From the NCBI RefSeq assembly GCF_021474425.1, contig NZ_JAKEIP010000014.1:1-64000 (forward strand): 64,000 nucleotides of DNA. The letters run 5' to 3'. Every line of letters starts with the position of its first letter. Position 1 is the first letter of the stretch. Source of the DNA: Streptomyces muensis (GTDB lineage Bacteria; Actinomycetota; Actinomycetes; Streptomycetales; Streptomycetaceae). The position numbers and the translations under genes were made by a program. Below, in pieces: positions 1-64,000 of the stretch. The notes beneath the pieces are model-generated. The model made no database searches and was not told the DNA's origin. It saw nothing but the letters and a program-made list of their open reading frames with translations.

Positions 1-999
1 GGGGTGGGGCAGTGAGGGGCGGGTGGGCGGAGTGTTCGTGACGGTGACGGTGAAGGCGGCGCCGTCGTCGTCCTGCCCGAGCCGCACGGTGGCGGAGGCG
101 CCGGGTGCGTGTTTGCGGACGTTGGTGAGGGCTTCCTGGACGGTGCGATAGACGGCGCGCTGTGCGGTGGTGCTGACGTCGGACGGGAGTTCGCCGGTCA
201 GCCGGGTGTCGATGCCACTGCTGGTGACGAGCTTGTGCAGGTCGGCGAGGGTGGGCTGCGGGGTGAGCTCGCTGGCCCGGCCGCCGGAGGCGCGGAGCAG
301 GGTGACCATGTGGCGCAGCTCGTCGAGGGTGTCGACGCTCAGGGAGCGGATGGTGCGGGCGCCCTCCTTGAAGTCCGGGTCCTTCGCCGCGACTTGGAGG
401 GCGCCCGCCTGTACGGCGATCAGACTGACCTGGTGGGAGACGACGTCGTGCATCTCGCGGGCGAGCTGGGCGCGTTCGCGGGCGAGGACGGCCTGGGAGT
501 GCAACAGGCGTTCGTGTTCGCGGGCCTCCTCGATCTCGGCGAGGCGGCGGGCCAGGTCCCGGCGGGCCTGGACGAGCTGGCCCAGCAGGACGGGGGCGCC
601 GGCGGCGGCGAGTGTGTAGAAGAAGTAGACCAGGGTCCAGGTGCGTTCGTGCGAGGCGAGGCCGCTCAGCGGCCAGGGCGCGGCGGCGGCGACGGCGAAC
701 AGCACCGCGCATGCCACGAGCAGGCGGCGGTCGCGGGAGCGTTCGGCCAGCGTGAACAGGGCGGCGAACGGCGCGAAGACGATGTCCAGCATGAGGCTGG
801 CGGGGAGGGTGAGCAAGAACACCACGAGCGGCAAGCGCCGGCGCAAGGCGAGGGCGGCGCAGGCGAGCGCGGCCACGGCCTGTTCGCGAGGGCCGGTGTC
901 CCCCAGGCTGAACAGGACGTCCACGACGGCGACCGCGACGACCACGGCGTCGACGACCGGATCGGGGATCCGTGTCCACCATGCCCCGGGCGTGGTCAT
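1..999 (-). CDS. Two-component sensor histidine kinase, NarL type (partial)
   Basis: The reverse strand reads open from an ATG at 997-999 to the window edge, about 333 residues, so the C-terminal end lies outside. The first 150 residues hold several hydrophobic segments, as in the membrane part of actinobacterial NarL-type kinases. A coiled stretch leads into a HisKA_3 dimerisation helix with the phospho-acceptor His in LAREMHDVVSHQ. The region after it, ending near VQEALTNVRKHAPG, is the start of the ATPase domain (N box). The start codon overlaps the stop of the upstream response regulator gene (996-998), so the two are translationally coupled and form one signalling pair. The signal is unknown. 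Family assignment is firm; the stimulus cannot be inferred. Confidence 0.9.
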   Translation of the reverse strand, partial: MTTPGAWWTRIPDPVVDAVVVAVAVVDVLFSLGDTGPREQAVAALACAALALRRRLPLVVFLLTLPASLMLDIVFAPFAALFTLAERSRDRRLLVACAVLFAVAAAAPWPLSGLASHERTWTLVYFFYTLAAAGAPVLLGQLVQARRDLARRLAEIEEAREHERLLHSQAVLARERAQLAREMHDVVSHQVSLIAVQAGALQVAAKDPDFKEGARTIRSLSVDTLDELRHMVTLLRASGGRASELTPQPTLADLHKLVTSSGIDTRLTGELPSDVSTTAQRAVYRTVQEALTNVRKHAPGASATVRLGQDDDGAAFTVTVTNTPPTRPSLPHP

Positions 1000-1670
1000 C
1001 GCCCGGACTCCGAGCGCCGCCGTCCGTCGCCGAGCAGTCCGGCCCGCTGTGCGAGCAGGGCCGCCTGGACCCGGCTGCCGACGCGCAGTTTGGTCAGGAT
1101 CGCGCTGACGTGGTCCTTGACGGTGCCCGCGCTGAGGTGGATCCGCGTACCGATCTCGGCGTTGGTGAGCCCCTCCGCGATCAGTACGAGGACCTCGCGC
1201 TCGCGTTCGGTGAGCCGGCCGACCCGGGCGGCGTCCTCGTCGTCGACGGTCGCCGCGCCGGGGTGACTCTGCCAGACGGCGCGGGACGCCTTCGGCGACA
1301 TCACCACCCCGCCCGCCGCCAACGTACGGACCAGCTGCGCGAGTTGGTCGGGCTCGGTGTCCTTGAGCAGGAAGCCGGCCGCGCCGGAGCGCAGCGCGGT
1401 GAGGATGTACTCGTCGGCGTCGAACGTCGTCAGCATCGCCACGACCGGCGGCTCCGCGAGCGCGCGCAACTGCCGCAGCACCGTCAGCCCGTCGACGTCC
1501 GGCATCCGGATGTCCAGCAGCACCACGTCGGGAGCTTCCCGCCGGACGCTGTCGACGGCTTCGGCGCCGGCTGTGGTCGCGACGACCTCGATGTCGTCGG
1601 CCGCGCCCAGGATGAGTTTGAAGCCGGAGCGCACCAGGGCCTCGTCGTCCACCACCATGACCCGGATCAC
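996..1670 (-). CDS. NarL/FixJ-family response regulator
   Basis: A 224-residue protein with an N-terminal receiver domain (VIRVMVVDDEA; acidic pocket Asp8/Asp9; phospho-acceptor Asp53 in VVLLDIRMPD) and a C-terminal LuxR helix-turn-helix (LTEREREVLVLIAEGLTNAE). I chose the GTG at 1668-1670 because receiver domains start right there; a GTG at 1731-1733 would add 21 basic residues with no family match. It is the partner of the kinase downstream, which it overlaps by four bases. It should bind DNA after phosphorylation and probably controls neighbouring genes, but no target is apparent from the sequence. Confidence 0.9.
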   Translation of the reverse strand: MIRVMVVDDEALVRSGFKLILGAADDIEVVATTAGAEAVDSVRREAPDVVLLDIRMPDVDGLTVLRQLRALAEPPVVAMLTTFDADEYILTALRSGAAGFLLKDTEPDQLAQLVRTLAAGGVVMSPKASRAVWQSHPGAATVDDEDAARVGRLTEREREVLVLIAEGLTNAEIGTRIHLSAGTVKDHVSAILTKLRVGSRVQAALLAQRAGLLGDGRRRSESGR

Positions 1671-1755
1671 GTGCGCCCTGCCTCGTCGTCGTAGTGCGTA
1701 CGTCCTCGGCCGCACGTCGGTGTCGATTGTCACCGTTTCGACGGTAGAACGGGAA

Positions 1756-1771
1756 CCGCCTGGTCAGGCGG
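1756..1771. promoter_or_regulatory. Palindrome upstream of the response regulator
   Basis: CCGCCTG-GT-CAGGCGG is a perfect inverted repeat in the leader region of the two-component operon, about 85 bases before the chosen start. It could be an operator or a small hairpin in the leader. Nothing else identifies its ligand. The surrounding stretch (1671-1961) holds no convincing gene on either strand. Confidence 0.3.
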
Positions 1772-1961
1772 GTCGGCAGGACATTCCCGCCACCCGGGGG
1801 GTGCGTTCCCGCCGTACGGGGGAGACGGCCCCGTCCCACCGCGCGGGCCCGCCGGGTGGCGGGGCGGCACCGGACGGTCGCCCGATACTCCGGGCCGCGG
1901 CCGGCTTCCAGCGTGGAACGCATGACCCACGACGCAGACCAGTCGAAGGCCTCGACGCGGC

Positions 1962-3224
1962 CTACGCGGGAGTCGCCGAAGACGTCCTCCCCGCGGTTCC
2001 CCGCAGGGCACGCGTCCGGGAGCCGACCACGGCCCGGGCCAGCACCTTGGGGTTCAGCAGCACCGACGGGGGCGCCGCCCGCATGCCGAACATCGCGAGG
2101 CGTCGGGCGATGTCCGGATCGGTGACGGCCGCGGTGCGGACGGCACGCCGGAGCGGGTCGGCTGGTCGGGCGAGGGCTTCCTGCCGGCCCAGGGCGTCGT
2201 ACTTGTCGATGAAACGGTGGGCCCGGCGGTAGGAGCGCAGGGCGCGCCGCAGGTTCCCGCCGTCGGCGAGGGGCACGGCGGTCGCGTCGGCCAGCCAGAC
2301 GGCGCTGCGGAACGCCCAGCCGCAGCCGACCGCCGGGACGGGGTCGGAGGCGGTGGCGGCGTCGCCGATCAGGGCCAGGCCGGGCCGCGGTGTGGGGTCG
2401 CGTCGTATGCACGGGTAGTCGGTGGTGCCGACGAGGTTCGACACGCGTCGTGCCCCGGCGAGCGAGGGCCCGTCCGGCAGACGTGCCACGAACCGGTCGA
2501 AGGCGGCGACCCTGTCCGCGGTGAACTCGGCGAGCCGGTCCTTCGCCGGGAAGACGCCCACCTGCGTCAGCCCGCCGTCGACCGGGATGCACACGGCGAT
2601 GTCCGGGTCCAGGGACCAGACCTGGCCGTCGCCGGGGCCGTTCATCGTGGCCCCCTCGTAATAGGTCCAGAAGAGGAAGCGCCGGTTCGGGGCGCTGTCC
2701 TCGGCGACCCCGGCCAGCCGGGCGACCGTGGAGTGGTGGCCGTCCGCGCCGACGACCAGACGGGCGCGCAGGGTGGCGCGTTCGCTCCCGCCGACCGACG
2801 TGACGACTCCCGCGACGGCGCCCGTGCGGTCCTCGACGAGGTCGACGACCCGGTGGCCCCGCAGGAGATCCACGCCCGGGGTCGCGGCGGCGATCTCGCG
2901 CAGCAGCGGGTCGAGCGCGCTGCGGCGCAGACTGATCGCCGGCGGGACCCCGCTGTCCGGCCGGGGGACGACCCAGCCGGCCCCGGTCCGGACACCGAGC
3001 CCGCCGGTCACCGCCGCACCCCGTGCGAGCATCGGCTGCCAGAAACCCATGCGTTCCAGGACGCCGTGCGTGCCGCCCAGCACGAAGTGCCCGCACAGCG
3101 TCTTGTGCGCCCGGGGGCTGCGATGCCGTTCGACCAGTGCAACCCGCAGTCCGGCGCGTCCGTAAGCCGTCGCCGCCGTGCAGCCCGCGATGCTCGCGCC
3201 CACAATGATCACGTCGTGTTCCAT
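1962..3224 (-). CDS. FAD-dependent monooxygenase/oxidoreductase (UbiH/PHBH-like)
   Basis: A 420-residue flavoprotein. The N-terminus has the Rossmann dinucleotide motif VGASIAGCTAATAYGRAG, followed by an LVERH segment. A DG motif (VVGADGHHSTVARLAG) and a GD motif (LALIGDAATASDPVPAVG) mark the PHBH/UbiH/geranylgeranyl-reductase superfamily. The ATG at 3222-3224 is preceded by GGAG at good spacing; an upstream start at 3281 would add a charged 19-residue extension. It is transcribed away from the LuxR-type regulator at 3389 across 164 bases, the usual layout of a regulator and its target. The substrate is unknown; likely roles are aromatic or polyene hydroxylation or reduction in secondary metabolism. 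Confidence 0.85.
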   Translation of the reverse strand: MEHDVIIVGASIAGCTAATAYGRAGLRVALVERHRSPRAHKTLCGHFVLGGTHGVLERMGFWQPMLARGAAVTGGLGVRTGAGWVVPRPDSGVPPAISLRRSALDPLLREIAAATPGVDLLRGHRVVDLVEDRTGAVAGVVTSVGGSERATLRARLVVGADGHHSTVARLAGVAEDSAPNRRFLFWTYYEGATMNGPGDGQVWSLDPDIAVCIPVDGGLTQVGVFPAKDRLAEFTADRVAAFDRFVARLPDGPSLAGARRVSNLVGTTDYPCIRRDPTPRPGLALIGDAATASDPVPAVGCGWAFRSAVWLADATAVPLADGGNLRRALRSYRRAHRFIDKYDALGRQEALARPADPLRRAVRTAAVTDPDIARRLAMFGMRAAPPSVLLNPKVLARAVVGSRTRALRGTAGRTSSATPA

Positions 3225-3375
3225 GGCCGTCTCCGCTGCTGAGGTCCGCCTCCCGGTCCTCTCTCGTCCCGGGGTCTTCACGCAGCATGCGCGGGGCTGC
3301 CGAACGCCGACATCGGTGGTGAATACCCATCCTTGCGGGCCGTCGCCCAGCTACCGCCGCGAACCGTCGCCTGCC

Positions 3376-3381
3376 TACCAT
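3376..3381 (+). promoter_or_regulatory. Possible -10 element of a leaderless promoter
   Basis: TACCAT lies seven bases before the GTG of the LuxR-type regulator at 3389, and there is no Shine-Dalgarno sequence. That is the geometry of a leaderless mRNA, common in Streptomyces. No clear -35 is visible, so this is tentative. Confidence 0.3.
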
Positions 3382-3388
3382 CGAGAAC

Positions 3389-6001
3389 GTGAGGATCGGC
3401 GAGGGGACGCTGGCCGAGCGGGACGGCGAGTTCGCGGCACTGTCCCGCTGGTGGGAGGAAGCGGCCGCCGGAACCGGGCGTCTCGTCCTCGTCGGGGGCG
3501 ACGCGGGCGCGGGCAAGACCGCGCTGATCCACGAGTTCGGCCGACGGCTCGGCGACGTGCGACTGCTCAGCGGCAGCTGCGAACCACTCACCACGCCGCC
3601 TCCGCTCGGTCCGCTGCGCGACATGGCCGACGCTCTGCCCGCCCCACTGGGCGAGCTCCTCCTCGGCACCCCCGACCCGGTGGCGGTGCGCCGTCGGCTG
3701 CTCGACGAGCTGCGCCGGGGCGGCACCCCGACGCTCGTCGCGCTGGACGACGCGCACTGGGCCGACGAGGCCACGCTGGACCTGCTGCGCTTCCTGGGCC
3801 GCCGCCTCGGAGGGTGCCCGGCCATGGTCGTCGTGGCCTACCGGCAGGACGAGGTGGGGCCCCGCCATCCGCTGCGGGTGCTGGCCGGCGACCTGGCGGC
3901 GCTCCCCGTGGTCCGGCGGCTGACGGTGCCGATGCTGTCGGAGGCGGCCATCGCACGTCTCGCCGCCGGCACCGGCGTCGACCCCGCCGAACTGCACCGC
4001 CGTACCGGAGGCAACGCGTTCTTCGTCACGCAGGTCCTGGGCGACGGCCGCGCGGCGGTACCCGCCACGGTCCGGGACGCGGTGCTCGCCCGCGCCGCGC
4101 GGCTGGGACCGGGGGCGCGGGACGCGCTCGACGCCCTCGCCTGCCTCGGGATGCGAGCCGCCCCCTGGCTGGTCGAGGCGGTCTCCGGCCGGTCGGCCGC
4201 CGAACTGGACGAGTGTGTGGAGCGCGGCATGCTCACCGCCGACCACGGCGCGGTCGCCTTCCGGCACGAGCTGGTCCGGGTGGCGGTGGAGGAGGCGATT
4301 GGGCCGGGGCGGGCGGCGCACCTGCACCGGCGGGCGCTCGCCGTGCTCGCCGCACGCCCGCCGGGCGAGGTGGAACCGGCGCGACTCGCCGATCACGCGC
4401 AACGCGCCGACGACCGGGCCGCCGTACGCGCCTACGCACCCCTCGCGGCGCAGCGGGCGTCCGCGCTGGGGGCTCACAAGGAAGCCGCCGCCCATCTTCG
4501 CCGTGCCCTCGACGTGCTCGGGGGAACGCCGCCGGCCGACCGGGCGGGGCTGCTCGAGGAACTCGGCCGGCAGTGCCATCTCGCCGACGATCTCGAAGCC
4601 GCCCTGCGTGCCCGGGAGCAGGCCGCCGACGCCTGGCGGGCGGCCGGTGACGAACGCCGGCGGGCCGGGGCGCTGGCGGGGCTCGCGATCACCGCGGCGC
4701 ATCTGGCACGGGAGATCCCGCGCGGGGAGAAGGCGTGCGACGAGGCCCTCGGGCTGCTGACGGCGCTGCCACCGGGACCCGAACTCGCGCTCGCCTGCGC
4801 CGTCCGCGGAAAGTTGGCCGCCATGGCCTTCCGCAACGCGGAGGCGATCACCTGGGGCGAGCGGCTCCTCGCCATGGCCGGCGAGGACGCGGGCCCGCCG
4901 CAGCGGGCGCTCGCGCTGCTGGCGATCGGCATCGGCCGCGCCCAGGAGGGCGACGTGGCCGGCCTCGACCTGATCGGGCAGAGCGTCCGACTCCTGCGCG
5001 AGACCTCCGCCGACGACCAGGCGGGGCTCGGCTACTTCTGGCTCCAGTTGATCTGCGTGACCCGCCGCTGGTATCGGGAGGCGGAACGCTGGTACGGCGA
5101 GGCCCTCGCCTTCACCGACGAACACGGCCAGGAGATCTGGCGCCAGTGGCTGCGCGCGTTCCGGGCACGCGCGATGCTCGACCAGGGGCGCTGGGACGAG
5201 GCCGAGGCGCTCGCGTCGGAAGTGCTGCGCACGGCGGGCGCTGACGACGGGCGCAAGATGCTCAGCATGGTGGTGCTCGGCCGGCTGCGCGCCCGGCGAG
5301 GCGATGCGGACCCCCGCCCCCTGCTGTCCCGGGTCCATGCGGCCATGGTCACCGCCGAGCCGGTCGTCGGCTGGATCATCGGCTCCACGCCCGCGTTGGC
5401 CGAGACCGCCGCGTACGCGGGCGAGAGCGACCGGGTACGGGCGATCGTCACCTCCGCGCTGCCCGCCGCGGAGAAACAGGGCGAGCCCTGGCTCGTCGGC
5501 GAACTCGCCCACTGGCTGTCCCATGCCGACGGACCGGCCACCGTGCCGGCGCTCGCCGCCGAGCCCTACCGACTCCAACTGTCCGGCCACCGGCGGGAGG
5601 CGGCCGAGCGCTGGCAGCAGATCGGCTGCCCCTACGAGTCGGCGACGGCCCTCGCCGACTCCCCGGAGGAGGGCGCGCTGCGTGAGGCCCTCGCGGCCTT
5701 CGACGGCCTGGGCGCGCGGCCGATGCGTGACATCACCGCCCGTCGGCTGCGCAGGCTCGGAGTACGCGACATCCCCAGACGCCCGGTTCGCGCGGCCGGC
5801 CCCGAGGGGCTCAGCGCCCGCGAGCAGGAAGTCCTCACCCTGCTCGCCGACGGGCTGCGCAACGCCGAGATGGCCGAGGCCCTGTTCCTGTCGCGGCGCA
5901 CCGTCGAGCATCATGTCGCGGCCGTGCTGCGCAAACTGGGAGTGGACAACCGGGGCGAGGCGGCCCGGTACGCCCGACGCAACGGCGTGGCCGTCCGGTG
6001 A
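3389..6001 (+). CDS. LAL-type (large ATP-binding LuxR) transcriptional regulator
   Basis: 870 residues. The N-terminal AAA-like ATPase has a Walker A (GGDAGAGKTALIHEF, about residues 30-45) and a Walker B (LVALDDAHWADE, about 115-126). A long helical middle with TPR-like Ala/Leu/Arg-rich repeats follows. The C-terminal LuxR helix-turn-helix reads GLSAREQEVLTLLADGLRN ... RRTVEHHVAAVLRKLGV. Size and order match MalT/LAL regulators. The GTG start is placed by the first family-like residues (ERDGEF). It is divergent from the FAD monooxygenase and may control it. LAL proteins act as ATP- and inducer-dependent activators; the inducer here is unknown. Confidence 0.92.
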   Translation: MRIGEGTLAERDGEFAALSRWWEEAAAGTGRLVLVGGDAGAGKTALIHEFGRRLGDVRLLSGSCEPLTTPPPLGPLRDMADALPAPLGELLLGTPDPVAVRRRLLDELRRGGTPTLVALDDAHWADEATLDLLRFLGRRLGGCPAMVVVAYRQDEVGPRHPLRVLAGDLAALPVVRRLTVPMLSEAAIARLAAGTGVDPAELHRRTGGNAFFVTQVLGDGRAAVPATVRDAVLARAARLGPGARDALDALACLGMRAAPWLVEAVSGRSAAELDECVERGMLTADHGAVAFRHELVRVAVEEAIGPGRAAHLHRRALAVLAARPPGEVEPARLADHAQRADDRAAVRAYAPLAAQRASALGAHKEAAAHLRRALDVLGGTPPADRAGLLEELGRQCHLADDLEAALRAREQAADAWRAAGDERRRAGALAGLAITAAHLAREIPRGEKACDEALGLLTALPPGPELALACAVRGKLAAMAFRNAEAITWGERLLAMAGEDAGPPQRALALLAIGIGRAQEGDVAGLDLIGQSVRLLRETSADDQAGLGYFWLQLICVTRRWYREAERWYGEALAFTDEHGQEIWRQWLRAFRARAMLDQGRWDEAEALASEVLRTAGADDGRKMLSMVVLGRLRARRGDADPRPLLSRVHAAMVTAEPVVGWIIGSTPALAETAAYAGESDRVRAIVTSALPAAEKQGEPWLVGELAHWLSHADGPATVPALAAEPYRLQLSGHRREAAERWQQIGCPYESATALADSPEEGALREALAAFDGLGARPMRDITARRLRRLGVRDIPRRPVRAAGPEGLSAREQEVLTLLADGLRNAEMAEALFLSRRTVEHHVAAVLRKLGVDNRGEAARYARRNGVAVR

Positions 6002-6147
6002 CGAGGCGCGGTGCGGCGGTACCGGAGTGAGCGGGACGTGGCGACGTCGGCCGATCATGAAGGTTTCGTTGCAGGCCGGCTCTTCCGCGCTCCGGGCACC
6101 GATACTGGCCGGGGTGTCGAGGCGGCGGGGGGAAAGCGGGGGCGGCG

Positions 6148-6933
6148 GTGGACTGGACGGTGCTGGGAGGGCTGGCGTCCGGACTGCTGATCGCGACCGT
6201 CACCGCTCCGGTCGGTGTGTCCGGGGCGGTCTTTCTGCTCCCGGTCCAGCTGAGCGTCTTCGCCGTGCCCAACCCCGCCATCACGCCGACCAACCTGCTG
6301 TTCAACGTGGTCGCCGGACCGGGAGCCCTGTGGCGGTACCGCCACGACGACGCCCTGCGCGGCGACCTCGCCAGGCGCCTGGTGTCGGGCACGCTGCCGG
6401 GTGTCGTCCTGGGCGCCGCCGTCCGTGTCTTCGCCCTGCCCGGACCGGATGTCTTCCGGCTCCTGATCTCCGCCCTGCTGCTGCCCCTCGGCCTCTGGCT
6501 CTGTCTGCGCACACTGGCCCCGCAACGCCACCGGCCACCGCCCGAAGGCGAGTTGTCCCCGCGGACACTCACCGGCCTCGCCCTGGCCGTCGGAGTGGTG
6601 GGCGGCGTCTACGGCATAGGCGGTGGTTCCCTGCTCGGACCGGTCCTCGTGGGGCGCGGCCTGCCCGTCGCCCGGGTCGCTCCGGCCGCGCTCGCCGCCA
6701 CGTTCGCCACCTCCGTGGTCGGCGCCGCCGCCTACGCGCTGTTGTCGCTCATGGGTTCCGGGGACGCCGCCCCCGACTGGTGGCTCGGCCTCGCCTGCGG
6801 CACCGGCGGCCTGATCGGCGGCTACCTCGGTGCCCGCCTCCAACCCCTCGTGCCCGAACGTGCCCTGCGTCTGCTGCTGGGCACACTCGCGGCAGCCCTC
6901 GGCACGCTGTACGCCACCGAGGCCCTGGCCTGA
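6148..6933 (+). CDS. TauE/SafE-family membrane permease (sulfite/organosulfonate exporter type)
   Basis: 261 residues with about eight hydrophobic segments arranged as two similar halves. Each half opens with a conserved Gly/Pro pattern: residues about 5-25 in the first, and VVGGVYGIGGGSLLGPVLVG in the second, which is the TauE/SafE signature. The family moves sulfite, sulfonates or other small anions across the cytoplasmic membrane, mostly by export. The start is a GTG. It lies alone between the LAL regulator and a truncated CopA on the other strand, so context does not identify the substrate. Confidence 0.85.
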   Translation: MDWTVLGGLASGLLIATVTAPVGVSGAVFLLPVQLSVFAVPNPAITPTNLLFNVVAGPGALWRYRHDDALRGDLARRLVSGTLPGVVLGAAVRVFALPGPDVFRLLISALLLPLGLWLCLRTLAPQRHRPPPEGELSPRTLTGLALAVGVVGGVYGIGGGSLLGPVLVGRGLPVARVAPAALAATFATSVVGAAAYALLSLMGSGDAAPDWWLGLACGTGGLIGGYLGARLQPLVPERALRLLLGTLAAALGTLYATEALA

Positions 6934-6949
6934 GCCACCGCGGCCCGCT

Positions 6950-7768
6950 CTATCGGAAGGACCGCAGACGCAGACTGTTGGTGACGACGAACACCGACGA
7001 GAAGGCCATCGCGGCCCCGGCGATCATCGGGTTGAGCATGCCGAGCGCGGCCAGCGGCAGGGCCGCCACGTTGTAGCCGAAGGCCCAGAAGAGATTGCCC
7101 TTGATGGTGGCGAGGGTCCTGCGGGACAGCCGGATCGCGTCGGCGGCCACCCGCAGGTCACCGCGTACGAGCGTGAGGTCGCCCGCCTCGATCGCCGCGT
7201 CCGTGCCGGTGCCCAGGGCGAGGCCGAGGTCGGCGGTGGCCAGGGCGGCCGCGTCGTTGACGCCGTCGCCGACCATGGCGACCGTACGGCCTTCCGCCTG
7301 CAGTCGCCTGACCACGTCGACCTTGTCCTCGGGCAGGACTTCCGCGATCACCTCGTCGATGCCGACGGCCCGGGCGACCGACTCGGCGACGAGCTGGTTG
7401 TCACCGGTCAGCAGGACCGGCTTCAGGCCGAGCCCCCGCAACTCCGCCACCGCTTCGGCGCTGGTCTCCTTGACGGCGTCGGCGACGGTGAGGACGCCGC
7501 GCGCCTCGCCGTCCCAGGCGACGGCGACCGCCGTCCGCCCCTCGGCCTCCGCGGCGGCCTTGGCCTCGGCGAGTTCCCGGGGCAGTTCGACGGCCCACCG
7601 CTCGAGGAGCTTCTCCCGGCCGACGAGTACGGTGTGCCCGTCCACGACGCCCCGGACGCCGAGGCCGGCGACGCTCTCGAAGTCCTCCGGCACCGGCAGG
7701 CTCCCGGCATGCTCGGCGGCTCCGGCCGCGATGGCCTGGGCGATCGGGTGCTCGGAGGCGTGCTCCAA
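6950..7768 (-). pseudogene. Truncated copper-translocating P-type ATPase (C-terminal third)
   Basis: 272 residues match only the last third of a CopA-type ATPase. Present are the nucleotide-binding motif SEHPIAQ, the hinge motif MVGDGVNDAAAL, and the last membrane pair with YNVAALPLAALG and MAFSSVFVV. Missing are the metal-binding domains, the first six membrane helices with the CPC motif, and the DKTGT phosphorylation site. Coding similarity stops at about 7768. Upstream bases can be read as EAAGAV, the usual lead into the family motif, but two bases out of frame. The remnant cannot transport. It abuts a second truncated gene on the opposite strand (7771-7890), so a deletion probably removed both 5' ends. 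Confidence 0.85.
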
Positions 7769-7770
7769 GG

Positions 7771-7890
7771 CACCGCTCCCGCGGCTTCACCACCGGCGCC
7801 GTCGTGGCCGCCGTGGCAGCGGTCGTGGCACTGGTGCTCACCCCGGGCCGCGGTCCCCGAGAGCACGTCCAGCAGCCGGAGGCGGCGTGA
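7771..7890 (+). pseudogene. C-terminal remnant of a membrane protein
   Basis: A short open frame with no start reads HRSRGFTTGAVVAAVAAVVA and then a basic tail ending at the TGA at 7888-7890. Third codon positions are nearly all G or C, as in real genes here. The content is one transmembrane helix with a cytoplasmic tail, resembling the last helix of an MFS-type transporter, although the family cannot be proven from 39 residues. It starts where the CopA remnant on the other strand ends. Confidence 0.45.
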
Positions 7891-7929
7891 TGTGACGGGA
7901 CTCCTGGTCGATCACCGCCGGCGAGCCGC

Positions 7930-7935
7930 TAGGAT
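7930..7935 (+). promoter_or_regulatory. -10 element of a leaderless promoter
   Basis: TAGGAT is followed by exactly six bases and then the ATG at 7942, which puts the expected transcription start on the A of the start codon. There is no Shine-Dalgarno sequence. The same geometry recurs at the related gene at 20419. Confidence 0.5.
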
Positions 7936-7941
7936 CACGGC

Positions 7942-8400
7942 ATGGTTACGGCTTGGTCGCCCTGGCGCATCGTCAGGACCCGCTCCGGTGCGGGTCCGCT
8001 GCTGCGCGTGTCGGCTCTGGCCGTGCTGCTGTTCGGCTTCCTCGTGACGCACGGCATCCACGCGGAGAGCGTCCAGAGACACCTCTCCACCAGTGCGACC
8101 ACCCCCGCCGCCCGGCAAGCAGGCGGCGTTCACCACGCGGCCGACGAGCCCGCGCGGCTGTCCGCCGCCGACGCCGAGGACCGTCATGGCGGCCATGGGC
8201 CGTCCCACCCCGGCGAGCACTGCGCGTCCGGGCAGCCTCAGCAGGGTTCCGCCCTGGCATCGCCCTGCTCCGCGGCGTCGGTTCGCGCGTCGAGCAGTTC
8301 CCAGGACGCCTCGACCGTCCACGGGCCGGCCGCCGGCAGGCCCGTGGACGGTGCGTCTCCCGCGGCCCTGAGAGCGGCCTCCGTGGTGCGGCAGGTCTAG
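7942..8400 (+). CDS. Small His-containing membrane protein, DUF6153-like
   Basis: 152 residues. One hydrophobic segment near residues 20-40 (LLRVSALAVLLFGFLVTHGI) is followed by a long polar, probably extracytoplasmic region rich in His, Ala and Ser (HHAADE, RHGGHGPSHPGEHC) with two Cys. It ends in AASVVRQV. This architecture, an N-terminal anchor plus a His-rich loop and a short hydrophobic/basic C-terminus, matches Streptomyces DUF6153-type proteins, whose function is unknown. Three similar proteins occur in this window (8579, 20419, 23894). His and Cys suggest metal contact, but this is inference. Confidence 0.6.
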   Translation: MVTAWSPWRIVRTRSGAGPLLRVSALAVLLFGFLVTHGIHAESVQRHLSTSATTPAARQAGGVHHAADEPARLSAADAEDRHGGHGPSHPGEHCASGQPQQGSALASPCSAASVRASSSSQDASTVHGPAAGRPVDGASPAALRAASVVRQV

Positions 8401-8578
8401 GAGCACGGACTCCTCCAACCGGCCTGCCGGCTGTCACCGGTTCGGCTGGTATCGCGCGACGAACGTCCCCTCCCGCGCTCATGATGGGTCGTCACGTTCG
8501 TCGAAGGCGTCCTGCCCCCACCCATGTCTGCGCCTCGCTCCGGCCTCGCCGGAGACATGGCAGCAACGCGGAGGACCT

Positions 8579-9010
8579 GTGCCGACACATTCCCGTACGC
8601 CCGCGAACGCCCCCTGGGCCACACCCGGCTCGCCCTCATGGCGTCGACTGGTCTCGGCGGTCCGCGGCACCTTCGTGATGACGCTCATTCTCTGCGCCGT
8701 CCTGCACGGCGTCTCCGAGGAGACGCACCCGCCGGTGCCCGTGACGGCCGGATTCTCGGCGACGGCCGCGGGCGAGGACCCGCACGGCCCTCACGCTCCC
8801 CACGGGACCGAGGACTGTGCGGCCGACGTGATCGTGCGCACCGCGGCCCAGTCGAGTGAGGACCTTCCCCTCGGCGCGCTCGCCGTCGTCGTCCTCCTTG
8901 CCGTGTCCCTGGCGGCGGCACGACCCCTCGTCCGGCATACGGGCCGCAGACGTCGCGGCACCCGCCCCGGCCGGGCTTCGCTCGTCGTCACGTCGCGATG
9001 GCGGATCTAG
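8579..9010 (+). CDS. Small two-helix membrane protein, DUF6153-like
   Basis: 143 residues with two hydrophobic segments (about 28-45, FVMTLILCAVLHGV; about 95-115, LGALAVVVLLAVSLAAA). Between them is a short loop containing His and Cys (EDPHGPHAPHGTEDC), and the basic tail ends SRWRI. The GTG start follows GGAGGACCT. The organisation is close to the protein at 20419, which also has two helices and ends LRI. It precedes the cysteine-synthase-like gene by 124 bases in the same direction, so it may be co-transcribed. Function unknown. Confidence 0.55.
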   Translation: MPTHSRTPANAPWATPGSPSWRRLVSAVRGTFVMTLILCAVLHGVSEETHPPVPVTAGFSATAAGEDPHGPHAPHGTEDCAADVIVRTAAQSSEDLPLGALAVVVLLAVSLAAARPLVRHTGRRRRGTRPGRASLVVTSRWRI

Positions 9011-9134
9011 ACCACCCGCTCGCAGCCGACCGACTTCGCGGCTGCCGCGTGCCCATGACCTGAGCGCGGACTCCCCGTCCGCCCCACGGCCATGACACGC
9101 GAGATGAACCCGCACCCGTATTCATCGAGCGAGA

Positions 9135-10235
9135 GTGAACACAAAAGACATGCAGTCATTGACCAAGACCGCGGTCGACGCGGGCCGGTCCGCCCTGTCC
9201 GGCCTCGTGGGCAACACCCCACTGCTGCGGGTGTCGGAGCCGCTGGCCCCGGCCGGACGCGGCTTCTGGGCGAAGCTCGAAGGGTTCAACCCCGGCGGCA
9301 TCAAGGACCGTCCGGGCCTGCACATGGTGGAGCGGGCCCGCGCCCGTGGCGATCTGCGGCCCGGCGGACGGATCATCGAGTCCACCAGCGGGACCCTGGG
9401 CCTGGGGCTGGCGCTCGCCGGAATGGTGTACGGCCACCCGGTCACCCTGGTCACCGACCCAGGGCTCGAGTTGGCCATGACCCGGCTGCTGACGGCGTAC
9501 GGCGCCCAGGTCAACGTCGTCTCCGAACCGCACCCGACGGGCGGCTGGCAGCAGGCCCGCCGCGAGCGGGTGCAGCGGCTGCTGGAGCAGCACCCGGACT
9601 CCTGGTGCCCGGACCAGTACAACAACCCGGACAACGTCGCCGCCTACACCCCGCTGGCCCTCGAACTCGCCTCCGAGCTGGGGCACATCGACGTACTGGT
9701 GTGCAGTGTCGGCACCGGCGGCCACTCCGCCGGCGTCTCCCGGGTGCTGCGCCAGCTCTACCCGGAGCTGACCGTCGTGGGCGTGGACACCACCGGTTCG
9801 ACGATCTTCGGCCAGCCCGCCCGGCCCCGTCTGATGCGCGGACTCGGCTCCAGCATCTACCCCCGCAACGTCGCCTACGAGAACTTCTCCGAGGTGCACT
9901 GGGTGGCCCCGGCCGAGGCGGTGTGGACGTGCCGACAGCTGGCCGCCTCCCACTACGCCACCGGTGGCTGGAGCGTCGGCGCGGTCGCGATGGCGGCCGG
10001 CTGGCTGGCCCGGACCATGTCGGCGGACGCGCGGATCGTCGCGATCTTCCCCGACGGTCCGCAGCGCTACCTGGGCACGGTCTACGACGACGACTACTGC
10101 GCCGCCCACGGCCTGCTGGACTCACCACCGGCACTCGAACCGGACCTGATCGGCAGCCTGGACGAGAAGGAGGTCACCCGCTGGACCCGGTGCACCACCG
10201 TGGTCGACCCCCTCGCCTCCGAGGAGGACCGGTGA
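9135..10235 (+). CDS. PLP-dependent cysteine synthase-family enzyme
   Basis: 366 residues of the fold-type II PLP family. VGNTPLLRV opens the fold, [10 protein letters not shown] holds the lysine expected to carry the PLP aldimine, [15 protein letters not shown] is the substrate-carboxylate loop, and [14 protein letters not shown] is the phosphate-binding Gly-rich loop. The residues around the lysine differ from housekeeping CysK, so a dedicated substrate is likely, for example O-phosphoserine or O-acetylserine with an unusual nucleophile. The stop overlaps the start of the MFS transporter by one base (TGATG), so product and transporter are coupled. The GTG at 9135 has a weak ribosome site; ATG at 9150 is an alternative. 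Confidence 0.8.
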
Positions 10236-11533
10236 TGGGGCTGTTCACCCAGGTCCGGTCGTACGAACGCGGCGTCCGGCTGTTGATGGTGAACCAGTTC
10301 ACCATCAACCTCGGCTTCTACATGCTGATGCCCTACCTGGCCGCCCACCTCTCCGGCACCCTCGGCCTGGCCGGCTGGATCGTCGGACTCGTCCTCGGCG
10401 TACGGAACTTCAGCCAGCAGGGCATGTTCCTGGTCGGCGGCACCCTCGCCGACCGGCTCGGCTACAAGCCGATGATCGTCGCCGGCTGTGTGCTGCGGAC
10501 CCTCGGCTTCGCGACCCTCGGTCTCGTGGACTCGCTGCCCGCGCTGCTCGCCGCCTCGGCGGCCACCGGGCTGGCCGGCGCGCTGTTCAACCCGGCCGTA
10601 CGGGCGTACCTCGCGGCCGACGCGGGGGAGCGCAGGGTCGAGGCGTTCGCCCTGTTCAACGTGTTCTACCAGGCCGGCATTCTGCTGGGCCCCCTCGTCG
10701 GCATGGTCCTGACCGGGGTCGACTTCCGCGTCACCTGCCTGGTGGCGGCCGGGATCTTCGCGCTGCTGAGCGTCGTACAGATCCGCGCGCTGCCCGCCCG
10801 GCGGGCCGAGGACGCCGAGCGGCAGGAGAGCCACAGCGGTCAGAGCGTGCTCGCCCAGTGGCGCGGCATCCTCGCCAACCGGCCGTTCGTACTGTTCTCC
10901 GTCGCCATGATCGGCTCCTACGTCCTGACCTTCCAGGTCTATCTGGCGCTGCCGCTGGAGGTGCGCCGGCTGGGCGGCGACGGGCAGTTCGGCACGGCGG
11001 CGGTCGCGGTGCTGTTCGCCGTGTCCGGGCTGAGCACGATCCTCGGCCAGACACGGGTCACGGCATGGTGCAAGCAGCGGTACGAACCCGGGCAGGCGCT
11101 CGTGCGCGGGCTCGCCGCGATGGGCCTGGCCTTCGTCCCGCTGCTGGCGGCCACCGCCGTACCCGTACCGGAGTCCCGGATCGGGCTGTGGCTGCTCGCG
11201 GCGGTTCCGCCGACCCTTGCCGCCCTGCTGCTGGCCATCGGCACGATGATCGCCTACCCCTTCGAGATGGACACCATCGTCCGCCTCTCGGGTGACCGCC
11301 TCGTCGCCACCCACTACGGGCTGTACAACACGATCTGCGGCATCGGCATCACCGTCGGGAACCTCGGCACGGGCGCCGCACTCGACGCCGCCCGCGCGGC
11401 CGGAATGCCCGCCCTGCCGTGGATCACGCTGACCGTCCTGGGCCTGGCGTGCGCGACCGCCCTGTACGGCCTGCACCGCACCGGCCGCCTCGCGACGCGC
11501 CCCGCTCCCGCCCCGCTCACCACGACCGCCTGA
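10235..11533 (+). CDS. MFS transporter coupled to the cysteine synthase-like gene
   Basis: 432 residues with about twelve hydrophobic segments. Loop 2-3 carries the MFS motif A as GGTLADRLGYKP, and a long basic loop (ARRAEDAERQ) separates the two halves. The ATG at 10235 overlaps the previous stop and follows GAGGAGG at good spacing. Position and coupling suggest that it exports or imports the product or substrate of the PLP enzyme, possibly an amino acid or small metallophore precursor. This is inference; MFS sequence alone does not give the substrate. Confidence 0.85.
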   Translation: MGLFTQVRSYERGVRLLMVNQFTINLGFYMLMPYLAAHLSGTLGLAGWIVGLVLGVRNFSQQGMFLVGGTLADRLGYKPMIVAGCVLRTLGFATLGLVDSLPALLAASAATGLAGALFNPAVRAYLAADAGERRVEAFALFNVFYQAGILLGPLVGMVLTGVDFRVTCLVAAGIFALLSVVQIRALPARRAEDAERQESHSGQSVLAQWRGILANRPFVLFSVAMIGSYVLTFQVYLALPLEVRRLGGDGQFGTAAVAVLFAVSGLSTILGQTRVTAWCKQRYEPGQALVRGLAAMGLAFVPLLAATAVPVPESRIGLWLLAAVPPTLAALLLAIGTMIAYPFEMDTIVRLSGDRLVATHYGLYNTICGIGITVGNLGTGAALDAARAAGMPALPWITLTVLGLACATALYGLHRTGRLATRPAPAPLTTTA

Positions 11534-11553
11534 CCCACCGGCCCACCGACCCA

Positions 11554-11585
11554 GGGGGCGGGGCACCGCACGGTGCCCCGCCCCC
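11554..11585 (+). terminator. Strong hairpin after the MFS gene
   Basis: A perfect 15-base-pair stem (GGGGGCGGGGCACCG with CGGTGCCCCGCCCCC) with a two-base CA loop begins 20 bases after the transporter stop. There is no U-tract, which is normal for Streptomyces terminators. It separates the PLP/MFS unit from the complex I-like operon. Confidence 0.8.
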
Positions 11586-11637
11586 GCCGGGATGTGGCGC
11601 CGGAGTCGGGGTCCTTCCCGAGGTAGTGGAATGGTGA

Positions 11638-11652
11638 TACCCCCAGGGGGTA
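11638..11652. promoter_or_regulatory. CsoR/RcnR/CstR-type operator upstream of the nuo-like operon
   Basis: TACCCCCAGGGGGTA is a perfect 15-base palindrome 36 bases before nuoA. The TACCC-N5-GGGTA pattern with G and C tracts is typical of operators of the CsoR family, whose members sense copper, nickel/cobalt, persulfide or formaldehyde. A similar 15-base site with the same spacing lies at 23826-23840 before the multicopper oxidase genes. A possible -10 (TAGCGT, 11651-11656) overlaps its right end, so repression is the likely mode. No CsoR-family gene is in the window. Confidence 0.6.
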
Positions 11653-11688
11653 GCGTGCGAAGGGTGCCGAGAACGGAGGTCGGGCGCG

Positions 11689-12039
11689 ATGGACACATGG
11701 CAGCCGATGCTGGTCCTGCTCGGCGTGATCGGCGCCGGTCTGGCCGCTCTGTACGGGCTGGGCCTGTGGCTGGCCGCGGCGCGAGCGCCCCTCGACACCG
11801 GACCCTTCGCCGGAGGTCTCGAGCCGGGCGAGCACGCCGTGTCCCGGTTCCATGTGCGCTGGTACCCGGTCACCATGATCTTTCTGGCCTTCGACATGGA
11901 GATGCTCTTCATGTACCCGTGGGTGAAGGTCGTCTCGGAGGTGGGCACTCCGGCCGTCGTGGAGATGTTCCTCTTCCTCGGCATCCTGTTCGCTGCGGTG
12001 GCGTACGCCTGGCGCGAGGGGGCCCTGCGATGGACCTGA
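11689..12039 (+). CDS. nuoA: NADH-quinone oxidoreductase subunit A-like (NuoA)
   Basis: 116 residues with three transmembrane helices. The family loop between helices 1 and 2 is present as GLEPGEHAVSRFHVRWYPV, in place of the usual E-x-G segment around the quinone site. The second helix, FLAFDMEMLFMYPW, holds the conserved acidic residues (usual form VFDIE-x-FLYPWA). The start follows GGAGGT. It is the first gene of an eight-gene operon (nuoA-X-nuoHJKLMN) in which neighbours overlap or nearly touch. In complex I, NuoA links membrane arm and quinone tunnel; here there is no peripheral arm. Confidence 0.9.
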   Translation: MDTWQPMLVLLGVIGAGLAALYGLGLWLAAARAPLDTGPFAGGLEPGEHAVSRFHVRWYPVTMIFLAFDMEMLFMYPWVKVVSEVGTPAVVEMFLFLGILFAAVAYAWREGALRWT

Positions 12040-13259
12040 GAGGCGCTCTTCGGCGTACGGCGATGACACGCCCGGCGGTGCTGGCGGTGACGCTGCCCGG
12101 AGCGACCGAACTCCGGCTGGAGGCCGAGGCGGAGGTGCGCCGACGGGGGTGGCCCGTCGTGGATGCCCCGGCTGCCGCCGACCTGTTGGTCGTCTGCGGC
12201 GACCCGGCGTCGGATGACACGCCGTGGCTGGACGGCATCGAGCGGTCGATGCCGGAGCCCGCCCTGCGCATCGTGGCGGGGGAGAGCGGGCAGCTCGCCG
12301 ACGCGCTCGACACGGCTCGCAGGGACCTGATCGACAAGGCCGCGACTCGGCGCGCGGCCGAGGTGGCCGAGGTAGCCCACGTGGCCGACGTGTCGGACGA
12401 GCCCGGCGGCCATGAGCACGGCGATCACGAGGGGCACGGTGACGGCCACGACCACACCATGGGCGAGGTGGCGGGCCTTCCGATGGCCGAAAGGGGCGAC
12501 GACCGGGACGAGCTGAGGCTCGATCGGCTGCATGTGCCGATCGGTCCCGCGTCGAGCGACTGGCCGGCAGGGCTCGTTCTCCGTCTCACCCTGCAAGGCG
12601 ACGTCGTACAGGGCGTCGAAGTGGATCACCTCCCCCTACCGCCCAGCCCTCGACTCCCCTTCTGGGACGAGCCGTGGCTCAGGGCGGCGCACGGCGATGA
12701 GGTCAGCAGGGGCAGCGCGGTGCGCCGGCGTTGTGCCGCGCATCTGGACAGTGCGGGACGGCTGCTGGCCGTCGTCGGCTGGGACGACGTCGCGGCCCGG
12801 TGCCGTCGGCTGCGGGACGAGGTGCTGTCGGGGGCGTCACGTGAGAGCATCGGCGGCGATCTGCGCCGTACGGTTCGCCGCGTCGAGCGGTCCCGGCCGC
12901 TGCGCTGGTCGATCGCCGGACTGGGGGAGTTGCCGGCGGACCGGGCACGGGCGGCCGGAGTGAGCGGACCCGCGCTCGCCGCGGACGGGGACGCGCACGA
13001 CAGGCTGCTGAAGTGGCTGCACGAGGTCGAGCGCGGCCTCGAAGGGCTCGACGACGCACGGCCGTTGGCGCCGGATGACCGGACCGGCCCGCGTGGTCGG
13101 CTGGACGGACCGCAGCCGCCGTCGCGGGCGCTGCTCGACATCCTCCCCGAGTTGCTGACCGGCGCCGAGTTCGCCTGCGCCCGGATCATCGTGGCCAGCC
13201 TGGACCCCGACCTCGACGAACTCGCCCTCGCGCCCGTCTCCGGAGCGGCCCATGCCTGA
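12030..13259 (+). CDS. Degenerate NuoB/NuoD-like fusion with a His-rich linker
   Basis: 409 residues in the position where nuoB, C and D normally sit. Residues about 15-85 recall NuoB: ADLLVVCGDP and then SMPEPALRIVAG parallel the family pattern of VxxG followed by MPEPKWVISMG. The cysteine ligands of cluster N2 are absent. Residues about 128-142 form a His-rich linker (GHEHGDHEGHGDGHDH). From about 168, VPIGPASSDWPAGLVLRLTL resembles the NuoD beta-hairpin start; later ARAAGV, GDAHDRLLKW and the end ARIIVASLDPDLDELA follow NuoD's last helices and terminus. The active-site region between is reduced. The reading frame overlaps nuoA by ten bases. The homology is my reading by eye and needs structure-level checking. 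Confidence 0.6.
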   Translation: MDLRGALRRTAMTRPAVLAVTLPGATELRLEAEAEVRRRGWPVVDAPAAADLLVVCGDPASDDTPWLDGIERSMPEPALRIVAGESGQLADALDTARRDLIDKAATRRAAEVAEVAHVADVSDEPGGHEHGDHEGHGDGHDHTMGEVAGLPMAERGDDRDELRLDRLHVPIGPASSDWPAGLVLRLTLQGDVVQGVEVDHLPLPPSPRLPFWDEPWLRAAHGDEVSRGSAVRRRCAAHLDSAGRLLAVVGWDDVAARCRRLRDEVLSGASRESIGGDLRRTVRRVERSRPLRWSIAGLGELPADRARAAGVSGPALAADGDAHDRLLKWLHEVERGLEGLDDARPLAPDDRTGPRGRLDGPQPPSRALLDILPELLTGAEFACARIIVASLDPDLDELALAPVSGAAHA

Positions 13260-14196
13260 CGCAGCGCCCCTGTGGGCGACCGTCGTCCTGCCCGTCGCCC
13301 TGGCGGTGGCCGCCGTCGTCGCGGCCGGGTTCGACGCCATGCTATCCGGGTCGGCCGAGCGCGGCCCGGCCGGGAGCGTCCGGGAGGCCGGGCTGCGGGC
13401 GCTGGCCCCCTTGCGCGAGGCCCTGCGGCTGCTCGTCCAGCGGCCGCGCCGTACGACGGCCGCCGACCGGCTGCTCGGACGGCTGGGCGTGGTGCTGGTC
13501 CCGGTCGCGGCGGTGCTCGCGGGTGCCGTACTGCCGTGGGGCTTTCGCGCCGTGAGTGATCCGTCCGTCGGCATCGTGTGGTTCAACGCGATGGAGGCGC
13601 TGGCCTGGGCGGCGGTGTGGCTGGCGGGCTGGGGGCCGAACTCGGCGCTGTCGCTGGTCGGCGGGTACCGGTTCCTGGCGCAGGGTCTGGCGTACGAACT
13701 GCCGCACATGTTCGCCATCACCACCGCTGCCCTCGGCGCCGAGTCCCTGCGGGTCGGGGACGTGGTCGCGGCGCAGGACGGCCTGTGGTTCGTGGTGTGG
13801 ATGCCGGCCGCGTTCGTCGTCTATCTGCTGAGCGCGCTCGCGATGTCCTTCTGGGGGCCGTTCGAGCACCCGGTGTCGCGCGACGCGGCCGGTGGTGCGG
13901 CCGCCGAACTCGCGGGCGTGGACCGGCTGGTGTTCCTGGGCGGGCGGTGGCTGCTGCTGGTGGTGACCGCCGGGTTCAGCGTGCCGCTGTTCCTCGGCGG
14001 CGGCCACGGCCCGCTGCTGCCCGGCTGGGCATGGACGCTGGTCAAGACCGTCGCCGTCCTGGCGCTGCTGGTCGCCGGGCGCCGGGCACTGCCCGTGCTG
14101 CGGATGGAGCGGTACATGGAGGTGGCCTGGATGGTGCTGGTGCCGCTGACGCTGCTTCAGGCGCTGTTCGTGGCCGTAGTCGTCCTCAACCGATGA
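13252..14196 (+). CDS. nuoH: NADH-quinone oxidoreductase subunit H-like (NuoH)
   Basis: 314 residues with about eight membrane helices. The family core LAGWGPNSALSLVGGYRFLA, continuing QGLAYELP, matches the NuoH signature GWxSNxKYxxLGxxRxxAQxxSYE. The C-terminal RMERYMEVAWMVLVPLTL matches the usual RYDQLMxxxWKxxLP. NuoH forms the quinone channel at the junction of membrane and peripheral arms. The start overlaps the NuoB/D-like gene by eight bases. Several charged residues of the canonical protein are replaced, which fits a complex with altered or absent quinone chemistry. Confidence 0.85.
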   Translation: MPDAAPLWATVVLPVALAVAAVVAAGFDAMLSGSAERGPAGSVREAGLRALAPLREALRLLVQRPRRTTAADRLLGRLGVVLVPVAAVLAGAVLPWGFRAVSDPSVGIVWFNAMEALAWAAVWLAGWGPNSALSLVGGYRFLAQGLAYELPHMFAITTAALGAESLRVGDVVAAQDGLWFVVWMPAAFVVYLLSALAMSFWGPFEHPVSRDAAGGAAAELAGVDRLVFLGGRWLLLVVTAGFSVPLFLGGGHGPLLPGWAWTLVKTVAVLALLVAGRRALPVLRMERYMEVAWMVLVPLTLLQALFVAVVVLNR

Positions 14197-14206
14197 GCGA
14201 GAGGCC

Positions 14207-14770
14207 ATGCCTGACGAAGTGATCTTCTGGGTGCTTGCCCTGGTCGCCGTGGCCGCCGGAGTCATGGTCTTCCGGTTCGACTCCATGGCCCGGGCCACGT
14301 ACGCACTGCTGACCTCACTGCTGTGCGTCGGCGGCGAGGTGCTGCTGCTCGGGCTCGACTACCTCGGCGTGGTGATCGTGCTGATGATGACCATCGAGAT
14401 GGCCATCATGGCCGTCTTCATGGTGATGTACATGATGAACCCGGCCGGGCTCATGCCGATGACCATGGTCCACAACAAGAAGGGCGCGGCCGCGATCTGC
14501 GCGGCGGTCTTCGCCGTCCTCGCCGCGGGAGTCCTGCTCGCCCCGTGGCCGTCCCGGCGCGGCAGGCCGTCAGCCGACCCGACCATGGACCTGGGCCTGT
14601 CGCTGATGGGCCCTCAGATGCTCACCATGATGGCCCTGGGGCTCGCCCTGTTCGCCACCATCGTCGCGACCGTCGTCCTGGCCACCCGTCGGGGCCGCTA
14701 CGACCGCTTCGGCGACGACCTGAAGGCGCGGACCCCCGACGACGCCGTACGAGGAGGGACGGGCCGATGA
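14207..14770 (+). CDS. nuoJ: NADH-quinone oxidoreductase subunit J-like (NuoJ)
   Basis: 187 residues with five predicted helices. The central helix LLGLDYLGVVIVLMMTIEMA corresponds to the NuoJ helix that bears the pi-bulge (canonical F-x-A-x-x-Q-I-x-V-Y-x-G-A), with methionines and a glutamate where aromatic and glycine residues usually lie. Methionine content in helices and loops is high (VMYMMNPAGLMPMTM). NuoJ is a core membrane subunit with no cofactor. It starts with ATG after GAGAGG and overlaps nuoK by four bases. Confidence 0.8.
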   Translation: MPDEVIFWVLALVAVAAGVMVFRFDSMARATYALLTSLLCVGGEVLLLGLDYLGVVIVLMMTIEMAIMAVFMVMYMMNPAGLMPMTMVHNKKGAAAICAAVFAVLAAGVLLAPWPSRRGRPSADPTMDLGLSLMGPQMLTMMALGLALFATIVATVVLATRRGRYDRFGDDLKARTPDDAVRGGTGR

Positions 14771-15072
14771 GCCTTGAACTGTTCCTGCTGCTCGCCGCCG
14801 CCCTGTTCAGCATCGGTCTGTTCGGCGCGCTCACCCAGCAGTCGATCGTGATGCTGATGATGGGGCTGGAACTGATGCTGGGCGGCGTCATCGTCGGCGC
14901 GGCGGCCGTCTGGCACTACATCGCCCCGGCCGCCGCCGACGGGCAGGTGCTCGTCGTCCTCGCGGTCACGGTCATGGCGGTGGAGATGGTCGTCGGGTTC
15001 GCCGTCGTCACCGCGCTGTTCCGGTCCCGCGAGGTCGACATGACCGACATGGCGGCGGAGTTGAAGGAGTGA
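14767..15072 (+). CDS. nuoK: NADH-quinone oxidoreductase subunit K-like (NuoK)
   Basis: 101 residues with three helices, the usual NuoK size. The second helix holds GLELMLGGVIVGAAAV, matching the family's MxxELMLNAVNL with the key glutamate. The third helix contains the second glutamate (VMAVEMVVGFAVV; family AAxxAVGLALxV). Both glutamates form the proton-conducting axis in complex I. The ATG at 14767 overlaps nuoJ (ATGA) and the stop overlaps nuoL by four bases. Confidence 0.9.
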   Translation: MSLELFLLLAAALFSIGLFGALTQQSIVMLMMGLELMLGGVIVGAAAVWHYIAPAAADGQVLVVLAVTVMAVEMVVGFAVVTALFRSREVDMTDMAAELKE

Positions 15073-16919
15073 CCGCGCTGTTGTGGGCGCTCGTCGCGCT
15101 GCCACTGACCGTGGGGACACTGCTCGCGGTCGCCGGCCGCCAGGCCGACCGGTACGCCCCCACGGTCGCGGTCGCAACGGCCGTAACCGCCCTCGGCCTC
15201 GCCGTCGCGGCGGCGTTCGAGCACCCGAGGGCCGAGGCGCCGCTGCTCGAAGGGCTCCCGGCCGGGCTCGCGGTCGACGGGCTCTCGGGCCTCATGGTCG
15301 TGACCGTCACGGCGGTGACCGCGGCAGTCCTCCTCTTCGGCGTCGCCGACATCGGACCGGGCGAGGCACGCGCCCGCTTCTTCGGGCTGATGCTGCTGTT
15401 CAGCGGCGCGATGCTGACGACGGTCACCGCGACCACGCTGCCGGTCCTGCTGATGGCCTGGGAGGTGATGGGCGCCACCTCCTGGGCCCTGATCGGCTAC
15501 TGGTGGCGCGACCCGGAGCGCGGGAACGCCGCCAATACGGCCTTCCTGACCACCCGCGCCGCCGACCTCGGCCTCTACCTCGCCGCCGGAGCGGCCCTGG
15601 CGAGCGGGCAGGCCGGCTCCCTCGCCCTCGACGAACTCCCGGACGCCACCGGCGCGTGGTCGGCGGTCATCACCGCCGGCGTCATCGCGGCCGCGTTCGG
15701 CAAGTCGGCCCAACTGCCGTTCAGCTTCTGGCTGTCCCGGGCCATGCAGGGCCCGAGCCCGGTCTCCGCCCTGCTGCACTCGGCGACCATGGTCGTGGCC
15801 GGGGCGTATCTGCTGCTACGGCTGGAGCCGCTGCTCGCGGGGTCCGGCTGGGGCGGGCCCGTCGTGGCGTGGACGGGCGCGGTGACGGCGGTGGTCCTCG
15901 GCCTGGTCGCCGTCGCGCAGAGCGATCTCAAGCAGCTGCTCGCCGCCTCGACCTGCGCGCAGATCGGCTTCATGGTGCTGGCCGCCGGGGCAGGTACGGT
16001 CACCGGCGGAACCCTGCAACTCATCGCCCATGCCGCCGCGAAGAGCCTGGCCTTCCTCGTCGCGGGCGCCTGGCTGACGACCCTCGGCACCAAGGCGCTG
16101 CCCGCCCTGCGCGGTGCGGCCCGACGGCACCGTACGGCCGGGATCACCTTCACCGTCGGGGCCCTGGCGCTGGCCGGAGTCCCGCCCCTGTCGCTGTGGG
16201 CGGCGAAGGACGTGCTCCTCGCCGGTGCCCTTGAGGAGAGCACCGCGCTGTACGTCGTCGGGCTGGCCGGCGCGGTGATCTCCGCCGTCTACAGCGCCAA
16301 GGCCCTCTGGTTCGTCTGGCAGCCCGCTCCCGTACCGGACGACCGCGAGGAGCCGATGCCGCACGCGACCCGGCTGCCGCTGGTAACCCTTGCCGTCGCC
16401 TGCGCCGCCCTGACGGTCACGTCCTTCCCGCCCGTGCGCGACGCGGTCGAGCGGGTCCTCGGCGACGAGGCGCAACTCAGCCCGTACGTATGGGAGTTCG
16501 TCCTGTCAGGCGCCCTCGCGGTCGCGGTCTCCGCCGTGATCTGGATCCGCGGTCCGCAACTCCTCGCCCTCCCCGGCCGGCTCACCGCCCTGGCGGCGGA
16601 ATGGCTCGGTCTGGAGACCGCCGCGCGCACGCTCCTCGTACGTCCGGTCATGCGCCTCGCCGACGCGCTCGCCGCCTTCGACGACCGGGTACTGGACCGT
16701 GCCGTCGAGGGCGGCGCACGCGGCTCGGTCCGGCTGGCTCGGTGGACCGACTCCCAGGCCGAGCGGCTCGTCGACGGCGCCGTGGAAGGCGTGGCGGACG
16801 GCGCCCGTGCGCTCGGCCGCCTGGCCCGACGACCGCAGACCGGGCAACTGCACCAGTACCTCGCTCAGGCCGTCGCCGCCTTCACCGTCCTCGCCGTCGT
16901 CCTCGTCCTCGTGAGGTGA
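15069..16919 (+). CDS. nuoL: NADH-quinone oxidoreductase subunit L-like (NuoL)
   Basis: 616 residues of the Mrp antiporter-like family. The antiporter core includes LMAWEVMGATSWALIGYWW (helix 5 Glu), KSAQLPFSFWLSRAMQGPSP (helix 7 Lys and family signature), HSATMVVAGAYLL, and KQLLAASTCAQIGFM. The C-terminal third carries a long amphipathic region (residues about 520-590) and a final helix, matching NuoL's lateral piston rather than NuoM or NuoN. GTG start overlapping nuoK. Expected role is proton or sodium translocation in the membrane arm. Confidence 0.92.
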   Translation: MTALLWALVALPLTVGTLLAVAGRQADRYAPTVAVATAVTALGLAVAAAFEHPRAEAPLLEGLPAGLAVDGLSGLMVVTVTAVTAAVLLFGVADIGPGEARARFFGLMLLFSGAMLTTVTATTLPVLLMAWEVMGATSWALIGYWWRDPERGNAANTAFLTTRAADLGLYLAAGAALASGQAGSLALDELPDATGAWSAVITAGVIAAAFGKSAQLPFSFWLSRAMQGPSPVSALLHSATMVVAGAYLLLRLEPLLAGSGWGGPVVAWTGAVTAVVLGLVAVAQSDLKQLLAASTCAQIGFMVLAAGAGTVTGGTLQLIAHAAAKSLAFLVAGAWLTTLGTKALPALRGAARRHRTAGITFTVGALALAGVPPLSLWAAKDVLLAGALEESTALYVVGLAGAVISAVYSAKALWFVWQPAPVPDDREEPMPHATRLPLVTLAVACAALTVTSFPPVRDAVERVLGDEAQLSPYVWEFVLSGALAVAVSAVIWIRGPQLLALPGRLTALAAEWLGLETAARTLLVRPVMRLADALAAFDDRVLDRAVEGGARGSVRLARWTDSQAERLVDGAVEGVADGARALGRLARRPQTGQLHQYLAQAVAAFTVLAVVLVLVR

Positions 16920-16924
16920 CCGCC

Positions 16925-18433
16925 GTGCTCACGGCCCTCGTCCTGCTCCCCACCGCCATGGCGGCCCTCCTGCTGTGCGTGCCGCGCGGCGCGCCCCGCA
17001 CGCTGTTCCTGACGGCCTGGGCGGCGACCACCGCCGCCGAACTGGTCCTGACGGTGATCGTCTGGACGGGATACCGGGCGGGCGACGGCATGCAGTACGA
17101 GACGCGGGCCCGCTGGATCCCCAGCGCCGGCATCAGCTACCACGTCGGAGTCGACGGCCTGTCCCTGCCCCTGGTGGCCGTCACCTGCGTGCTGTTCCTC
17201 GCCTGCGCCGCGTACGCCTGGCGCCAGACCCGTCGGCCCAGGGAGTTCGTGGCCCTGTTCCTGTTCCTGCAGACCACCTGCCTCGGTCTGTTCGTCGCCC
17301 TCGACCTGATCCTGTTCTTCGTCTTCTTCGACCTGTCCATCGTGGCGATGTACTTCATCATCGCCGGGTGGGGCCACAAGGGCGCCGCCCGCGCGGCACT
17401 GAAGTTCTTCCTCTACACCTTCATCGGCTCCCTCGCCCTCCTGCTCGGCTTCATCGGCCTGTACCTGGCCGCCGACCCGCACACCTTCGACATCATCGAG
17501 CTGACCGACGCCGACCCCCTGGCCGGACGCGCGACGTACGGCGCCCTCGTCCTCCTCGCCATCGCCGTCGGACTGGCGGTCAAGACCCCGACCGTGCCCT
17601 TCCACACCTGGCTGCCGCCCGCGCACACGGACGCCCCGGCCGCCGGGTCGGCGATCCTGGCCGGGGTGCTGCTGAAGATGGGGACGTACGGTTTCCTGCG
17701 CATCGCCATGCCCGTGCTGCCCGACGCCTGGCGCGAGTACGCCCTCGTCCTCGTCGTCGTCGGCGTGGTCTCCGTGCTCTACGGCGCGCTGGTCGCCCTC
17801 GCCCAGACCGACTTCAAACGGATGGTCGCCTACACCTCCGTCAACCACATGGGCTACATCATCCTGGCCATCGGGGCGGCCGGGGCGGTCGGCGCGGACC
17901 AGGAGGAGGCCCGCCGCCTGGCCGTCACCGGCTCGGTCTTCCAGATGGTCAGTCACGGGCTGCTGACCGGTGCGCTGTTCCTGCTGTCCGGCGTGCTGTA
18001 CGAGCGGGGGCGCACGTACGAGATGTCCGCGTACTCCGGTGTGGCCGGGCGGGCGCCGGTGTTCGCCGCGCTGACCGGCGTCGCCGCCTTCGCCTCGCTG
18101 GGGCTGCCGGGGTTCTCCGGCTTCATCGCCGAGTTCCAGATCCTCACCGGGAGCCTGGGCCCGCAGCCGGTGGCGACCGGCCTTGCCGTGCTCGGGATCC
18201 TGCTCACGGCCGGCCTGTTCCTGCGCGCCCTGCAACAGGTCTTCCTCGGACCGCTGCGGCTGCCGGTCGCCGCGCCCGGCACCGACCGGCCGTTCCCGGA
18301 CATCCGTCTCCACGAAGGACTCGCGATCGTCCCGCTGCTGGCCCTGGGCGTCGTCCTCGGCCTCGCCCCCCGGTTCGTCCTCGACGTCATCGAGCCCGCC
18401 TCGCGCACCGTGCTGGAGCTGCTGGCGCGATGA
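16925..18433 (+). CDS. nuoM: NADH-quinone oxidoreductase subunit M-like (NuoM)
   Basis: 502 residues with about fourteen helices. NuoM hallmarks are ISYHVGVDGLSLPLV near the N-terminus, FVFFDLSIVAMYFIIAGWG (helix 5; here the family glutamate EGxLIPMYxxIG is aspartate), KTPTVPFHTWLPPAHTDAP (helix 7 Lys), and DFKRMVAYTSVNHMGYI. The GTG start lies five bases after the nuoL stop; an in-frame opening further upstream lacks family similarity. It should be one of three antiporter-like pumps of the operon. Confidence 0.92.
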   Translation: MLTALVLLPTAMAALLLCVPRGAPRTLFLTAWAATTAAELVLTVIVWTGYRAGDGMQYETRARWIPSAGISYHVGVDGLSLPLVAVTCVLFLACAAYAWRQTRRPREFVALFLFLQTTCLGLFVALDLILFFVFFDLSIVAMYFIIAGWGHKGAARAALKFFLYTFIGSLALLLGFIGLYLAADPHTFDIIELTDADPLAGRATYGALVLLAIAVGLAVKTPTVPFHTWLPPAHTDAPAAGSAILAGVLLKMGTYGFLRIAMPVLPDAWREYALVLVVVGVVSVLYGALVALAQTDFKRMVAYTSVNHMGYIILAIGAAGAVGADQEEARRLAVTGSVFQMVSHGLLTGALFLLSGVLYERGRTYEMSAYSGVAGRAPVFAALTGVAAFASLGLPGFSGFIAEFQILTGSLGPQPVATGLAVLGILLTAGLFLRALQQVFLGPLRLPVAAPGTDRPFPDIRLHEGLAIVPLLALGVVLGLAPRFVLDVIEPASRTVLELLAR

Positions 18434-19860
18434 ACGAGATGACCGGCATGAACGAGAACCCCCTCGACCTCCTGCCCGAGGTGCTGCTCGCCGCGTCGGC
18501 CGTGCTCGGTCTGCTGCTCGGGGCGTGGCTGCCGCGCCGTCGGCAGTGGCTGACCGGAGCGCTGGCGTTCGTGGCCTGCGCCGCGGGGATCGTGGCAGCC
18601 GCCGTCGCCGCGGCCGGCCCCGTGGAGACGGCCTTCGGTGAGTCCTTCGCCCTGGACACGCTCACCGCCACCAGCCGGATCGTCATCCTCGGCGCCACGC
18701 TGCTCGTCCTCGCGCTCGCCATGCCGCGCCTGTACGCCGACCCGCGCGAGACGGAGTTCTACGTCCTGCTCCAACTCGCCTCCGCGGGCGCCCTGATGAT
18801 GGCCGGAGCCCAGGACCTGCTCCTCCTCGCCGCCGGTTACCTGCTGGCCAGCGTGCCCGCCTACGCGCTCGCCGGGTTCCGCAAGGACGGCCCCGGCACC
18901 GAGGCGGCACTGAAGTACTACGTCGTGGGCGCACTGCTCGGCGTCGTGATGCTCGCCGGCGTCACCGTCCTCCTCGCCGCCGGGCGGACCACGTCGTACG
19001 CGACGCTGCGCACCGAACTCGCCGAGGCGCCGCCGGGACTCGTCGCGGCCGGCACGCTCGCCCTGCTCGCCGGGGTCCTGTTCAAGGCCGGCGCCGTGCC
19101 CGGCCACTTCTGGGTGCCGGACACCGTCCAGGGCAGCTCGGCGCCGGTCGCCGCCTTCCTCACCACCGTCCCCAAGATCGGCGCCCTGGCGGCGTTCCAC
19201 CGGCTCGCCGCCGTGCCGCTCGCGGACGCCGGCCTGCCGTGGGCCGACCTGGTGGCGGTGCTCTCGGTCGCCTCGATGACGTTGGGCAACCTGGCCGCCT
19301 TCTTCCAGCAGGACGTCAAACGGCTCCTCGCGTACTCCACGATCAGCCAGGTCGGCTACCTCCTGCTGCCCGTGGCCGTCGCCGGCCGCACCGACCTCGA
19401 CCAGGAGGCCCTGCTGTACTACCTGGCCGGGTACGCGCTGACCAACCTCGGAGCCTTCGCCGTCGTCTGCGCACTCCCCGACGCCCACACCATCGACGAC
19501 TACCGCGGCCTGGCCCGGACGCACCCGGCCCTCCTGGCCTCGCTAGTCGTCTGCCTGCTGGGCCTGGTGGGCACGCCGCCGACCGCCGTCTTCCTCGGCA
19601 AACTGGAAGCCTTCAGCGCCGCCTTCGACGGCGGCTACGCATGGCTCGCGGTCGTCGCGGCCGTCAACACGGTGGCCTCCCTCTTCTACTACCTGCGCTG
19701 GATCGCCCCGGCCTTCCTCGCGCGCGGCCCCTCGGACACCTCCCGTACGACATCGGGGACGACCGCCGCGGTCGCCTACGGAGCGGCCACGGGTTCCGTC
19801 GTGCTCGGGCTGCTCGGCGGCACCGTCCTGGACGCGCTGAGCGGTCCGCTCGCGCGGTGA
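18430..19860 (+). CDS. nuoN: NADH-quinone oxidoreductase subunit N-like (NuoN)
   Basis: 476 residues with about fourteen helices. It carries the antiporter-family motifs GVLFKAGAVPGHFWVPDTVQ (helix 7 Lys region), KRLLAYSTISQVGYLLL, and LVGTPPTAVFLGK near the end, as expected for NuoN. The segment with the helix 5 glutamate is altered. The ATG overlaps nuoM (ATGA). It is the last gene of the operon; about 90 bases later a gene with its own strong ribosome site begins. No nuoC, E, F, G or I is present on either strand. Confidence 0.9.
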   Translation: MNEMTGMNENPLDLLPEVLLAASAVLGLLLGAWLPRRRQWLTGALAFVACAAGIVAAAVAAAGPVETAFGESFALDTLTATSRIVILGATLLVLALAMPRLYADPRETEFYVLLQLASAGALMMAGAQDLLLLAAGYLLASVPAYALAGFRKDGPGTEAALKYYVVGALLGVVMLAGVTVLLAAGRTTSYATLRTELAEAPPGLVAAGTLALLAGVLFKAGAVPGHFWVPDTVQGSSAPVAAFLTTVPKIGALAAFHRLAAVPLADAGLPWADLVAVLSVASMTLGNLAAFFQQDVKRLLAYSTISQVGYLLLPVAVAGRTDLDQEALLYYLAGYALTNLGAFAVVCALPDAHTIDDYRGLARTHPALLASLVVCLLGLVGTPPTAVFLGKLEAFSAAFDGGYAWLAVVAAVNTVASLFYYLRWIAPAFLARGPSDTSRTTSGTTAAVAYGAATGSVVLGLLGGTVLDALSGPLAR

Positions 19861-19949
19861 CCGGCAGGGTGCGCGTCATCGCTGCTGAGCAGGGGTACGC
19901 GTACGGTGTCCGTTCTGCGTCTTCTTGGGCCGGGCTCAAGGAGGTTCCC

Positions 19950-20342
19950 ATGACCGAACATGCCAACATCGCCGTGTTCAGGCGCGCCATGGACGCCTTC
20001 TCCGCAGGGGACATGGACGCTCTGGCGGAGGTGTTCCACCCGGACGTGCGGTGGCACATCTCCGGCCGGTCCCCGCTGGCGGGCGACTTCCAGGGCCGTG
20101 ACGCCACCTTCGCCACGTTCGTGCTCGATTTCCGGTTGTCCGGCGGCACCTACCGCCCGCAGCTCCACGATGTGCTGGCCAATGACGCGCACACCGTCGC
20201 CCTGCTGCATGCGACGGCGTCGCGCGACGGAAAGAAGCTCGACATGGACTACGTCATCGTGTTCCACATCAGCGACGGAAGGATCACCGAGGGCTGGGAG
20301 CTGTGGGCCGACCAGCGGGCGTTCGACGCCTTCTGGTCGTAG
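19950..20342 (+). CDS. SnoaL-like/NTF2-fold protein
   Basis: 130 residues with the NTF2-like pattern: an N-terminal helix pair (VFRRAMDAFSAGDMDALAEV), FHPDVRWHISG, then beta strands with DYVIVFHISDGRITEGWELW at the end. This fold covers ketosteroid-isomerase-like enzymes, polyketide cyclases and ligand-binding proteins of unknown role. AAGGAGG precedes the ATG. It follows nuoN in the same direction but has its own ribosome site and no obvious functional link. Confidence 0.8.
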   Translation: MTEHANIAVFRRAMDAFSAGDMDALAEVFHPDVRWHISGRSPLAGDFQGRDATFATFVLDFRLSGGTYRPQLHDVLANDAHTVALLHATASRDGKKLDMDYVIVFHISDGRITEGWELWADQRAFDAFWS

Positions 20343-20390
20343 CGAACGCCGCCTGGGAAAGCGTCCGGACGCAGCCGCCCGGCCGCCGTT

Positions 20391-20412
20391 CTAAGAAGCG
20401 GCTTAGTAGTAT
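20391..20412 (+). promoter_or_regulatory. Inverted-repeat operator overlapping a leaderless promoter
   Basis: CTAAG-aagcgg-CTTAG (20391-20406) is a perfect inverted repeat. It continues into TAGTAT (20407-20412), a good -10 element exactly six bases before the ATG at 20419, so the transcript is predicted to be leaderless. The reverse complement reads CTACTAAGCCGC, close to sequences before the NlpC/P60 gene (27017-27031) and the BlaI gene (28424-28435). A BlaI-family repressor is therefore a candidate. Confidence 0.5.
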
Positions 20413-20418
20413 GTCGGC

Positions 20419-20901
20419 ATGGCGAGTGCGAGCAGGCGGATGCGTGTGGGCGGGGCCTTCGGGTACCTCCTGCTGGTCGCCGTGCTCACGTTCGGTGTGT
20501 TCGCCATGCACACGATGGGGCATCCGGAGCACTCGTCCGGCTCGGGAGCGGACGGCGCCCTGCATTCCGTCGCCGGCGGGCACCAGGGCGACATGACCGA
20601 GAGCGCTGCCGGCACTCACGGCACTCACGGCACCCGAACGTCCGCCGAGGCTGCGGCCATGGCGGACCATGAGGCGGTTTCACCGGCCGCGCCGTCGGTG
20701 GACGAGCCCGTGATCACCATGGACGTGATGTCCGTGTGCGTGGCGGTGCTCACCGGATGGCTGCTCTGGCTCTTCCTGGGTGCGGCGGCTCGCCGGAAGG
20801 AGCGGCTGACGGCCCTGCTCGCCCGGGCGATGGCCGCGCTGCCTCCCCTCCCGCCACCCCCCAGACCTCTCCTCGCTCAGCTGTCGGTCCTGCGGATATA
20901 G
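20419..20901 (+). CDS. Small two-helix membrane protein, DUF6153-like
   Basis: 160 residues. Helix 1 is at about residues 12-30 (GYLLLVAVLTFGVFAMHTMG), helix 2 at about 100-120 (VCVAVLTGWLLWLFLG). The loop is rich in His, Met and Gly (HPEHSS, GGHQGDM, GTHGTHGT). A Pro-rich tail (PPLPPPPRPLL) leads to the terminal LSVLRI. The short DUF305 gene follows 93 bases later in the same direction, probably in one transcript. The tail LRI and the bases around the stop (GGATATAGGCCGTACCC) resemble those of the gene at 23894. Function unknown; a metal-handling membrane partner is plausible. Confidence 0.6.
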   Translation: MASASRRMRVGGAFGYLLLVAVLTFGVFAMHTMGHPEHSSGSGADGALHSVAGGHQGDMTESAAGTHGTHGTRTSAEAAAMADHEAVSPAAPSVDEPVITMDVMSVCVAVLTGWLLWLFLGAAARRKERLTALLARAMAALPPLPPPPRPLLAQLSVLRI

Positions 20902-20994
20902 GCCGTACCCGCGGCGCGGGCTCCGTCATGCCCGCGCACACCGCGTGTACCGCCCCATTCACCGACAGCACCGATCAAGCGAGGTACCACGCAC

Positions 20995-21708
20995 ATGACC
21001 GCCCACAACACCGCCCACCACCCTGCCCCGCGGCGCCGTCTTCGTCGCCGTATGGCCATCGTGAGCACCGTCGCGGCAGGCGGGCTGCTGCTCGCCGCCT
21101 GCGGCGGGGACGGCATGGAGGGCATGGACCACGGGAGCGGCAGCTCCGCCTCCGCCACGTCCACCCCGACGGCGGGGGACGACGCGGCGGCCGGCGCCTT
21201 CAACGACGCGGACGTCACGTTCGCGCAGATGATGATCCCGCACCACGAGCAGGCCCTGGAGATGTCCCGGCTGGCGGACGGCCGGGCCTCCGACGCGGAG
21301 GTCAAGACCCTGGTCGCGGACATCGAGAAGGCCCAGGATCCCGAGATCCAGACCATGAAGTCCTGGCTGAAGGCCTGGGGCAAGCCGGAGTCCGCCCAGG
21401 AGAGCATGCCCGGCATGGACCACGGGTCCGGCGGAATGGATCACGGGTCGGACGGAACGGACCAGGGGTCCGGGATGCCCGGGATGATGTCCGAGCAGGA
21501 CATGCAGAAGCTCCAGGCCGCCAAGGGCACCGAGTTCGACCGGATGTTCGCGGAGATGATGATCGAGCACCACGAGGGCGCGATCACCATGGCGGAGGAC
21601 GAGCAGAAGAACGGCCGTGACGCCGCGGCCAAGAAGCTCGCGGCCGACGTCGTGAAGACCCAGTCCGCCGAGGTCGAGAAGTTCAAGAAGATCCTCGACC
21701 GGCTCTGA
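20995..21708 (+). CDS. DUF305 lipoprotein
   Basis: 237 residues. An Arg-rich N-terminus and a hydrophobic stretch end in the lipobox LLAAC (about residue 36), so the mature protein is a membrane-anchored exoprotein. DUF305 follows as two similar halves, each with a motif of the form FxxMMIxHHExAxxMA: FAQMMIPHHEQALEMS and FAEMMIEHHEGAITMA. Between them is a Met/His/Gly linker (GMDHGSGGMDHGSDG). The paired His and Met residues suggest metal binding, and DUF305 genes often sit near copper genes. That link is known for the family; the exact ligand is not. Confidence 0.9.
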   Translation: MTAHNTAHHPAPRRRLRRRMAIVSTVAAGGLLLAACGGDGMEGMDHGSGSSASATSTPTAGDDAAAGAFNDADVTFAQMMIPHHEQALEMSRLADGRASDAEVKTLVADIEKAQDPEIQTMKSWLKAWGKPESAQESMPGMDHGSGGMDHGSDGTDQGSGMPGMMSEQDMQKLQAAKGTEFDRMFAEMMIEHHEGAITMAEDEQKNGRDAAAKKLAADVVKTQSAEVEKFKKILDRL

Positions 21709-21725
21709 TCCACCTCACCCCCACT

Positions 21726-21771
21726 GACCGCCCAGGGCTCCCGGGCACGCGCCCGCGGAGCCCGGGCGGTC
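21726..21771 (+). terminator. Hairpin after the DUF305 gene
   Basis: GACCGCCC-A-GGGCTCC pairs with GGAGCCC-GGGCGGTC, a 15-base-pair stem with one bulged A, and the inner CGGGC/GCCCG can extend the pairing. It begins 18 bases after the stop. Confidence 0.75.
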
Positions 21772-21840
21772 ACCTCCCCATGCGCCCACGACCGCGATCG
21801 GCCGACGCCGCTCCGGCGCACCCACACGCTCCGAGGAATC

Positions 21841-22725
21841 ATGAACAAGCGCCCTGCCGCCCTGGCGGCCACTGCCCTGGCTCTCGCCCTCGCCCTGGCG
21901 GCCTGCTCCGAAGGCGGAGGCAGCGGAGGCAGTGAAAACAGCGCGGACTCGACGACAGGCAGCTCCGCGGCCGGGACGACGGTGAGCCACATCCACGGTC
22001 TCGGCCTGGCCCCCGCCGACCAGCGCCTCTACGTCGCCACCCACGAAGGCGTCCACACCCCCGACGCCGACGGGAAGCCCGAGCTGGTGGGCGACAGCAA
22101 GGACGACTTCATGGGCTTCACCCTGGCCGATGACAAGACCTTCTACGCCAGCGGTCACCCGACCTCCGGCGGCAACAAGGGGCTCATCAGGAGCACCGAC
22201 GCGGGCAGGACCTGGAAGTCGCTGTCCCTGTCCGGCGAGGCCGACTTCCACGCACTGGACTTCGCCCACGGCACGGTCTACGGCTACGACTCCACCAACG
22301 GCCTGGTCCGCACGACCAAGGACGGCGTCTCCTGGAAGGACGGGGCCCGGCTCGAAGCCCTCGACATAGCGGTCAGCCCCACCGACCCCGGCGTCATCCT
22401 GGCCACCACGGCCGAGGGGGTCGCCCGAAGCGGCGACGGCGGGAAGACCTTCGCCCCAGGGCAGAAGCCCGCGATGACCTTCCTCTCCTGGAGCACGAAG
22501 GACGCTCTCTACGGCATCGACCCCTCCGGCGGCCTGCACCGCAGTACGGACGGCGGCACCACGTGGAAGAAGGTCTCCGCCGTGCCGGGCGGCCGGCCAC
22601 AGGCACTCACGGCCGTCGCCGCCGAGCACGTCCTGGCCGCCACTCGGACCGGGGTGTTCGAGTCGAAGGACGGCGGCCGGACGTTCGAGAAGCGGATGGC
22701 CGTCACGTCGAGCGGCGGCCACTGA
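21841..22725 (+). CDS. F510_1955-family beta-propeller lipoprotein
   Basis: 294 residues. A signal peptide with lipobox ALAAC is followed by a Ser/Gly-rich linker and a six- to seven-bladed propeller with Asp-box repeats (RSTDAGRTW, RTTKDGVSW, RSGDGGKTF, RSTDGGTTW, ESKDGGRTF). HIHGLGLAPAD marks the start, typical of the F510_1955 family, named a glycosylhydrolase but without demonstrated activity. It lies between a DUF305 lipoprotein and a DUF5134 gene, a set often seen around copper resistance genes. It probably acts outside the membrane; the substrate is unknown. Confidence 0.85.
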   Translation: MNKRPAALAATALALALALAACSEGGGSGGSENSADSTTGSSAAGTTVSHIHGLGLAPADQRLYVATHEGVHTPDADGKPELVGDSKDDFMGFTLADDKTFYASGHPTSGGNKGLIRSTDAGRTWKSLSLSGEADFHALDFAHGTVYGYDSTNGLVRTTKDGVSWKDGARLEALDIAVSPTDPGVILATTAEGVARSGDGGKTFAPGQKPAMTFLSWSTKDALYGIDPSGGLHRSTDGGTTWKKVSAVPGGRPQALTAVAAEHVLAATRTGVFESKDGGRTFEKRMAVTSSGGH

Positions 22726-22801
22726 TCGGTCCGGGCGCCGCGACCCGGGTGTGCGCCGGAGGGACCGCGACGGGCGGTCGTAACGCTCCTCGGAAGGTTC
22801 C

Positions 22802-23707
22802 TCAGACAGCCATCATGACGAGCATGGCGCACATCGTGCCGCCCATGCCGATATGGGCCGTCAGAGCCGCGCCCGGCGACGTGCCCGGCGGGCGGCGCCG
22901 GCTCCGGTTGCCCCCTGCCGCATGGCGCCTGGTCGCTCCCGGCCGGGCCCGGTCCCAGACGGAGAGGGCCAGGGAGGCGACGAACACCACGACCGCGTCG
23001 GGCAGGGCGAGCAGCCGCCGTGCCCAACGGCTCCTGTCCGCACCGCGGCCCACACCCGCGCGCCGGTCGGTGCCGCGGACCCGCGCCCACACGGAGGCGA
23101 CGATCGACAGCAGGAAGTACACGGCCAGGGCGACGAGAACGCCCCGCCAGACGGAGGCCGAACCGCTCACCGCGGCGCTCTCGGTGGCCCCGGCCGTCAT
23201 GTCGTGGGCGGTCATCCCCGAGGAGTGGTCCATGCCTTCCGCGCCCCCGGCCGTCCCCGTCATCCCGTGGGCGTCGGCCGCCCCGGCGGATCCGTGCCCG
23301 TGGCCGTGACTCACGCCGGCCATCGAGTGGCCGCCCAGCGCGAGGACCGGACCGGAGTCGGTGCCCGGCATGGCGAGCGTCATGATGACCATGGCGGCGC
23401 TGCCGAGCACGTGATGCGTCCAGCGGCGGCCCTGTCGCCAGCCGTGCAGCCGAGCCTGACGTACGGACAGGGCCACGCTGCCGAGCCCGACGGCGGTGAA
23501 GCCCGTCACCCACCACAGGCTGTGGTCCCCGAAACCGGCCGCCGTAGCCGGCAGGAACATCGCGGCCATGCCACCGGCCATGACGACATCGCCTCCGGCC
23601 GCGAACCGGGCCTCTTTGCTGTCGGCGGCGGCCAGCCGGGCCGCGCTCAGCACGGCCACGAGCGCGGCCACCGAGGCCAGCGTCCAGGTCAAGGCCGGAC
23701 TTCCCAT
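22802..23707 (-). CDS. DUF5134 membrane protein
   Basis: 301 residues with about six helices. A His/Met/Gly-rich loop sits between helices (GHSMAGVSHGHGHG and HGMTG ... MDHSSGMTAHDM). The layout and TAHIGMGGTMCAMLVMMAV at the C-terminus match DUF5134, a family of unknown function. I chose ATG at 23705-23707 over GTG three bases upstream because GGAGGG is then six bases away. It is transcribed towards the beta-propeller gene and divergently from the multicopper oxidase unit. The loop composition suggests copper contact. Confidence 0.85.
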   Translation of the reverse strand: MGSPALTWTLASVAALVAVLSAARLAAADSKEARFAAGGDVVMAGGMAAMFLPATAAGFGDHSLWWVTGFTAVGLGSVALSVRQARLHGWRQGRRWTHHVLGSAAMVIMTLAMPGTDSGPVLALGGHSMAGVSHGHGHGSAGAADAHGMTGTAGGAEGMDHSSGMTAHDMTAGATESAAVSGSASVWRGVLVALAVYFLLSIVASVWARVRGTDRRAGVGRGADRSRWARRLLALPDAVVVFVASLALSVWDRARPGATRRHAAGGNRSRRRPPGTSPGAALTAHIGMGGTMCAMLVMMAV

Positions 23708-23742
23708 CACTGCCCTCCGCTCACTGCCCTCCGCGCCGCTGT

Positions 23743-23766
23743 CTACGGATGTCCTTAGTACGTAGG
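23743..23766 (-). promoter_or_regulatory. Candidate promoter/operator for the DUF5134 gene
   Basis: On the reverse strand CTACGTACTAAGGACATCCG lies about 45 bases before the start codon. It contains TACTAAG, shared with the sites near 20400 and 27020, and the outer arms CTACG and CGTAG form an inverted repeat (23743-23747 and 23761-23765). This may be a BlaI-type site or simply a promoter. Confidence 0.35.
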
Positions 23767-23825
23767 GAGGTCGGGAGGTGTTCAGGAGGGAGTGTTCGGA
23801 AGGGAGTTCTCCTTGAGCCCATGCT

Positions 23826-23840
23826 TACCCCCTACGGGTA
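23826..23840. promoter_or_regulatory. CsoR-type operator before the multicopper oxidase unit
   Basis: TACCCCCTACGGGTA is a TACCC-N5-GGGTA inverted repeat, the same length and spacing as the perfect site at 11638. TATATT (23839-23844) overlaps its right edge and is a good -10 element for the gene at 23894; TTGAGC at 23813 may be the -35. A copper-responsive CsoR repressor is the most likely user because a multicopper oxidase lies downstream. Confidence 0.6.
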
Positions 23841-23893
23841 TATTGGCGGCCAGTCGTCTGACCGGACACTCACCGATCACGCAGAGGCAAGTG

Positions 23894-24301
23894 ATGACAC
23901 GACCGGGAGCTTGGGCGCGTGCTGCCCTCATCGCTCTCCTCGCGGCATTCGCCGTACTGGTTCATCACGAGTCGCCGGCGGTGCCGGTCGGCCCGGCCGC
24001 CTCGCCCGCCGCGCATGTGATGACGCCCGCCGGACACGAAAGTGCCGCGGCACGTGCCGCAGAGCCGATCGCGGCCGCCCTGTCGACGGCGATCAGCGCT
24101 CATGGCCCGGCCTGCGACGGCATGCCCCTGCAGCACTGCTCGACCGCCAGCCTTGAGGTCGTCAAGCTCGCGCCACCCGCTCGGTCCCCGGCGCCGCAGG
24201 ATCCTGCCGCGCACGAGGCGGTCACCTCCGGGGCGACGGCCGCCGGGACGGTGGGCCGGGCGCCCCCGGACCTGTCTGTCCTCTCCCAGTTGCGCATCTA
24301 G
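23894..24301 (+). CDS. DUF6153-family small membrane protein
   Basis: 135 residues. One N-terminal helix (ARAALIALLAAFAVLVHH) is followed by an Ala/Pro/His-containing exoplasmic region with a Cys pair (HGPACDGMPLQHCSTASLE) and the terminus APPDLSVLSQLRI, the typical DUF6153 ending. ATG follows GAGG at six bases. The multicopper oxidase starts 96 bases later in the same direction. Of the four related proteins in the window this is the clearest DUF6153 member. A role in delivering metal to, or assembling, the oxidase is possible but unproven. Confidence 0.75.
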   Translation: MTRPGAWARAALIALLAAFAVLVHHESPAVPVGPAASPAAHVMTPAGHESAAARAAEPIAAALSTAISAHGPACDGMPLQHCSTASLEVVKLAPPARSPAPQDPAAHEAVTSGATAAGTVGRAPPDLSVLSQLRI

Positions 24302-24397
24302 GCCGTGCCCAACGGCTTCCTCGCGCCCCTTTTCCGCGCCGAGGAGCCGTCCCAGCACGCCAACTCCCGTATGCGCACACTGAGATCGAGGACACTC

Positions 24398-25897
24398 ATG
24401 AACAGCATCAACCGCCGCTCCGTCCTGCTCGCCGGGCTCGGCGTCGCGGGCGCCGGCACGCTCGCCGCCTGCAGCGGCGACTCCAGCCCGACACCCGTCC
24501 TGGTCGATCCCTCCGGCTCGGCGGTCGCAGCGACCGAGAAGAAGCGGAGGAGCACCGGCAGGACGCGGAACGTGACCCTGACCGCGGCACCGGCCGTGCT
24601 CGACCTCGGCGGCGGGGTCACGGCCAGGAGCTGGGCCTACGGCGGCCAGGCCCCCGGCAAGGAGATCCGCCTGTCCGTCGGCGACACCCTGGCCGCCGAA
24701 CTCTCCAACCAGCTGCCGAACCGGACCACCACGTCCATCCACTGGCACGGCCTCGCCATGCGCAACGACATGGACGGCGTGCCCCCGGTGACCCAGCAGT
24801 CCGTCCGAGCGGGCGCCAAGTTCACCTACCGCTTCGTCACCGACGCCCCCGGCACGTACTTCTTCCACCCCCACGTCGGCCTCCAGCTCGACCGGGGCCT
24901 GTACGCGCCGCTGATCGTCGAGGACCCCGAGGAACCGCTGGCGTACGACGACGAATGGGTCGTCGTCCTCGACGACTGGGTCGACGGTGTCACCGGCACC
25001 CCCGACGAGGTCCTCGCCGAGCTGCGGCAGGGCATGGGCGGCATGGACGGCATGTCGATGAAGTTCATGCTGATGGGCGCCGAGAGCGAGCTGCTCTGCG
25101 GCGACGCCGGCGACGTGAGGTACCCGTACCACCTGGTCAACGGCCGTGTCCCCACCGACCCCGCCGTCCATCGGGGCAAGCCCGGTCAGCGGGTCAGGCT
25201 GCGTCTCGTCAACGCGGGCGGCGACACGGCGTACCGGGTGGCGCTCGGGGGCCACAGGATGACCGTCACCCACACCGACGGGTTCCCCGTCGAGCATCAG
25301 CAGGTCGACGCCCTGCTGATCGGCATGGGGGAGCGGTACGACGTCCTGGTCACCCTCGGCGACGGTGTGTTCCCGCTCGTCGCGCTGGCCGAGGGCAAGG
25401 ACGCCACCGGCATGGCACTGGTCCGTACGGCATCCGGCGGCGCGCCGAGGGCCACCGTCCGCCCGAAGGAACTGGACGGCAGGATCCTGACGGCGTCCCG
25501 GCTGCGCGCGGCCGACGACGTCCGGCTGCCGTCCAGGAAGGTGGACCGGGTGCACCGGGTCGAGCTGACCGGCGGCATGGACAAGTACGACTGGGCCATC
25601 AACGGCAAGCCCTACGACATGGCCGACCCGACCGCGAGTCCGCTCACGATCGAGGAGGGGCAGCGGGTCCGGCTGGACTTCGTCAACGGCACGGAGATGT
25701 GGCACCCGATGCACCTGCACGGCCACACCTACCAGCTCGGGAACACCGGCCCGCGCAAGGACACCTCCATCGTCCTGCCCAGGGGGAAGCTGTCCGTCGT
25801 CTTCGACGCCGACAACCCGGGCCGGTGGATGCTGCACTGCCACAACGCGTACCACGCAGAGGTCGGCATGATGGCGCTGGTCGCCTACCGGAACTGA
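24398..25897 (+). CDS. Multicopper oxidase (CueO/PcoA-like), Tat lipoprotein
   Basis: 499 residues. The N-terminus NRRSVLLAGLGVAG plus lipobox LAAC suggests Tat export with lipid anchoring. All copper ligands are visible: HWHG (about 110), HPH (about 153) in the first domain, then HPMHLHGH (about 435) and HCHNAYHAEVGM (about 475-486), which bring together the type 1, 2 and 3 sites; the last Met is the type 1 axial ligand. A Met-rich segment (GMGGMDGMSMKFMLMG) recalls the cuprous-ion gate of CueO. Role: oxidation of Cu(I) or phenolics outside the membrane. Paired with DUF6153 behind a CsoR-type site. Confidence 0.92.
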   Translation: MNSINRRSVLLAGLGVAGAGTLAACSGDSSPTPVLVDPSGSAVAATEKKRRSTGRTRNVTLTAAPAVLDLGGGVTARSWAYGGQAPGKEIRLSVGDTLAAELSNQLPNRTTTSIHWHGLAMRNDMDGVPPVTQQSVRAGAKFTYRFVTDAPGTYFFHPHVGLQLDRGLYAPLIVEDPEEPLAYDDEWVVVLDDWVDGVTGTPDEVLAELRQGMGGMDGMSMKFMLMGAESELLCGDAGDVRYPYHLVNGRVPTDPAVHRGKPGQRVRLRLVNAGGDTAYRVALGGHRMTVTHTDGFPVEHQQVDALLIGMGERYDVLVTLGDGVFPLVALAEGKDATGMALVRTASGGAPRATVRPKELDGRILTASRLRAADDVRLPSRKVDRVHRVELTGGMDKYDWAINGKPYDMADPTASPLTIEEGQRVRLDFVNGTEMWHPMHLHGHTYQLGNTGPRKDTSIVLPRGKLSVVFDADNPGRWMLHCHNAYHAEVGMMALVAYRN

Positions 25898-25907
25898 GCG
25901 CCGGCGT

Positions 25908-26936
25908 TCACGGCCGTGTGGCGGCGAAGTACGGCATGGAGTCGAGGTTGGTGATCTCGATGTTCTTGCCGGTGCGCGGGGCGTGTATGGCCTTGCCGTC
26001 GCCCACGTAGAGGCCGTTGTGCTGGCTGTCGTTGTACCAGTAGATGATGTCGCCCGGCTGGAGGTCGGCGCGGGCGACCTGCCGGCCGGCGTTGTACTGC
26101 TCGTTGACCGTCCGCGGCAGTGCGACGCCGGCGGCACGCCAGGACGCGCCGGTCAGACCGGAGCAGTCGTAGGAGTCGGGGCCGGTCGAGCCCCACTCGT
26201 AGGGCTTGCCGAGCTGCGCGTAGGCGAATTCGAGCGCGGTGCGGGCGCGGCCGCTCGCCGGGCCGTTGTAACTGGCGGCGCTGTCGCTGCTGCCGGCGGC
26301 CCGGTCGGCCTCGGCCTCGGCGGCCCTGAGTTCGGCGCGCTGCTCGGCAGTGAGGCTGTTCAGAAGCCTCTGGGCCTTGCGGAGCTTGCTCTGGATCTCC
26401 TGCTTCTTCTCGCTCATCCGCTCCTGTGCCTCGCGGGCCGCCGCAAGCTTCTCCAGCGCCTCGGCGCGGGTCTGGGCGAGTTCCCGCTGCTTCTGCTGAA
26501 GGCTGTGGAGCAGGGTGGTCCGGCGCGAGCTCGTACGGTCCAACAGCTCGGCCTGGGACAGGTAGTCGTCCGGGTCGGCCGACAGGAAGAGCCGCACGCT
26601 CGGGTCCAGGCCGCCGTCCCGGTACTGCGACGCGGCGACCGGGCCCATCTCGGCGCGTATCTCGTTGATCTCGGCCTGCCGGGCGGCGACCTTTTCCTGC
26701 GCCGCGTTGGCGGCCTTCTGCAGGTCAGCCTTCTTCCCCTGAGCGCTGTTGTACTCCTCGGTGGCGGCCTCCGAGTCGTGGTAGAGCTCCTCGACCTCCT
26801 CGCGCACCTTCTCGATGGAGGGCTTCGGGTCGGCCTGGCTCTGCGCGGTCGACAGCAGGGAGAACGCCCCAGCCGACGCCGCCAGTACGGCGAGCCGGGG
26901 ACGGGTCGGCGGCTTGGGTCGGCGGTGGTTTCCCAT
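25908..26936 (-). CDS. NlpC/P60 peptidoglycan endopeptidase (RipA-like)
   Basis: 342 residues. Signal peptide (LAVLAASAGAFSLLSTAQSQA), a long coiled-coil (about 40-210), then the NlpC/P60 domain with catalytic Cys258 in YDCSGL, His306 in SQHNGLYVG and a later polar residue (HAPRTG). Such proteins cleave peptide stems of peptidoglycan during growth and division; the coiled coil keeps them inactive. ATG at 26934-26936 was chosen because the signal peptide starts there; a longer frame upstream to 27023 adds a poor leader. Convergent with the oxidase gene. The promoter contains a TACTAAG motif seen at the BlaI gene downstream. Confidence 0.9.
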   Translation of the reverse strand: MGNHRRPKPPTRPRLAVLAASAGAFSLLSTAQSQADPKPSIEKVREEVEELYHDSEAATEEYNSAQGKKADLQKAANAAQEKVAARQAEINEIRAEMGPVAASQYRDGGLDPSVRLFLSADPDDYLSQAELLDRTSSRRTTLLHSLQQKQRELAQTRAEALEKLAAAREAQERMSEKKQEIQSKLRKAQRLLNSLTAEQRAELRAAEAEADRAAGSSDSAASYNGPASGRARTALEFAYAQLGKPYEWGSTGPDSYDCSGLTGASWRAAGVALPRTVNEQYNAGRQVARADLQPGDIIYWYNDSQHNGLYVGDGKAIHAPRTGKNIEITNLDSMPYFAATRP

Positions 26937-27016
26937 CCTGCGGCAACTCCTCTGTAGTGCCCGCGCGGGCGATGGCGCGGTTGCGCGCGCGGTGTCGCCG
27001 GCCTCGATCAAGGACG

Positions 27017-27031
27017 CTAGCAACTTAGTAG
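27017..27031 (-). promoter_or_regulatory. Candidate BlaI-type site before the NlpC/P60 gene
   Basis: The reverse strand reads CTACTAAGTTGCTAG, close to CTACTAAGCCGC at 20391-20409 and CTACTATGGCGC at 28424-28435. It lies about 80 bases before the NlpC/P60 start. BlaI-family repressors bind TGTAGTA-like half-sites, and CTTAGTA differs at two positions. Confidence 0.4.
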
Positions 27032-27105
27032 ATTCGTAGATGAGGTCGCAATGCGGGACCGCGAAGCCGGGGATCCGCCGACCGTGGAGCGGGCGATTCG
27101 TCCGG

Positions 27106-28029
27106 CTATCCGAGGGTGGGTACGCAGCCGAACAGCAGCGGAATCACCGGCACCACCGCTGCCGCGGCGGCGACCGTCCCGCGGAGCGCGACATGCGGTC
27201 GCCGCTGAGGCGCGAGCACCCGCCGCATCCGGACCACCGCGCTCGGACCGCCCACCGCGAACGCGCCCACGGGCGCCGCCTTGGCCGCCGCCATCTCGTA
27301 CATGGCCGTGGCCAGCTCCTCGCGGGACCGACGGCGCAGCGCCCGGTCGTCGGCGATCATCTCCAGGAGCACGGAGGTCTGCTCCTTGCCGTGGCGGGCG
27401 AGCGGCAGCCGTCGGAAGACCCGGGCGAACGCCTGCGTGGCGGCCATGACCAGATGGTGGCGGCCCGCGATGTGCGAACGCTCGTGTTCGAGTACGGCTT
27501 CGAGCTGTCCCGGGGACAGCAGCCGCAGGGCGCCCGCGGTGATCACTACACGCGGTTGGTGTCCGGGGAGGCAGTAGGCGGCGGGCCGGTCGTGTTCAAG
27601 GACCGTGGCGCACAGGTGGGGTGAGCGTCGCCCCACCATGTCCAGGACCTCCCGGTGGCGGGAGCGGGTACGTCGGCCACGGAGCACTTCGAAGACGAAG
27701 CAACCCAGCACGAGCAGCACCACGGAGAGCGGGAGAGTGATCGCCAGGCGGTCGGCGACCGTCGGATCGGGCGCGGCGGTCGTGGCCGTCGCGGTGGTCA
27801 GACCGCAGGAGTGCAGAACGGCGATCAGGTCGGCGTGCAGATGCTCGGTAGGGGCGGCGAGGTGGTACGCGGCCAGGGCGACGGCGATGGTGAACGACAC
27901 GGTCAGCCCGTGCCAGACGGCCACGGCCAGGGCCGGTGCGCGATGCGGCCAGGCGCTGCGCAGCAGCAGCCGCGGTGCGAGGAAACCGACTCCCGCCGCG
28001 TAGCCGAGCAGCGCGGGCGCCGCGTTCAC
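27106..28029 (-). CDS. M56-family membrane metallopeptidase (BlaR1-like protease)
   Basis: 307 residues. Four or so helices surround a cytoplasmic zinc protease domain with His182-Glu183-Arg-Ser-His186 (LEHERSHIAGRHH) and a later ADDRALR segment holding the third ligand. It lacks BlaR1's extracellular penicillin-binding domain, as is usual in actinobacteria. GTG start overlaps the BlaI-family repressor stop by four bases, so both are made together. The family cleaves its partner repressor after a cell-envelope or metal signal, which releases target genes. Confidence 0.9.
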   Translation of the reverse strand: MNAAPALLGYAAGVGFLAPRLLLRSAWPHRAPALAVAVWHGLTVSFTIAVALAAYHLAAPTEHLHADLIAVLHSCGLTTATATTAAPDPTVADRLAITLPLSVVLLVLGCFVFEVLRGRRTRSRHREVLDMVGRRSPHLCATVLEHDRPAAYCLPGHQPRVVITAGALRLLSPGQLEAVLEHERSHIAGRHHLVMAATQAFARVFRRLPLARHGKEQTSVLLEMIADDRALRRRSREELATAMYEMAAAKAAPVGAFAVGGPSAVVRMRRVLAPQRRPHVALRGTVAAAAAVVPVIPLLFGCVPTLG

Positions 28030-28394
28030 GACTCGGCCCGCCGTCCCACCGTGCGCAATGCCTCGCGCAGGGCGCTGATCTCGTCGGGATCCATCTGCTG
28101 GACGAAGTGGGCCAGCGCCACCGGGCGGTCCTCGCTCGCGCCGAGCGCGTCCTCCATGAGCGCCGCCGCGTACTCCTCACGGCTGCGCACCGGCGTGTAC
28201 AGCCAGGCCCGGCCCTGCTTGGTGCGTAGCAGCCAGCCCTTGTTGTAAAGGATGTTCGTCACGGTCATGACGGTGGTGTACGCGAGCGGGCGCTCCTCGT
28301 TGATGTCGTCGACGACCTCCCGCACCGTCGCCGGCCGCTGCCACCGCCAGAGACGGTCCATGATCTCCGCTTCGAGGTCCCCCAGGCGCCGCAT
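28026..28394 (-). CDS. BlaI/MecI/CopY-family repressor
   Basis: 122 residues, typical family size. The N-terminal winged helix starts LGDLEAEIMDRLWRWQRPAT and continues TVMTVTNILYNKGWLLRTKQ; the rest is a dimerisation helix bundle. ATG at 28392-28394 follows AAGGAG at ideal spacing; the longer frame to 28430 has no ribosome site. It precedes and overlaps the M56 protease gene. Likely autoregulated through the site at 28424. Candidate targets are the NlpC/P60 hydrolase and the small membrane protein at 20419, which share the motif. Confidence 0.92.
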   Translation of the reverse strand: MRRLGDLEAEIMDRLWRWQRPATVREVVDDINEERPLAYTTVMTVTNILYNKGWLLRTKQGRAWLYTPVRSREEYAAALMEDALGASEDRPVALAHFVQQMDPDEISALREALRTVGRRAES

Positions 28395-28423
28395 GATCCG
28401 CTCCTTTGCCACCGCAGTACGCA

Positions 28424-28435
28424 GCGCCATAGTAG
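28424..28435 (-). promoter_or_regulatory. Candidate autoregulatory site of the BlaI-M56 operon
   Basis: Reverse strand CTACTATGGCGC, 30 bases before the repressor start. TACTAT is a plausible -10 element. It is similar in sequence to the sites near 20400 and 27020. Confidence 0.4.
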
Positions 28436-28463
28436 AACGTGGCTTCAGGACGGTCGTGACCTG

Positions 28464-29120
28464 TCAGTCGGGGCCGCTCCAGTCGAAGGGGAAGTACTTG
28501 CTCGACCTGCCGGAGCGCTCCCAGGAGAAGCCGAAGGCGTCGGCGCGGTCCAGGGTGGCCCGACCCCATGTGGCGACCTGGCCCGGCCCGACCTCGGCGC
28601 CCGGGGCGTTGTGGACCTGGACGCGCGCGCCGTCCGGGGTGGTCGGGCCGGTGAGGGCCTCGGCGGTCGCGGTGACCCGCCCCGGAACCTCGGCCCGCCA
28701 GGTCGCGAGGTCCTCGTCGATCTCCACGTGGACGGGGGCGACGTCCATGCCGCGCATCTCCGGGTGGAACATCTCCCCGAACTGCGCCGGCCATCCGCCC
28801 GCCTCACCGCCGAAGACGGCCCCGAGCGCGGCCCGCTGCCGGTCGTCGGCCCGTTCGTCGAGGAAGACCGCCGCGTACGGTTCGGTGTGGGTGCCGGCCC
28901 ACGGGTTGCCCTCGAAGGAGCCGAGCATCAGGACGTTGAGATCGTCGAGCCGTACGTCACCGAAGTTGCCGTCCCGGATGTGCCAGACCAGTACGCCTTC
29001 GCAGTCGCCGTAGGTCGGAGGCTGCGCGAACGTGCAGGGACACGGTATGGCGCACTTGCACACATCGAACCAGTCACCGGCCAGGTGCCAGCGTGTACCG
29101 GTGGTGGCCTGTTCTGTCAT
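28464..29120 (-). CDS. DUF1326 protein
   Basis: 218 residues. The N-terminus WHLAGDWFDVCKCAIPCPCT has the Cys-rich motif (C-x-C-x3-C-x-C) characteristic of DUF1326, followed by a beta-rich domain ending in FPFDWSGPD. The family's function is unknown; the cysteines suggest metal binding. It is followed (in transcription terms preceded) by a DUF2182 gene on the same strand 182 bases away, and the two families often occur as neighbours, which supports a joint role in metal homeostasis. Confidence 0.88.
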   Translation of the reverse strand: MTEQATTGTRWHLAGDWFDVCKCAIPCPCTFAQPPTYGDCEGVLVWHIRDGNFGDVRLDDLNVLMLGSFEGNPWAGTHTEPYAAVFLDERADDRQRAALGAVFGGEAGGWPAQFGEMFHPEMRGMDVAPVHVEIDEDLATWRAEVPGRVTATAEALTGPTTPDGARVQVHNAPGAEVGPGQVATWGRATLDRADAFGFSWERSGRSSKYFPFDWSGPD

Positions 29121-29302
29121 CTCGCTTCCCTCCTGACGAGCCCGAAGGGCTCACTCGGAGTGGCGAGACCGCGTGTCCCGAGCCCGCTCCCGGGATCGGG
29201 AGAGTGGCCTCACCTCCAGCTTGCACCTCACCTCGCACGCGGGGAACCCGTCCCCGTGATCCCCGTCCGCGCGCGTCCACGGAACGCGGCCGCACGGGCG
29301 GA

Positions 29303-30139
29303 TCACATACCGTCCATCGACGGCATCGAGCCCTGCAGCCCCGGCAGCAGCCAGTCCTGGAACGGTGCGAGCACGGCCAGGACGAGGAAGACGACCCCCA
29401 CGGCGCGGGCGAGCAGCGGCCCGCGGGACCACAGCTTCTCCACGAGGATCACAAGGGCCAGTCCGGCCATCGCCGCCACGTTCATCACGCCGAGCGGAAC
29501 GAGGACGACCATCAGCCCGGCGCAGCAGCCGACGCAGTAGGCGCCGTGGTGGACCCCCACCCGCAGATCGCGGGCCGGTCGCCGGAAGCCCGCGTAGCGC
29601 ACCAACTGGCTCAGCGGGTCGCGGCAGTGCCGCAGACAGACGTTCTTGAGGGGACCGAGCTGGTACAGGCCCGCGAGCAGGAAGGCGATCGAGCCGATCC
29701 AGCGTCCGGCGGTGGGATGGTCCTCCACCAGGTCGCCGGTGAAGGCCAGAGCGGCGTACGCGAGCAGGCCGAAGGCCGCCCAGACCAGCAGATATCCGCC
29801 CATGAACGCCCCGGTGCGGGCGGTCCGTGCCCAACCGGAGGACTGCCGGCCGATTCCCCGCACCCAGGTGATGGCCACCGGCGCCATGGACGGCAGCATC
29901 ATGGCCGCCATCATCGTCACCCAGAGCAGCAGGAACAGGGGCAGCGCCATCCCCATCGTGCCGGGCTCGACCCCCATGTCCCGGGCCTGACCTATCGTCA
30001 GCACCCAGGCGGGCACCGCGATCAGCACCACCAGGAGCCAGGCGGCCGCGAGCTCCCGCGCCGGCAGCAGTCTCCCGCCCGCTCCGGTCGGAGCGGGCGA
30101 CCGGGTGGATACGAGGGTGGAGATCCGGATCTGGCGCAT
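29303..30139 (-). CDS. DUF2182 polytopic membrane protein
   Basis: 278 residues with about seven helices. MTMMAAMMLPSMAP is the hallmark Met-rich helix of DUF2182 (predicted metal-binding integral membrane proteins). A loop with two Cys/His groups (LKNVCLRHCRDP) and another (HHGAYCVGCCAGLM) follow, and GLQGSMPSMDGM closes the protein. I placed the start at the ATG at 30137-30139 (MRQIRIST), preceded by AGGGGA. It pairs with DUF1326. A role in metal transport or insertion is likely from composition, not shown. Confidence 0.85.
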   Translation of the reverse strand: MRQIRISTLVSTRSPAPTGAGGRLLPARELAAAWLLVVLIAVPAWVLTIGQARDMGVEPGTMGMALPLFLLLWVTMMAAMMLPSMAPVAITWVRGIGRQSSGWARTARTGAFMGGYLLVWAAFGLLAYAALAFTGDLVEDHPTAGRWIGSIAFLLAGLYQLGPLKNVCLRHCRDPLSQLVRYAGFRRPARDLRVGVHHGAYCVGCCAGLMVVLVPLGVMNVAAMAGLALVILVEKLWSRGPLLARAVGVVFLVLAVLAPFQDWLLPGLQGSMPSMDGM

Positions 30140-30250
30140 CGGTGTTCCCCTGCGGATGCTTCCAGGAGAGCACGCCTCCACCCGCGATGCGACCTGGTCA
30201 GACCGGACTCCTACGGGACCCGGGCGAGTGACCCGGGCCCCACGGCGTGA

Positions 30251-31741
30251 TCAGGGGCGGACGAGACCCACATCCGAGGGTGCGGACTCGGCGGGTGTGC
30301 CGGTCGCGTGCCGCATGGTGTACGGACGCAGGTTCCAGGCCCCGACCGTGTAGCGGAGGCTTCCGCCGCCTCCGGAGCGGGCCTCGATCCGCCAGGGTGT
30401 GCCGCCGACGGGGTAGAACCGCAGGGTCAGGGTCTGCCCCGATGGCAGGTAGAGCTCGGCGACGGAGCGGTCCACCACCAGGCGCAGTTCGACCGGGGCA
30501 CCGGCCGCGGCCTTCGCCTCGGGGCAGGGGACGCGGAACGTGCCGCCGTGGGCGCGCGGGTCGAGGGAGGAGTGATCCCGGTCGACGACGAGTTCGCCGG
30601 CCTCGGGGTCGATCCGGATGTCCAGGTACTCGGTGCCGTCCGCCGAGGTGACCAGCCGTAGCCCGGTCGCCGAGGTCGCGGTGCGGGGTTCCAGGCGGGC
30701 CGTGAGATCGAAGCTCGGGCCCACCGTGCCCAGTACGGCGGTGCCGCTGGTCTCGCCCGTGGCGGTCACCGCGCGCTCGTCGCGCAGCGCGAGGAGTTCC
30801 GCCGCAGGGCGCTGGCGTACGGAGCCGTCCTCGGCGAGGGTCACCTCGCGCGGGAAGGTCAGCAGCCCGGACCAGCCCGCCTCGCGCACCCACTCGGGGT
30901 CGCGGGCCTCCCAGGCCCAGCCCCACAGCAGCCACCGTCCGTCGGGGGCGGACAGCAGCGCCGGGGCGTAGAAGTCCGGGCCGTGGTCGAGCAGGGCGGG
31001 GGTGTCGGCGAGGAAGCGGCCGTCCTGCTCGCGGCCGGGGAAGGCCACGGTGCGGCGGGGTCCGAGTTCCGGGTCCCAGGCGCCGACGAGCAGCGCGCCG
31101 CGTCCGTTCGCGTGCAGGTACTGCGGGCACTCCCAACCCAGCCCGGTGTCGCCGTCCGGTGCCACCGTCCGCGGCGCCCCGGCCAGGAACGGCCCCCGGT
31201 ACTCCCACCGTTCGAGGTCGTCGGACTCGTAGAGCAGCGCAGCGGCCCGGCCGTCCGCCAGGGCGGCGCCGACCAGCATGCGCCAGCGGCCCGCCTCACG
31301 CCACACGTACGGATCGCGGTACATCGTCGCGCCGTCGGGCAGGTCGGGGATGAGCAGGCTGCCGCGCGGTGTCCAGGTGACACCGTCGTCCCGGGACTCG
31401 GCCGTGGTGACGGGCTGTGCCCAGCGGTCGGTGCGATAGGCGGAGTAGAAGGCGATCAGGCGGTCGCCGTGGGAGACGGCGTTGCCGGAGAAGCAGCCGT
31501 CGGCGTCCTCGCCGCCCGGCGTGGGCGTCAGGGCGACGGGCAGTTCCTCCCAGTCGATCAGGTCGGGGCTGCGGAAGTGGCCCCAGTGCATGTGCGCGTG
31601 CTCGGGTCCGTACGGGTTGTACTGGAAGCACACGTGGTAGTGGCCGTCGTGGAAGGCCAGTCCGTTGGGGTCGTTGATCCAGTTGCGGGGCGGGCGCAGG
31701 TGCGCGACGGGCAGGTGGGGGTCTGCGGGCAGGACGGACAC
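30251..31741 (-). CDS. GH32 beta-fructosidase (cytosolic levanase/sucrase type)
   Basis: 496 residues without a signal peptide. The GH32 five-bladed propeller has the nucleophile Asp24 in NWINDPNG, the transition-state stabiliser Asp143 in YRDP, and the acid/base Glu204 in WECPQ. A C-terminal beta-sandwich with the usual LRLVVDRSVAELY segment follows. It should hydrolyse short fructans or sucrose brought in by the ABC importer encoded upstream in the same direction. GTG at 31739-31741 follows AAAGGA; reading further upstream enters the permease gene. Confidence 0.93.
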   Translation of the reverse strand: MSVLPADPHLPVAHLRPPRNWINDPNGLAFHDGHYHVCFQYNPYGPEHAHMHWGHFRSPDLIDWEELPVALTPTPGGEDADGCFSGNAVSHGDRLIAFYSAYRTDRWAQPVTTAESRDDGVTWTPRGSLLIPDLPDGATMYRDPYVWREAGRWRMLVGAALADGRAAALLYESDDLERWEYRGPFLAGAPRTVAPDGDTGLGWECPQYLHANGRGALLVGAWDPELGPRRTVAFPGREQDGRFLADTPALLDHGPDFYAPALLSAPDGRWLLWGWAWEARDPEWVREAGWSGLLTFPREVTLAEDGSVRQRPAAELLALRDERAVTATGETSGTAVLGTVGPSFDLTARLEPRTATSATGLRLVTSADGTEYLDIRIDPEAGELVVDRDHSSLDPRAHGGTFRVPCPEAKAAAGAPVELRLVVDRSVAELYLPSGQTLTLRFYPVGGTPWRIEARSGGGGSLRYTVGAWNLRPYTMRHATGTPAESAPSDVGLVRP

Positions 31742-31779
31742 GCAGGGGTCCTTTCGGGTGGGGGAGTCGAGGAGCGCGG

Positions 31780-32652
31780 TCAGCCCTTGACGCCGGTGGA
31801 GGCGATGCTGTTGACGAACGAGCGCTGGAAGGCCACGAACAGGGCCAGGATCGGCACGGTGATCATGGAGGAGTACGCCATGATCTGGCCCCAGCCGACG
31901 TTGAGTTGGAAGAAGTAGGAGATGCCGACCATCACCGGCCGCAGCTCCTCGCTCTGGACGACCATGAGCGGCCAGAGGTAGGAGTTCCAGGCGGGCAGGA
32001 AGGTCAGGATCGCGACGGTGGCGACGGCCGGTCCCGACAGCGGCATGACGATGCGGCGGTAGATGGTGAACCAGCCGGCGCCGTCCACGATGGCCGCCTC
32101 GTCGATCTCCTTGGGGATGCTCTGGAAGTACTGGTGGAAGAAGAAGATCGAGAAGGCGTTCGCGACGAACGGCACGATCTGCACCTGGTAGGTGTCCATC
32201 CAGCCGGTCGTCCACTCCAGGTGGAAGCCGTTGACACGGAGCAGCGGCAGCTGGTTGACCCACCACACCAGCGGCAGCGCGAAGGTCTCGAACGGCACGA
32301 TGAGCGTGGCGATGACCGCGGTGAGGACGGCCTTGCGGCCGGGCCAGCGCATCCGGGACAGGGCGAACGCGGCCAGGCTGTTGACGACGATGCCGAGCAC
32401 CACGGTGATCGAGGAGATCAGCACGGAGTTCAGCAGGAACCGTGCCGCGGGGACGCGCTCGAAGACGCCGGTGTAGTTGTCGAGCGACAGGGCGCCGACG
32501 GGGAGGAAGGCGCGCGGGGAGCCGAGGTCGCCGAAGATCTGGTCGTCCGGCTTGAACGACGAGACCAGCATGAACAGCAGAGGGAGCGCGAAGACCAGGG
32601 CAAGGACGATGCGGCCGGCGTGACCGGCGAAAATCCGCAGGAAGGAGGTCAT
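31780..32652 (-). CDS. Sugar ABC transporter permease (MalG type)
   Basis: 290 residues with six helices. The cytoplasmic EAA loop reads EIDEAAIVDGAGWFTIYRRI, placing it in the carbohydrate uptake CUT1 class. The C-terminus GVKG is typical of MalG-like subunits. It ends just before the GH32 gene and starts one base after the other permease gene, so all are one operon (binding protein, permease, permease, hydrolase). No ATPase gene is present; CUT1 importers in Streptomyces commonly share the MsiK ATPase encoded elsewhere. Confidence 0.93.
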   Translation of the reverse strand: MTSFLRIFAGHAGRIVLALVFALPLLFMLVSSFKPDDQIFGDLGSPRAFLPVGALSLDNYTGVFERVPAARFLLNSVLISSITVVLGIVVNSLAAFALSRMRWPGRKAVLTAVIATLIVPFETFALPLVWWVNQLPLLRVNGFHLEWTTGWMDTYQVQIVPFVANAFSIFFFHQYFQSIPKEIDEAAIVDGAGWFTIYRRIVMPLSGPAVATVAILTFLPAWNSYLWPLMVVQSEELRPVMVGISYFFQLNVGWGQIMAYSSMITVPILALFVAFQRSFVNSIASTGVKG

Positions 32653-32653
32653 G

Positions 32654-33589
32654 TCAGTCCTTCTCCCGGGTCAGGAAACGCTGGACGAGGGACACGGCGA
32701 GCACCAGCACGAAGAAGACGAGCGAGATCGCCGAGGCGTACGCGGTCTGCTGCTGGTCGTAGCCGGTGTGTACGGCCTGGTGGACCACGGTGGTGGTGGA
32801 GTCGAGCGGGCCGCCTTGCGTCATCACCCGGATCTGGGTGAACAGGCTGAACGCCGCGATGGTGATGGTGACCAGCACGAAGGTGCGGGTTTCGCGCAGG
32901 CCGGGCCAGGTGACATGGCGGAACCGGTGCCAGCGGGTGGCGCCGTCCAGGTCGGCGGCCTCGTACAGCTCGGCGGGGATGGTCTGGAGCCCGGCCAGCC
33001 AGATGATCATGTGGAAGCCGACGCCCTGCCACACCGACATCAGGATGACGGCGGGCATCGCGGTGGCCGGGTCGCCGAGCCAGTCCGGGCCGTCGACGTG
33101 GCCGAGGGTGAGCGCCGAGAGGACGCGGTTGACCAGGCCGTCCTGCCGGTAGAGGAAGGTCCACAGCAGGGACACCACGACCATCGAGGTGACGACCGGC
33201 AGGAAGTAGACGGTGCGGAAGAAATTGACGCCGCGCACCTTGGCGTTGACCAGCAGCGCCAGCACCAGGGCGAGCCCGGCCTGGAGGGGGACGACGACGG
33301 CGGCGAAGTAGGCCGTGTTGCGCAGGGACTTGTAGAAGACCGGGTCTTCGAAGAGCCGGGTGAAGTTGCGAAGGCCCACGAAGCGGGCCGGGGTGGGCGA
33401 GATGAGCCTCGCGTCGGTGAACGCGAGGGCGAAGGCGAGGGCGACCGGTACGACGAGGAAGACGATCAGCAGCACGACGGCCGGGGTGGCCATGCCGAGG
33501 GCGGTGAGCCCCTCACGGCGGCGGGCGTTGGTCGTTCGGGTTCGCCGGACCGGACGCAGCCGGCCGAGGGCTGCGATCATGGTGGTCAC
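32654..33589 (-). CDS. Sugar ABC transporter permease (MalF type)
   Basis: 311 residues with six helices and a positively charged N-terminus. The EAA loop is ELYEAADLDGATRWHRFRHV. GTG at 33587-33589 has GGAG five to six bases upstream; ATG at 33580 is an alternative giving three residues fewer. It forms the heterodimeric channel with the adjacent MalG-like subunit. A long hairpin (33607-33660) separates it from the binding protein gene. Confidence 0.92.
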   Translation of the reverse strand: MTTMIAALGRLRPVRRTRTTNARRREGLTALGMATPAVVLLIVFLVVPVALAFALAFTDARLISPTPARFVGLRNFTRLFEDPVFYKSLRNTAYFAAVVVPLQAGLALVLALLVNAKVRGVNFFRTVYFLPVVTSMVVVSLLWTFLYRQDGLVNRVLSALTLGHVDGPDWLGDPATAMPAVILMSVWQGVGFHMIIWLAGLQTIPAELYEAADLDGATRWHRFRHVTWPGLRETRTFVLVTITIAAFSLFTQIRVMTQGGPLDSTTTVVHQAVHTGYDQQQTAYASAISLVFFVLVLAVSLVQRFLTREKD

Positions 33590-33606
33590 GGTGGCTCCAG
33601 GGGAAG

Positions 33607-33660
33607 CCGGTCCGGTTCGGGCGCGCGGGGAGAGCACAGGCGGGGCCCGAACCGGACCGG
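33607..33660 (-). other. Long intercistronic hairpin between binding protein and permease genes
   Basis: CCGGTCCGGTTCGGGC (33607-33622) pairs perfectly with GCCCGAACCGGACCGG (33645-33660), a 16-base-pair stem with a 22-base loop. It sits between the binding protein stop and the permease start. Such hairpins usually protect the upstream message or partly terminate, giving more binding protein than permease. Confidence 0.75.
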
Positions 33661-33666
33661 GGTGGG

Positions 33667-34971
33667 TCAGCCGGCGTAGTTGTCGTTCGTCCTGAGGTTG
33701 TTGTCGATGTCCTTCGCGGCCTGGCCGAGCGCGGTCTTCGGGTCGGCCCCGGCGAGGACGTCCTGCGCCGCCTTCTCGAACTCGGTGGAGATGTAGGGGT
33801 AGGCCGGGGTCACCGGGCGCACCACCGCGAACTTCCGGGCGTACTCGACGAGTTCGCTGAACTTCCCGCCCGGCTGGTAGCCGTCGACCTGCTTGGCGGC
33901 GGCCTCCGTGCCGGGAAGGGTGCCGGTGGCCTTGGCGTAATCGACGAAGTACTTCGTCTGGCGGGAGAACTTCAGCCACGCCTGCGCCCCGTCCTTGTTG
34001 GAACAGCTGGAGCTCATCGCCCACTGCCAGGACGCACCGCCGATCTTGGGTCCGTCGCCGAAGTCGACCGGCGGGATGATCGCCAGGTCGTCGCCGAGCT
34101 TCTCGGCGTTCTTGGCCGCGTTCCAGCTGCCGTCCCACTGGATGGCGCTCTTGCCGGCCAGGAAGTCCTTGTTGGGGTCGGCGCCGGACTTCTTCGCCAT
34201 GTAGCCCTTGGACACCAGGGAGCGGAACCAGGTCGCCCACTCCACGGACTTCTCGCCGTCGAGCGTGCCCGAGGCGGACTTGTAGCCGTCGCGGTCGATC
34301 AGGTCGCCGCCGAAGCCCTGCAGCTGCGGGGAGTAGGCGTACGACCACCACTCACCGCTGCCGCCGGTGCCCATCTCCAGCGGGTACTGGAACTTCCCGC
34401 TCTTCTTCAGCTTGGCCAGCGCCGCGTCGAACTCGTCCTTCGTCCACGGCTTGTCGATGCTCGGTATGCGGATGCCGTTGTCGTTCAGCACCGACTTGCG
34501 GGCGAAGAAGGCCAGCGAGACGTCGTAGAAGCCGAACCCGTAGACCTTGTCCTTGTAGCGGCCGACGGTGCTGGGCAGCTGGTCGGACAGCGGCACCTCG
34601 GCGCCGGAGACGTCGATGGGGGCGAGGTAGCCGCCCCAGGCCCAGTTGGCCACGTTGGGGCCGTCCACATCGAGCAGACAGGGCAGCTTGCGGGCCGAGG
34701 CGGCGGCCACGACGGAGTTGTTGTAGTCGCTCTGCGGGAACGCCTGGAGCTTGACCTCGTACGTGCTCTGGGAGCCGTTGAAGTCCTTGATGATCTTCTT
34801 GACGACGTCCAGCTCGGCCGAGTTGCCGGCGTTGTGCGTCCACAGGGTGAGCGTGTCGCCGTCGGCTCCGGACGAGCCGCTGCCGCTTCCGGTCGCGCAT
34901 CCGGCGACCAGTGCGGTCGCCGCGAGGGCGGCTACACTCGCACCCGCGAGGCGCCTGGTTCTGAACACCAC
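33667..34971 (-). CDS. Sugar ABC transporter substrate-binding lipoprotein
   Basis: 434 residues. Signal peptide with lipobox LVAGC, then a Gly/Ser linker and the cluster-B fold of sugar-binding proteins (TLTLWTHNAGNSAELDVVKK, later AIQWDGSWNAAKNAEKLG and GGASWQWAMSSSC). It should capture a fructan fragment or sucrose-like sugar given the two GH32 genes. I prefer GTG at 34969-34971, which has GGAGG six bases before it, over GTG at 34987-34989, which has no ribosome site. Confidence 0.92.
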   Translation of the reverse strand: MVFRTRRLAGASVAALAATALVAGCATGSGSGSSGADGDTLTLWTHNAGNSAELDVVKKIIKDFNGSQSTYEVKLQAFPQSDYNNSVVAAASARKLPCLLDVDGPNVANWAWGGYLAPIDVSGAEVPLSDQLPSTVGRYKDKVYGFGFYDVSLAFFARKSVLNDNGIRIPSIDKPWTKDEFDAALAKLKKSGKFQYPLEMGTGGSGEWWSYAYSPQLQGFGGDLIDRDGYKSASGTLDGEKSVEWATWFRSLVSKGYMAKKSGADPNKDFLAGKSAIQWDGSWNAAKNAEKLGDDLAIIPPVDFGDGPKIGGASWQWAMSSSCSNKDGAQAWLKFSRQTKYFVDYAKATGTLPGTEAAAKQVDGYQPGGKFSELVEYARKFAVVRPVTPAYPYISTEFEKAAQDVLAGADPKTALGQAAKDIDNNLRTNDNYAG

Positions 34972-35052
34972 GAGGTTCCTCCATCTCACTGAGACGGGTC
35001 TTGCCGGACCCGCCCTGGCGACCGGTTGCCACGGTCGCTGTTCTTGGTGGTC

Positions 35053-35087
35053 GTCCCGCCGCCCGGGTCGCGTCCGGGCGGCGGGAC
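35053..35087 (-). terminator. Terminator of the LacI regulator gene
   Basis: GTCCCGCCGCCCGG and CCGGGCGGCGGGAC form a perfect 14-base-pair stem with a seven-base loop, 22 bases downstream of the LacI stop. It isolates the regulator from the ABC operon. Confidence 0.8.
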
Positions 35088-35109
35088 AGCCGTCTTCGGG
35101 TGTGCCGCC

Positions 35110-36144
35110 TCAGCCCGCGGCGGGTGCACCGATGGAGGCACGCTCCCGCAGCGGCATGGGCACACGGTGTACGACCGCTTCGAGCGGCCCCCTGCGGAGG
35201 ATCAGCTCCACGGCAAGGCGGCCGAGCTGGTGATGCGGCAGCTTCAGCGTGGTGAGCGCAGGGCGCAGGACGGCCGCGATGTCCTGGTCGTCGAAGGAGA
35301 CCACCGACACATCGCCCGGCACCGACAGACCCGCCTCGCCGAGCGCCTGGTACGCGCCCATGGACACCCGGTCGGTCAGGCACACCAGTGCCCGGGGCCG
35401 GTGCCCCGCCGCGAGCAGCGCGGACACCTCCCGGAAGCCGTCGCGCGTGTCCCAGTCGCACTCGACGACACCGTCCAGACGCGCGCCGCCCTCCCGCAGG
35501 ACCTCCTCCAGACCGCGCATCCGCTCGTTGCCTGCGATGATCCCCTCGGGCGTGGCCGGAACGGCCTGGTGGCCGCCGATCGCCCAGATGCCCTCGGTGT
35601 GACCGGCGGCGAGCAGGGCGCGGGCCGCGTCCCGGCCCGCCTCCAGCTCGTCCGGCACGACGGACGGCGCGTCGAAGCCTGGGGCCAGGCAGTTCAGCAG
35701 CACGACCCGGCGCCCGAACAGCTCCTTGGGCGGAGTGACGTACCGGGTGAACATGGACGCGTAGATCACCGCGTCGACCTGCCGGTCCAGCAGCGCGTGG
35801 ACCAGCGACGACTCGGCATCACGGTCGCCGCCCGCCTCCGTGATGAAGAGCAGGTTGTCCCGCTCCCGGGCGGCCTCCATCGCGCCGCGGATCACGTCGC
35901 CCGCGAAGGGCGTCGTGGTGATCCGGTCGGAGACGAACCCGATGGTCTGGGTGGACTTGGTGCGCAGGCTGCGAGCGGTCACGTTGGGGCGGTAGCCCAG
36001 CTCCCGGGCGGCCTCCAGCACCTTCTTCCGGGAGGCGTCGGAGATGCGCATGTCGGTGCGGCCGGACAGGGCGAACGACGCGGTCGTCGGCGAGACGCCC
36101 GCCCTGCGGGCGACGTCGGCCATGGTCACGCGGCGTTCGGACAT
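35110..36144 (-). CDS. LacI-family transcriptional regulator
   Basis: 344 residues. The N-terminal helix-turn-helix reads VTMADVARRAGVSPTTASFA, followed by the hinge helix region RPNVTARSLRTKSTQTIGFV. The C-terminal periplasmic-binding-protein-like sugar domain ends in the usual SVVSFDDQDIAAVLRPALTT. Start ATG at 36142-36144. It lies between the ABC/GH32 operon and the secreted GH32 gene, so it is the likely local fructan repressor. Operator-like sequences TTAAATCGGATTAG (36164) and TTAAACCGATTTGG (36356) flank its promoter and that of the secreted enzyme. Confidence 0.92.
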   Translation of the reverse strand: MSERRVTMADVARRAGVSPTTASFALSGRTDMRISDASRKKVLEAARELGYRPNVTARSLRTKSTQTIGFVSDRITTTPFAGDVIRGAMEAARERDNLLFITEAGGDRDAESSLVHALLDRQVDAVIYASMFTRYVTPPKELFGRRVVLLNCLAPGFDAPSVVPDELEAGRDAARALLAAGHTEGIWAIGGHQAVPATPEGIIAGNERMRGLEEVLREGGARLDGVVECDWDTRDGFREVSALLAAGHRPRALVCLTDRVSMGAYQALGEAGLSVPGDVSVVSFDDQDIAAVLRPALTTLKLPHHQLGRLAVELILRRGPLEAVVHRVPMPLRERASIGAPAAG

Positions 36145-36163
36145 CAGCGGCTCAGCTCCGTTG

Positions 36164-36177
36164 TTAAATCGGATTAG
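36164..36177. promoter_or_regulatory. Candidate LacI operator at the regulator's own promoter
   Basis: TTAAATCGGATTAG, an A/T-rich imperfect palindrome centred on CG in a GC-rich genome, 20 bases upstream of the LacI start. A related sequence lies at 36356. LacI operators typically have a central CG. Confidence 0.5.
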
Positions 36178-36355
36178 CAAGTTGCGACGAGAGTGGGCCG
36201 CGCGTGGCCTGATGTCAACACTCCGGCTATATCGAATGGGAAACGGTGACTATATGAGCCGTTTTGCGGGGCCTTTGCGTGACGCCGAAGTAAAACGGCA
36301 TGCATTAGCTCTTGCGTTAGCAGGAGCGGCGCGCGAACGATGCCGAGCCATCCGG

Positions 36356-36369
36356 TTAAACCGATTTGG
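36356..36369. promoter_or_regulatory. Candidate LacI operator before the secreted GH32 gene
   Basis: TTAAACCGATTTGG, 42 bases before the secreted GH32 start, shares TTAAAYCG-ATT with the site at 36164. The two sites could coordinate regulator and enzyme. Confidence 0.5.
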
Positions 36370-36410
36370 CATGCCGTCCGGCCCTGCCGCGCAGCACCCA
36401 GGAGTCAGCC

Positions 36411-39344
36411 ATGAGGAGAAGAACAGCCCTCACTGTCGTGTCCGCCGCCATCGGCGGCGCCGTCGTACCGCTCTCGTTCGCTCCCACCGCCACGGCCGCC
36501 GGCGAACCGCGCGGTCCGCAAAGCCCCACCGCCCGCTGGGACTTCGACGAGCGCACCGGCACCGTCACCCGCGAGGCCGTCTCCGGATCCGACGACCCCG
36601 TCGCGTATGTCTTCGCCGACGCCCGCTACAAGCCCGACAGCGATCCCGTGCGGCGCCGCGGCGTGAGCGGCAGGGCGCTGTACTTCGACGGCTACTCCAC
36701 CTTCGTCACCGCCGACGGCCCCGGCGAGCTCGACGCCGGCGGGGGAGTCACCGTCGACACCTGGATCGCCCCGTACGCCTACGAGCACGGCATCGACGGC
36801 AAGCCCCAGGCCCTGGTCAACCAGCACGACCCGGACACGAGGACCGGCTTCCTGCTCGGCCTGCGCCGTTTCGGGCAGATCGTCTTCCAACTCGGCTTCG
36901 GCACCGACCTCGTCGAGGTCAGGGGAGCCGCCGACCAGCCCGCCGCCAAGGGCCGCTGGACCCACGTCGCCGCCACCTACGACCCGGCCGCCCGGCAACT
37001 GCGCCTCTACCGCGACGGCCGGCCCATCGGCACCGCCACGACTCCGGACGAGGCGCCCCAACTGGCCGCGAAAGAGCCGCTGTTGATCGGCCGACACAAC
37101 CGCCCCACAGTGCTCAACGGCGAGTTCCACGCCAACATGTACATGGGCCTGATGGACAGCCTCGTCATCCGCCCGGGAACCCTGGACGACGAGACGGCGC
37201 GGCGCGAGCACGCCGAGCGACTCGCGGCACTCCCCGGCAATCGTGTGCCCCGCCCGGACACGACCCTGGACGGGGCCCGTCTCGACGGCGACCGGCACCG
37301 CCCCCAGTTCCACATGCTGCCGCCCTGGCACTGGATGAACGAGCCGCACGCGCCCGTGTACTTCAAGGGCAAGTACCACATCTTCTACCAGCACGACCCG
37401 CTCGGCCCGTACTGGGGCCAGATCCACTGGGGGCACGCGGTCAGCACCGACATGGTGCACTGGCGGGACCTGCCCATGGCCCTCGCGCCCGCCGCCGACT
37501 CGGTCGGGCCGGACGGCTGCTGGTCGGGTTCGGCGTACGTCGACGGCGACCGAGGGCCGGTGCTCTTCTTCACCGGCGGCGACGACCGCCTCCCCTACCG
37601 CCAGCGCACCGGCATGGCCGTGTCGTCCTACCAAGCCGACCGGGACACGGACCTGCCCACCTGGACGATGAAGTCGGGGCCGGTCACCGAAGCCCCGGCC
37701 GGGCTCCCGGCCGGCCCCGGCACGGCATGGGCGGAGAACTTCCGCGACCCGTTCGTCTGGGAGGAGGACGGCACCTGGTACCAACTCGTCGGCAGCGGCA
37801 TCGTCGACTACGACGGCACCCAGGTCACCAGGAAGTACGGCGGCACCGCACTCGTCCACACCGCCCGCCGCCCCGAGGGGCCGTGGACGTACCGAGGCCC
37901 CCTGCACCACAACGACCTCGCCACCGTCCCCGAACCCGGAGAGGCGTGGGAGCTGCCCGTCCTCCTCCCCCTGCCCGGCCCAAAGGGCAGCCGCACCGGC
38001 AAGCACATCCTGCTGGTCAGCCCGTGGTGGGAGGCGTTCCACCCGAACGCCGTCAAGCACACCTACTACTGGATCGGCACCTTCGACAAGGACACCTGCC
38101 GCTTCACGCCCGACCACGACAAGCCCCGCGAGTTCGACTTCGGCGAGCACTTCACCGGCCCGTCCGGCTTCGTCACCCCCGACGGCCGCTCCGTCCTCTT
38201 CAGCATCACCCAGGACCGCCGCAGCGAACAGCAGCACGCCCAGTCCGGCTGGGCGCACAACGCCGGCATGCCCGTCAGCGTCTGGCTCCGCCCGGACGGC
38301 ACCCTCGGCGTCGAACCCATCGCCGAGGCGGCCCGTCTGCGCGGCAAGCAGCTCGCCCGGATCCGGCAGACCTCCGTCGAGGAAGCCGACCGCCGGCTCG
38401 CCGACGTCTCCGGCGACATGCTCGACATCGAGGCCGTCATCGACCCGCGCGACGCCACCACCATCACCCTGGCCGTCCGGGCGAGCGCCGACGGCAGCGA
38501 ACAGACCCTGCTCTCCTACGACACGACCGAGCACCGCTTCTCCCTCGACCGCGGCCGCTCCAGCCTCGACCCGGACGTACGCAAAGGCGTCCACGCCGGG
38601 ACGGTCGAACTTGACGGCGGACAGCTGAAGTTGAGGGTGCTGCTCGACCACTCGATGCTGGAGGCGTACGTCAACGGCACTAACAGCCTCACCAGCCGCA
38701 CCTACCCCACCCGCGAGGACGCCACCGGCCTGCGCCTGACCGCCGAGGGAGGCGCCGCGCAGATCGTCTCCCTGGACGTCTGGCGCATGAACGGCGCCTA
38801 CGACACCGCCGTCGCCCCCGCCGCCTACGACCCGCCACGCCCCACGGACGTCGACGCCCTCCCCAACCACGACTTCGCCACCGGCGACCTCACGGGCTGG
38901 ACCGTCGTCTCCGGCACCACCTTCAGCGACGCCAACGTGACCACCCGCACCGACTGGGGCTGGGGCGGCCCGTTCTACCAGTCCGAGACCCCCGCCGACC
39001 CGACCGGCCACCACCTGTGGGGCTTCAACCCGGACGCGGGCGGCGACGCCGCCACCGGCGTACTCCGTTCCGCCACCGTCGTCCTCGGCGGAGACGGCGT
39101 CGTCGACCTGCTCGTCTCGGGCGGCAACGACCCCGACCGTCTCTACGCCGCCGTCGTCCGCGCCGGCGACGGCAAGGTACTCGCCAAGGAGACCGGTCGC
39201 GGCACGGAGCAGTACCGCCGCGTCGTCTTCGACCTCGCGGCCCACATCGGGGAACGGATCTACGTCGAGGTCGTCGACGAGGCGGCGGGCGGCTGGGGCC
39301 ACATCAACATCGACGATGTCAACGTGCCCGTCCGGCGGACATGA
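36411..39344 (+). CDS. Secreted multidomain GH32 fructan hydrolase with Glu at the nucleophile position
   Basis: 977 residues. Twin-Arg-like signal peptide (MRRRTALTVVSAAIGG ... ATAAG). A LamG/concanavalin-like domain covers about 45-285, the GH32 catalytic propeller about 300-620, a GH32 C-terminal sandwich to about 810, and a galactose-binding-like domain ends GWGHINIDDVNV. The stabiliser Asp446 (FRDP) and acid/base Glu514 (AWELP) are present, but the usual WxNDPNG is HWMNEPHAP with Glu311 at the nucleophile position. GGAG lies seven bases before the ATG. It likely degrades extracellular levan or inulin; the Asp-to-Glu change could alter activity. Confidence 0.9.
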   Translation: MRRRTALTVVSAAIGGAVVPLSFAPTATAAGEPRGPQSPTARWDFDERTGTVTREAVSGSDDPVAYVFADARYKPDSDPVRRRGVSGRALYFDGYSTFVTADGPGELDAGGGVTVDTWIAPYAYEHGIDGKPQALVNQHDPDTRTGFLLGLRRFGQIVFQLGFGTDLVEVRGAADQPAAKGRWTHVAATYDPAARQLRLYRDGRPIGTATTPDEAPQLAAKEPLLIGRHNRPTVLNGEFHANMYMGLMDSLVIRPGTLDDETARREHAERLAALPGNRVPRPDTTLDGARLDGDRHRPQFHMLPPWHWMNEPHAPVYFKGKYHIFYQHDPLGPYWGQIHWGHAVSTDMVHWRDLPMALAPAADSVGPDGCWSGSAYVDGDRGPVLFFTGGDDRLPYRQRTGMAVSSYQADRDTDLPTWTMKSGPVTEAPAGLPAGPGTAWAENFRDPFVWEEDGTWYQLVGSGIVDYDGTQVTRKYGGTALVHTARRPEGPWTYRGPLHHNDLATVPEPGEAWELPVLLPLPGPKGSRTGKHILLVSPWWEAFHPNAVKHTYYWIGTFDKDTCRFTPDHDKPREFDFGEHFTGPSGFVTPDGRSVLFSITQDRRSEQQHAQSGWAHNAGMPVSVWLRPDGTLGVEPIAEAARLRGKQLARIRQTSVEEADRRLADVSGDMLDIEAVIDPRDATTITLAVRASADGSEQTLLSYDTTEHRFSLDRGRSSLDPDVRKGVHAGTVELDGGQLKLRVLLDHSMLEAYVNGTNSLTSRTYPTREDATGLRLTAEGGAAQIVSLDVWRMNGAYDTAVAPAAYDPPRPTDVDALPNHDFATGDLTGWTVVSGTTFSDANVTTRTDWGWGGPFYQSETPADPTGHHLWGFNPDAGGDAATGVLRSATVVLGGDGVVDLLVSGGNDPDRLYAAVVRAGDGKVLAKETGRGTEQYRRVVFDLAAHIGERIYVEVVDEAAGGWGHINIDDVNVPVRRT

Positions 39345-39357
39345 CAGTGCGGGGGAC

Positions 39358-39382
39358 GCCGGCGGCTCAGGCGGCCGCCGGC
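39358..39382 (+). terminator. Terminator of the secreted GH32 gene
   Basis: GCCGGCGGC and GCCGCCGGC form a nine-base-pair stem with a seven-base loop 13 bases after the stop. Confidence 0.65.
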
Positions 39383-39445
39383 TTCCGGATGCGCGGGTGG
39401 TTCTCCAAGGCCCAGCGCACGGCCTTCGGCGGGCGTCCGTGTTCG

Positions 39446-39843
39446 TCAGCCGGCCAGCCGGTTCATCCTGCGGATCTGCTTGTCGAAGACCCCGGCGGGA
39501 GCCAGGCGGCGCAGTACGCGGGCGCGTCCGGCCAGGGGGCCGGCCGTGTAGCGCGGCTTCGGCTTCCTGTCGGTCGCCGCCGCGACGATCGCCTTGGCGA
39601 CGACGGCCGGGGCGTCGCCGTCCCTGACCGCCTCCGCCATCACACGGTCGACGGCCTGCCGCTGCTTCGCGTACGCGTGCAGGGGGATGTCGGGCTTGGC
39701 GCTGTTGGCCTCGAACCCGGTCCGGGTGTAGGCGGGTTCGACGATGAGGGCCCGGACGCCGTGGTCGCGGACCTCGTGGTCCAGGGACTCGGTGTAGCCC
39801 TCGATCGCGTGCTTGGAGGCGGCGTAGGCGGCCGCCGAGGCGC
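39446..39843 (-). pseudogene. Truncated short-chain dehydrogenase (C-terminal half)
   Basis: From about 39843 the reverse strand reads the SDR catalytic helix AAAYAASKHAIEGYTESLDH, the family VEPAYTRTGF segment, and a C-terminus ending RRMNRLAG. The N-terminal Rossmann half (TGxxxGIG, NNAG) is missing. The frame stays open upstream to 39985, but those 47 residues have no SDR character; on the other strand the same bases encode the end of a TetR protein. A deletion joined the two. Confidence 0.8.
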
Positions 39844-40013
39844 AGGGCGATGAGCTGATCGGTGAGGTCGTCCGGGCCGGCTGGATGAGGGTCTGGGAGA
39901 CCGTGCACCAGTCGCTGGGCGCTGATGCCGACAGCACCGCAGGCTTCTTCGCCTGCGGCATGCTCGGCAACACGCTCGCGGCCATCGGGCTTCCCTCGGC
40001 CGCCGGGCGGTGA
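39843..40013 (+). pseudogene. C-terminal remnant of a TetR-family regulator
   Basis: A startless frame reads QGDELIGEVVRAGWMRVWET, continues with FFACGMLGNTLAAIGLPS, and stops at 40011-40013. The helix FFxxGMLxNTLAAIGLP is typical of the last helix of TetR ligand domains, and codon use is G/C-ending. The DNA-binding half is missing. It abuts the truncated SDR on the other strand, which suggests that a deletion removed the promoter region of a divergent TetR-SDR pair. Confidence 0.65.
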
Positions 40014-40039
40014 GTGGGGGTGTTCCGGACGCGGAGGCG

Positions 40040-40609
40040 TCAGCGCACGCCTGCCGTGTCGAGCAGGGTGGTCACGGTGGGCGCGACGAGCCCGGTCAGG
40101 TTGTCGGCCTGAATCCCCGCGCGGGCGCTCGCGCCGTCGAAGACCAGGCTGAGCTGCCGGGCCAGCAGATCCGGATCGCCCGCCCCGCCCTGTTCGGCCT
40201 CGGCGCGGAAGAAGGCTGTCAGATTCGCCTTGACCTCATGGGCGACCTGGCTCGCGGGGTGGCTCTGGTCCTTGAGCTCGATCTGCACGGCCAGAAACGG
40301 GCAACCTCGGAACTCGGGCGCCCCTGCCTGCGATTCCACCTGCTCGAAGACGTGCAGGATCCGCTCGCGGGGTGACCGACCGTCGTCCGCCGTGGGCAGG
40401 AGGGTCGCCACATAGGCGGAGGTGCGCTCCTTCAGGCTCGCTGCCAGGAGCTCGTCCTTGCTCTCGAACAGCTGGTACATGGAGCGCTTGGACACGCCCG
40501 CCGCCTTGCACAGTGCTTCGACGCCGATGCTGACGCCGTCCCGATAGGTGAGCGTGGCCGCCGCCTCCAGTAGTCGCTCCCGGGGGCTTTGCTTCACTTC
40601 GGTCGTCAT
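40040..40609 (-). CDS. TetR-family repressor of the AAACCGATCGGTTT regulon
   Basis: 189 residues. The N-terminal TetR helix-turn-helix reads GVSIGVEALCKAAGVSKRSM then YQLFESKDELLAA; the C-terminal domain has FRGCPFLAVQIEL, of the type seen in repressors of quinone/electrophile responses. ATG at 40607-40609. A perfect 16-base palindrome lies 32 bases upstream (40641), and four more copies control the neighbouring genes at 41849 and 42233. The inducer may be the electrophilic or lipophilic substrate of these enzymes; this is inference. Confidence 0.92.
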   Translation of the reverse strand: MTTEVKQSPRERLLEAAATLTYRDGVSIGVEALCKAAGVSKRSMYQLFESKDELLAASLKERTSAYVATLLPTADDGRSPRERILHVFEQVESQAGAPEFRGCPFLAVQIELKDQSHPASQVAHEVKANLTAFFRAEAEQGGAGDPDLLARQLSLVFDGASARAGIQADNLTGLVAPTVTTLLDTAGVR

Positions 40610-40640
40610 ACCGCGAGGTTAACCCGAAGCGGACAAAATG

Positions 40641-40656
40641 AAAACCGATCGGTTTT
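40641..40656. promoter_or_regulatory. TetR operator 1 (autoregulatory)
   Basis: AAAACCGATCGGTTTT, a perfect 16-base palindrome upstream of the tetR gene and between it and the stop of the 4Fe-4S gene. It matches the four operators at 41896, 41919, 42174 and 42199. Confidence 0.85.
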
Positions 40657-40700
40657 CCGGAGGGAGGCTCCTGGTGCCCCGTGGAAGGGGTGAACGTCAC

Positions 40701-41849
40701 TCATGACGTACGGGTCTCTCGGTCGGAGGACGCGGAGCGTTTCGCCGGGGGATGCCAGCCGCCGGTGACTTCCTTGACGGGCTTGTGGGGGAAGCGGCGC
40801 CGGGCGTACTCCTGCGCGTGGGAGCCCGGCAGGACGTAGAGGGTTTCCTTCTTCTCCTGGAGCGGTCGCAGCACGGTGTCCATGAAGGTCCTGCGGTCGT
40901 CCAGGTAAGGGCCCAGGACGTCCTCGCCGGCCGGGCAGACGGCGAGGCAGTAGCCGGACTTGTAGCCGGGCGGTGAGCTCAGGCTCTGCCACATGGAGGC
41001 GCTCTCGGAATCGCTGACCCGGGAGCGGTAGTCGGCGGCGTCCTCGCTGTCGGCCACGGTCTGCGCCCAGTCGGTGAACCCGCTCATGAACTCCCGGTAG
41101 TTGTGCGTGGTGCAGGCCAGCGCGTCGAAGGCGCCGTCCTTGGCGATGGCGCCGACCGGGCAGGCGGCCACGCACAACTTGCAGTCGATGCAGGGGTTGT
41201 AGTCGAGCGCCTGCCCGTACGCGCTCACTTCGGCGTCCATCAGGACGGTGACCAGCAGGATGAAGCTGCCGAACTTCGGGTGGATGACGTTGCGGTGCAG
41301 GCCCATCACACCGAGCCCGGCGGCCACCGCGACCGTCTTGTGCGCCACCACCCAGATCCGCTCGCTGGGGAAGCGGTCCATCTCCTGCGGGAAGCCGACA
41401 GAGGGATTGAGCGCGCGGTAGCCGGCGTCCTGGAGTGCCTGGGTGACGGTGCGGGCGGCGTGGTTGGCCTGTTCGTCGGTCTGGTGGAACTCCTGGTTGG
41501 CCACGCTGCGGGCGGGGGAGCGGCAGTTGTCGCGGTTCATCCGGACCGCCATCGCGATCAGAGTGCGGGTGCCGGGCAGCGCGGCCTGCGCGTGCTCGCG
41601 CTCGCCGGCCAGGTCGGGGTGGTCCAGGCTGACCGCGGCGGCGTCGTCCGCACCGGCCGCCAGACACAGCTCGCGCAGCCATTCCGCGTCGATCACCTCC
41701 GGCGGCTTCGCCCCGTCACCTGCCCCGCGCCGGGCGAGTACGGCCCGCACCGACGGGTGGGCGGCCAGCTTCGCCGGGAGCCTGGGGGTTGCGGCCGGGG
41801 CGGCCGGCTGCCTCGCCGGTTGCCCCTCCGCGTCGCGCGTGGCAGTCAT
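40701..41849 (-). CDS. 4Fe-4S protein related to epoxyqueuosine reductase/reductive dehalogenase
   Basis: 382 residues. The N-terminal part has GAKPPEVIDAEWLREL and later RNVIHPKFGSFILLVTVL, resembling the cobalamin-enzyme core of QueG-like proteins. Then a ferredoxin motif CIDCKLCVAACPVGAI binds one 4Fe-4S cluster, and CTTH plus CLAVCP could bind a second. No signal peptide. ATG at 41847-41849 follows AGGAG at ideal spacing. Two TetR operators lie 47-83 bases upstream, so it belongs to the TetR regulon. A reductive detoxification role is likely; the substrate is unknown. Confidence 0.75.
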   Translation of the reverse strand: MTATRDAEGQPARQPAAPAATPRLPAKLAAHPSVRAVLARRGAGDGAKPPEVIDAEWLRELCLAAGADDAAAVSLDHPDLAGEREHAQAALPGTRTLIAMAVRMNRDNCRSPARSVANQEFHQTDEQANHAARTVTQALQDAGYRALNPSVGFPQEMDRFPSERIWVVAHKTVAVAAGLGVMGLHRNVIHPKFGSFILLVTVLMDAEVSAYGQALDYNPCIDCKLCVAACPVGAIAKDGAFDALACTTHNYREFMSGFTDWAQTVADSEDAADYRSRVSDSESASMWQSLSSPPGYKSGYCLAVCPAGEDVLGPYLDDRRTFMDTVLRPLQEKKETLYVLPGSHAQEYARRRFPHKPVKEVTGGWHPPAKRSASSDRETRTS

Positions 41850-42232
41850 CCGTACTCCTGGAGATTCGGGGTCCGAGGCTCGCCCTGACAGCGAGAAACC
41901 GATCAGTTTCATCACCGTAAACCGATCGGTTTCCATGGGCAAGGGGACTCTCGCGGCAGTTGGCTGCGGCCGACCGGACCAGGGGCGCGCACATCCGCGA
42001 CAGCATGCCGGAGTGTCTCGTCGCCCTCGGGGACACGCCCACCCTGGAGAAGGCTCGTGCCGGCTGGCGACACCGCCGACGAGCGGGTCCCCGTCGCCGT
42101 GGGCTGAGTCCTGCGAGCGGAGTGCTGGTGATCCGTCGGCATCCCGCCGGGAGTCTGCCGGGCTTGCGCCCGGAAACCGATCGGTTTAACGTACTTGGAA
42201 ACCGATCGGTTTCTCATTCTCTGGAGACACTC
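41850..42232. promoter_or_regulatory. Divergent regulatory region of the TetR regulon
   Basis: 383 bases between the 4Fe-4S gene (reverse) and the SDR gene (forward). It holds four palindromes: AAACCGATCAGTTT (41896-41909), AAACCGATCGGTTT (41919-41932), and two more perfect copies (42174-42187, 42199-42212). Spacings within each pair are 23 and 25 bases, about two helix turns, so two dimers may bind each promoter. Between the pairs I see no gene; open frames there lack family likeness. Confidence 0.8.
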
Positions 42233-42934
42233 ATGACCGTTTTGAAGGGCGCCAACGTCTTCGTCACCGGCGGCAGCCGCGGCATCGGCAAGGCGCTGGT
42301 GGAGGAGCTGTACGCGCGCGGCGCCGGCAAGGTCTACGCCACGGCCCGCGACCCGCGCGGCGTGACGCACCCCGACGCCGTCCCGGTCGCGCTGGAGGTC
42401 ACCGACCCGGCCTCCGTGGCGGCCGCCGCCGAGCAGGCGGGGGACGTCACCATACTGATCAACAACGCCGGTGCCGCGGTCGGCGCGTCCTTCCTCGACT
42501 CCCCGGTCGACGACGTACGCCGGGAGTTCGAGACCAACTTCTACGGCCCGCTCCTCGTCACCCGGGCCTTCGTACCGGTCATCGAGCGCAACGGCGGCGG
42601 CCACCTCCTGAACGTGCACTCCGTGCTCTCCTGGCTGGCCCTCGGCGGCTCCTACAGCGCCTCCAAGGCAGCCCTGTGGTCGCAGTCGAACTCCCTGCGC
42701 CTGGAGCTCCAGCCGCGCGGCATCGCCGTCACCGGCCTGCACGTCGGCTACGTCGACACGGACCTGGCGGCCGATGTCGACGCGCCCAAGTCCGACCCCC
42801 GTGCGGTGGCCGCCCTCGCCCTCGACGGCGTCGAGACGGGAGCGTACGAGGTGCTCGCCGACGACGTCTCGCGGCAGGTCAAGGCGGGCCTGGCCGGCGA
42901 CCTGGCGGGGCTGTACGCCCAGCTGGCGAAGTAA
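42233..42934 (+). CDS. Short-chain dehydrogenase/reductase
   Basis: 233 residues of classical SDR. NADP(H)-type glycine motif VTGGSRGIGKAL near residue 12, NNAG at 77-80, Ser in VHSVLSW at about 130, and the catalytic YSASK (Tyr141, Lys145). GGAG lies seven bases before the ATG and two TetR operators precede it. It is followed 27 bases later by an alpha/beta hydrolase in one operon. Substrate unknown; induction with the hydrolase suggests degradation or detoxification of a carbonyl/ester compound. Confidence 0.9.
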   Translation: MTVLKGANVFVTGGSRGIGKALVEELYARGAGKVYATARDPRGVTHPDAVPVALEVTDPASVAAAAEQAGDVTILINNAGAAVGASFLDSPVDDVRREFETNFYGPLLVTRAFVPVIERNGGGHLLNVHSVLSWLALGGSYSASKAALWSQSNSLRLELQPRGIAVTGLHVGYVDTDLAADVDAPKSDPRAVAALALDGVETGAYEVLADDVSRQVKAGLAGDLAGLYAQLAK

Positions 42935-42961
42935 CCCCTTCACACACCAGGAGCCGGCGAG

Positions 42962-43840
42962 ATGCCCAGCCACCAGTCACGTCCCACGATCCACGTTCCG
43001 GGGACCACCAGCCACACCCTCGCCCCGCGCGCGGGACTCGAGGGCCGCGAGGGAACCCTGCGCTACCTCAAGGCGGGCACCGGCTCCCCCCTGGTCCTGC
43101 TGCACACCGTGCGCACCCAGGCCGAGCACTTCCGCCACCTCGTCCCGCTGATCGCGGACCACTACACCGTGTACGCCCTCGACCTGCCCGGCATGGGCTA
43201 CTCCGAGATCGTGCCCGGCGCGTCCTACGACGAGCCGGCCATGCGCGCGGGCGTCGAGCGGCTCCTCACCGAACTCGACCTCCACGACGTGACGTTGGCC
43301 GGGGAGTCCATGGGCGCGGTGCTGGCGCTGACCACCGCGGCCGATCTCCCGGAGCGGGTACGGCGCGTCGTCGCGGTCAACACCTACGACTTCCGCGGTG
43401 GAATCGCCCGCTCCAGCCTCCTCGCCCGCGTGGTGGTCAGCGGTGTCCTCGCTCCGGGAGTGGGCCCGGTGATCGCCGGCGTGGAGCCCAGGCCCGCCCT
43501 CCGCAAGATCCTCCAGGGCGGCCTCGGCGACAAGAGCGCACTGCGGGCGGACTACCTGGACGAGCTCCTCCAGGTGGGCGCCCGCCCCGGCTACCCGACG
43601 GTCGCCCGCGCCGTGTACCAGGCCCTGCCCAGCCTCGTCGCCGCCCGCTCGCGCTACCCCGGGGTCAAGGCGCCCGTCCACCTCGTCTACGGCGAGAAGG
43701 ACTGGTCCCGGCCCTCGGACCGGGCGGCCAACCAGCAGCTCCTGCCGGCCGCCGACTTCACACAGGTGCCGAAGGCCGGCCACTTCATCGCCCTGGAACG
43801 CCCCGACGTGCTGGCCGACTTGTTGAACACGGCGGCCTGA
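42962..43840 (+). CDS. Alpha/beta hydrolase
   Basis: 292 residues with the alpha/beta-hydrolase core: VLLHTV oxyanion strand, nucleophile Ser116 in AGESMG, acid in VYGEKDWSR, and His in KAGHFIALERP. It follows the SDR gene with a short gap in the TetR-controlled operon. Likely an esterase, epoxide hydrolase or dehalogenase-like enzyme; the Asp nucleophile of the last two is not present, so an esterase/lactonase is favoured. Confidence 0.88.
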   Translation: MPSHQSRPTIHVPGTTSHTLAPRAGLEGREGTLRYLKAGTGSPLVLLHTVRTQAEHFRHLVPLIADHYTVYALDLPGMGYSEIVPGASYDEPAMRAGVERLLTELDLHDVTLAGESMGAVLALTTAADLPERVRRVVAVNTYDFRGGIARSSLLARVVVSGVLAPGVGPVIAGVEPRPALRKILQGGLGDKSALRADYLDELLQVGARPGYPTVARAVYQALPSLVAARSRYPGVKAPVHLVYGEKDWSRPSDRAANQQLLPAADFTQVPKAGHFIALERPDVLADLLNTAA

Positions 43841-44108
43841 CCACCGGGACCACCGACCCGAGGAGCGGCGCACCGGCGGCGGCCCGGCACCTCCCGGCGG
43901 TCTCCTCGGTTCCTCCGCTCTACCGGGCTGGTACCGGCGCCCACCACTCCAACGCCGTGCCCCCGTCGGCCGGCCTGCTCAACTCCAGCTCCCCGCCTCG
44001 CGCGGCACCCGCGTGTCCACCAGACCCCTCGATACGCACGCTGGGCGCGAAGCCCAGCACGGGCGGCGTGCCGGTCATGGCCCACGACGACGGTTTCCCC
44101 TCCCTTCG
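43841..44108. other. Gene-free stretch between the TetR operon and the dehydrogenase
   Basis: 268 bases between two convergent genes. I see no hairpin of clear terminator type. The reverse strand is open from about 44078 to 43920 with G/C-ending codons but shows no family match, so it could be a gene remnant. No further function is visible. Confidence 0.4.
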
Positions 44109-45179
44109 TCAGGCCGCCCCCACCGCGACGACCTCGTGCTGCTGCCCGCCGAGCACGACCTTGAGGGCGCCGGTGTCGGCGGCGTGGGCGAAGACGTCGT
44201 ACGCCTCCTCCATGTGCTCCAGCGGGAAGGTGTGGGTGACCAGCCGCGAGGTGGGCAGGCGGCCGGCGGCCGTCATTCGCAGCAGGGTCGGGGTCGAGTA
44301 GGTGTCGACCAGGCCGGTGGTGATGGTGATGTTCTTGATCCACAGGTCTTCGAGGTGCAGGGTCGCGGGAGCGCCGTGCACACCGACGTTGGCGACATGC
44401 CCGCCCGGCCGCACCATGCGGGTGCACAGCTCGAAGCTCTCCGGCACCCCGACCGCCTCGATGACGACATCCGCGCCCAGCCCGTCGGTGAGGTCGGCGA
44501 CCAGCTGTTCGGGCGTCTCCCGGGCATCGGCCACCGCGTCGGCGCCGAACTGCCGGGCGGCCTCCAACCGGGCGGCAGCCAGGTCGACGGCGACGATCCG
44601 TTCGGGGGAGAACAGCCGGGCCGTGCCGATCGCGGCCAGCCCGATGGGGCCGGCGCCGACCACGACGACCGTGCTGCCGGGCCGTACGTGGCCGTTGAGC
44701 ACGCCCACCTCGTAGGAGGTCGGGAAGATGTCGGCCAGCAGGACGGCGTCCTTGCTGTCCATGGCGCCGGGCAGTGGATGCACGGACAGGTCCGCATACG
44801 GCACCCGGACGTACTCGGCCTGCGTGCCGTCGATCAGGTGGCCGAGGATCCAGCCGCCACCGCCCCGGCACTGGCCGTACGTCCCCTGCCGGCAGTACGA
44901 GCAACGCCCGCACGCGGTGATGCAGGAGACCAGGGCGCGGTCGCCCGGCCGCACGGTGCGGACATCGCTGCCGACCTCGACGATCTCGCCGACCGCCTCA
45001 TGGCCGAGGACGGTACCGGGGCGTACCTCGGGCACGTCGCCCTTGAGGATGTGCAGGTCAGTGCCGCAGATGGTGACTGCCCCGACGCGCACGATCGCGT
45101 CGGTGGGCTCTTTGATCGCCGGGTCCGGCACCTCTTCCCACGCGGACTGTCCGGCGCCGTGGAACACATAGCCCTTCAT
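44109..45179 (-). CDS. Zinc-dependent alcohol dehydrogenase (MDR family)
   Basis: 356 residues. Catalytic zinc ligands in TICGTDLHI and GHEAVGEIVE; structural zinc region CGRCSYCRQGTYGQC with four Cys; NAD(P)-binding VVVVGAGPIGLAAIG. The segment LGHEAVGEIVEVG is typical of the medium-chain dehydrogenase family. No partner gene is clearly co-transcribed. Likely oxidises a primary or secondary alcohol, possibly formaldehyde-related or sugar-alcohol; the sequence alone does not fix the substrate. Confidence 0.9.
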   Translation of the reverse strand: MKGYVFHGAGQSAWEEVPDPAIKEPTDAIVRVGAVTICGTDLHILKGDVPEVRPGTVLGHEAVGEIVEVGSDVRTVRPGDRALVSCITACGRCSYCRQGTYGQCRGGGGWILGHLIDGTQAEYVRVPYADLSVHPLPGAMDSKDAVLLADIFPTSYEVGVLNGHVRPGSTVVVVGAGPIGLAAIGTARLFSPERIVAVDLAAARLEAARQFGADAVADARETPEQLVADLTDGLGADVVIEAVGVPESFELCTRMVRPGGHVANVGVHGAPATLHLEDLWIKNITITTGLVDTYSTPTLLRMTAAGRLPTSRLVTHTFPLEHMEEAYDVFAHAADTGALKVVLGGQQHEVVAVGAA

Positions 45180-45318
45180 GACGCTCCTCACCCCATCCGA
45201 TGTGTCGCGGAGCCCGGCTCCGGCGGTGCGGTTTCGGCTGCCAGTACGTCGCCGGCGCCGCCCGCGCCGGAATTGCCCCGCAAGTCCAGCTTGCCCCTCC
45301 AGGTCGGTCACGGGACTG

Positions 45319-45684
45319 TCAGGCGTCCCAGGCCCAGTCGGCGACCTCCGGCAGGTCGGCGCCGTGCTCGCGGATCCAGACGTGGTGGCGGGTGCGGGCG
45401 TCGGCCATCGACTGCCGTACGGCCGCGGCGCGCACCGCGAGGCCGGGGACGCGGTCGATGACGTCCATGACGAGCCGGTAGCGGTCGAGGTCGTTGCGGA
45501 CGACCATGTCGAACGGTGTGGTCGTGGTGCCGGACTCCTTGTAGCCGCGCACATGCAGGTTCGGGTGAGGGTCGTCGCCGCTGACGTGGAGGGGCTCGTG
45601 GCCGGGTCCCCGCAGCAGTTCGTCGAGTTCCGCCTCGGGCAGGCGGGACTGGCCAAGCGACCGGACGGGGTCGGCCTTGGACAC
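45319..45684 (-). pseudogene. Phosphoketolase remnant (C-terminal fragment)
   Basis: 121 residues. HPNLHVRGYKESGTTTTPFD, followed by DLDRYRLVMDVIDRVPG and REHGADLPEVADWAW, is the extreme C-terminal part of Xfp-type phosphoketolase, a roughly 800-residue enzyme. The first 35 or so residues align only loosely, suggesting an internal deletion. The thiamine-diphosphate domains are absent, so it cannot be active. It lies beside an intact alcohol dehydrogenase; there is no transposon scar. Confidence 0.8.
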
Positions 45685-45712
45685 AGCCGGACCGTTCGGG
45701 GAAGGCTGACGC

Positions 45713-46285
45713 TCACTCCAGGCCGGAGGCCTTGAACACGGCGAGGGCGGTCTCGCGGTCCACGCGCCGGCCGAGGCACCGCAACGCGGTCACGCCGCAC
45801 AGCAGCGAGCCGTCGGCGGCGGCCTTCCGCGCGCCCTCGTCAAGACGGAGCCACAACTGCGGGTTGCGCACCAGGACCTCGGGGTCGATCTCGACGCGGC
45901 CGCCCAGGGCATCCCGCAGCAGGAGCCGCCGGGAGACGCCGTCCAGGCAGCGGACGGACACCAGCAGATCCGTCCGTACCCGATGCCCGCGCACCAGGCG
46001 GCGCGAAGCCAGCCAGTTCCCGCCCGCGGACACCCGCGCCGGATACAGCACGACGAAGAGCAGCCCGGCGAGAGCGAACCACAGTGCGGCGCGCCCCGGG
46101 GTGATCAGGCCGCAGCCCCGGTCGACCAGGAGAAGGAGAGCGAGCAGTACGCCGGCACAGCGGATCGTGCTCCAGAGCTCCCGCGTCCACTCGAGGTCGT
46201 TCGTAGCCTCACCGGGTCCTTCGGAGCCCTTCGCCTGAGCGTCGAGGGGGCCTCCGCCTATGTCGTCACGGCGTCCCATGCCCAT
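45713..46285 (-). CDS. Conserved actinobacterial membrane protein of unknown function
   Basis: About 190 residues. A polar N-terminus (GRRDDIGGG) is followed by one or two hydrophobic helices (about 45-85, VLLALLLLVDRGCG and ALWFALAGLLFVVLYP), then a soluble beta-rich domain with TDLLVSVRCLDGVSRRLLLR and GGRVEIDPEVLVRN. The start is uncertain: ATGs at 46309, 46285 and 46279 lack good ribosome sites; I take the middle one. It looks like a small membrane-tethered PH-like domain. Function unknown. Confidence 0.6.
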   Translation of the reverse strand: MGMGRRDDIGGGPLDAQAKGSEGPGEATNDLEWTRELWSTIRCAGVLLALLLLVDRGCGLITPGRAALWFALAGLLFVVLYPARVSAGGNWLASRRLVRGHRVRTDLLVSVRCLDGVSRRLLLRDALGGRVEIDPEVLVRNPQLWLRLDEGARKAAADGSLLCGVTALRCLGRRVDRETALAVFKASGLE

Positions 46286-46397
46286 CGACGCTAGTGAGCG
46301 TCGAAGCATGATCAGCACGCCTTGATGCGGCTCTGACGGATGTCCGACGATTCCTTGCCCGACGGCACTGGCCCAGCAGTCGCCCACGTCACACGCC

Positions 46398-46438
46398 CAT
46401 CAAGGTCCCGTCAAGGCCGGCCGGCCGGGCGCGAAGAT
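46398..46438 (+). promoter_or_regulatory. Tandem KdpE-type site and promoter before the KimA-like gene
   Basis: CATCAAGGTCC/CGTCAAGGCCG are two direct copies with 11-base period (46398-46419), the spacing favoured by OmpR-family regulators. GTCAAG (46410-46415) can serve as -35, followed by a 17-base spacer and GAAGAT (46433-46438) as -10. Related 11-base repeats lie before kdpF. KdpE encoded at 53234 is the natural candidate. Confidence 0.5.
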
Positions 46439-46519
46439 GCCGCAAGGAGCCGTCGGAGGCGGCGGGAAACGGACAGAACCTGGGTGCACGCGAACACCGC
46501 ACGAAGGAGCACCCGTTCC

Positions 46520-48361
46520 ATGTCCGTTCTGACCGTCGCGCCGGATGCCGTCCCCGCCGGCGAGGAGCCGCCTGACACCGGTGAGCGCCACCGGCTGACC
46601 GCCGTCACCGGTCTGGCCGCCCTGTCCCTGGACGCCATGGCGTCGGTGGCCTACGGCCCTGAGGCGATCGTTCTCGTCCTGGCCGCCGCGGGCGCGCACG
46701 GGCTGGGATTCACGTTGCCGGTCACGCTGGCCATCGCGGCCCTGCTGGCGGTGCTGGTCGCCTCGTACCGGCAGGTGATCGCGGCCTTCCCGGACGGCGG
46801 CGGTTCCTATGCCGTCGCCAAGACACACCTGGGCGCACGCACCAGCCTGGTGGCGGCGGCCTCGCTCGTCCTCGACTACGTCCTCAACGTCGCCGTCGCC
46901 GTCACGGCCGGTGTGGCCGCCCTGACCTCCGCCTTCCCGGCCCTGTACGCCGACCGGCTGTGGCTGTGCCTGGCCGTGCTCGCGCTGATCACGGCGGTGA
47001 ACCTGCGGGGCATCGTGGAATCGGCGAAGGCGTTCATCGTGCCGACCGTCGTGTTCGTCGGCTCGATCCTCGTGCTGATCGTCGTCGGGCTGTTCCGGTC
47101 CGAGCCGGTGAGTACGGCGACCGCGGCCGGCCACCCCTCCGTGCTCGCCGACAACGCCACCACCGTGGGCGCCCTGCTCCTGCTGAAAGCCTTCGCTTCC
47201 GGGTGCTCCGCCCTCACCGGCGTCGAGGCCATCGCCAACGCCGTCCCCTCCTTCCGCGTACCCCGCGCCAAGCGCGCCCAGCACGCGGAGGTCGCCCTCG
47301 GCGCCGTCCTCGGCGTGATGCTGATCGGCCTGTCGGTACTGATCTCCCGCTTCCATCTCCAGCCGGTCGACGGCGTCACCGTCCTCGCCCAGCTCGCGGA
47401 CGCCTCGCTGGGCCACAACTGGGCGTTCTACGTCATCCAGTTCGCGACGATGATCCTGCTGGCCCTGTCCGCGAACACGTCCTTCGGCGGCCTCCCGGTG
47501 CTGCTGAAGCTGCTCGCCCGCGACAACTACCTGCCGCACGTGTTCGCGCTGAAGGCCGACCGGCAGGTCCACCGGCACGGCGTCCTCGCCCTGGCCGTCG
47601 TCTCCGCCGGACTGCTGCTCTTCTCCGGCGGCGACACCAACACCCTCGTGCCCCTCTTCGCCATCGGCGTCTTCGTCGGCTTCACCATCGCGCAGGTCGG
47701 CATGGTCCGGCACTGGCGGCTCGAAGAGGGCACCGGTTGGCAGGGCAAGGCCGTGCTCAACGGCATCGGCGGGCTGCTCACCGGCGTTTCGGCGATCGTC
47801 GTCACCGCGACCAAGTTCGAGGAGGGCGCCTGGCTGATCGTGATCGCCCTGCCCCTGCTGGTCGCCGCCTTCGAGACCGTGCGCCGCGCCTACACCCGGA
47901 TCGGTGAGCGACTCGGCCTCGGCCGCATACCCGAGCACCCGCACCGCGACCGCTCGGTCGTGATCGTGCCCCTCTCCTCGATCTCCCGCCTCACCTCCGA
48001 GGCACTGACCGCCGCCGCCTCCCTGGGCGACGAGGTCCGCGCCGTGACCGTCTGCTACCCGGACCCCGAGGACCGGGCCACGCTGTACGCCCTGGAGCTG
48101 GCCTGGGCGGAGTGGGACCCCGGGGTGCCGCTGGTCCGGCTGAACTGCGAACGCCGCTCACTGGGCCGTCCCATCGCCGCGTACGTCCGTGAGGTGGCCG
48201 CCACCGAACCGGGCACCCGCGTCACCGTGCTGATCCCGGAGACCGAGCCGGAGCGGCTGTGGCAGCGGCTGCTGCAGAACCAGCGGGGCGCGGTCGTCGC
48301 CCACGCCGTGCGGCGGGAGACGGATGCCGTCATCTGCCGGCTGCGCTTCCGGCTGCCGTAA
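46520..48361 (+). CDS. KimA/YdaO-like APC-family potassium importer
   Basis: 613 residues with about twelve helices and a C-terminal cytoplasmic domain of about 150 residues. LDAMASVAYGPEAI, YRQVIAAFPDGGGSYAVAK and LVLDYVLNVAVAVTAGVAAL closely follow the B. subtilis KimA pattern (SDALSSVAYG..., YRQIIYAYPQGGGAY..., VDYILTVAVSISAGTDAI). KimA is a high-affinity proton-coupled K+ importer often inhibited by c-di-AMP. It stands directly before the kdp genes, which supports a K+ role. A Shine-Dalgarno AAGGAG precedes the ATG. I looked for a ydaO riboswitch upstream and did not find its conserved core. Confidence 0.8.
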   Translation: MSVLTVAPDAVPAGEEPPDTGERHRLTAVTGLAALSLDAMASVAYGPEAIVLVLAAAGAHGLGFTLPVTLAIAALLAVLVASYRQVIAAFPDGGGSYAVAKTHLGARTSLVAAASLVLDYVLNVAVAVTAGVAALTSAFPALYADRLWLCLAVLALITAVNLRGIVESAKAFIVPTVVFVGSILVLIVVGLFRSEPVSTATAAGHPSVLADNATTVGALLLLKAFASGCSALTGVEAIANAVPSFRVPRAKRAQHAEVALGAVLGVMLIGLSVLISRFHLQPVDGVTVLAQLADASLGHNWAFYVIQFATMILLALSANTSFGGLPVLLKLLARDNYLPHVFALKADRQVHRHGVLALAVVSAGLLLFSGGDTNTLVPLFAIGVFVGFTIAQVGMVRHWRLEEGTGWQGKAVLNGIGGLLTGVSAIVVTATKFEEGAWLIVIALPLLVAAFETVRRAYTRIGERLGLGRIPEHPHRDRSVVIVPLSSISRLTSEALTAAASLGDEVRAVTVCYPDPEDRATLYALELAWAEWDPGVPLVRLNCERRSLGRPIAAYVREVAATEPGTRVTVLIPETEPERLWQRLLQNQRGAVVAHAVRRETDAVICRLRFRLP

Positions 48362-48409
48362 GGGTTCCGTCAAAGCCGTGCTCGTCGCCGTAAGAGAGCC
48401 GTCAACGGA
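48356..48409 (+). promoter_or_regulatory. Two tandem KdpE-type repeats before the kdp operon
   Basis: CCGTAAGGGTT/CCGTCAAAGCC (48356-48377) and CCGTAAGAGAG/CCGTCAACGGA (48388-48409) are each pairs of 11-base direct repeats. The first covers the stop codon of the KimA-like gene. The pattern resembles that at 46398. Two adjacent pairs suggest cooperative binding of KdpE dimers. Confidence 0.55.
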
Positions 48410-48482
48410 CGACCTGATCCGGCCACAGAGGCGCTTTCCTCGAATCGTCCGTTTCCACCGAACCTCACTCCAGGAGTTCGCG

Positions 48483-48566
48483 ATGGCCGATCTGGCCTTC
48501 GTCGTCGTCACGATCGCGGGTTTCGCGCTCGTGGCTCTCGTCGCCAAGGGGGTGACGAAGCTGTGA
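48483..48566 (+). CDS. 27-residue membrane peptide upstream of kdpF
   Basis: ATG at 48483 gives [20 protein letters not shown] and seven more residues, a single hydrophobic helix with a basic end. The stop TGA overlaps the GTG of kdpF (GTGA), so it is translationally coupled. A similar short frame is seen upstream of kdpF in other actinobacteria, to my knowledge unnamed. It may be a small accessory subunit of the Kdp complex or a translation-coupling leader. Confidence 0.6.
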
Positions 48567-48652
48567 CCGCCGAGAACATCGTCGGCCTCGTCGTGGCCGT
48601 CGCCCTGCTGGGCTATCTCGTCCTCGCCCTGATCTTCCCGGAGAGGTTCTGA
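48563..48652 (+). CDS. kdpF: Potassium-transporting ATPase subunit KdpF
   Basis: 29 residues from GTG at 48563: [20 protein letters not shown] followed by LALIFPERF. KdpF is a one-helix peptide that stabilises KdpABC in the membrane; length and the C-terminal PERF (family FPERF) match. The start overlaps the preceding 27-residue peptide and the stop is eight bases before kdpA. Confidence 0.92.
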
Positions 48653-48660
48653 GCAGCCAT

Positions 48661-50325
48661 ATGAGTCCCGTACTCGCGGGCGTGCTCCAGCTGCTCGCTC
48701 TCATAGCCGCTCTGGCGCTCGCCTACATCCCCCTCGGCACCTACATGGCCAAGGTCTACTCCTCCGACCGGCACTGGCGGGTCGAGAAGTGGATCTACAA
48801 GGGGATCGGTGCCGACCCCGACACCCAGATGCGCTGGCCCGCCTACCTGCGCGGCGTCCTCGCCTTCTCCGCCGTCGGCGTCCTCTTCCTCTACGCCCTC
48901 CAGCGGCTGCAGGGGGTTCTGCCGGGTTCGCTGGGCTTCTCGTCCATCGACCCGGACCAGGCGTTCAACACCGCCGTGTCGTTCGTGACCAACACCAACT
49001 GGCAGTCGTACTACGGCGAGCAGGCCATGGGCCACGTCGTGCAGACGGCCGGGCTGGCCGTGCAGAACTTCGTCTCCGCGGCCGTGGGCATCGCCGTCGC
49101 GGTGGCGCTCGTGCGCGGGTTCGCGCGTTCGCGCAGCGGTGAACTCGGCAACTTCTGGGCCGACTTGGTGCGTGGTGTCGTCCGCATCCTGCTGCCGCTG
49201 GCGGCCGTCGCCGCGGTCGTCCTCGTGGCCTGCGGCGCGATCCAGAACTTCTCCGGCATCCACGAGGTCGGGCAGTTCATGGGGGGCTCGCAGCAGTGGA
49301 ACGGCGGCGCGGTCGCCTCGCAGGAGGCCATCAAGGAGCTGGGCACCAATGGTGGCGGCTACTTCAACGCCAACTCCGCGCATCCGTTCGAGAACCCCAC
49401 CCCGTTCTCGAACCTCTTCGAGATCTTCCTCATCCTCGTCATCCCGTTCGCACTCACCCGCACCTTCGGCCTGATGGTCGGCAGCGTGAAGCAGGGGTAC
49501 GCGATCCTCGCGACGATGGGCACCATCTGGGTCGGTTTCGTCGCCCTGATGATGTGGACCGAGTTCGCCCACCACGGCCCGGCGTTCGACCTTGCGGGCG
49601 GGGCGTACGAGGGCAAGGAGGTGCGCTTCGGGGTCGGCGCCTCGTCGATCTTCGCGACCTCGACCACGCTCACCTCGACCGGTGCGGTGGACTCCTTCCA
49701 CTCGTCGTTCACCGGCCTCGGCGGCGGTATCACCATGCTCGGGATGATGCTGGGCGAGATCGCGCCGGGCGGTACCGGCTCCGGCCTGTACGGCATGCTG
49801 ATCATGGCGATCATCGCGGTGTTCATCGCCGGCCTGATGGTCGGCCGTACGCCCGAGTACCTGGGCAAGAAGATCAGCACCCGCGAGATCAAGCTCGCGG
49901 CCTGCTACATCCTGATCACCCCGGCGCTGGTGCTGATCTTCACCGCGTTCGCGATGGCCCTGCCGACCCCGGCGAACTCGATGACCAACAGCGGGGCGCA
50001 CGGATTCTCCGAGATCCTCTACGCCTACACGTCCGCCTCCAACAACAACGGCTCGGCCTTCGCCGGGCTGAACGCGGACACGCAGTGGTTCAACACCACG
50101 CTCGGCCTGTGCATGCTGCTCGGCCGTTTCCTGCCGATGGTGTTCGTGCTGGCGCTGGCCGGCTCGCTCGCCGAGCAGCAGCCGGTGCCGGCCACCGCGG
50201 GCACCCTGCGCACGGAAAAGCCGCTGTTCACCGGCCTGTTGGTGGGCGCGATCCTCATCATCACCGGTCTGACCTACTTCCCCGCCCTGGCGCTGGGGCC
50301 GTTGGCCGAGGGGCTGGCCTCATGA
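48661..50325 (+). CDS. kdpA: Potassium-transporting ATPase subunit KdpA
   Basis: 554 residues with ten helices and the four selectivity-filter-like loops: [55 protein letters not shown], and the region around [16 protein letters not shown]. These line the K+ pore of the Kdp complex, which imports K+ at very low external concentration. It overlaps kdpB (ATGA). Confidence 0.97.
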
Positions 50326-52445
50326 CCACCGACGTAAAGAAGCAGGACTCGATGTCCACTCCCACCCTTGCGCCCCACCAGGACGCGCCGACGGGACACA
50401 AGGCCCCCGAAGGCCGTGTCGGCGCGGGCCTCTTCGACCCGAAGCAGCTGGTCAAGTCCCTGCCGGACGCCTTCCGCAAGCTCGACCCGCGGGTGATGGT
50501 CAAGTCGCCCGTGATGTTCGTGGTCCTCGTCGGCTCCGTCCTGACCACGGTCTTCTCCTTCAAGGACCCGGGCGACTGGTTCGGCTGGACGATCAGTGTC
50601 TGGCTGTGGCTCACGGTGATCTTCGCCAACCTCGCGGAGGCCGTCGCCGAAGGCCGCGGCAAGGCCCAGGCCGACACCCTGCGCAAGGCCAAGACCGACA
50701 CGGTGGCGCGACGGCTGCGGGGGAACGGCTCCGAGGAGCAGGTTCCGGGCACCGACCTGAAGATCGGCGACCTGGTCGTCTGCGAGGCCGGCGATGTCAT
50801 CCCCGGTGACGGCGATGTCGTCGAAGGGGTCGCGTCCGTCGACGAGTCGGCGATCACCGGTGAGTCGGCCCCGGTCATCCGGGAGTCCGGCGGTGACCGT
50901 TCGGCCGTCACCGGCGGCACGAAGGTCCTCTCCGACCGGATCGTCGTCAAGATCACGACGAAGCCCGGCGAGACCTTCATCGACCGGATGATCAACCTCG
51001 TCGAGGGCGCGGCCCGGCAGAAGACGCCGAACGAGATCGCGCTGAACATCCTGCTGGCCTCGCTGACCATCGTCTTCCTGCTGGCCGTGGCGACTCTGCC
51101 GCCGTTCGCCGACTACGCGGGCACGCACCTGACGATGGTCGTGCTGGTCGCCCTGCTGGTCTGCCTCATCCCGACCACGATCGGCGCGCTGCTCTCCGCG
51201 ATCGGCATCGCGGGCATGGACCGGCTGGTGCAGCGCAACGTCCTGGCCATGTCCGGCCGGGCCGTCGAGGCCGCCGGTGACGTCTCCACGCTGCTGCTCG
51301 ACAAGACCGGCACCATCACGCTCGGCAACCGCCAGGCGGCCGAATTCGTGCCGGTGAGCGGGACGACGGAGGCCGAGGTCGCGGACGCCGCCCAGCTGTC
51401 GTCGCTGGCCGACGAGACACCCGAGGGCCGTTCCGTCGTCGTACTCGCCAAGGAGAAGTACGGTCTGCGCGAGCGTCACCAGGGCGAACTGGTGGCCGCC
51501 GAATGGATCACGTTCACCGCCCAGACCCGTATGTCGGGTGTGGACGTCGACGGGCGCAAGGTTCGCAAGGGCGCCGCCGGTTCGGTCATCGCCTGGGTCG
51601 AGGAGCGCGGCGGCCAGGTCGCCGACGACGCGGACACCATCGCCAACCGGATCTCCGAGGCCGGTGGGACACCGCTGCTCGTCGCGGTCGAAGACGCCGA
51701 CGGGGCACGGGTGCTGGGTGTCATCCACCTCAAGGACGTGGTCAAGGAGGGCATGCGGGAGCGGTTCGAGGAACTGCGCCGGATGGGCATCAAGACCGTC
51801 ATGATCACGGGCGACAACCCGCTGACCGCCAAGGCCATCGCCGAGGAGGCGGGTGTCGACGACTTCCTCGCGGAGGCCACCCCCGAGGACAAGATGGCGC
51901 TGATCAAGCGGGAGCAGGCCGGCGGCAAGCTGGTCGCGATGACCGGTGACGGCACCAACGACGCGCCCGCGCTCGCGCAGGCCGACGTCGGCGTGGCGAT
52001 GAACACCGGGACGTCGGCCGCCAAGGAGGCCGGCAACATGGTCGACCTCGACTCCAACCCGACCAAGCTCATCGAGATCGTCGAGATCGGCAAGCAGCTG
52101 CTGATCACGCGGGGCGCGCTGACGACGTTCTCGATCGCCAACGACGTCGCCAAGTACTTCGCGATCATCCCGGCGCTGTTCGCGGCCGTCTACCCGGGCC
52201 TGGACAAGCTCAACATCATGGGCCTGTCGTCCCCGGACTCCGCGATCCTCTCGGCGGTCGTCTTCAACGCGCTGATCATCGTGGCGCTGGTGCCGCTGTC
52301 GCTGAAGGGCGTGCAGTACCGGCCGGTCAGCGCGGACCGTCTGCTGCGGCGGAACCTCACCGTCTACGGACTGGGCGGGCTGGTCGCGCCCTTCATCGGC
52401 ATCAAGCTCATAGACCTGCTCATCTCCCTCATCCCCGGGCTGTAA
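50322..52445 (+). CDS. kdpB: Potassium-transporting ATPase ATP-binding subunit KdpB
   Basis: 707 residues, P-type ATPase class IA. TGES phosphatase motif in [10 protein letters not shown], phosphorylation Asp327 in [13 protein letters not shown], hinge motif [20 protein letters not shown]. The N-terminal extension of about 45 polar residues is longer than in E. coli but common in actinobacteria. ATG overlaps the kdpA stop. It hydrolyses ATP to drive K+ through KdpA. Confidence 0.97.
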
Positions 52446-52470
52446 TTCTCGAAAGGCGTGGCTGATCGCC

Positions 52471-53103
52471 ATGAACAACTCGGTTACGAACACCGCCCGG
52501 TTGCTCGGGGCGGGCCTGCGTGCCCTCCTGGTGCTGACCCTGGTGACCGGCGTCATCTACCCCCTGGTCGTCACCGGCATCGCGCAGGGGCTGTTCAACG
52601 GCAAGGCGAACGGCTCCGAGATCAAGGCGGACGGCAAGGTCGTCGGCTCCTCGCTGATCGGCCAACAGGGCTACAGCCTGGACTACTTCCAGCCCCGTCC
52701 CGCGAACGGACTGGGGGAGAACTCGGTCAACACCCAGTACAAGCTGATCCTCTCCGGTGCCACCAACCGCTCCGGGGACAACCCCGAACTGATCAAGTGG
52801 GTGAAGGAGGCGAAGGCCAAGGTCGTCAAGGACAACTCCGTGCCGGGCTACACCGTGCGGCCCTCCCAGGTCCCCGCCGACGCGGTCACCTCCTCCGGCT
52901 CCGGCCTCGACCCGCACATCTCCCCGGCCTACGCCGACCTCCAGGTCCACCGGGTCGCCGAGCGCAACGACCTCCCGGTCGCCCAGGTCGAGAAGCTGGT
53001 CGAGGACCACACCGAGGGCCGCACCCTCGGCTTCATGGGCGAGCCCCGGGTGAACGTCCTGGAGCTCAACGTCGCGCTCAGGGAACTCGTGGCCCGGAGC
53101 TGA
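52471..53103 (+). CDS. kdpC: Potassium-transporting ATPase subunit KdpC
   Basis: 210 residues. One N-terminal helix (LRALLVLTLVTGVIYPLVVT) and a periplasmic/extracellular domain with GSSLIGQQGYSLDYFQPRP, SGSGLDPHISPAYADLQVHR and VNVLELNVALREL, all family signatures. It supports KdpB function and K+ affinity. It begins 25 bases after kdpB. Confidence 0.96.
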   Translation: MNNSVTNTARLLGAGLRALLVLTLVTGVIYPLVVTGIAQGLFNGKANGSEIKADGKVVGSSLIGQQGYSLDYFQPRPANGLGENSVNTQYKLILSGATNRSGDNPELIKWVKEAKAKVVKDNSVPGYTVRPSQVPADAVTSSGSGLDPHISPAYADLQVHRVAERNDLPVAQVEKLVEDHTEGRTLGFMGEPRVNVLELNVALRELVARS

Positions 53104-53122
53104 CGGCGTTACGCGATCCCCA

Positions 53123-53167
53123 CGGGAGTCGGCGGCCGCGGAGAGATCCCGGACCCGCCGACTCCCG
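53123..53167 (+). terminator. Hairpin between kdpC and kdpE
   Basis: CGGGAGTCGGCGG (53123-53135) pairs with CCGCCGACTCCCG (53155-53167), a 13-base-pair stem with a 19-base loop. It could end most kdpFABC transcripts while allowing some read-through into kdpED. Confidence 0.65.
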
Positions 53168-53233
53168 CGGCCACAAAGGCGGTTGCACCGCCGGCGCGCA
53201 CGGCCCGACGTACGACAGGAGAGGCACACACCC

Positions 53234-53917
53234 ATGACCCGGGTGCTCGTGGTGGAGGACGACCCGCAGCTCGTGCGGGCCCTCGTCATCAACTTGCAGG
53301 CACGTCACTACGGCGTGGACGCCGCCCCCGACGGGGCCACGGCACTGCGGCTCGCCGCCGCGCGCCAGCCCGACGTGGTCCTGCTCGATCTCGGCCTGCC
53401 CGACATGGACGGCGTCGACATCATCAAGGGCCTGCGGGGCTGGAGCCGTGTGCCGATCCTCGTCCTGTCCGCCCGTCAGGCGTCCGACGAGAAGGTGGCC
53501 GCGCTCGACGCCGGCGCCGACGACTACATCACCAAGCCGTTCAGCATGAACGAGTTGCTGGCTCGCCTGCGAGCCGCGGTCCGCCGCACCGAGGACAACA
53601 CAGCGGCCCCCGAGACGACGCTGGTCGAGACGGAGGACTTCAGCATCGACCTGCTCGCCAAGAAGGCCGTACGAGGCGGCCGGGACGTACGGCTGACGCC
53701 GACCGAGTGGCATCTGCTGGAGATCCTGGTGACCAACCCGGGCCGGCTGATCACACAGAAGCACCTCCTCCAGGAGGTCTGGGGCGTCTCACAGAGCAAC
53801 AAGACCAACTACCTGCGCGTCTACATGGCCCAGCTGCGCCGCAAGCTGGAGAAGGACCCCTCCCACCCCCACTATCTGATCACCGAGCCCGGCATGGGCT
53901 ACCGCTTCGAAGGCTGA
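53234..53917 (+). CDS. kdpE: Response regulator KdpE
   Basis: 227 residues. Receiver domain with acidic pocket at Asp9/Asp10, phospho-acceptor Asp52 (VVLLDLGLPDMDG) and the Thr/Ser, Lys residues (LSARQ, TKPF). The C-terminal OmpR winged helix includes VRLTPTEWHLLEILVTNPGR and TNYLRVYMAQLRRKLE. OmpR-family members bind tandem direct repeats; such repeats with 11-base period occur before the KimA-like gene and kdpF. It precedes kdpD, the reverse of the E. coli order. Confidence 0.95.
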   Translation: MTRVLVVEDDPQLVRALVINLQARHYGVDAAPDGATALRLAAARQPDVVLLDLGLPDMDGVDIIKGLRGWSRVPILVLSARQASDEKVAALDAGADDYITKPFSMNELLARLRAAVRRTEDNTAAPETTLVETEDFSIDLLAKKAVRGGRDVRLTPTEWHLLEILVTNPGRLITQKHLLQEVWGVSQSNKTNYLRVYMAQLRRKLEKDPSHPHYLITEPGMGYRFEG

Positions 53918-53929
53918 CCGAGGGACGAC

Positions 53930-56479
53930 ATGGCACGCGGCAAGCTCCGGATCTACCTCGGCGCGGCACCCGGCGTCGGAAAGACGTACGCGATGCTGTC
54001 GGAGGCACACCGCCGTATCGAACGGGGCACCGACTGCGTCGTCGCCTTCGTGGAACACCACCACCGGCCCCGCACCGAGGTGATGCTGCACGGCCTGGAA
54101 CAGGTGCCCCGCAAGGAGTTCGACTACCGGGGCGGCACCTTCAGCGAGATGGACGTGGACGCCGTCCTGCGCCGCGCCCCCAAGGTCGCCCTGGTCGACG
54201 AGCTGGCCCACACCAACGTCCCCGGCTCCCGCAACACCAAGCGCTGGCAGGACGTCGAGGAACTGCTCGCCGCGGGCATCGACGTGATATCCACCGTCAA
54301 CATCCAGCACCTGGAGTCCCTCGGCGACGTCGTCGAGTCGATCACCGGGGTCCGCCAGCGCGAGACCGTCCCCGACGAGGTCGTACGGCGTGCCGACCAG
54401 ATCGAGCTGGTCGACATGTCCCCGGAGGCGCTGCGCCGCCGCATGGCCCACGGCAACATCTACAAGCCGGACAAGGTCGACGCGGCCCTCTCCAACTACT
54501 TCCGCCCCGGCAACCTCACCGCCCTGCGCGAACTCGCGCTGCTGTGGGTGGCCGACCGGGTCGACGCGTACCTGACCGAGTACCGCAGCGAGCACCGGGT
54601 CTCGACCATCTGGGGCTCACGCGAGCGGATCGTGGTCGGACTGACCGGCGGCCCCGAAGGACGGACCCTCATACGGCGGGCCGCGCGGCTCGCCGAGAAG
54701 GGCGCCGGTGGCGAGGTGCTAGCCGTCTACATCTCCCGCAGTGACGGTCTCACCGCCGCCTCCCCGAAAGAACTGGCCGTGCAGCGCACGCTGGTCGAGG
54801 ACCTCGGCGGCACCTTCCACCAGGTCGTCGGCGAGGACATACCGGCCGCTCTGCTCGACTTCTCCCGCGGCGTGAACGCCACCCAGATCGTCCTCGGCGT
54901 CTCCCGCCGCAGGAGCTGGCAGTACGTCTTCGGCCCCGGGGTCGGCGCCACGGTCGCCCGTGAGTCCGGTCCCGACCTCGACGTCCACCTCATCACGCAC
55001 GACGAGGCGGGCAAGGGCCGCGGCCTGCCGGTCGCACGGGGAGCACGCCTGGGACGGTCCAGGGTCATCTGGGGCTGGTTCGTCGGCGTCCTGGGCCCCA
55101 CGCTCCTCAGCTGGCTCCTGACCAGCGTCTTCCCGGAGGTCGGCCTCGCCAACGACATGCTGCTCTTCCTGACCCTGACGGTGGCGGCGGCCCTGCTGGG
55201 CGGGCTCCTCCCGGCGCTGGCCTCCGCCGTGGTGGGCTCCCTCCTCCTGAACTGGTTCTTCACCCCGCCCGTCCACACCCTGACGATCGCCGACCCGAAG
55301 AACATCGTCGCCATCGCGATCTTCGTCGGGGTCGCCGTGTCCGTGGCGTCCGTGGTGGACCTCGCGGCCCGGCGCACCCACCAGGCGGCCCGGCTGCGCG
55401 CCGAGTCGGAGATCCTCTCCTTCCTCGCGGGCAACGTACTGCGCGGCGAGACCACCCTGGAGGCCCTGCTGGAACGGGTCCGCGAGACCTTCGGCATGGA
55501 GTCGGTGGCCCTGCTGGAGCGGATCGGCGAGAAGGACCCGTGGACCTGCGCCGGCAGTGTGGGACCGCGACCCGCCGGGATTCCCGAGGACGCGGACGTG
55601 GACGTCCCCGTCGGCGACCACCTGGCCCTGTCCCTGCGCGGCCGGGTGCTGCCCGCCGCCGACCGCCGGGTGCTGGCCGCGTTCGCCGCGCAGGCCGCCG
55701 TGGTCCTGGACCGCCAGCGCCTGCAGCGCGAGGCTGACCGGGCCGCGGAACTCGCCGAGGGCAACCGCATGCGTACGGCCCTGCTCGCCGCCGTCAGCCA
55801 TGATCTGCGCACCCCGCTGGCCGGCATCAAGGCGGCGGTCTCCTCCCTGCGCTCGGACGACGTCGAGTGGTCCGAGGAGGACCAGGCGGAGCTGCTGGAG
55901 GCCATCGAGGAGGGCGCCGACCGGCTCGACCACCTGGTCGGCAACCTGCTGGACATGTCCCGCCTGCAGACCGGCACCGTCATCCCCATCATCCGCGAGA
56001 CCGACCTCGACGAGGTCGTGCCCATGGCGCTCGGCGGAGTGCCCGAGGACAGCGTGGACCTGGACATCCCCGAGACCCTGCCCATGGTCCACGTCGATCG
56101 GGGGCTGCTGGAGAGGGCGGTCGCGAACGTCGTGGAGAACGCCGTCAAGTACAGCCCGCCCGGCGACAAGGTCCTGGTGTCCGCGAGCGCCATCGCCGAC
56201 CGGGTCGAGCTGCGGGTCGTCGACCGCGGGCCAGGCGTCCCCGACGACGCCAAGGACCGCATCTTCGAGCCCTTCCAGCGCTACGGCGACGCGCCCCGCG
56301 GTGCCGGCGTCGGCCTCGGCCTTGCGGTCGCCCGCGGCTTCGCCGAGGCCATCGGCGGCACCCTGAGCGCCGAGGACACGCCCGGCGGCGGCCTCACGAT
56401 GGTGCTCAGCGTGCCCACGGCACCGCAACGCCAGCAGGAGCCGGACCTGCCGGACCTGTCGGCCACGGCCACCTCCTGA
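53930..56479 (+). CDS. kdpD: Sensor histidine kinase KdpD
   Basis: 849 residues. The N-terminal KdpD domain has a Walker A-like YLGAAPGVGKTYAM and Walker B-like KVALVDELAHTNVPGSRN; a USP-like domain (about 225-365) follows. Four close membrane helices (about 380-485), a GAF-like region, then HisKA with His624 (AAVSHDLRTPLAGIK) and the ATPase domain (NVVENAVKYSPPGD; VDRGPGVPDDAKDRIFEPF; GAGVGLGLAVARGFAEAIGG). It senses K+ limitation and phosphorylates KdpE. Starts 12 bases after kdpE. Confidence 0.97.
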   Translation: MARGKLRIYLGAAPGVGKTYAMLSEAHRRIERGTDCVVAFVEHHHRPRTEVMLHGLEQVPRKEFDYRGGTFSEMDVDAVLRRAPKVALVDELAHTNVPGSRNTKRWQDVEELLAAGIDVISTVNIQHLESLGDVVESITGVRQRETVPDEVVRRADQIELVDMSPEALRRRMAHGNIYKPDKVDAALSNYFRPGNLTALRELALLWVADRVDAYLTEYRSEHRVSTIWGSRERIVVGLTGGPEGRTLIRRAARLAEKGAGGEVLAVYISRSDGLTAASPKELAVQRTLVEDLGGTFHQVVGEDIPAALLDFSRGVNATQIVLGVSRRRSWQYVFGPGVGATVARESGPDLDVHLITHDEAGKGRGLPVARGARLGRSRVIWGWFVGVLGPTLLSWLLTSVFPEVGLANDMLLFLTLTVAAALLGGLLPALASAVVGSLLLNWFFTPPVHTLTIADPKNIVAIAIFVGVAVSVASVVDLAARRTHQAARLRAESEILSFLAGNVLRGETTLEALLERVRETFGMESVALLERIGEKDPWTCAGSVGPRPAGIPEDADVDVPVGDHLALSLRGRVLPAADRRVLAAFAAQAAVVLDRQRLQREADRAAELAEGNRMRTALLAAVSHDLRTPLAGIKAAVSSLRSDDVEWSEEDQAELLEAIEEGADRLDHLVGNLLDMSRLQTGTVIPIIRETDLDEVVPMALGGVPEDSVDLDIPETLPMVHVDRGLLERAVANVVENAVKYSPPGDKVLVSASAIADRVELRVVDRGPGVPDDAKDRIFEPFQRYGDAPRGAGVGLGLAVARGFAEAIGGTLSAEDTPGGGLTMVLSVPTAPQRQQEPDLPDLSATATS

Positions 56480-56517
56480 CGGGCGAGACCGGGGACCTCG
56501 GTCGGTCTTCGGGTCCA

Positions 56518-56587
56518 TGGCACCGGCTGGCGCCACTTGGTGCCATGCGGCGCCACTCGGTGCCATGCTGCGCCACTCGGTGCCAAC
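56518..56587. repeat. Seven helically phased palindromic half-octamers (10-bp period)
   Basis: Seven copies of an 8-base palindrome-like unit, TGGCACCG, TGGCGCCA, TGGTGCCA, CGGCGCCA, CGGTGCCA, CTGCGCCA, CGGTGCCA, start at 56518, 56528, 56538, 56548, 56558, 56568 and 56578, exactly ten bases apart. The 20-base double unit 56541-56560 repeats once with a single change. One helical turn per unit places all sites on one face of DNA, as expected for cooperative ribbon-helix-helix binding. The protein encoded next is such a protein. Confidence 0.85.
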
Positions 56588-56613
56588 CAGTCGACCAGGA
56601 GGGCGGGTGCGCC

Positions 56614-56664
56614 TGGCGCAACAGGGCTTGCGAATGGTGCCAACATGGCGCCATGATGGCGTCA
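56614..56664 (+). promoter_or_regulatory. Leaderless promoter with overlapping RHH operators
   Basis: TTGCGA (56628-56633) and CATGAT (56652-56657), 18 bases apart, form -35 and -10, and the ATG at 56664 lies at the expected +1, so the transcript should be leaderless. Further units TGGTGCCA (56635), TGGCGCCA (56646) and TGGCGTCA (56657) are spaced 11 bases and cover spacer, -10 and start; TGGCGCAA at 56614 is a weaker copy. Binding there would block RNA polymerase, so autorepression is likely. Confidence 0.6.
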
Positions 56665-57185
56665 TGGACCTCACGCCGTATGTCGACACCCTCCGCCGCG
56701 AACTCGCGGTGGCCGCCGAAGCCGGCGGCGAAGAAGCCCGCGAGCTGGCCGAGCGGCTCACCGCTCCCCTGGAGTCGGCGACCCGGCTGACCATGCTCAA
56801 CGTGCTCTCCGCCGCGATGGACGAGATCACCCGTGAACTCGCCCCTGGCTCGGTCGACGTACGGCTGCGCGGGCTCGACCCCGACTTCGTGGTGACACCG
56901 CCGCCCACCTACGGCGGCGCTCCCGCGGAGCCGCCCGCGACCGTCGACCCGTTCAGGGCGGCCCCCGCCCCGGCCGAGGGCGACGAAGGCGGCACCGCCC
57001 GGATCAACCTGCGTCTGCCGGCCCACCTCAAGGCTCGCGCCGAGGAGGCCGCGAGCCGCGAGGGCCTGTCGGTCAACGCGTGGCTGGTGCGTGCCGTTTC
57101 GGCCGCGGTCGACGGCGGCACCCAGCCGCGTACGACGGAGAAGAGCCAGACCGTCGGACAGAGCTTCACGGGCTGGGTGCGCTAG
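56664..57185 (+). CDS. Ribbon-helix-helix DNA-binding protein
   Basis: 173 residues. N-terminal helical region (about 1-60), then a Pro/Ala-rich linker (VTPPPTYGGAPAEPPATVDP), and a C-terminal RHH domain ARINLRLPAHLKARAEEAAS followed by EGLSVNAWLVRAVSAAV: a beta strand with basic residues and two helices. The domain resembles Arc/HicB-type repressors. There is no toxin gene beside it. It precedes a DUF4097 gene and an ABC exporter in one direction, so it may repress that unit together with itself through the palindrome array. Confidence 0.8.
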   Translation: MDLTPYVDTLRRELAVAAEAGGEEARELAERLTAPLESATRLTMLNVLSAAMDEITRELAPGSVDVRLRGLDPDFVVTPPPTYGGAPAEPPATVDPFRAAPAPAEGDEGGTARINLRLPAHLKARAEEAASREGLSVNAWLVRAVSAAVDGGTQPRTTEKSQTVGQSFTGWVR

Positions 57186-57281
57186 CCGCACCCCCGCCCG
57201 CACCACTGCACCAGCACCACTTCATCCGCACCACGTCCCACCAGCAGGGATGCCCCAACGACTCAAGAGGACGGGACAGTC

Positions 57282-58124
57282 ATGCCTTCTTTCGACACTC
57301 CTGAAGCAATCGCGGTCACGGCGCGCGTGGAGGCCGGTTCCATTCAGTTCACCGCGGGCGACCGCGTCGACACCGTCGTCGAGGTGCGGCCCCGCGACCC
57401 GAAGAAGGACCTGGACGTGCGGACGGCCGACCAGACCGAGGTCAGCTACGCGAGCGGTCTGCTGACCGTCAGGACGCCCAAGTCCAATCTCTTCGGCCGC
57501 ACCGGCACCGTCGACGTGACGGTCGAACTGCCGACGGACTCGTGCATCGACATGACCGGCGCCTGGGCCCAGGTGCTTGGCGAGGGCCGACTCGGCGAGG
57601 TCCGTGTGAAGACCTCGTCCGGTGACGCCCGTTTCGACACGACCGGCCCGCTGCATCTGACTGCGTCGCACGGCTCGATCACCGTGGACCGGGTCGAGGG
57701 CATGGCCGAGATCACCACCAGCTCCGGCAGCCTGCGCGTCGGCCTGCTCGACGGCCCCGCCGTCCTGAAGAACTCCCACGGCACCACCACCGTCGGAGCC
57801 GCGACCGGCGAGCTGCGGGTGAGCGGCGCCAACGGCGACATCGAGATCCGGCGCGCCGAGGACTCGGTCACCGCCACCACCGCCCACGGCACCCTGCGCG
57901 TGGACGAAGTGGCCCGTGGCACCGTCCAGTTGGAGACCAACCACGGCGCCATCGACGTCGGCATCCGCGAGGGCACCGCCGCCTGGCTCGACGTCAGCTC
58001 GAACTCCGGCCAGGTGCGCAACACGCTCACGGCGTCCGATGCCCCGGAGCAGACCGAGGACACCGTCAAGGTCCGCGCCCGGACCAAGTACGGCAACATC
58101 GACATCCGCCGCGCCAAGCCCTGA
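57282..58124 (+). CDS. DUF4097 beta-helix protein
   Basis: 280 residues of repeating short strands with alternating Gly/Asn/Asp turns (VKTSSGDARFDTTGPLHLTA, TTSSGSLRVGLLDG, TNHGAIDVG). DUF4097 proteins form right-handed beta-helix/adhesin-like structures of unknown function; in Streptomyces they frequently precede DrrAB-type exporters, as here. No signal peptide, so cytoplasmic. Likely encoded with the RHH protein and ABC transporter in one unit. Confidence 0.88.
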   Translation: MPSFDTPEAIAVTARVEAGSIQFTAGDRVDTVVEVRPRDPKKDLDVRTADQTEVSYASGLLTVRTPKSNLFGRTGTVDVTVELPTDSCIDMTGAWAQVLGEGRLGEVRVKTSSGDARFDTTGPLHLTASHGSITVDRVEGMAEITTSSGSLRVGLLDGPAVLKNSHGTTTVGAATGELRVSGANGDIEIRRAEDSVTATTAHGTLRVDEVARGTVQLETNHGAIDVGIREGTAAWLDVSSNSGQVRNTLTASDAPEQTEDTVKVRARTKYGNIDIRRAKP

Positions 58125-58183
58125 GCATCACATCCTCAACCGGCCTCATCGCCCACCCACTTCAGCTCTCAACGGAGGGCCTC

Positions 58184-59197
58184 ATGGCTTCTTCTGTCAT
58201 GCCCATGCCCATGCCCATGCCCAGGCGAGGCGACGGTCCGCAGTCGCCCGCCGCCGTCTCCGCCATCGGTCTGCGCAAGTCCTACGGCGACAAGACCGTC
58301 CTCGACGGCATCGATCTGCGCATCCCGACCGGGTCCGTGTTCGCGCTCCTCGGGCCCAACGGCGCCGGCAAGACCACCGCGGTGAAGATCCTGTCCACGC
58401 TCATCGGCGCCGACGGCGGGCAGGCCCAGGTCGCGGGCCACGACGTCGCCACCTCACCGGAGGGGGTGCGGGCCGCGATCGGGGTCACCGGCCAGTTCTC
58501 CGCCGTGGACGGGCTGATCACCGGTGAGGAGAACATGCTCCTGATGGCGGACCTGCACCACCTCCCCAAGCGCGAGGGACGGCAGGTCACCGCCCAGCTG
58601 CTGGAGCGCTTCGATCTCACCGAGGCCGCGAAGAAGCCCGCCTCCACCTACTCCGGCGGCATGAAGCGCCGCCTGGACATCGCCATGACCCTGGTCGGCA
58701 GCCCCCGGATCATCTTCCTCGACGAGCCGACCACCGGCCTCGACCCGCGCAGTCGCCACAACATGTGGGGAATCATCCGCGAGCTGGTCTCGGAGGGCGT
58801 CACCGTCTTCCTCACCACCCAGTACCTGGAGGAGGCCGACGAACTCGCCGACCGCATCGCGGTGTTGAACAACGGCAGGATCGCGGCCGAGGGAACCGCC
58901 GACGAGCTGAAGCGGATGATCCCCGGCGGACACGTACGGCTCCGCTTCACGGACCCGGCCGCGTACCAGAGCGCCGCCTCCGCCCTGCCCGAGACCACCC
59001 GGGACGATGAGTCCCTCGCCCTGCAGATCCCCAGCGACGGCAGTCAGCGAGAACTGCGTTCCATCCTCGACTGGCTGGACGCGGCCGGCGTCGAGGCCGA
59101 CGAACTGACCGTGCACACCCCCGACCTCGACGACGTCTTCTTCGCCCTGACCAGCGGCACCGACCAGCCGAACCCGTCCGAGGAGGCGGCCCGATGA
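58184..59197 (+). CDS. ABC transporter ATP-binding protein, DrrA-like
   Basis: 337 residues. A short Met/Pro repeat (MPMPMPMPRRG) near the N-terminus, Walker A LLGPNGAGKTTAVK, Q-loop GVTGQFSAVDGLITGEEN, signature TYSGGMKRRLDIA, Walker B RIIFLDEPTTGLDPRS, and the C-terminal DUF4162 region of daunorubicin-resistance exporters. GGAGGG precedes the ATG. It overlaps the permease gene (ATGA). Probably drug or lipid export. Confidence 0.93.
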   Translation: MASSVMPMPMPMPRRGDGPQSPAAVSAIGLRKSYGDKTVLDGIDLRIPTGSVFALLGPNGAGKTTAVKILSTLIGADGGQAQVAGHDVATSPEGVRAAIGVTGQFSAVDGLITGEENMLLMADLHHLPKREGRQVTAQLLERFDLTEAAKKPASTYSGGMKRRLDIAMTLVGSPRIIFLDEPTTGLDPRSRHNMWGIIRELVSEGVTVFLTTQYLEEADELADRIAVLNNGRIAAEGTADELKRMIPGGHVRLRFTDPAAYQSAASALPETTRDDESLALQIPSDGSQRELRSILDWLDAAGVEADELTVHTPDLDDVFFALTSGTDQPNPSEEAAR

Positions 59198-59985
59198 GCT
59201 CCCTGTCCCTCGCCGTGCGCGACTCGTCCACGATGCTGCGCCGCAATCTGCTGCACGTGCGCCGCTACCCGTCGCTCACTTTGAACCTGCTGCTGTCGCC
59301 GGTCGTCCTGCTGCTGCTCTTCGTCTACGTCTTCGGCGACGTGATGGGCGCCGGCCTGAACGGCGGCGGAGCGGACCGCTCCGAGTACCTCTCCTACATC
59401 CTCCCGGGGATCCTGCTGCTGACCATCGGCGGCACCACGATCGGTACGGCCGTGTCCGTGGCCATGGACATGACCGAGGGCATCATCGCCCGCTTCCGCA
59501 CGATGGCCGTCCACCGCGGGTCGGTGCTCATCGGCCACGTCATCGGCAGCGTGCTGCAGTGCCTGGCGAGCGTGGTCCTCGTGGGAGCCGTCGCCGTGGC
59601 CATCGGCTTCCGCGCCACCGACGCCACCGCCCTGGAGTGGATCCTGGCGGCCGGGCTGCTGACGCTCGTCTCCCTGGCGCTCACCTGGATCGCGGTCGGC
59701 ATGGGCCTGGTCAGCCCGAACCCCGAGGGGGCCAGCAACAACGCCATGCCCCTGATGGTCCTGCCACTCATCTCCAGCGCCTTCGTGCCGGTGGACGCGA
59801 TGCCGGGCTGGTTCCAGCCGATCGCCGAGTACCAGCCGTTCACCCCGGCCATCGAGACCCTGCGCGGCCTGCTCCTCGGCACCGAGATCGGCCACAACGG
59901 GTGGCTGGCCGTGGCCTGGTGCGTGGGGCTGGCGGTGCTCGGCTACGTCTGGTCCAAGTCGGTGTTCGACCGCGAGCCGAAGTAG
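59194..59985 (+). CDS. ABC-2 type permease, DrrB-like
   Basis: 263 residues with six helices. N-terminal RRNLLHVRRYPSLTLNLLLS and the ABC-2 motif SAFVPVDAMPGWFQPIAEYQ, continuing PFTP, are typical of DrrB-family drug exporters. Overlaps the ATPase gene by four bases. The 3' end overlaps the 3' end of the convergent XRE gene by 43 bases. Confidence 0.92.
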   Translation: MSSLSLAVRDSSTMLRRNLLHVRRYPSLTLNLLLSPVVLLLLFVYVFGDVMGAGLNGGGADRSEYLSYILPGILLLTIGGTTIGTAVSVAMDMTEGIIARFRTMAVHRGSVLIGHVIGSVLQCLASVVLVGAVAVAIGFRATDATALEWILAAGLLTLVSLALTWIAVGMGLVSPNPEGASNNAMPLMVLPLISSAFVPVDAMPGWFQPIAEYQPFTPAIETLRGLLLGTEIGHNGWLAVAWCVGLAVLGYVWSKSVFDREPK

Positions 59986-60833
59986 CGGGGTTCGAGTGTG
60001 GCGGCCCAGCTGGCGAGCAGTTTCAGGCCGTCGGCCGATGGGGTGCCGGGTTCGGCGCTCATGGCGGTGAGGGCCAGACCGGGGTCGGTCGGTACGGGCA
60101 ACGCTTCGAAGGCGAGGGTGAGGTCGCCGACGGCGGGGTGGCGGAAGCGTTTGAGACCGGTGTGGTGCAGGCGCACGTTGTGTGCGGCCCACAACGACCG
60201 GAAGTCCTCGCTAAGGGTGGAGAGTTCGCCGATCAGGTCGCTGAGATCGCGGTTGTACGGGTCCTGTCCGGCCTCGGTGCGCAGGAGGGCTGCGGCTGCG
60301 GCCCGTTGGTCGTCCAGTTCGGGCATGTACTGCTCGGCGCCGGGGTTGAGGAACTGGTAGCGGGCGATGTTGACCGGCCGGGCGGGGTCCTGGAACAGCG
60401 GCCAGTACAGGGCCTTGCCGAGACGGTTGGTCGCGAGGATGTCGAGGCGGCCGTTGCGGATGAAGGCGGGCGCGTCGGTCATCGCGTCGAGGAGCTGTTG
60501 CAGGGCGGGCCGGATGGGCTGTGCCGTGCGGCGGCGTGTGGGCCGGCGGGTGGTGCTGGCGGTCCGGGCCAGGTCCATGAGGTGGGCACGCTCGGATTCG
60601 TCTAGCTGCAGCGCACGGGCCAGGGAGTCCAGGACGGCCTCGGAGGTGCCGGAGAGGTTTCCGCGTTCCATACGGGCGTAGTACTCGGCGCTCACCCCGG
60701 CGAGCATCGCGACCTCTTCGCGGCGCAGCCCCTTGACCCGCCGGTGTCCGGCGGCCGGAAGGCCCGCCTGCTGCGGCGTGATCTTCGCGCGGCGGCTGGT
60801 GAGGAACTCGCGGACCTCGCTTCGGTTGTCCAT
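59943..60833 (-). CDS. XRE-family regulator with MmyB-like ligand domain
   Basis: 296 residues. The N-terminal helix-turn-helix RVKGLRREEVAMLAGVSAEY followed by YARMERGN, then a C-terminal MmyB-like domain (AFIRNGRLDILATNRLGKAL; FRSLWAAHNVRLHHTGLKRF). In Streptomyces these regulators are usually divergent from, and control, oxidoreductase genes; here that is the dehydrogenase at 60996. ATG at 60831-60833; reading further upstream gives a frame with no family match. TAGCCT just upstream may be a -10 for a leaderless message. Confidence 0.92.
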   Translation of the reverse strand: MDNRSEVREFLTSRRAKITPQQAGLPAAGHRRVKGLRREEVAMLAGVSAEYYARMERGNLSGTSEAVLDSLARALQLDESERAHLMDLARTASTTRRPTRRRTAQPIRPALQQLLDAMTDAPAFIRNGRLDILATNRLGKALYWPLFQDPARPVNIARYQFLNPGAEQYMPELDDQRAAAAALLRTEAGQDPYNRDLSDLIGELSTLSEDFRSLWAAHNVRLHHTGLKRFRHPAVGDLTLAFEALPVPTDPGLALTAMSAEPGTPSADGLKLLASWAATLEPRYFGSRSNTDLDQT

Positions 60834-60995
60834 GTCTTCGAGGCTACGACGATCGCAGGATCTGAGGGGTGCCCTGCCAGTACATGTAACAGCGGGTCCT
60901 TCCGTGCGCGCGTGACCTGCCGTTTCATCGATGTCGGGCCGGCGGACGCCCGCCCCTCCCGACCTTCTCCCCCTCTCACGATCACGGAAAGAATC

Positions 60996-62012
60996 ATGCG
61001 CGCAACCGTCCTTCACGCCCCCCGCGACGTACGGGTCGAAGACCGGCCCAGGGCCGCCCTGCAGCAGCCCACCGATGCGGTGATCCGCACCGTCGCCACC
61101 TGTGTGTGCGGCTCGGACCTGTGGGACTACCGAGGCGTCAACGAGATCGCCGAGCCCACGCCCGGCGGCCACGAATACGTCGGCATCGTCGAAGAGGTCG
61201 GCAGCGAGGTGACGGGCATCAAGCCCGGCCAACTCGTGGTCGGATTGTTCTTCGCCTCGGACAACACCTGCCCCAACTGCGAGAACGGCTACCAGACCAA
61301 CTGCCTGCACCGAGAGTTCGTCGGCGGCTGCCAGGCCGAGTACGTCCGCGTCCCGCTCGCCGACGGCACCCTGGTCCACGTCCCCGGCGATGTGGCCGAG
61401 GAGCACATCCCGAGCCTGCTGGCCTGCTCCGACGTGATGGGCACCGGCTGGTACGCGGCCGTCGCCGCCCAGGTCGAGCCCGGTGACACCGTCGCGGTGG
61501 TCGGGGACGGCGCGGTCGGCCTGTGCGCGGTCATCGCCGCCAAGGAACTCGGGGCGACGCGGATCATCGCCATGTCCCGCCACGCGCCGCGCCAGCAGCT
61601 GGCCCGCGAGTTCGGCGCCACCGACGTCGTCGCCGAGCGCGGCCACGAGGGCGCTGCCCGGATCAAGGAGCTGACCGGCGGCATCGGCGCGGACGCCGTC
61701 CTGGAGTGCGTGGGCAACCCCGAGTCCATGCGGCAGGCCCTGCACTCCACCCGCCCCGGCGGCAATGTCGGCTTCGTCGGCGTCCCGCACGGTGTGCAGA
61801 TCGACGGCGAGGAGCTGTTCTTCTCCCACGTGGCCCTGCGCGGCGGCCCCGCCCCGGTCCGCGCCTTCCTGCCCGACCTCATCGAGCGCGTCCTCACCGG
61901 CCGGATCAACCCGGGCAAGGTCTTCGACCTCGAACTCCCCCTGGACCAGGCCGCCGAGGGCTATCGCGCCATGGACGAGCGCCGCGCCATCAAGACCCTC
62001 CTGCGCCCCTGA
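60996..62012 (+). CDS. Zinc-dependent alcohol dehydrogenase (MDR family)
   Basis: 338 residues. Zinc site in TCVCGSDLWDYRG and GHEYVGIVEEVG; a reduced second Cys group (DNTCPNCENGYQTNCLH); cofactor motif VAVVGDGAVGLCAVIAAKEL. GGAAAG lies before the ATG. Divergent from the XRE regulator and followed by an SDR 20 bases later. Probably acts with the SDR on a carbonyl/alcohol pair under XRE control. Confidence 0.92.
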   Translation: MRATVLHAPRDVRVEDRPRAALQQPTDAVIRTVATCVCGSDLWDYRGVNEIAEPTPGGHEYVGIVEEVGSEVTGIKPGQLVVGLFFASDNTCPNCENGYQTNCLHREFVGGCQAEYVRVPLADGTLVHVPGDVAEEHIPSLLACSDVMGTGWYAAVAAQVEPGDTVAVVGDGAVGLCAVIAAKELGATRIIAMSRHAPRQQLAREFGATDVVAERGHEGAARIKELTGGIGADAVLECVGNPESMRQALHSTRPGGNVGFVGVPHGVQIDGEELFFSHVALRGGPAPVRAFLPDLIERVLTGRINPGKVFDLELPLDQAAEGYRAMDERRAIKTLLRP

Positions 62013-62032
62013 AAGAGATGGGCCCCCTGAGC

Positions 62033-62800
62033 ATGAACCCGCAATACGACTTCGAAGGCCAGGTCGCCCTGGTCACCGGCGCGGCCTCCGGCATGGGACT
62101 GGCCGCCGCCCGCGCCTTCGCCCAGGCCGGTGCGGCCGTCGTGCTGGCCGACGTGAACGAGGCCGCCGTGCGGACCGCGGCGAAGGAACTCACCGACGCC
62201 GGGCACCAGGCCATCGGTGTGGTGTGCGACGTCACCGACGAGGACCAGGCCGCCGCCATGGTCCAGAGCGCGGTGGACACCTACGGTCGCCTGGACATGG
62301 CCTTCAACAACGCCGGTATCCAGGTCCCGCCTTCGGACGCCGCCGACGAGACGGCCGAGAACTTCGACCGCGTCAACGGTGTCAACCTGCGTGGCGTGTG
62401 GGCCGCCCAGAAGCACGAGCTGCGCCAGATGCGCACCCAGGGCTCCGGCGCGATCGTCAACTGCTCTTCCCTCGGTGGGCTGGTCGGCCTGCCCGAGCGC
62501 GCCGCCTACCACGCCTCCAAGCACGGTGTGATCGGCCTGACCAAGAGCGCCGCGGTCGAGTACGCGCCGCGAGGCATTCGCATCAACGCCGTCTGCCCCG
62601 GCGTGATCGAGACCCCGATGGTTGCCGACATGCTCGAGGGGCAGGCCGAGGCCATGGCCGCGATCATGAGCGAGCAGCCCATCGGGCGCCTCGGCCAGGC
62701 CGAGGAGGTCGCCGCCGCCGCCCTGTGGCTGTGCAGCCCCGGGGCCAGCTTCGTGATCGGCGTCGCCCTGCCCGTCGACGGCGGATACACCACCCACTGA
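62033..62800 (+). CDS. Short-chain dehydrogenase/reductase (glucose dehydrogenase-like)
   Basis: 255 residues of classical SDR: VTGAASGMGLAAARAF, NNAGIQVP, NCSSLGGLVGLPERAAYHAS with the catalytic Ser and YHASK, and PVDGGYTTH at the C-terminus. I start at ATG 62033 because families begin at about this distance from VTGA; ATG 62018 is five codons longer with AAAGAG too close. Second gene of the XRE-associated operon. Confidence 0.9.
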   Translation: MNPQYDFEGQVALVTGAASGMGLAAARAFAQAGAAVVLADVNEAAVRTAAKELTDAGHQAIGVVCDVTDEDQAAAMVQSAVDTYGRLDMAFNNAGIQVPPSDAADETAENFDRVNGVNLRGVWAAQKHELRQMRTQGSGAIVNCSSLGGLVGLPERAAYHASKHGVIGLTKSAAVEYAPRGIRINAVCPGVIETPMVADMLEGQAEAMAAIMSEQPIGRLGQAEEVAAAALWLCSPGASFVIGVALPVDGGYTTH

Positions 62801-62862
62801 ACGCCCTCCGACCGGGACACCTGGCGCCGGGGCTCGGCACGCACACACCATCGCACGGTCGT

Positions 62863-64000
62863 TCAGTCGGCGATGTCGACTCCGTATCCGCGTGCGAGGG
62901 CGTCGAGGCCCTGGTCGTAGCCCTGGCCGACGGCTCGTAGGCGCCAGACCGGGCCTCTGCGGTAGATCTCCGCGAGCAGCATGGTGCGTTCGGTGGTGGC
63001 GGCGTCCAGGGTGGCCCGGGCCAGCGGTGCGCCGCTGCTGCCGGGGGCGGCGCCGATCTGGATGGCGCCGACCGTCCCGAAGGCGGCGGTGCCGTCGATG
63101 GCCGCGGCGACGACGACCTTGCGCGTCGCGGGCGGCAGGGAGGCCAGGTTGAGGGCGATGGTCTGCTCGGCAGGGCCGCCGGTGAGCAGTCGCACGGTTC
63201 CGGCGGGGTGCTCGGGAGCGCCGTAGAAGATGAAGTCCTCGTCGAAGGTGACCTGTTCGTCCTCGTCGAGGAGGAAGGCGACGACGTCGATCTCGTAGTC
63301 GGCCTGCGGGGCCCAGCCTGCGGTGACGTACCACTCCGGCGCGGGTCTGCCGTGCGGCATCGGCAGGTCGATGACACCGCCTCTCGGCATCACGTGCGGC
63401 TCCTGGGGCCGGAGGGCAGCCGCGGCCGGGGCGGTGACGGTCGGAGCGGTGAGCCAGTGGAGGTCGTGCACGGGGAGTTCGAGGGCGGCGATGCGGCTCA
63501 TGCGCCGGTCGCCCGGTCCTCCCTCCAGGAGTACGACGTCGGTGACGCTGGCGGACAGGTTGATCGCCGCTGAGCCGCCCAGCTCGACGATGCGGGTGCG
63601 AGCCGCCGCGGCGTCGGCGTGGACACCGCCGAGCACCAGCACGCGACGCCCGGCCAGAGGCTTGTCCGAAGTGCCGACGGAGGGCACCGGTCGACGCGGA
63701 GCGGGTACGGGCGCACCGAGGGCGGCCGTGGGCAGGGCCGCGACCTCCGGGACGGGTACGGGTGCGGGTACGGCAGAGGTCGTTGTGGGCGCCAACTCCA
63801 CGGTTCTGACGACTGGTTCTGCTTCCGGCTCGGCCACCGGGGCGACAGTGACGGCCGTCGCCTCATGTGCCGTCCCCGGTCGTACGTCGGCCAGCAGCCG
63901 CAGGAAGGTGTGCTCGTCGATGACCGGCACGCCTTCGGCGACTGCGCGTCGGGCCTTCGCCGAACCGGACGCCGGTTCATTGGTGACCAGCACGCTGGTG
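62863..64000 (-). CDS. BRCT-TerD family protein (partial, N-terminus outside)
   Basis: At least 379 residues, open to the window edge. The first visible part (TSVLVTNEPASGSAKARRAV) reads as the tail of a BRCT domain. A Pro/Ala/Val-rich linker follows, then a second BRCT-like unit (KPLAGRRVLVLGGVHADAAA) and a C-terminal TerD domain with calcium-site loops (EIDVVAFLLDEDEQVTFDED, FIFYG, and YRRGPVWRLRAVGQGY). TerD proteins occur in tellurite/stress clusters; some actinobacterial relatives carry an N-terminal DEDDh exonuclease, which may lie beyond the edge. Confidence 0.8.
   Translation of the reverse strand, partial: TSVLVTNEPASGSAKARRAVAEGVPVIDEHTFLRLLADVRPGTAHEATAVTVAPVAEPEAEPVVRTVELAPTTTSAVPAPVPVPEVAALPTAALGAPVPAPRRPVPSVGTSDKPLAGRRVLVLGGVHADAAAARTRIVELGGSAAINLSASVTDVVLLEGGPGDRRMSRIAALELPVHDLHWLTAPTVTAPAAAALRPQEPHVMPRGGVIDLPMPHGRPAPEWYVTAGWAPQADYEIDVVAFLLDEDEQVTFDEDFIFYGAPEHPAGTVRLLTGGPAEQTIALNLASLPPATRKVVVAAAIDGTAAFGTVGAIQIGAAPGSSGAPLARATLDAATTERTMLLAEIYRRGPVWRLRAVGQGYDQGLDALARGYGVDIAD

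Follow-up and report, generated by a model that had tools for sequence, protein, structure and literature searches.

The operon considered here carries membrane subunits of complex I together with one unusual protein, in a genome that also has a complete 14-gene housekeeping nuo operon (contig C115; nuoB, C, D, E, F, G, H, I, J, M and N assigned through Pfam, and nuoA, K and L by sequence and order), and it raises the question of what such a partial complex does. The analysis indicates that its product is probably a machine for moving copper, not electrons.

Gene content, order and conservation

The operon is real and lies where the initial annotation had placed it, as eight genes on the + strand at positions 11689-19860 of the window (the whole stretch of DNA analysed, 64,000 nucleotides), in the order nuoA-X-nuoH-J-K-L-M-N, where X is the gene named BD2 below (Table 1). 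All gene junctions overlap except that of nuoH2 and nuoJ2 (10 nt), and none of the reading frames is broken. The A, H, J, K, L, M and N subunits all score above the Pfam cut-offs, making up the complete membrane set of complex I, and their best NCBIfam matches are Nuo models, not Mrp. Scans of the window for tRNA genes and Rfam families were empty. Genes and starts were taken from a custom GC-frame script or from blast hits, with the start nearest to the previous stop; the start call of one locus (L141) is wrong.

Table 1. Features of the operon and its surroundings, with positions in the window
Feature	Position	Strand	Remarks
Metal P-type ATPase, C-terminal fragment	6950..7768	-	PF00702, E 4e-29; N-terminal part missing
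Predicted CsoR-type operator	11638..11652		Perfect palindrome TACCCCC-A-GGGGGTA, 15 bp; ends 36 nt before the nuoA2 start
nuoA2	11689..12039	+	PF00507, E 4e-25
BD2	12030..13259	+	NuoB-like N-part, His-rich linker, NuoD-like C-part
NuoB-like part of BD2	12030..12392	+	Residues 1-121 (sequence match over 35-79); lacks the NuoB cysteine motifs
His-rich core of BD2 linker	12405..12455	+	GGHEHGDHEGHGDGHDH; residues 126-142
NuoD-like part of BD2	12492..13229	+	Residues 155-400
nuoH2	13252..14196	+	PF00146, E 5e-42
nuoJ2	14207..14770	+	PF00499, E 3e-10
Met-rich TM3 and next loop of NuoJ2	14384..14473	+	Residues 60-89
nuoK2	14767..15072	+	PF00420, E 1e-12
nuoL2	15069..16919	+	GTG start; PF00361, E 4e-48
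nuoM2	16916..18433	+	GTG start; PF00361, E 3e-66
nuoN2	18430..19860	+	PF00361, E 1e-52
DUF305 protein, Met/His-rich	20995..21705	+	PF03713, E 7e-53; recurrent operon neighbour
Multicopper oxidase	24305..25894	+	PF07731, PF07732, PF00394; recurrent operon neighbour
Predicted copper chaperone, PpoB2 family	29306..30181	-	PF09948, E 3e-53

At least 405 matches were found in one genome collection, of which the best 80, biased to Streptomyces, were compared as named loci alongside a class sample of 27 loci; the resulting 107 rows include three repeats (L034 = L101, L149 = L171, L165 = L166). The full eight-gene order is present at 77 of the 80 named loci and 25 of the 27 class-sample loci, which is beyond chance, and it is also present in other classes of Actinomycetota, not being restricted to Streptomyces. 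At three loci (L148, L157 and L044) the operon stops at a contig end, at another (L126) nuoM and nuoN are absent though the contig continues, and one (L060) is a remnant with X only. At two loci (L255 and L259) canonical NuoL was the query that best matched the L subunit. Phylogenetic analysis places the NuoM2 family and canonical NuoM on opposite sides of a branch with full support.

There are no Fe-S or flavin genes within the operon, and relatives of NuoB, C, D, E, F, G and I, sought with the host's own proteins as queries, were not found in the flanks examined of the 27 class-sample and 80 named loci (median 9.7 kb upstream and 3.4 kb downstream at the named loci); the search for an NADH module elsewhere in the host covered the housekeeping nuo operon only. 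The initial description of a maintained operon without an electron-transfer arm, whose product is not a classical NADH dehydrogenase, holds. It had named as contrary findings nuoB-I-like genes beside the operons of relatives and loss of the reading frames in most strains; the examined flanks contain no such genes, and the frames are retained in nearly all strains.

A degenerate NuoB-NuoD fusion with a putative metal-binding linker

BD2, which has no Pfam or NCBIfam match above cut-off, had been recognized from the start as unusual, in an operon described as lacking proper nuoB/D, but that it is a degenerate NuoB-NuoD fusion, its halves joined by a His-rich, probably metal-binding linker, had been missed; both folds were recovered. 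When the BD2 profile was searched against the PDB, NuoB chains ranked first (E 1.1e-5), and direct profile comparison also found NuoB (prob 87-93). The N-terminal part was folded alone because the listed rows of the whole-model search were of the NuoD family, and its model matched NuoB with a Foldseek E of 2e-4 and a VIA Z of 9.8, although two unrelated rows score Z 8.3-8.4. The AlphaFold model of BD2 (pLDDT 89) has a NuoD fold (Z 21.5, rmsd 2.5, 236 residues aligned to 8e9h_D) that is shorter than NuoD itself (236 of 407 residues aligned). Direct profile comparison matched the last 30 residues of NuoD only (E 0.0085, prob 5) and did not find NuoC in BD2; the NuoD identity of the C-terminal part was settled by the fold and by Pfam on distant relatives, three out of four of which have PF00346 above cut-off. 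Within the linker of four distant relatives lies the Pfam heavy-metal-binding domain (HMBD), and one of these proteins also matches copper ATPases in the PDB. The linker contains at least five histidines at 67 of the 80 named loci and fewer than five at 13, one of which has a mis-called start; therefore, the His-rich linker is not universal.

The residues needed for redox chemistry are gone from both halves. CC or CxxC occurs in the N-terminal part of just 1 of 106 BD2 sequences, so the four cysteines of NuoB that hold cluster N2 are absent, and 23 of the 106 have no cysteine at all in the first 115 residues. The GPQHPSTHG motif of NuoD has become GPxxxxWPxG in BD2, with the RMDY segment missing (five BD2 rows), and is GPLFxGLPxG in four distant relatives. 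The quinone ligands of NuoD are His and Tyr, and BD2 has no invariant Cys, His or Tyr. Because the NuoB cysteines and the NuoD quinone segment are lost, the use of another electron donor, one of the options first put forward for this operon, is unlikely.

Weak matches of BD2 to bpX5 (Pfam, E 0.046) and FpoD (NCBIfam, E 0.16) were set aside, as was a chance-level match to CueO in the PDB search (E 6.9). A stand-alone NuoD homologue (contig C148) was considered as a dedicated partner of BD2 and dropped because it is also found in genomes that lack BD2.

Residues gained and lost in the membrane subunits

The NuoJ2 family averages 10.2% methionine, versus 3.0% in canonical NuoJ, and 13 of its 38 invariant columns are Met, versus 0 of 10; its gains over canonical NuoJ, in which they are missing or rare, comprise twelve invariant methionines, a Glu in the membrane and a His. 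Residues M60, M61, E64, M65, M68, M72, M76, M77, M85, M87 and H89 are each conserved in 106/106 sequences. All twelve distant relatives that have NuoJ share M27, M60, M61, E64, M65, M68, M72, M76, M85, M87 and H89, and eleven of them have M77. The invariant Glu64 aligns three residues after the Tyr of the canonical motif. Taken together, the seven methionines of TM3 show no significant preference for a single helix face (p 0.14); Met 61, 65, 68, 72 and 76 are the only ones that cluster on a face.

The neighbouring subunits combine retained charges with gained residues. NuoA2 retains Asp69 (106/107) and Glu71 and gains His49, His55, Met72 and Met75 (107/107), while NuoK2 retains Glu35 (106/106) and Glu73 (105/106) and gains Met29, Met31, Met70 and Met74. 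NuoH2 retains Glu149 in 105/107 sequences, with three quinone-side loop glutamates substituted, but in only 3 of 12 distant relatives. Among the antiporter-like subunits, NuoL2 has all seven of the proton-path residues checked (103/103); NuoM2 has Asp in place of the TM5 Glu in 102/102 sequences and keeps the five other residues checked (102/102); and NuoN2 has lost the TM5 Glu (Leu in 100/102) and keeps Lys219 (99/102), Lys249 and Lys391 (both 102/102).

Operator and neighbouring copper genes

The palindrome upstream of nuoA2 fits the CsoR consensus of S. lividans and the TAC-X9-GTA rule as given in the available portion of PMC3902906. Across the 9.89 Mb genome there are five exact copies of the pattern and none of the reversed control pattern. 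Two of the other four sites are in the copZ-copA promoter and two precede other genes, namely a further copZ-like gene with an HMA domain (distance 69 nt) and a gene for a His-rich DUF4396 protein (62 nt). The genome encodes a CsoR-family protein with a Cys/His/Cys pattern, which we take to be of the copper type. The operator looks like a copper switch and makes the operon a candidate member of the CsoR regulon. With up to one mismatch it was found upstream of nuoA2 in 23 of 107 rows (21/104 distinct), compared with 4 of 549 control genes and none of 21 housekeeping nuoA genes; the remaining 84 rows have no operator within one mismatch. Within the window by itself, the pattern with two mismatches allowed is at chance level. 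Two of the 13 other-class loci have an exact site as well: in L252 it lies some 0.2 kb upstream of nuoA2, and in L253 in the stretch that separates nuoA2 from a copZ-like gene.

Genes for DUF305, CopA, CopZ or multicopper oxidase lie near 34 of the 80 named loci (33/78 distinct) and 9 of 26 class-sample loci, as against 1 of 40 random 20-kb regions, although the query families were picked from clusters seen in the operon flanks, which favours the case set, and two of the 40 control positions were shifted by hand because they lay on or near the operon. The p-values of this comparison overstate the enrichment, since the strains are related and the queries came from the flanks. Of the 13 other-class loci, 7 have one or more of the four families (under a looser filter, without its own control), and the flanks examined of 46 of the 80 named loci contain no core copper gene. 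Overall, the link of the operon to copper is strong. Comparison by eye showed a resemblance of the P-type ATPase fragment in the window to the CopA sequence.

Proposed function and alternatives

The reading that we favour tentatively, and give a little less than even weight, is that the operon represents a branch of the complex I superfamily without redox chemistry, one that exports Cu(I) by proton drive, as a Cu(I)/H+ antiporter. In the mechanism that we infer, high cytosolic Cu(I) would free CsoR from the operator before nuoA2, so that the operon is expressed. The cytosolic BD2 cap, docked at the site that the quinone-reducing arm holds in complex I, would take up Cu(I) through its His/Met-rich linker and hand it to the invariant His of the NuoA2 loop and the Met and His of the NuoJ2 loop. 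Cu(I) might then travel through the Met- and Glu-lined core of NuoJ2, NuoK2 and NuoA2, which corresponds to the E-channel region of complex I and to the part of Mrp where a Na+ path is proposed to run, and its exit would be powered by protons moving inward through the antiporter-like subunits. Several observations speak against this reading: besides the loci without copper neighbours or operator, the linkers with few histidines, the TM3 methionines that do not all share a helix face and the retention of NuoH2 Glu149 in so few distant relatives, the host also carries a copA P-type ATPase, so that the need for a second exporter is unexplained, and NuoN2 lacks the TM5 Glu, whereas the corresponding Glu of MrpD is at the coupling point of Mrp according to the accessible part of PMC7419157.

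The broader proposition, slightly more doubtful, is that this is the first transporter of a soft transition metal in the complex I superfamily, a CsoR-switched, proton-driven Cu(I) exporter spread through the Actinomycetota, in which the NuoB/NuoD arm has become a copper-loading cap and the E-channel a Met-lined copper path. The CsoR-type operator, the copper genes in the flanks and the Met, Glu and His gains of NuoJ are new here. The initial annotation had listed a redox-independent ion translocator among its mechanistic options, and that much stands, but it had missed the connection with copper through operator, neighbours and methionines.

The alternative that survives best, though unlikely, is that copper is not transported, and that its binding to the cap gates or regulates a translocator of protons or other ions, defending the membrane gradient under copper stress, a condition that damages Fe-S enzymes, the housekeeping complex I among them. 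The same operator, neighbour and linker evidence speaks for this, and the proton-path residues of NuoL2 and most of those of NuoM2 are intact; however, outward pumping without a redox reaction has no obvious driver, and a series of Met, Glu and His within NuoJ2, NuoK2 and NuoA2, beyond the cap alone, points to passage.

The published reading of 'partial NDH-1 operon 2', a Na+/H+ or H+ translocator that serves adaptation to marine or osmotic conditions, is improbable. It is hard to reconcile with so many matches in one genome collection, the best 80 of the at least 405 presumably including many soil streptomycetes and Actinomadura species, and it leaves the CsoR-type operator, the copper neighbours, the HMBD and the Met series unaccounted for. 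The proposal came from distribution, among others in the available portions of Sun et al. 2018 (PMC6002675) and the SM17/SM18 paper of 2019 (PMC6676996), but Ian et al. 2014 (PMC4018334), in the part accessible, themselves record the operon in S. griseus. Because of the distribution and the copper evidence, marine adaptation is rejected as the main role, though not disproved.

It is no more probable that the same machine handles another metal (Zn2+, Ni2+ or Ag+), or imports or delivers copper. Many metals bind His-rich stretches, and Pfam words the HMBD simply as a 'heavy metal binding domain', but CsoR-type control implies an excess of Cu(I), and Met-rich sites prefer Cu(I) or Ag(I).

Very improbable is a redox role for the metal itself, in which Cu(I)/Cu(II) or a chain of bound metal serves as cofactor and the cap oxidizes Cu(I), passing electrons to quinone and so driving proton pumping. 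The metal-binding linker of the cap and the multicopper oxidases near some loci would accord with this, but the quinone-binding residues of NuoD are gone, several of those of NuoH are substituted, and BD2 offers no invariant Cys, His or Tyr. Finally, that the operon supplies spare membrane subunits docking on the housekeeping complex I, an initial suggestion that finds no support in the data, or is a decaying duplicate, is hardly credible: the host does have the full nuo operon and two loci (L126 and L060) are decayed, but NuoM stands apart from its canonical counterpart, the eight-gene order and many residues are conserved across the phylum, and the operon supplies its own cap.

With copper export as the favoured function, a 'partial complex I' hitherto filed under marine adaptation becomes a copper system that can be put to the test, complete with cap, candidate path and switch. 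If this is true, a new type of copper transporter is added, and the coupling region of complex I, rather than being driven by quinone chemistry, can serve to carry a metal ion. This bears on the coupling between redox site and pumps in complex I and on shifts within the superfamily between ion antiport and redox pumping.

Comparison with known systems

Judged by gene content and order, which are the same, the present operon very probably belongs to the family of the 'partial NDH-1 operon 2', or nuoAHJKLMN, of marine actinomycetes (PMC3314556, Penn and Jensen 2012; PMC4018334, Ian et al. 2014; PMC6002675, Sun et al. 2018; PMC6676996, 2019), for which PMC6676996 gives the order nuoA, hypothetical protein, then nuoH, J, K, L, M and N. 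In the available portions of these accounts the second gene is hypothetical or left out, and a proton or Na+ pump for life in seawater is proposed. The word 'copper' is absent from the accessible text of PMC3314556 and PMC4018334, and that of PMC6002675 treats copper resistance under separate copD genes. A literature search, mostly without subscription journals, found no paper visibly tying the operon to copper.

Complex I shares NuoA, H, J, K, L, M and N and the NuoB and NuoD folds with the operon, in which the antiporter charges are mostly retained. Unlike complex I, the operon has no NADH, flavin or Fe-S subunits, has lost the cysteines of NuoB and the quinone residues of NuoD, and has B and D fused around a putative metal-binding linker. 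The NDH-1MS/CupA, DabAB and Ehr complexes reuse the membrane module of complex I for tasks other than NADH oxidation, the Ehr complexes having hydrogenase-like subunits without NiFe ligands; we know of none that is copper-controlled or has a NuoB-NuoD fusion with an HMBD or His-rich stretch.

The Mrp Na+/H+ antiporter resembles the operon in its redox-free antiporter-like subunits and perhaps in the TM3 carboxylate of its NuoJ-like part, given the three-residue offset of Glu64 from the canonical Tyr, and differs in that the N subunit of the operon has no TM5 Glu and the core is Met-lined; to our knowledge, Mrp also has no NuoB/D cap. As described in the available portion of PMC7419157, Mrp has no NuoH, whereas the operon, which is not an mrpA-G set, has NuoH2 and BD2, and Mrp has a proposed cation path beside its NuoJ-like part, in which an essential Glu takes the position of Tyr59 on TM3 of complex I. 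The CsoR-controlled copZA efflux system of S. lividans (PMC3902906, accessible part) has the same type of operator as the operon, and copZ-copA of the present genome bears the same operator sites; CopA is a P-type ATPase, whereas the operon encodes a multi-subunit, presumably proton-coupled assembly.

Gene content and distribution of the operon

The initial annotation described an eight-gene nuo-like operon in the S. muensis genome, and this description is correct: seven nuo genes are above Pfam cut-offs and one gene is unnamed, with neighbouring genes overlapping at all junctions except one. The unnamed gene product, BD2, had no match above cut-off in the family search of the operon proteins (Pfam, NCBIfam). 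The host genome (9.89 Mb in 669 contigs) has a second, 14-gene nuo operon on contig C115, of which NuoD and NuoB, C, E, F, G, H, I, J, M and N were assigned by Pfam, and NuoA, K and L from sequence and gene order. A stand-alone NuoD homologue on host contig C148 adjoins a Methyltransf_28 gene, presumably of the NDUFAF7/MidA-like family; such NuoD homologues were found also in genomes without BD2.

Positions of features in the window and at other loci of the host genome (L numbers, fetched loci)
Feature	Position	Strand	Remarks
Metal P-type ATPase fragment	6950-7768		C-terminal part only; upstream of operon
PALP (cysteine-synthase-like) gene and MFS transporter	9135-11530		directly upstream of operon
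Predicted CsoR-type operator	end 36 nt upstream of nuoA2		palindrome TACCCCCAGGGGGTA
nuo-like operon	11689-19860	+	nuoA2, BD2, nuoH2, J2, K2, L2, M2, N2
Potassium-uptake genes (Pfam)	48661-56479		KdpA 48661-50322, KdpD 53930-56476
Near-operator	L264:1346-1360		TACCCAGTAGGGGTA; upstream of csoR-like gene, as in S. lividans
NuoD homologue (C148)	L062, about 3186-3935	-
Methyltransf_28 gene (C148)	L062, 2104-3096	+	PF02636

Of 394 genomes of the class, 27 gave BD2 matches, counting the host. From the 26 others, 27 loci were fetched (the class sample), and the order A-BD-H-J-K-L-M-N is complete in 25 of them; of the exceptions, L044 stops at a contig end and L060 is the remnant of a decayed operon, with just one piece of BD2 left. 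At least 405 stretches in the named genome collection encode relatives, and the best 80 of these (the named loci) have the complete order in 77 cases, L148 and L157 stopping at contig ends and the decayed L126 being without nuoM and nuoN, its L2 continuing into other sequence. The best 80 are mostly from Streptomyces, the other taxa being Wenjunlia, Micromonospora, Actinomadura, Nonomuraea, Halopolyspora, Acidiferrimicrobium and two MAGs. Gene overlap is common in the named loci at A2-BD2 (62/80), BD2-H2 (78/80), J2-K2 (78/80) and M2-N2 (76/79), and is found at H2-J2 in just 8/80. One genome has two complete, diverged eight-gene operons (L055, L056).

Distant relatives in other classes came to light when 396 genomes of the phylum were searched with a profile; many weak matches that cover just positions 41-79 or so of the profile resemble ordinary NuoB. 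The genes for A, H, J, K, L, M and N are in the same order in 12 of 13 distant loci fetched, the other (L254) being cut off by its contig. An unrooted NuoM tree separates 17 family and 12 distant loci from 17 canonical actinobacterial NuoM by a fully supported branch.

Because profile matches, model folds and the Pfam architecture of distant relatives agree, BD2 is identified as a NuoB-NuoD fusion around a putative metal-binding linker. NuoB chains top the PDB matches of a profile of 26 BD2 family members (E 1.1e-5, residues 35-79). Residues 155-400 of the AlphaFold model (pLDDT 89, pTM 0.86) match mycobacterial NuoD (8e9h_D; Z 21.5, rmsd 2.5, 236 aligned, 19% identity), and NuoB-type chains lead the structure matches of the N-terminal part modelled alone (pLDDT 92; Foldseek E 2e-4; VIA Z 9.8, rmsd 3.3, 112 aligned, with two unrelated rows at Z 8.3-8.4). 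Among four distant BD2 relatives, Pfam places Complex1_49kDa above cut-off in three and at 23.0 against a cut-off of 24 in the fourth, a NuoB match below threshold in three, and the heavy-metal-binding domain HMBD (PF19335) above cut-off between the NuoB and NuoD parts in all four (E 5e-12 to 1e-14). A phmmer search with BD2 of L263 gave matches at the HMBD position to the copper ATPases 8ovl_A and 3rfu_A. The linker of BD2 in the window is a modest His-rich stretch with 7 His; at least 5 His are present in 67/80 named relatives and 18/26 class-sample loci, and some family members have MDHGGM-type repeats. The BD2 proteins of L255, L258, L259 and L263 are about 550-620 aa long, with the HMBD domain, His-rich stretches and a NuoD part nearer to canonical, and may represent an earlier stage of the fusion.

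Residues lost, kept and gained

The roles in complex I of the NuoB, NuoD and NuoH residues considered here are textbook knowledge. Just 1 of 106 BD2 proteins has CC or CxxC within the NuoB part; in five aligned rows the NuoD motif GPQHPSTHG has become GPxxxxWPxG and the RMDY-bearing segment is absent; and the family alignment of BD2 contains no invariant Cys, His or Tyr. Three glutamates of NuoH2 in the loop adjoining the quinone site are substituted. On these residues, the complex is predicted to have lost its redox function.

Among proton-path residues, all seven checked in NuoL2 are kept (103/103), as are five of six in NuoM2 (102/102), where the TM5 Glu is Asp, and both glutamates of NuoK2 (106/106 and 105/106). 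The TM5 Glu of NuoN2 is Leu in 100/102; its lysines are kept (Lys219 in 99/102, Lys249 and Lys391 in 102/102). In the 12 distant relatives compared, NuoH2 Glu149 is kept in just three, and Glu occupies the NuoM2 TM5 position in four and the NuoN2 Lys219 position in four.

Comparison with 16-21 canonical sequences, of which at most a tenth share each residue, identified gains in NuoJ2 (Met27, 60, 61, 65, 68, 72, 76, 77, 85, 87, 134 and 141, Glu64 and His89; 106/106), NuoK2 (Met29, 31, 70 and 74; 106/106) and NuoA2 (His49, His55, Met72 and Met75; 107/107). Met accounts for 10.2% of NuoJ2 versus 3.0% of canonical NuoJ, and for 13 of 38 invariant columns versus 0 of 10, with a median pairwise identity of 61%. 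All 12 distant relatives with NuoJ have M27, M60, M61, E64, M65, M68, M72, M76, M85, M87 and H89, while M77 is present in 11, M134 in 6 and M141 in 2; NuoA has His55, Met72 and Met75 in 13/13 and His49 in 8/13, and NuoK has Met29 and Met70 in 12/12, Met31 in 11/12 and Met74 in 8/12. Because Met usually swaps readily with Leu or Ile, its invariance in this family suggests that these residues may be ligands. NuoJ, NuoK and NuoA border the E-channel beside the quinone site in complex I. As described in PMC7419157, the cation path proposed for the Mrp Na+/H+ antiporter includes an essential Glu of its NuoJ-like part, at the place of Tyr59 on TM3 of complex I.

Predicted regulation and neighbouring genes

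CsoR sites of S. lividans fit ATATACCCCTNAGGGGTATAT, with TAC-X9-GTA required (PMC3902906). The host genome as a whole has five exact matches to TACCCC-N3-GGGGTA and none to the reversed control pattern. Besides the nuoA2 site, two are in the promoter of copZ-copA (by domains, an HMA protein followed by an HMA plus E1-E2 ATPase), the nearer 73 nt upstream of copZ; the gene across this promoter from copZ is of uncertain family. Another is 69 nt upstream of another copZ-like HMA gene; and one is 62 nt upstream of a gene for a His-rich DUF4396 protein. The operator case rests on this exact, genome-wide count because a scan of the window with two mismatches permitted gave 2 matches versus 1.85 expected, which is chance level. 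One host CsoR-family gene carries Cys/His/Cys residues in the pattern of copper-type CsoR.

Upstream of nuoA2, the exact pattern is present in 12 of 107 aligned family members (11 of 104 distinct, three being repeats), and with at most one mismatch in 23 (21 distinct), compared with 4/549 control genes and 0/21 housekeeping nuoA; spacing is identical in 22 of these 23 (20 among distinct rows). The pattern was also found in 2 of 13 loci of other classes: in L252 it is about 0.2 kb upstream of nuoA2, and in L253 it is in the stretch separating a copZ-like gene from nuoA2, with nuoA2 at a distance of at least 0.35 kb. A second form upstream of nuoA2, TGCCCC-N3-GGGGTA, often with ATT just before it (L140, L147, L155, L156, L165, L166, L172, L037, L038), may be a variant CsoR site.

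Genes for DUF305, CopA, CopZ or multicopper oxidase flank 34/80 named loci (33/78 distinct) and 9/26 class-sample loci, versus 1/40 of the 20-kb regions drawn at random from class-sample genomes (Fisher p 1e-6 and 6e-4, respectively, with kinship ignored and the query families taken from the flanks themselves). At least one is present in 7/13 other-class loci (L252, L253, L255, L257, L258, L259, L263), counted with a looser filter to which the 1/40 control is not matched. Downstream of the operon in the window are genes for DUF305, multicopper oxidase, DUF5134, a PpoB2 copper chaperone and a BlaI-type repressor, and a sub-threshold DUF6153 match. The PALP family is in the flanks of 13/80 named loci (1/40 controls) and the upstream MFS family in those of 10/80 (0/40 controls). 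The kdpD gene is listed also in the marine gene cluster of Sun et al. 2018 (PMC6002675).

Proposed function and comparison with published operons

The analysis establishes the architecture, the lost and gained residues, the operator pattern and the gene neighbourhood. In the mechanism proposed from them, CsoR would control the operon, Cu(I) would bind the BD2 cap and the membrane core, and protons would power Cu(I) export. Export or detoxification is favoured over import because excess copper makes CsoR release its genes. The complex very probably serves copper handling; that it is specifically a Cu(I)/H+ exporter is put forward tentatively, at slightly under an even chance. There is a fair chance that it represents a new type of copper transporter.

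The operon is real, conserved and partly known, and the literature searched yielded neither the identity of BD2 nor a link of the operon to copper. Penn and Jensen 2012 (PMC3314556) gave the name 'partial NDH-1 operon 2' to a set of seven nuo genes described from Salinispora and from nine further Actinobacteria. Ian et al. 2014 (PMC4018334) report the set from S. griseus as well as sponge Streptomyces, and Sun et al. 2018 from Kocuria; the exact gene order, with 'a hypothetical protein' following nuoA, is given in a paper of 2019 (PMC6676996). All four suggest proton or Na+ pumping as an adaptation to seawater, which is probably a misreading of this operon.
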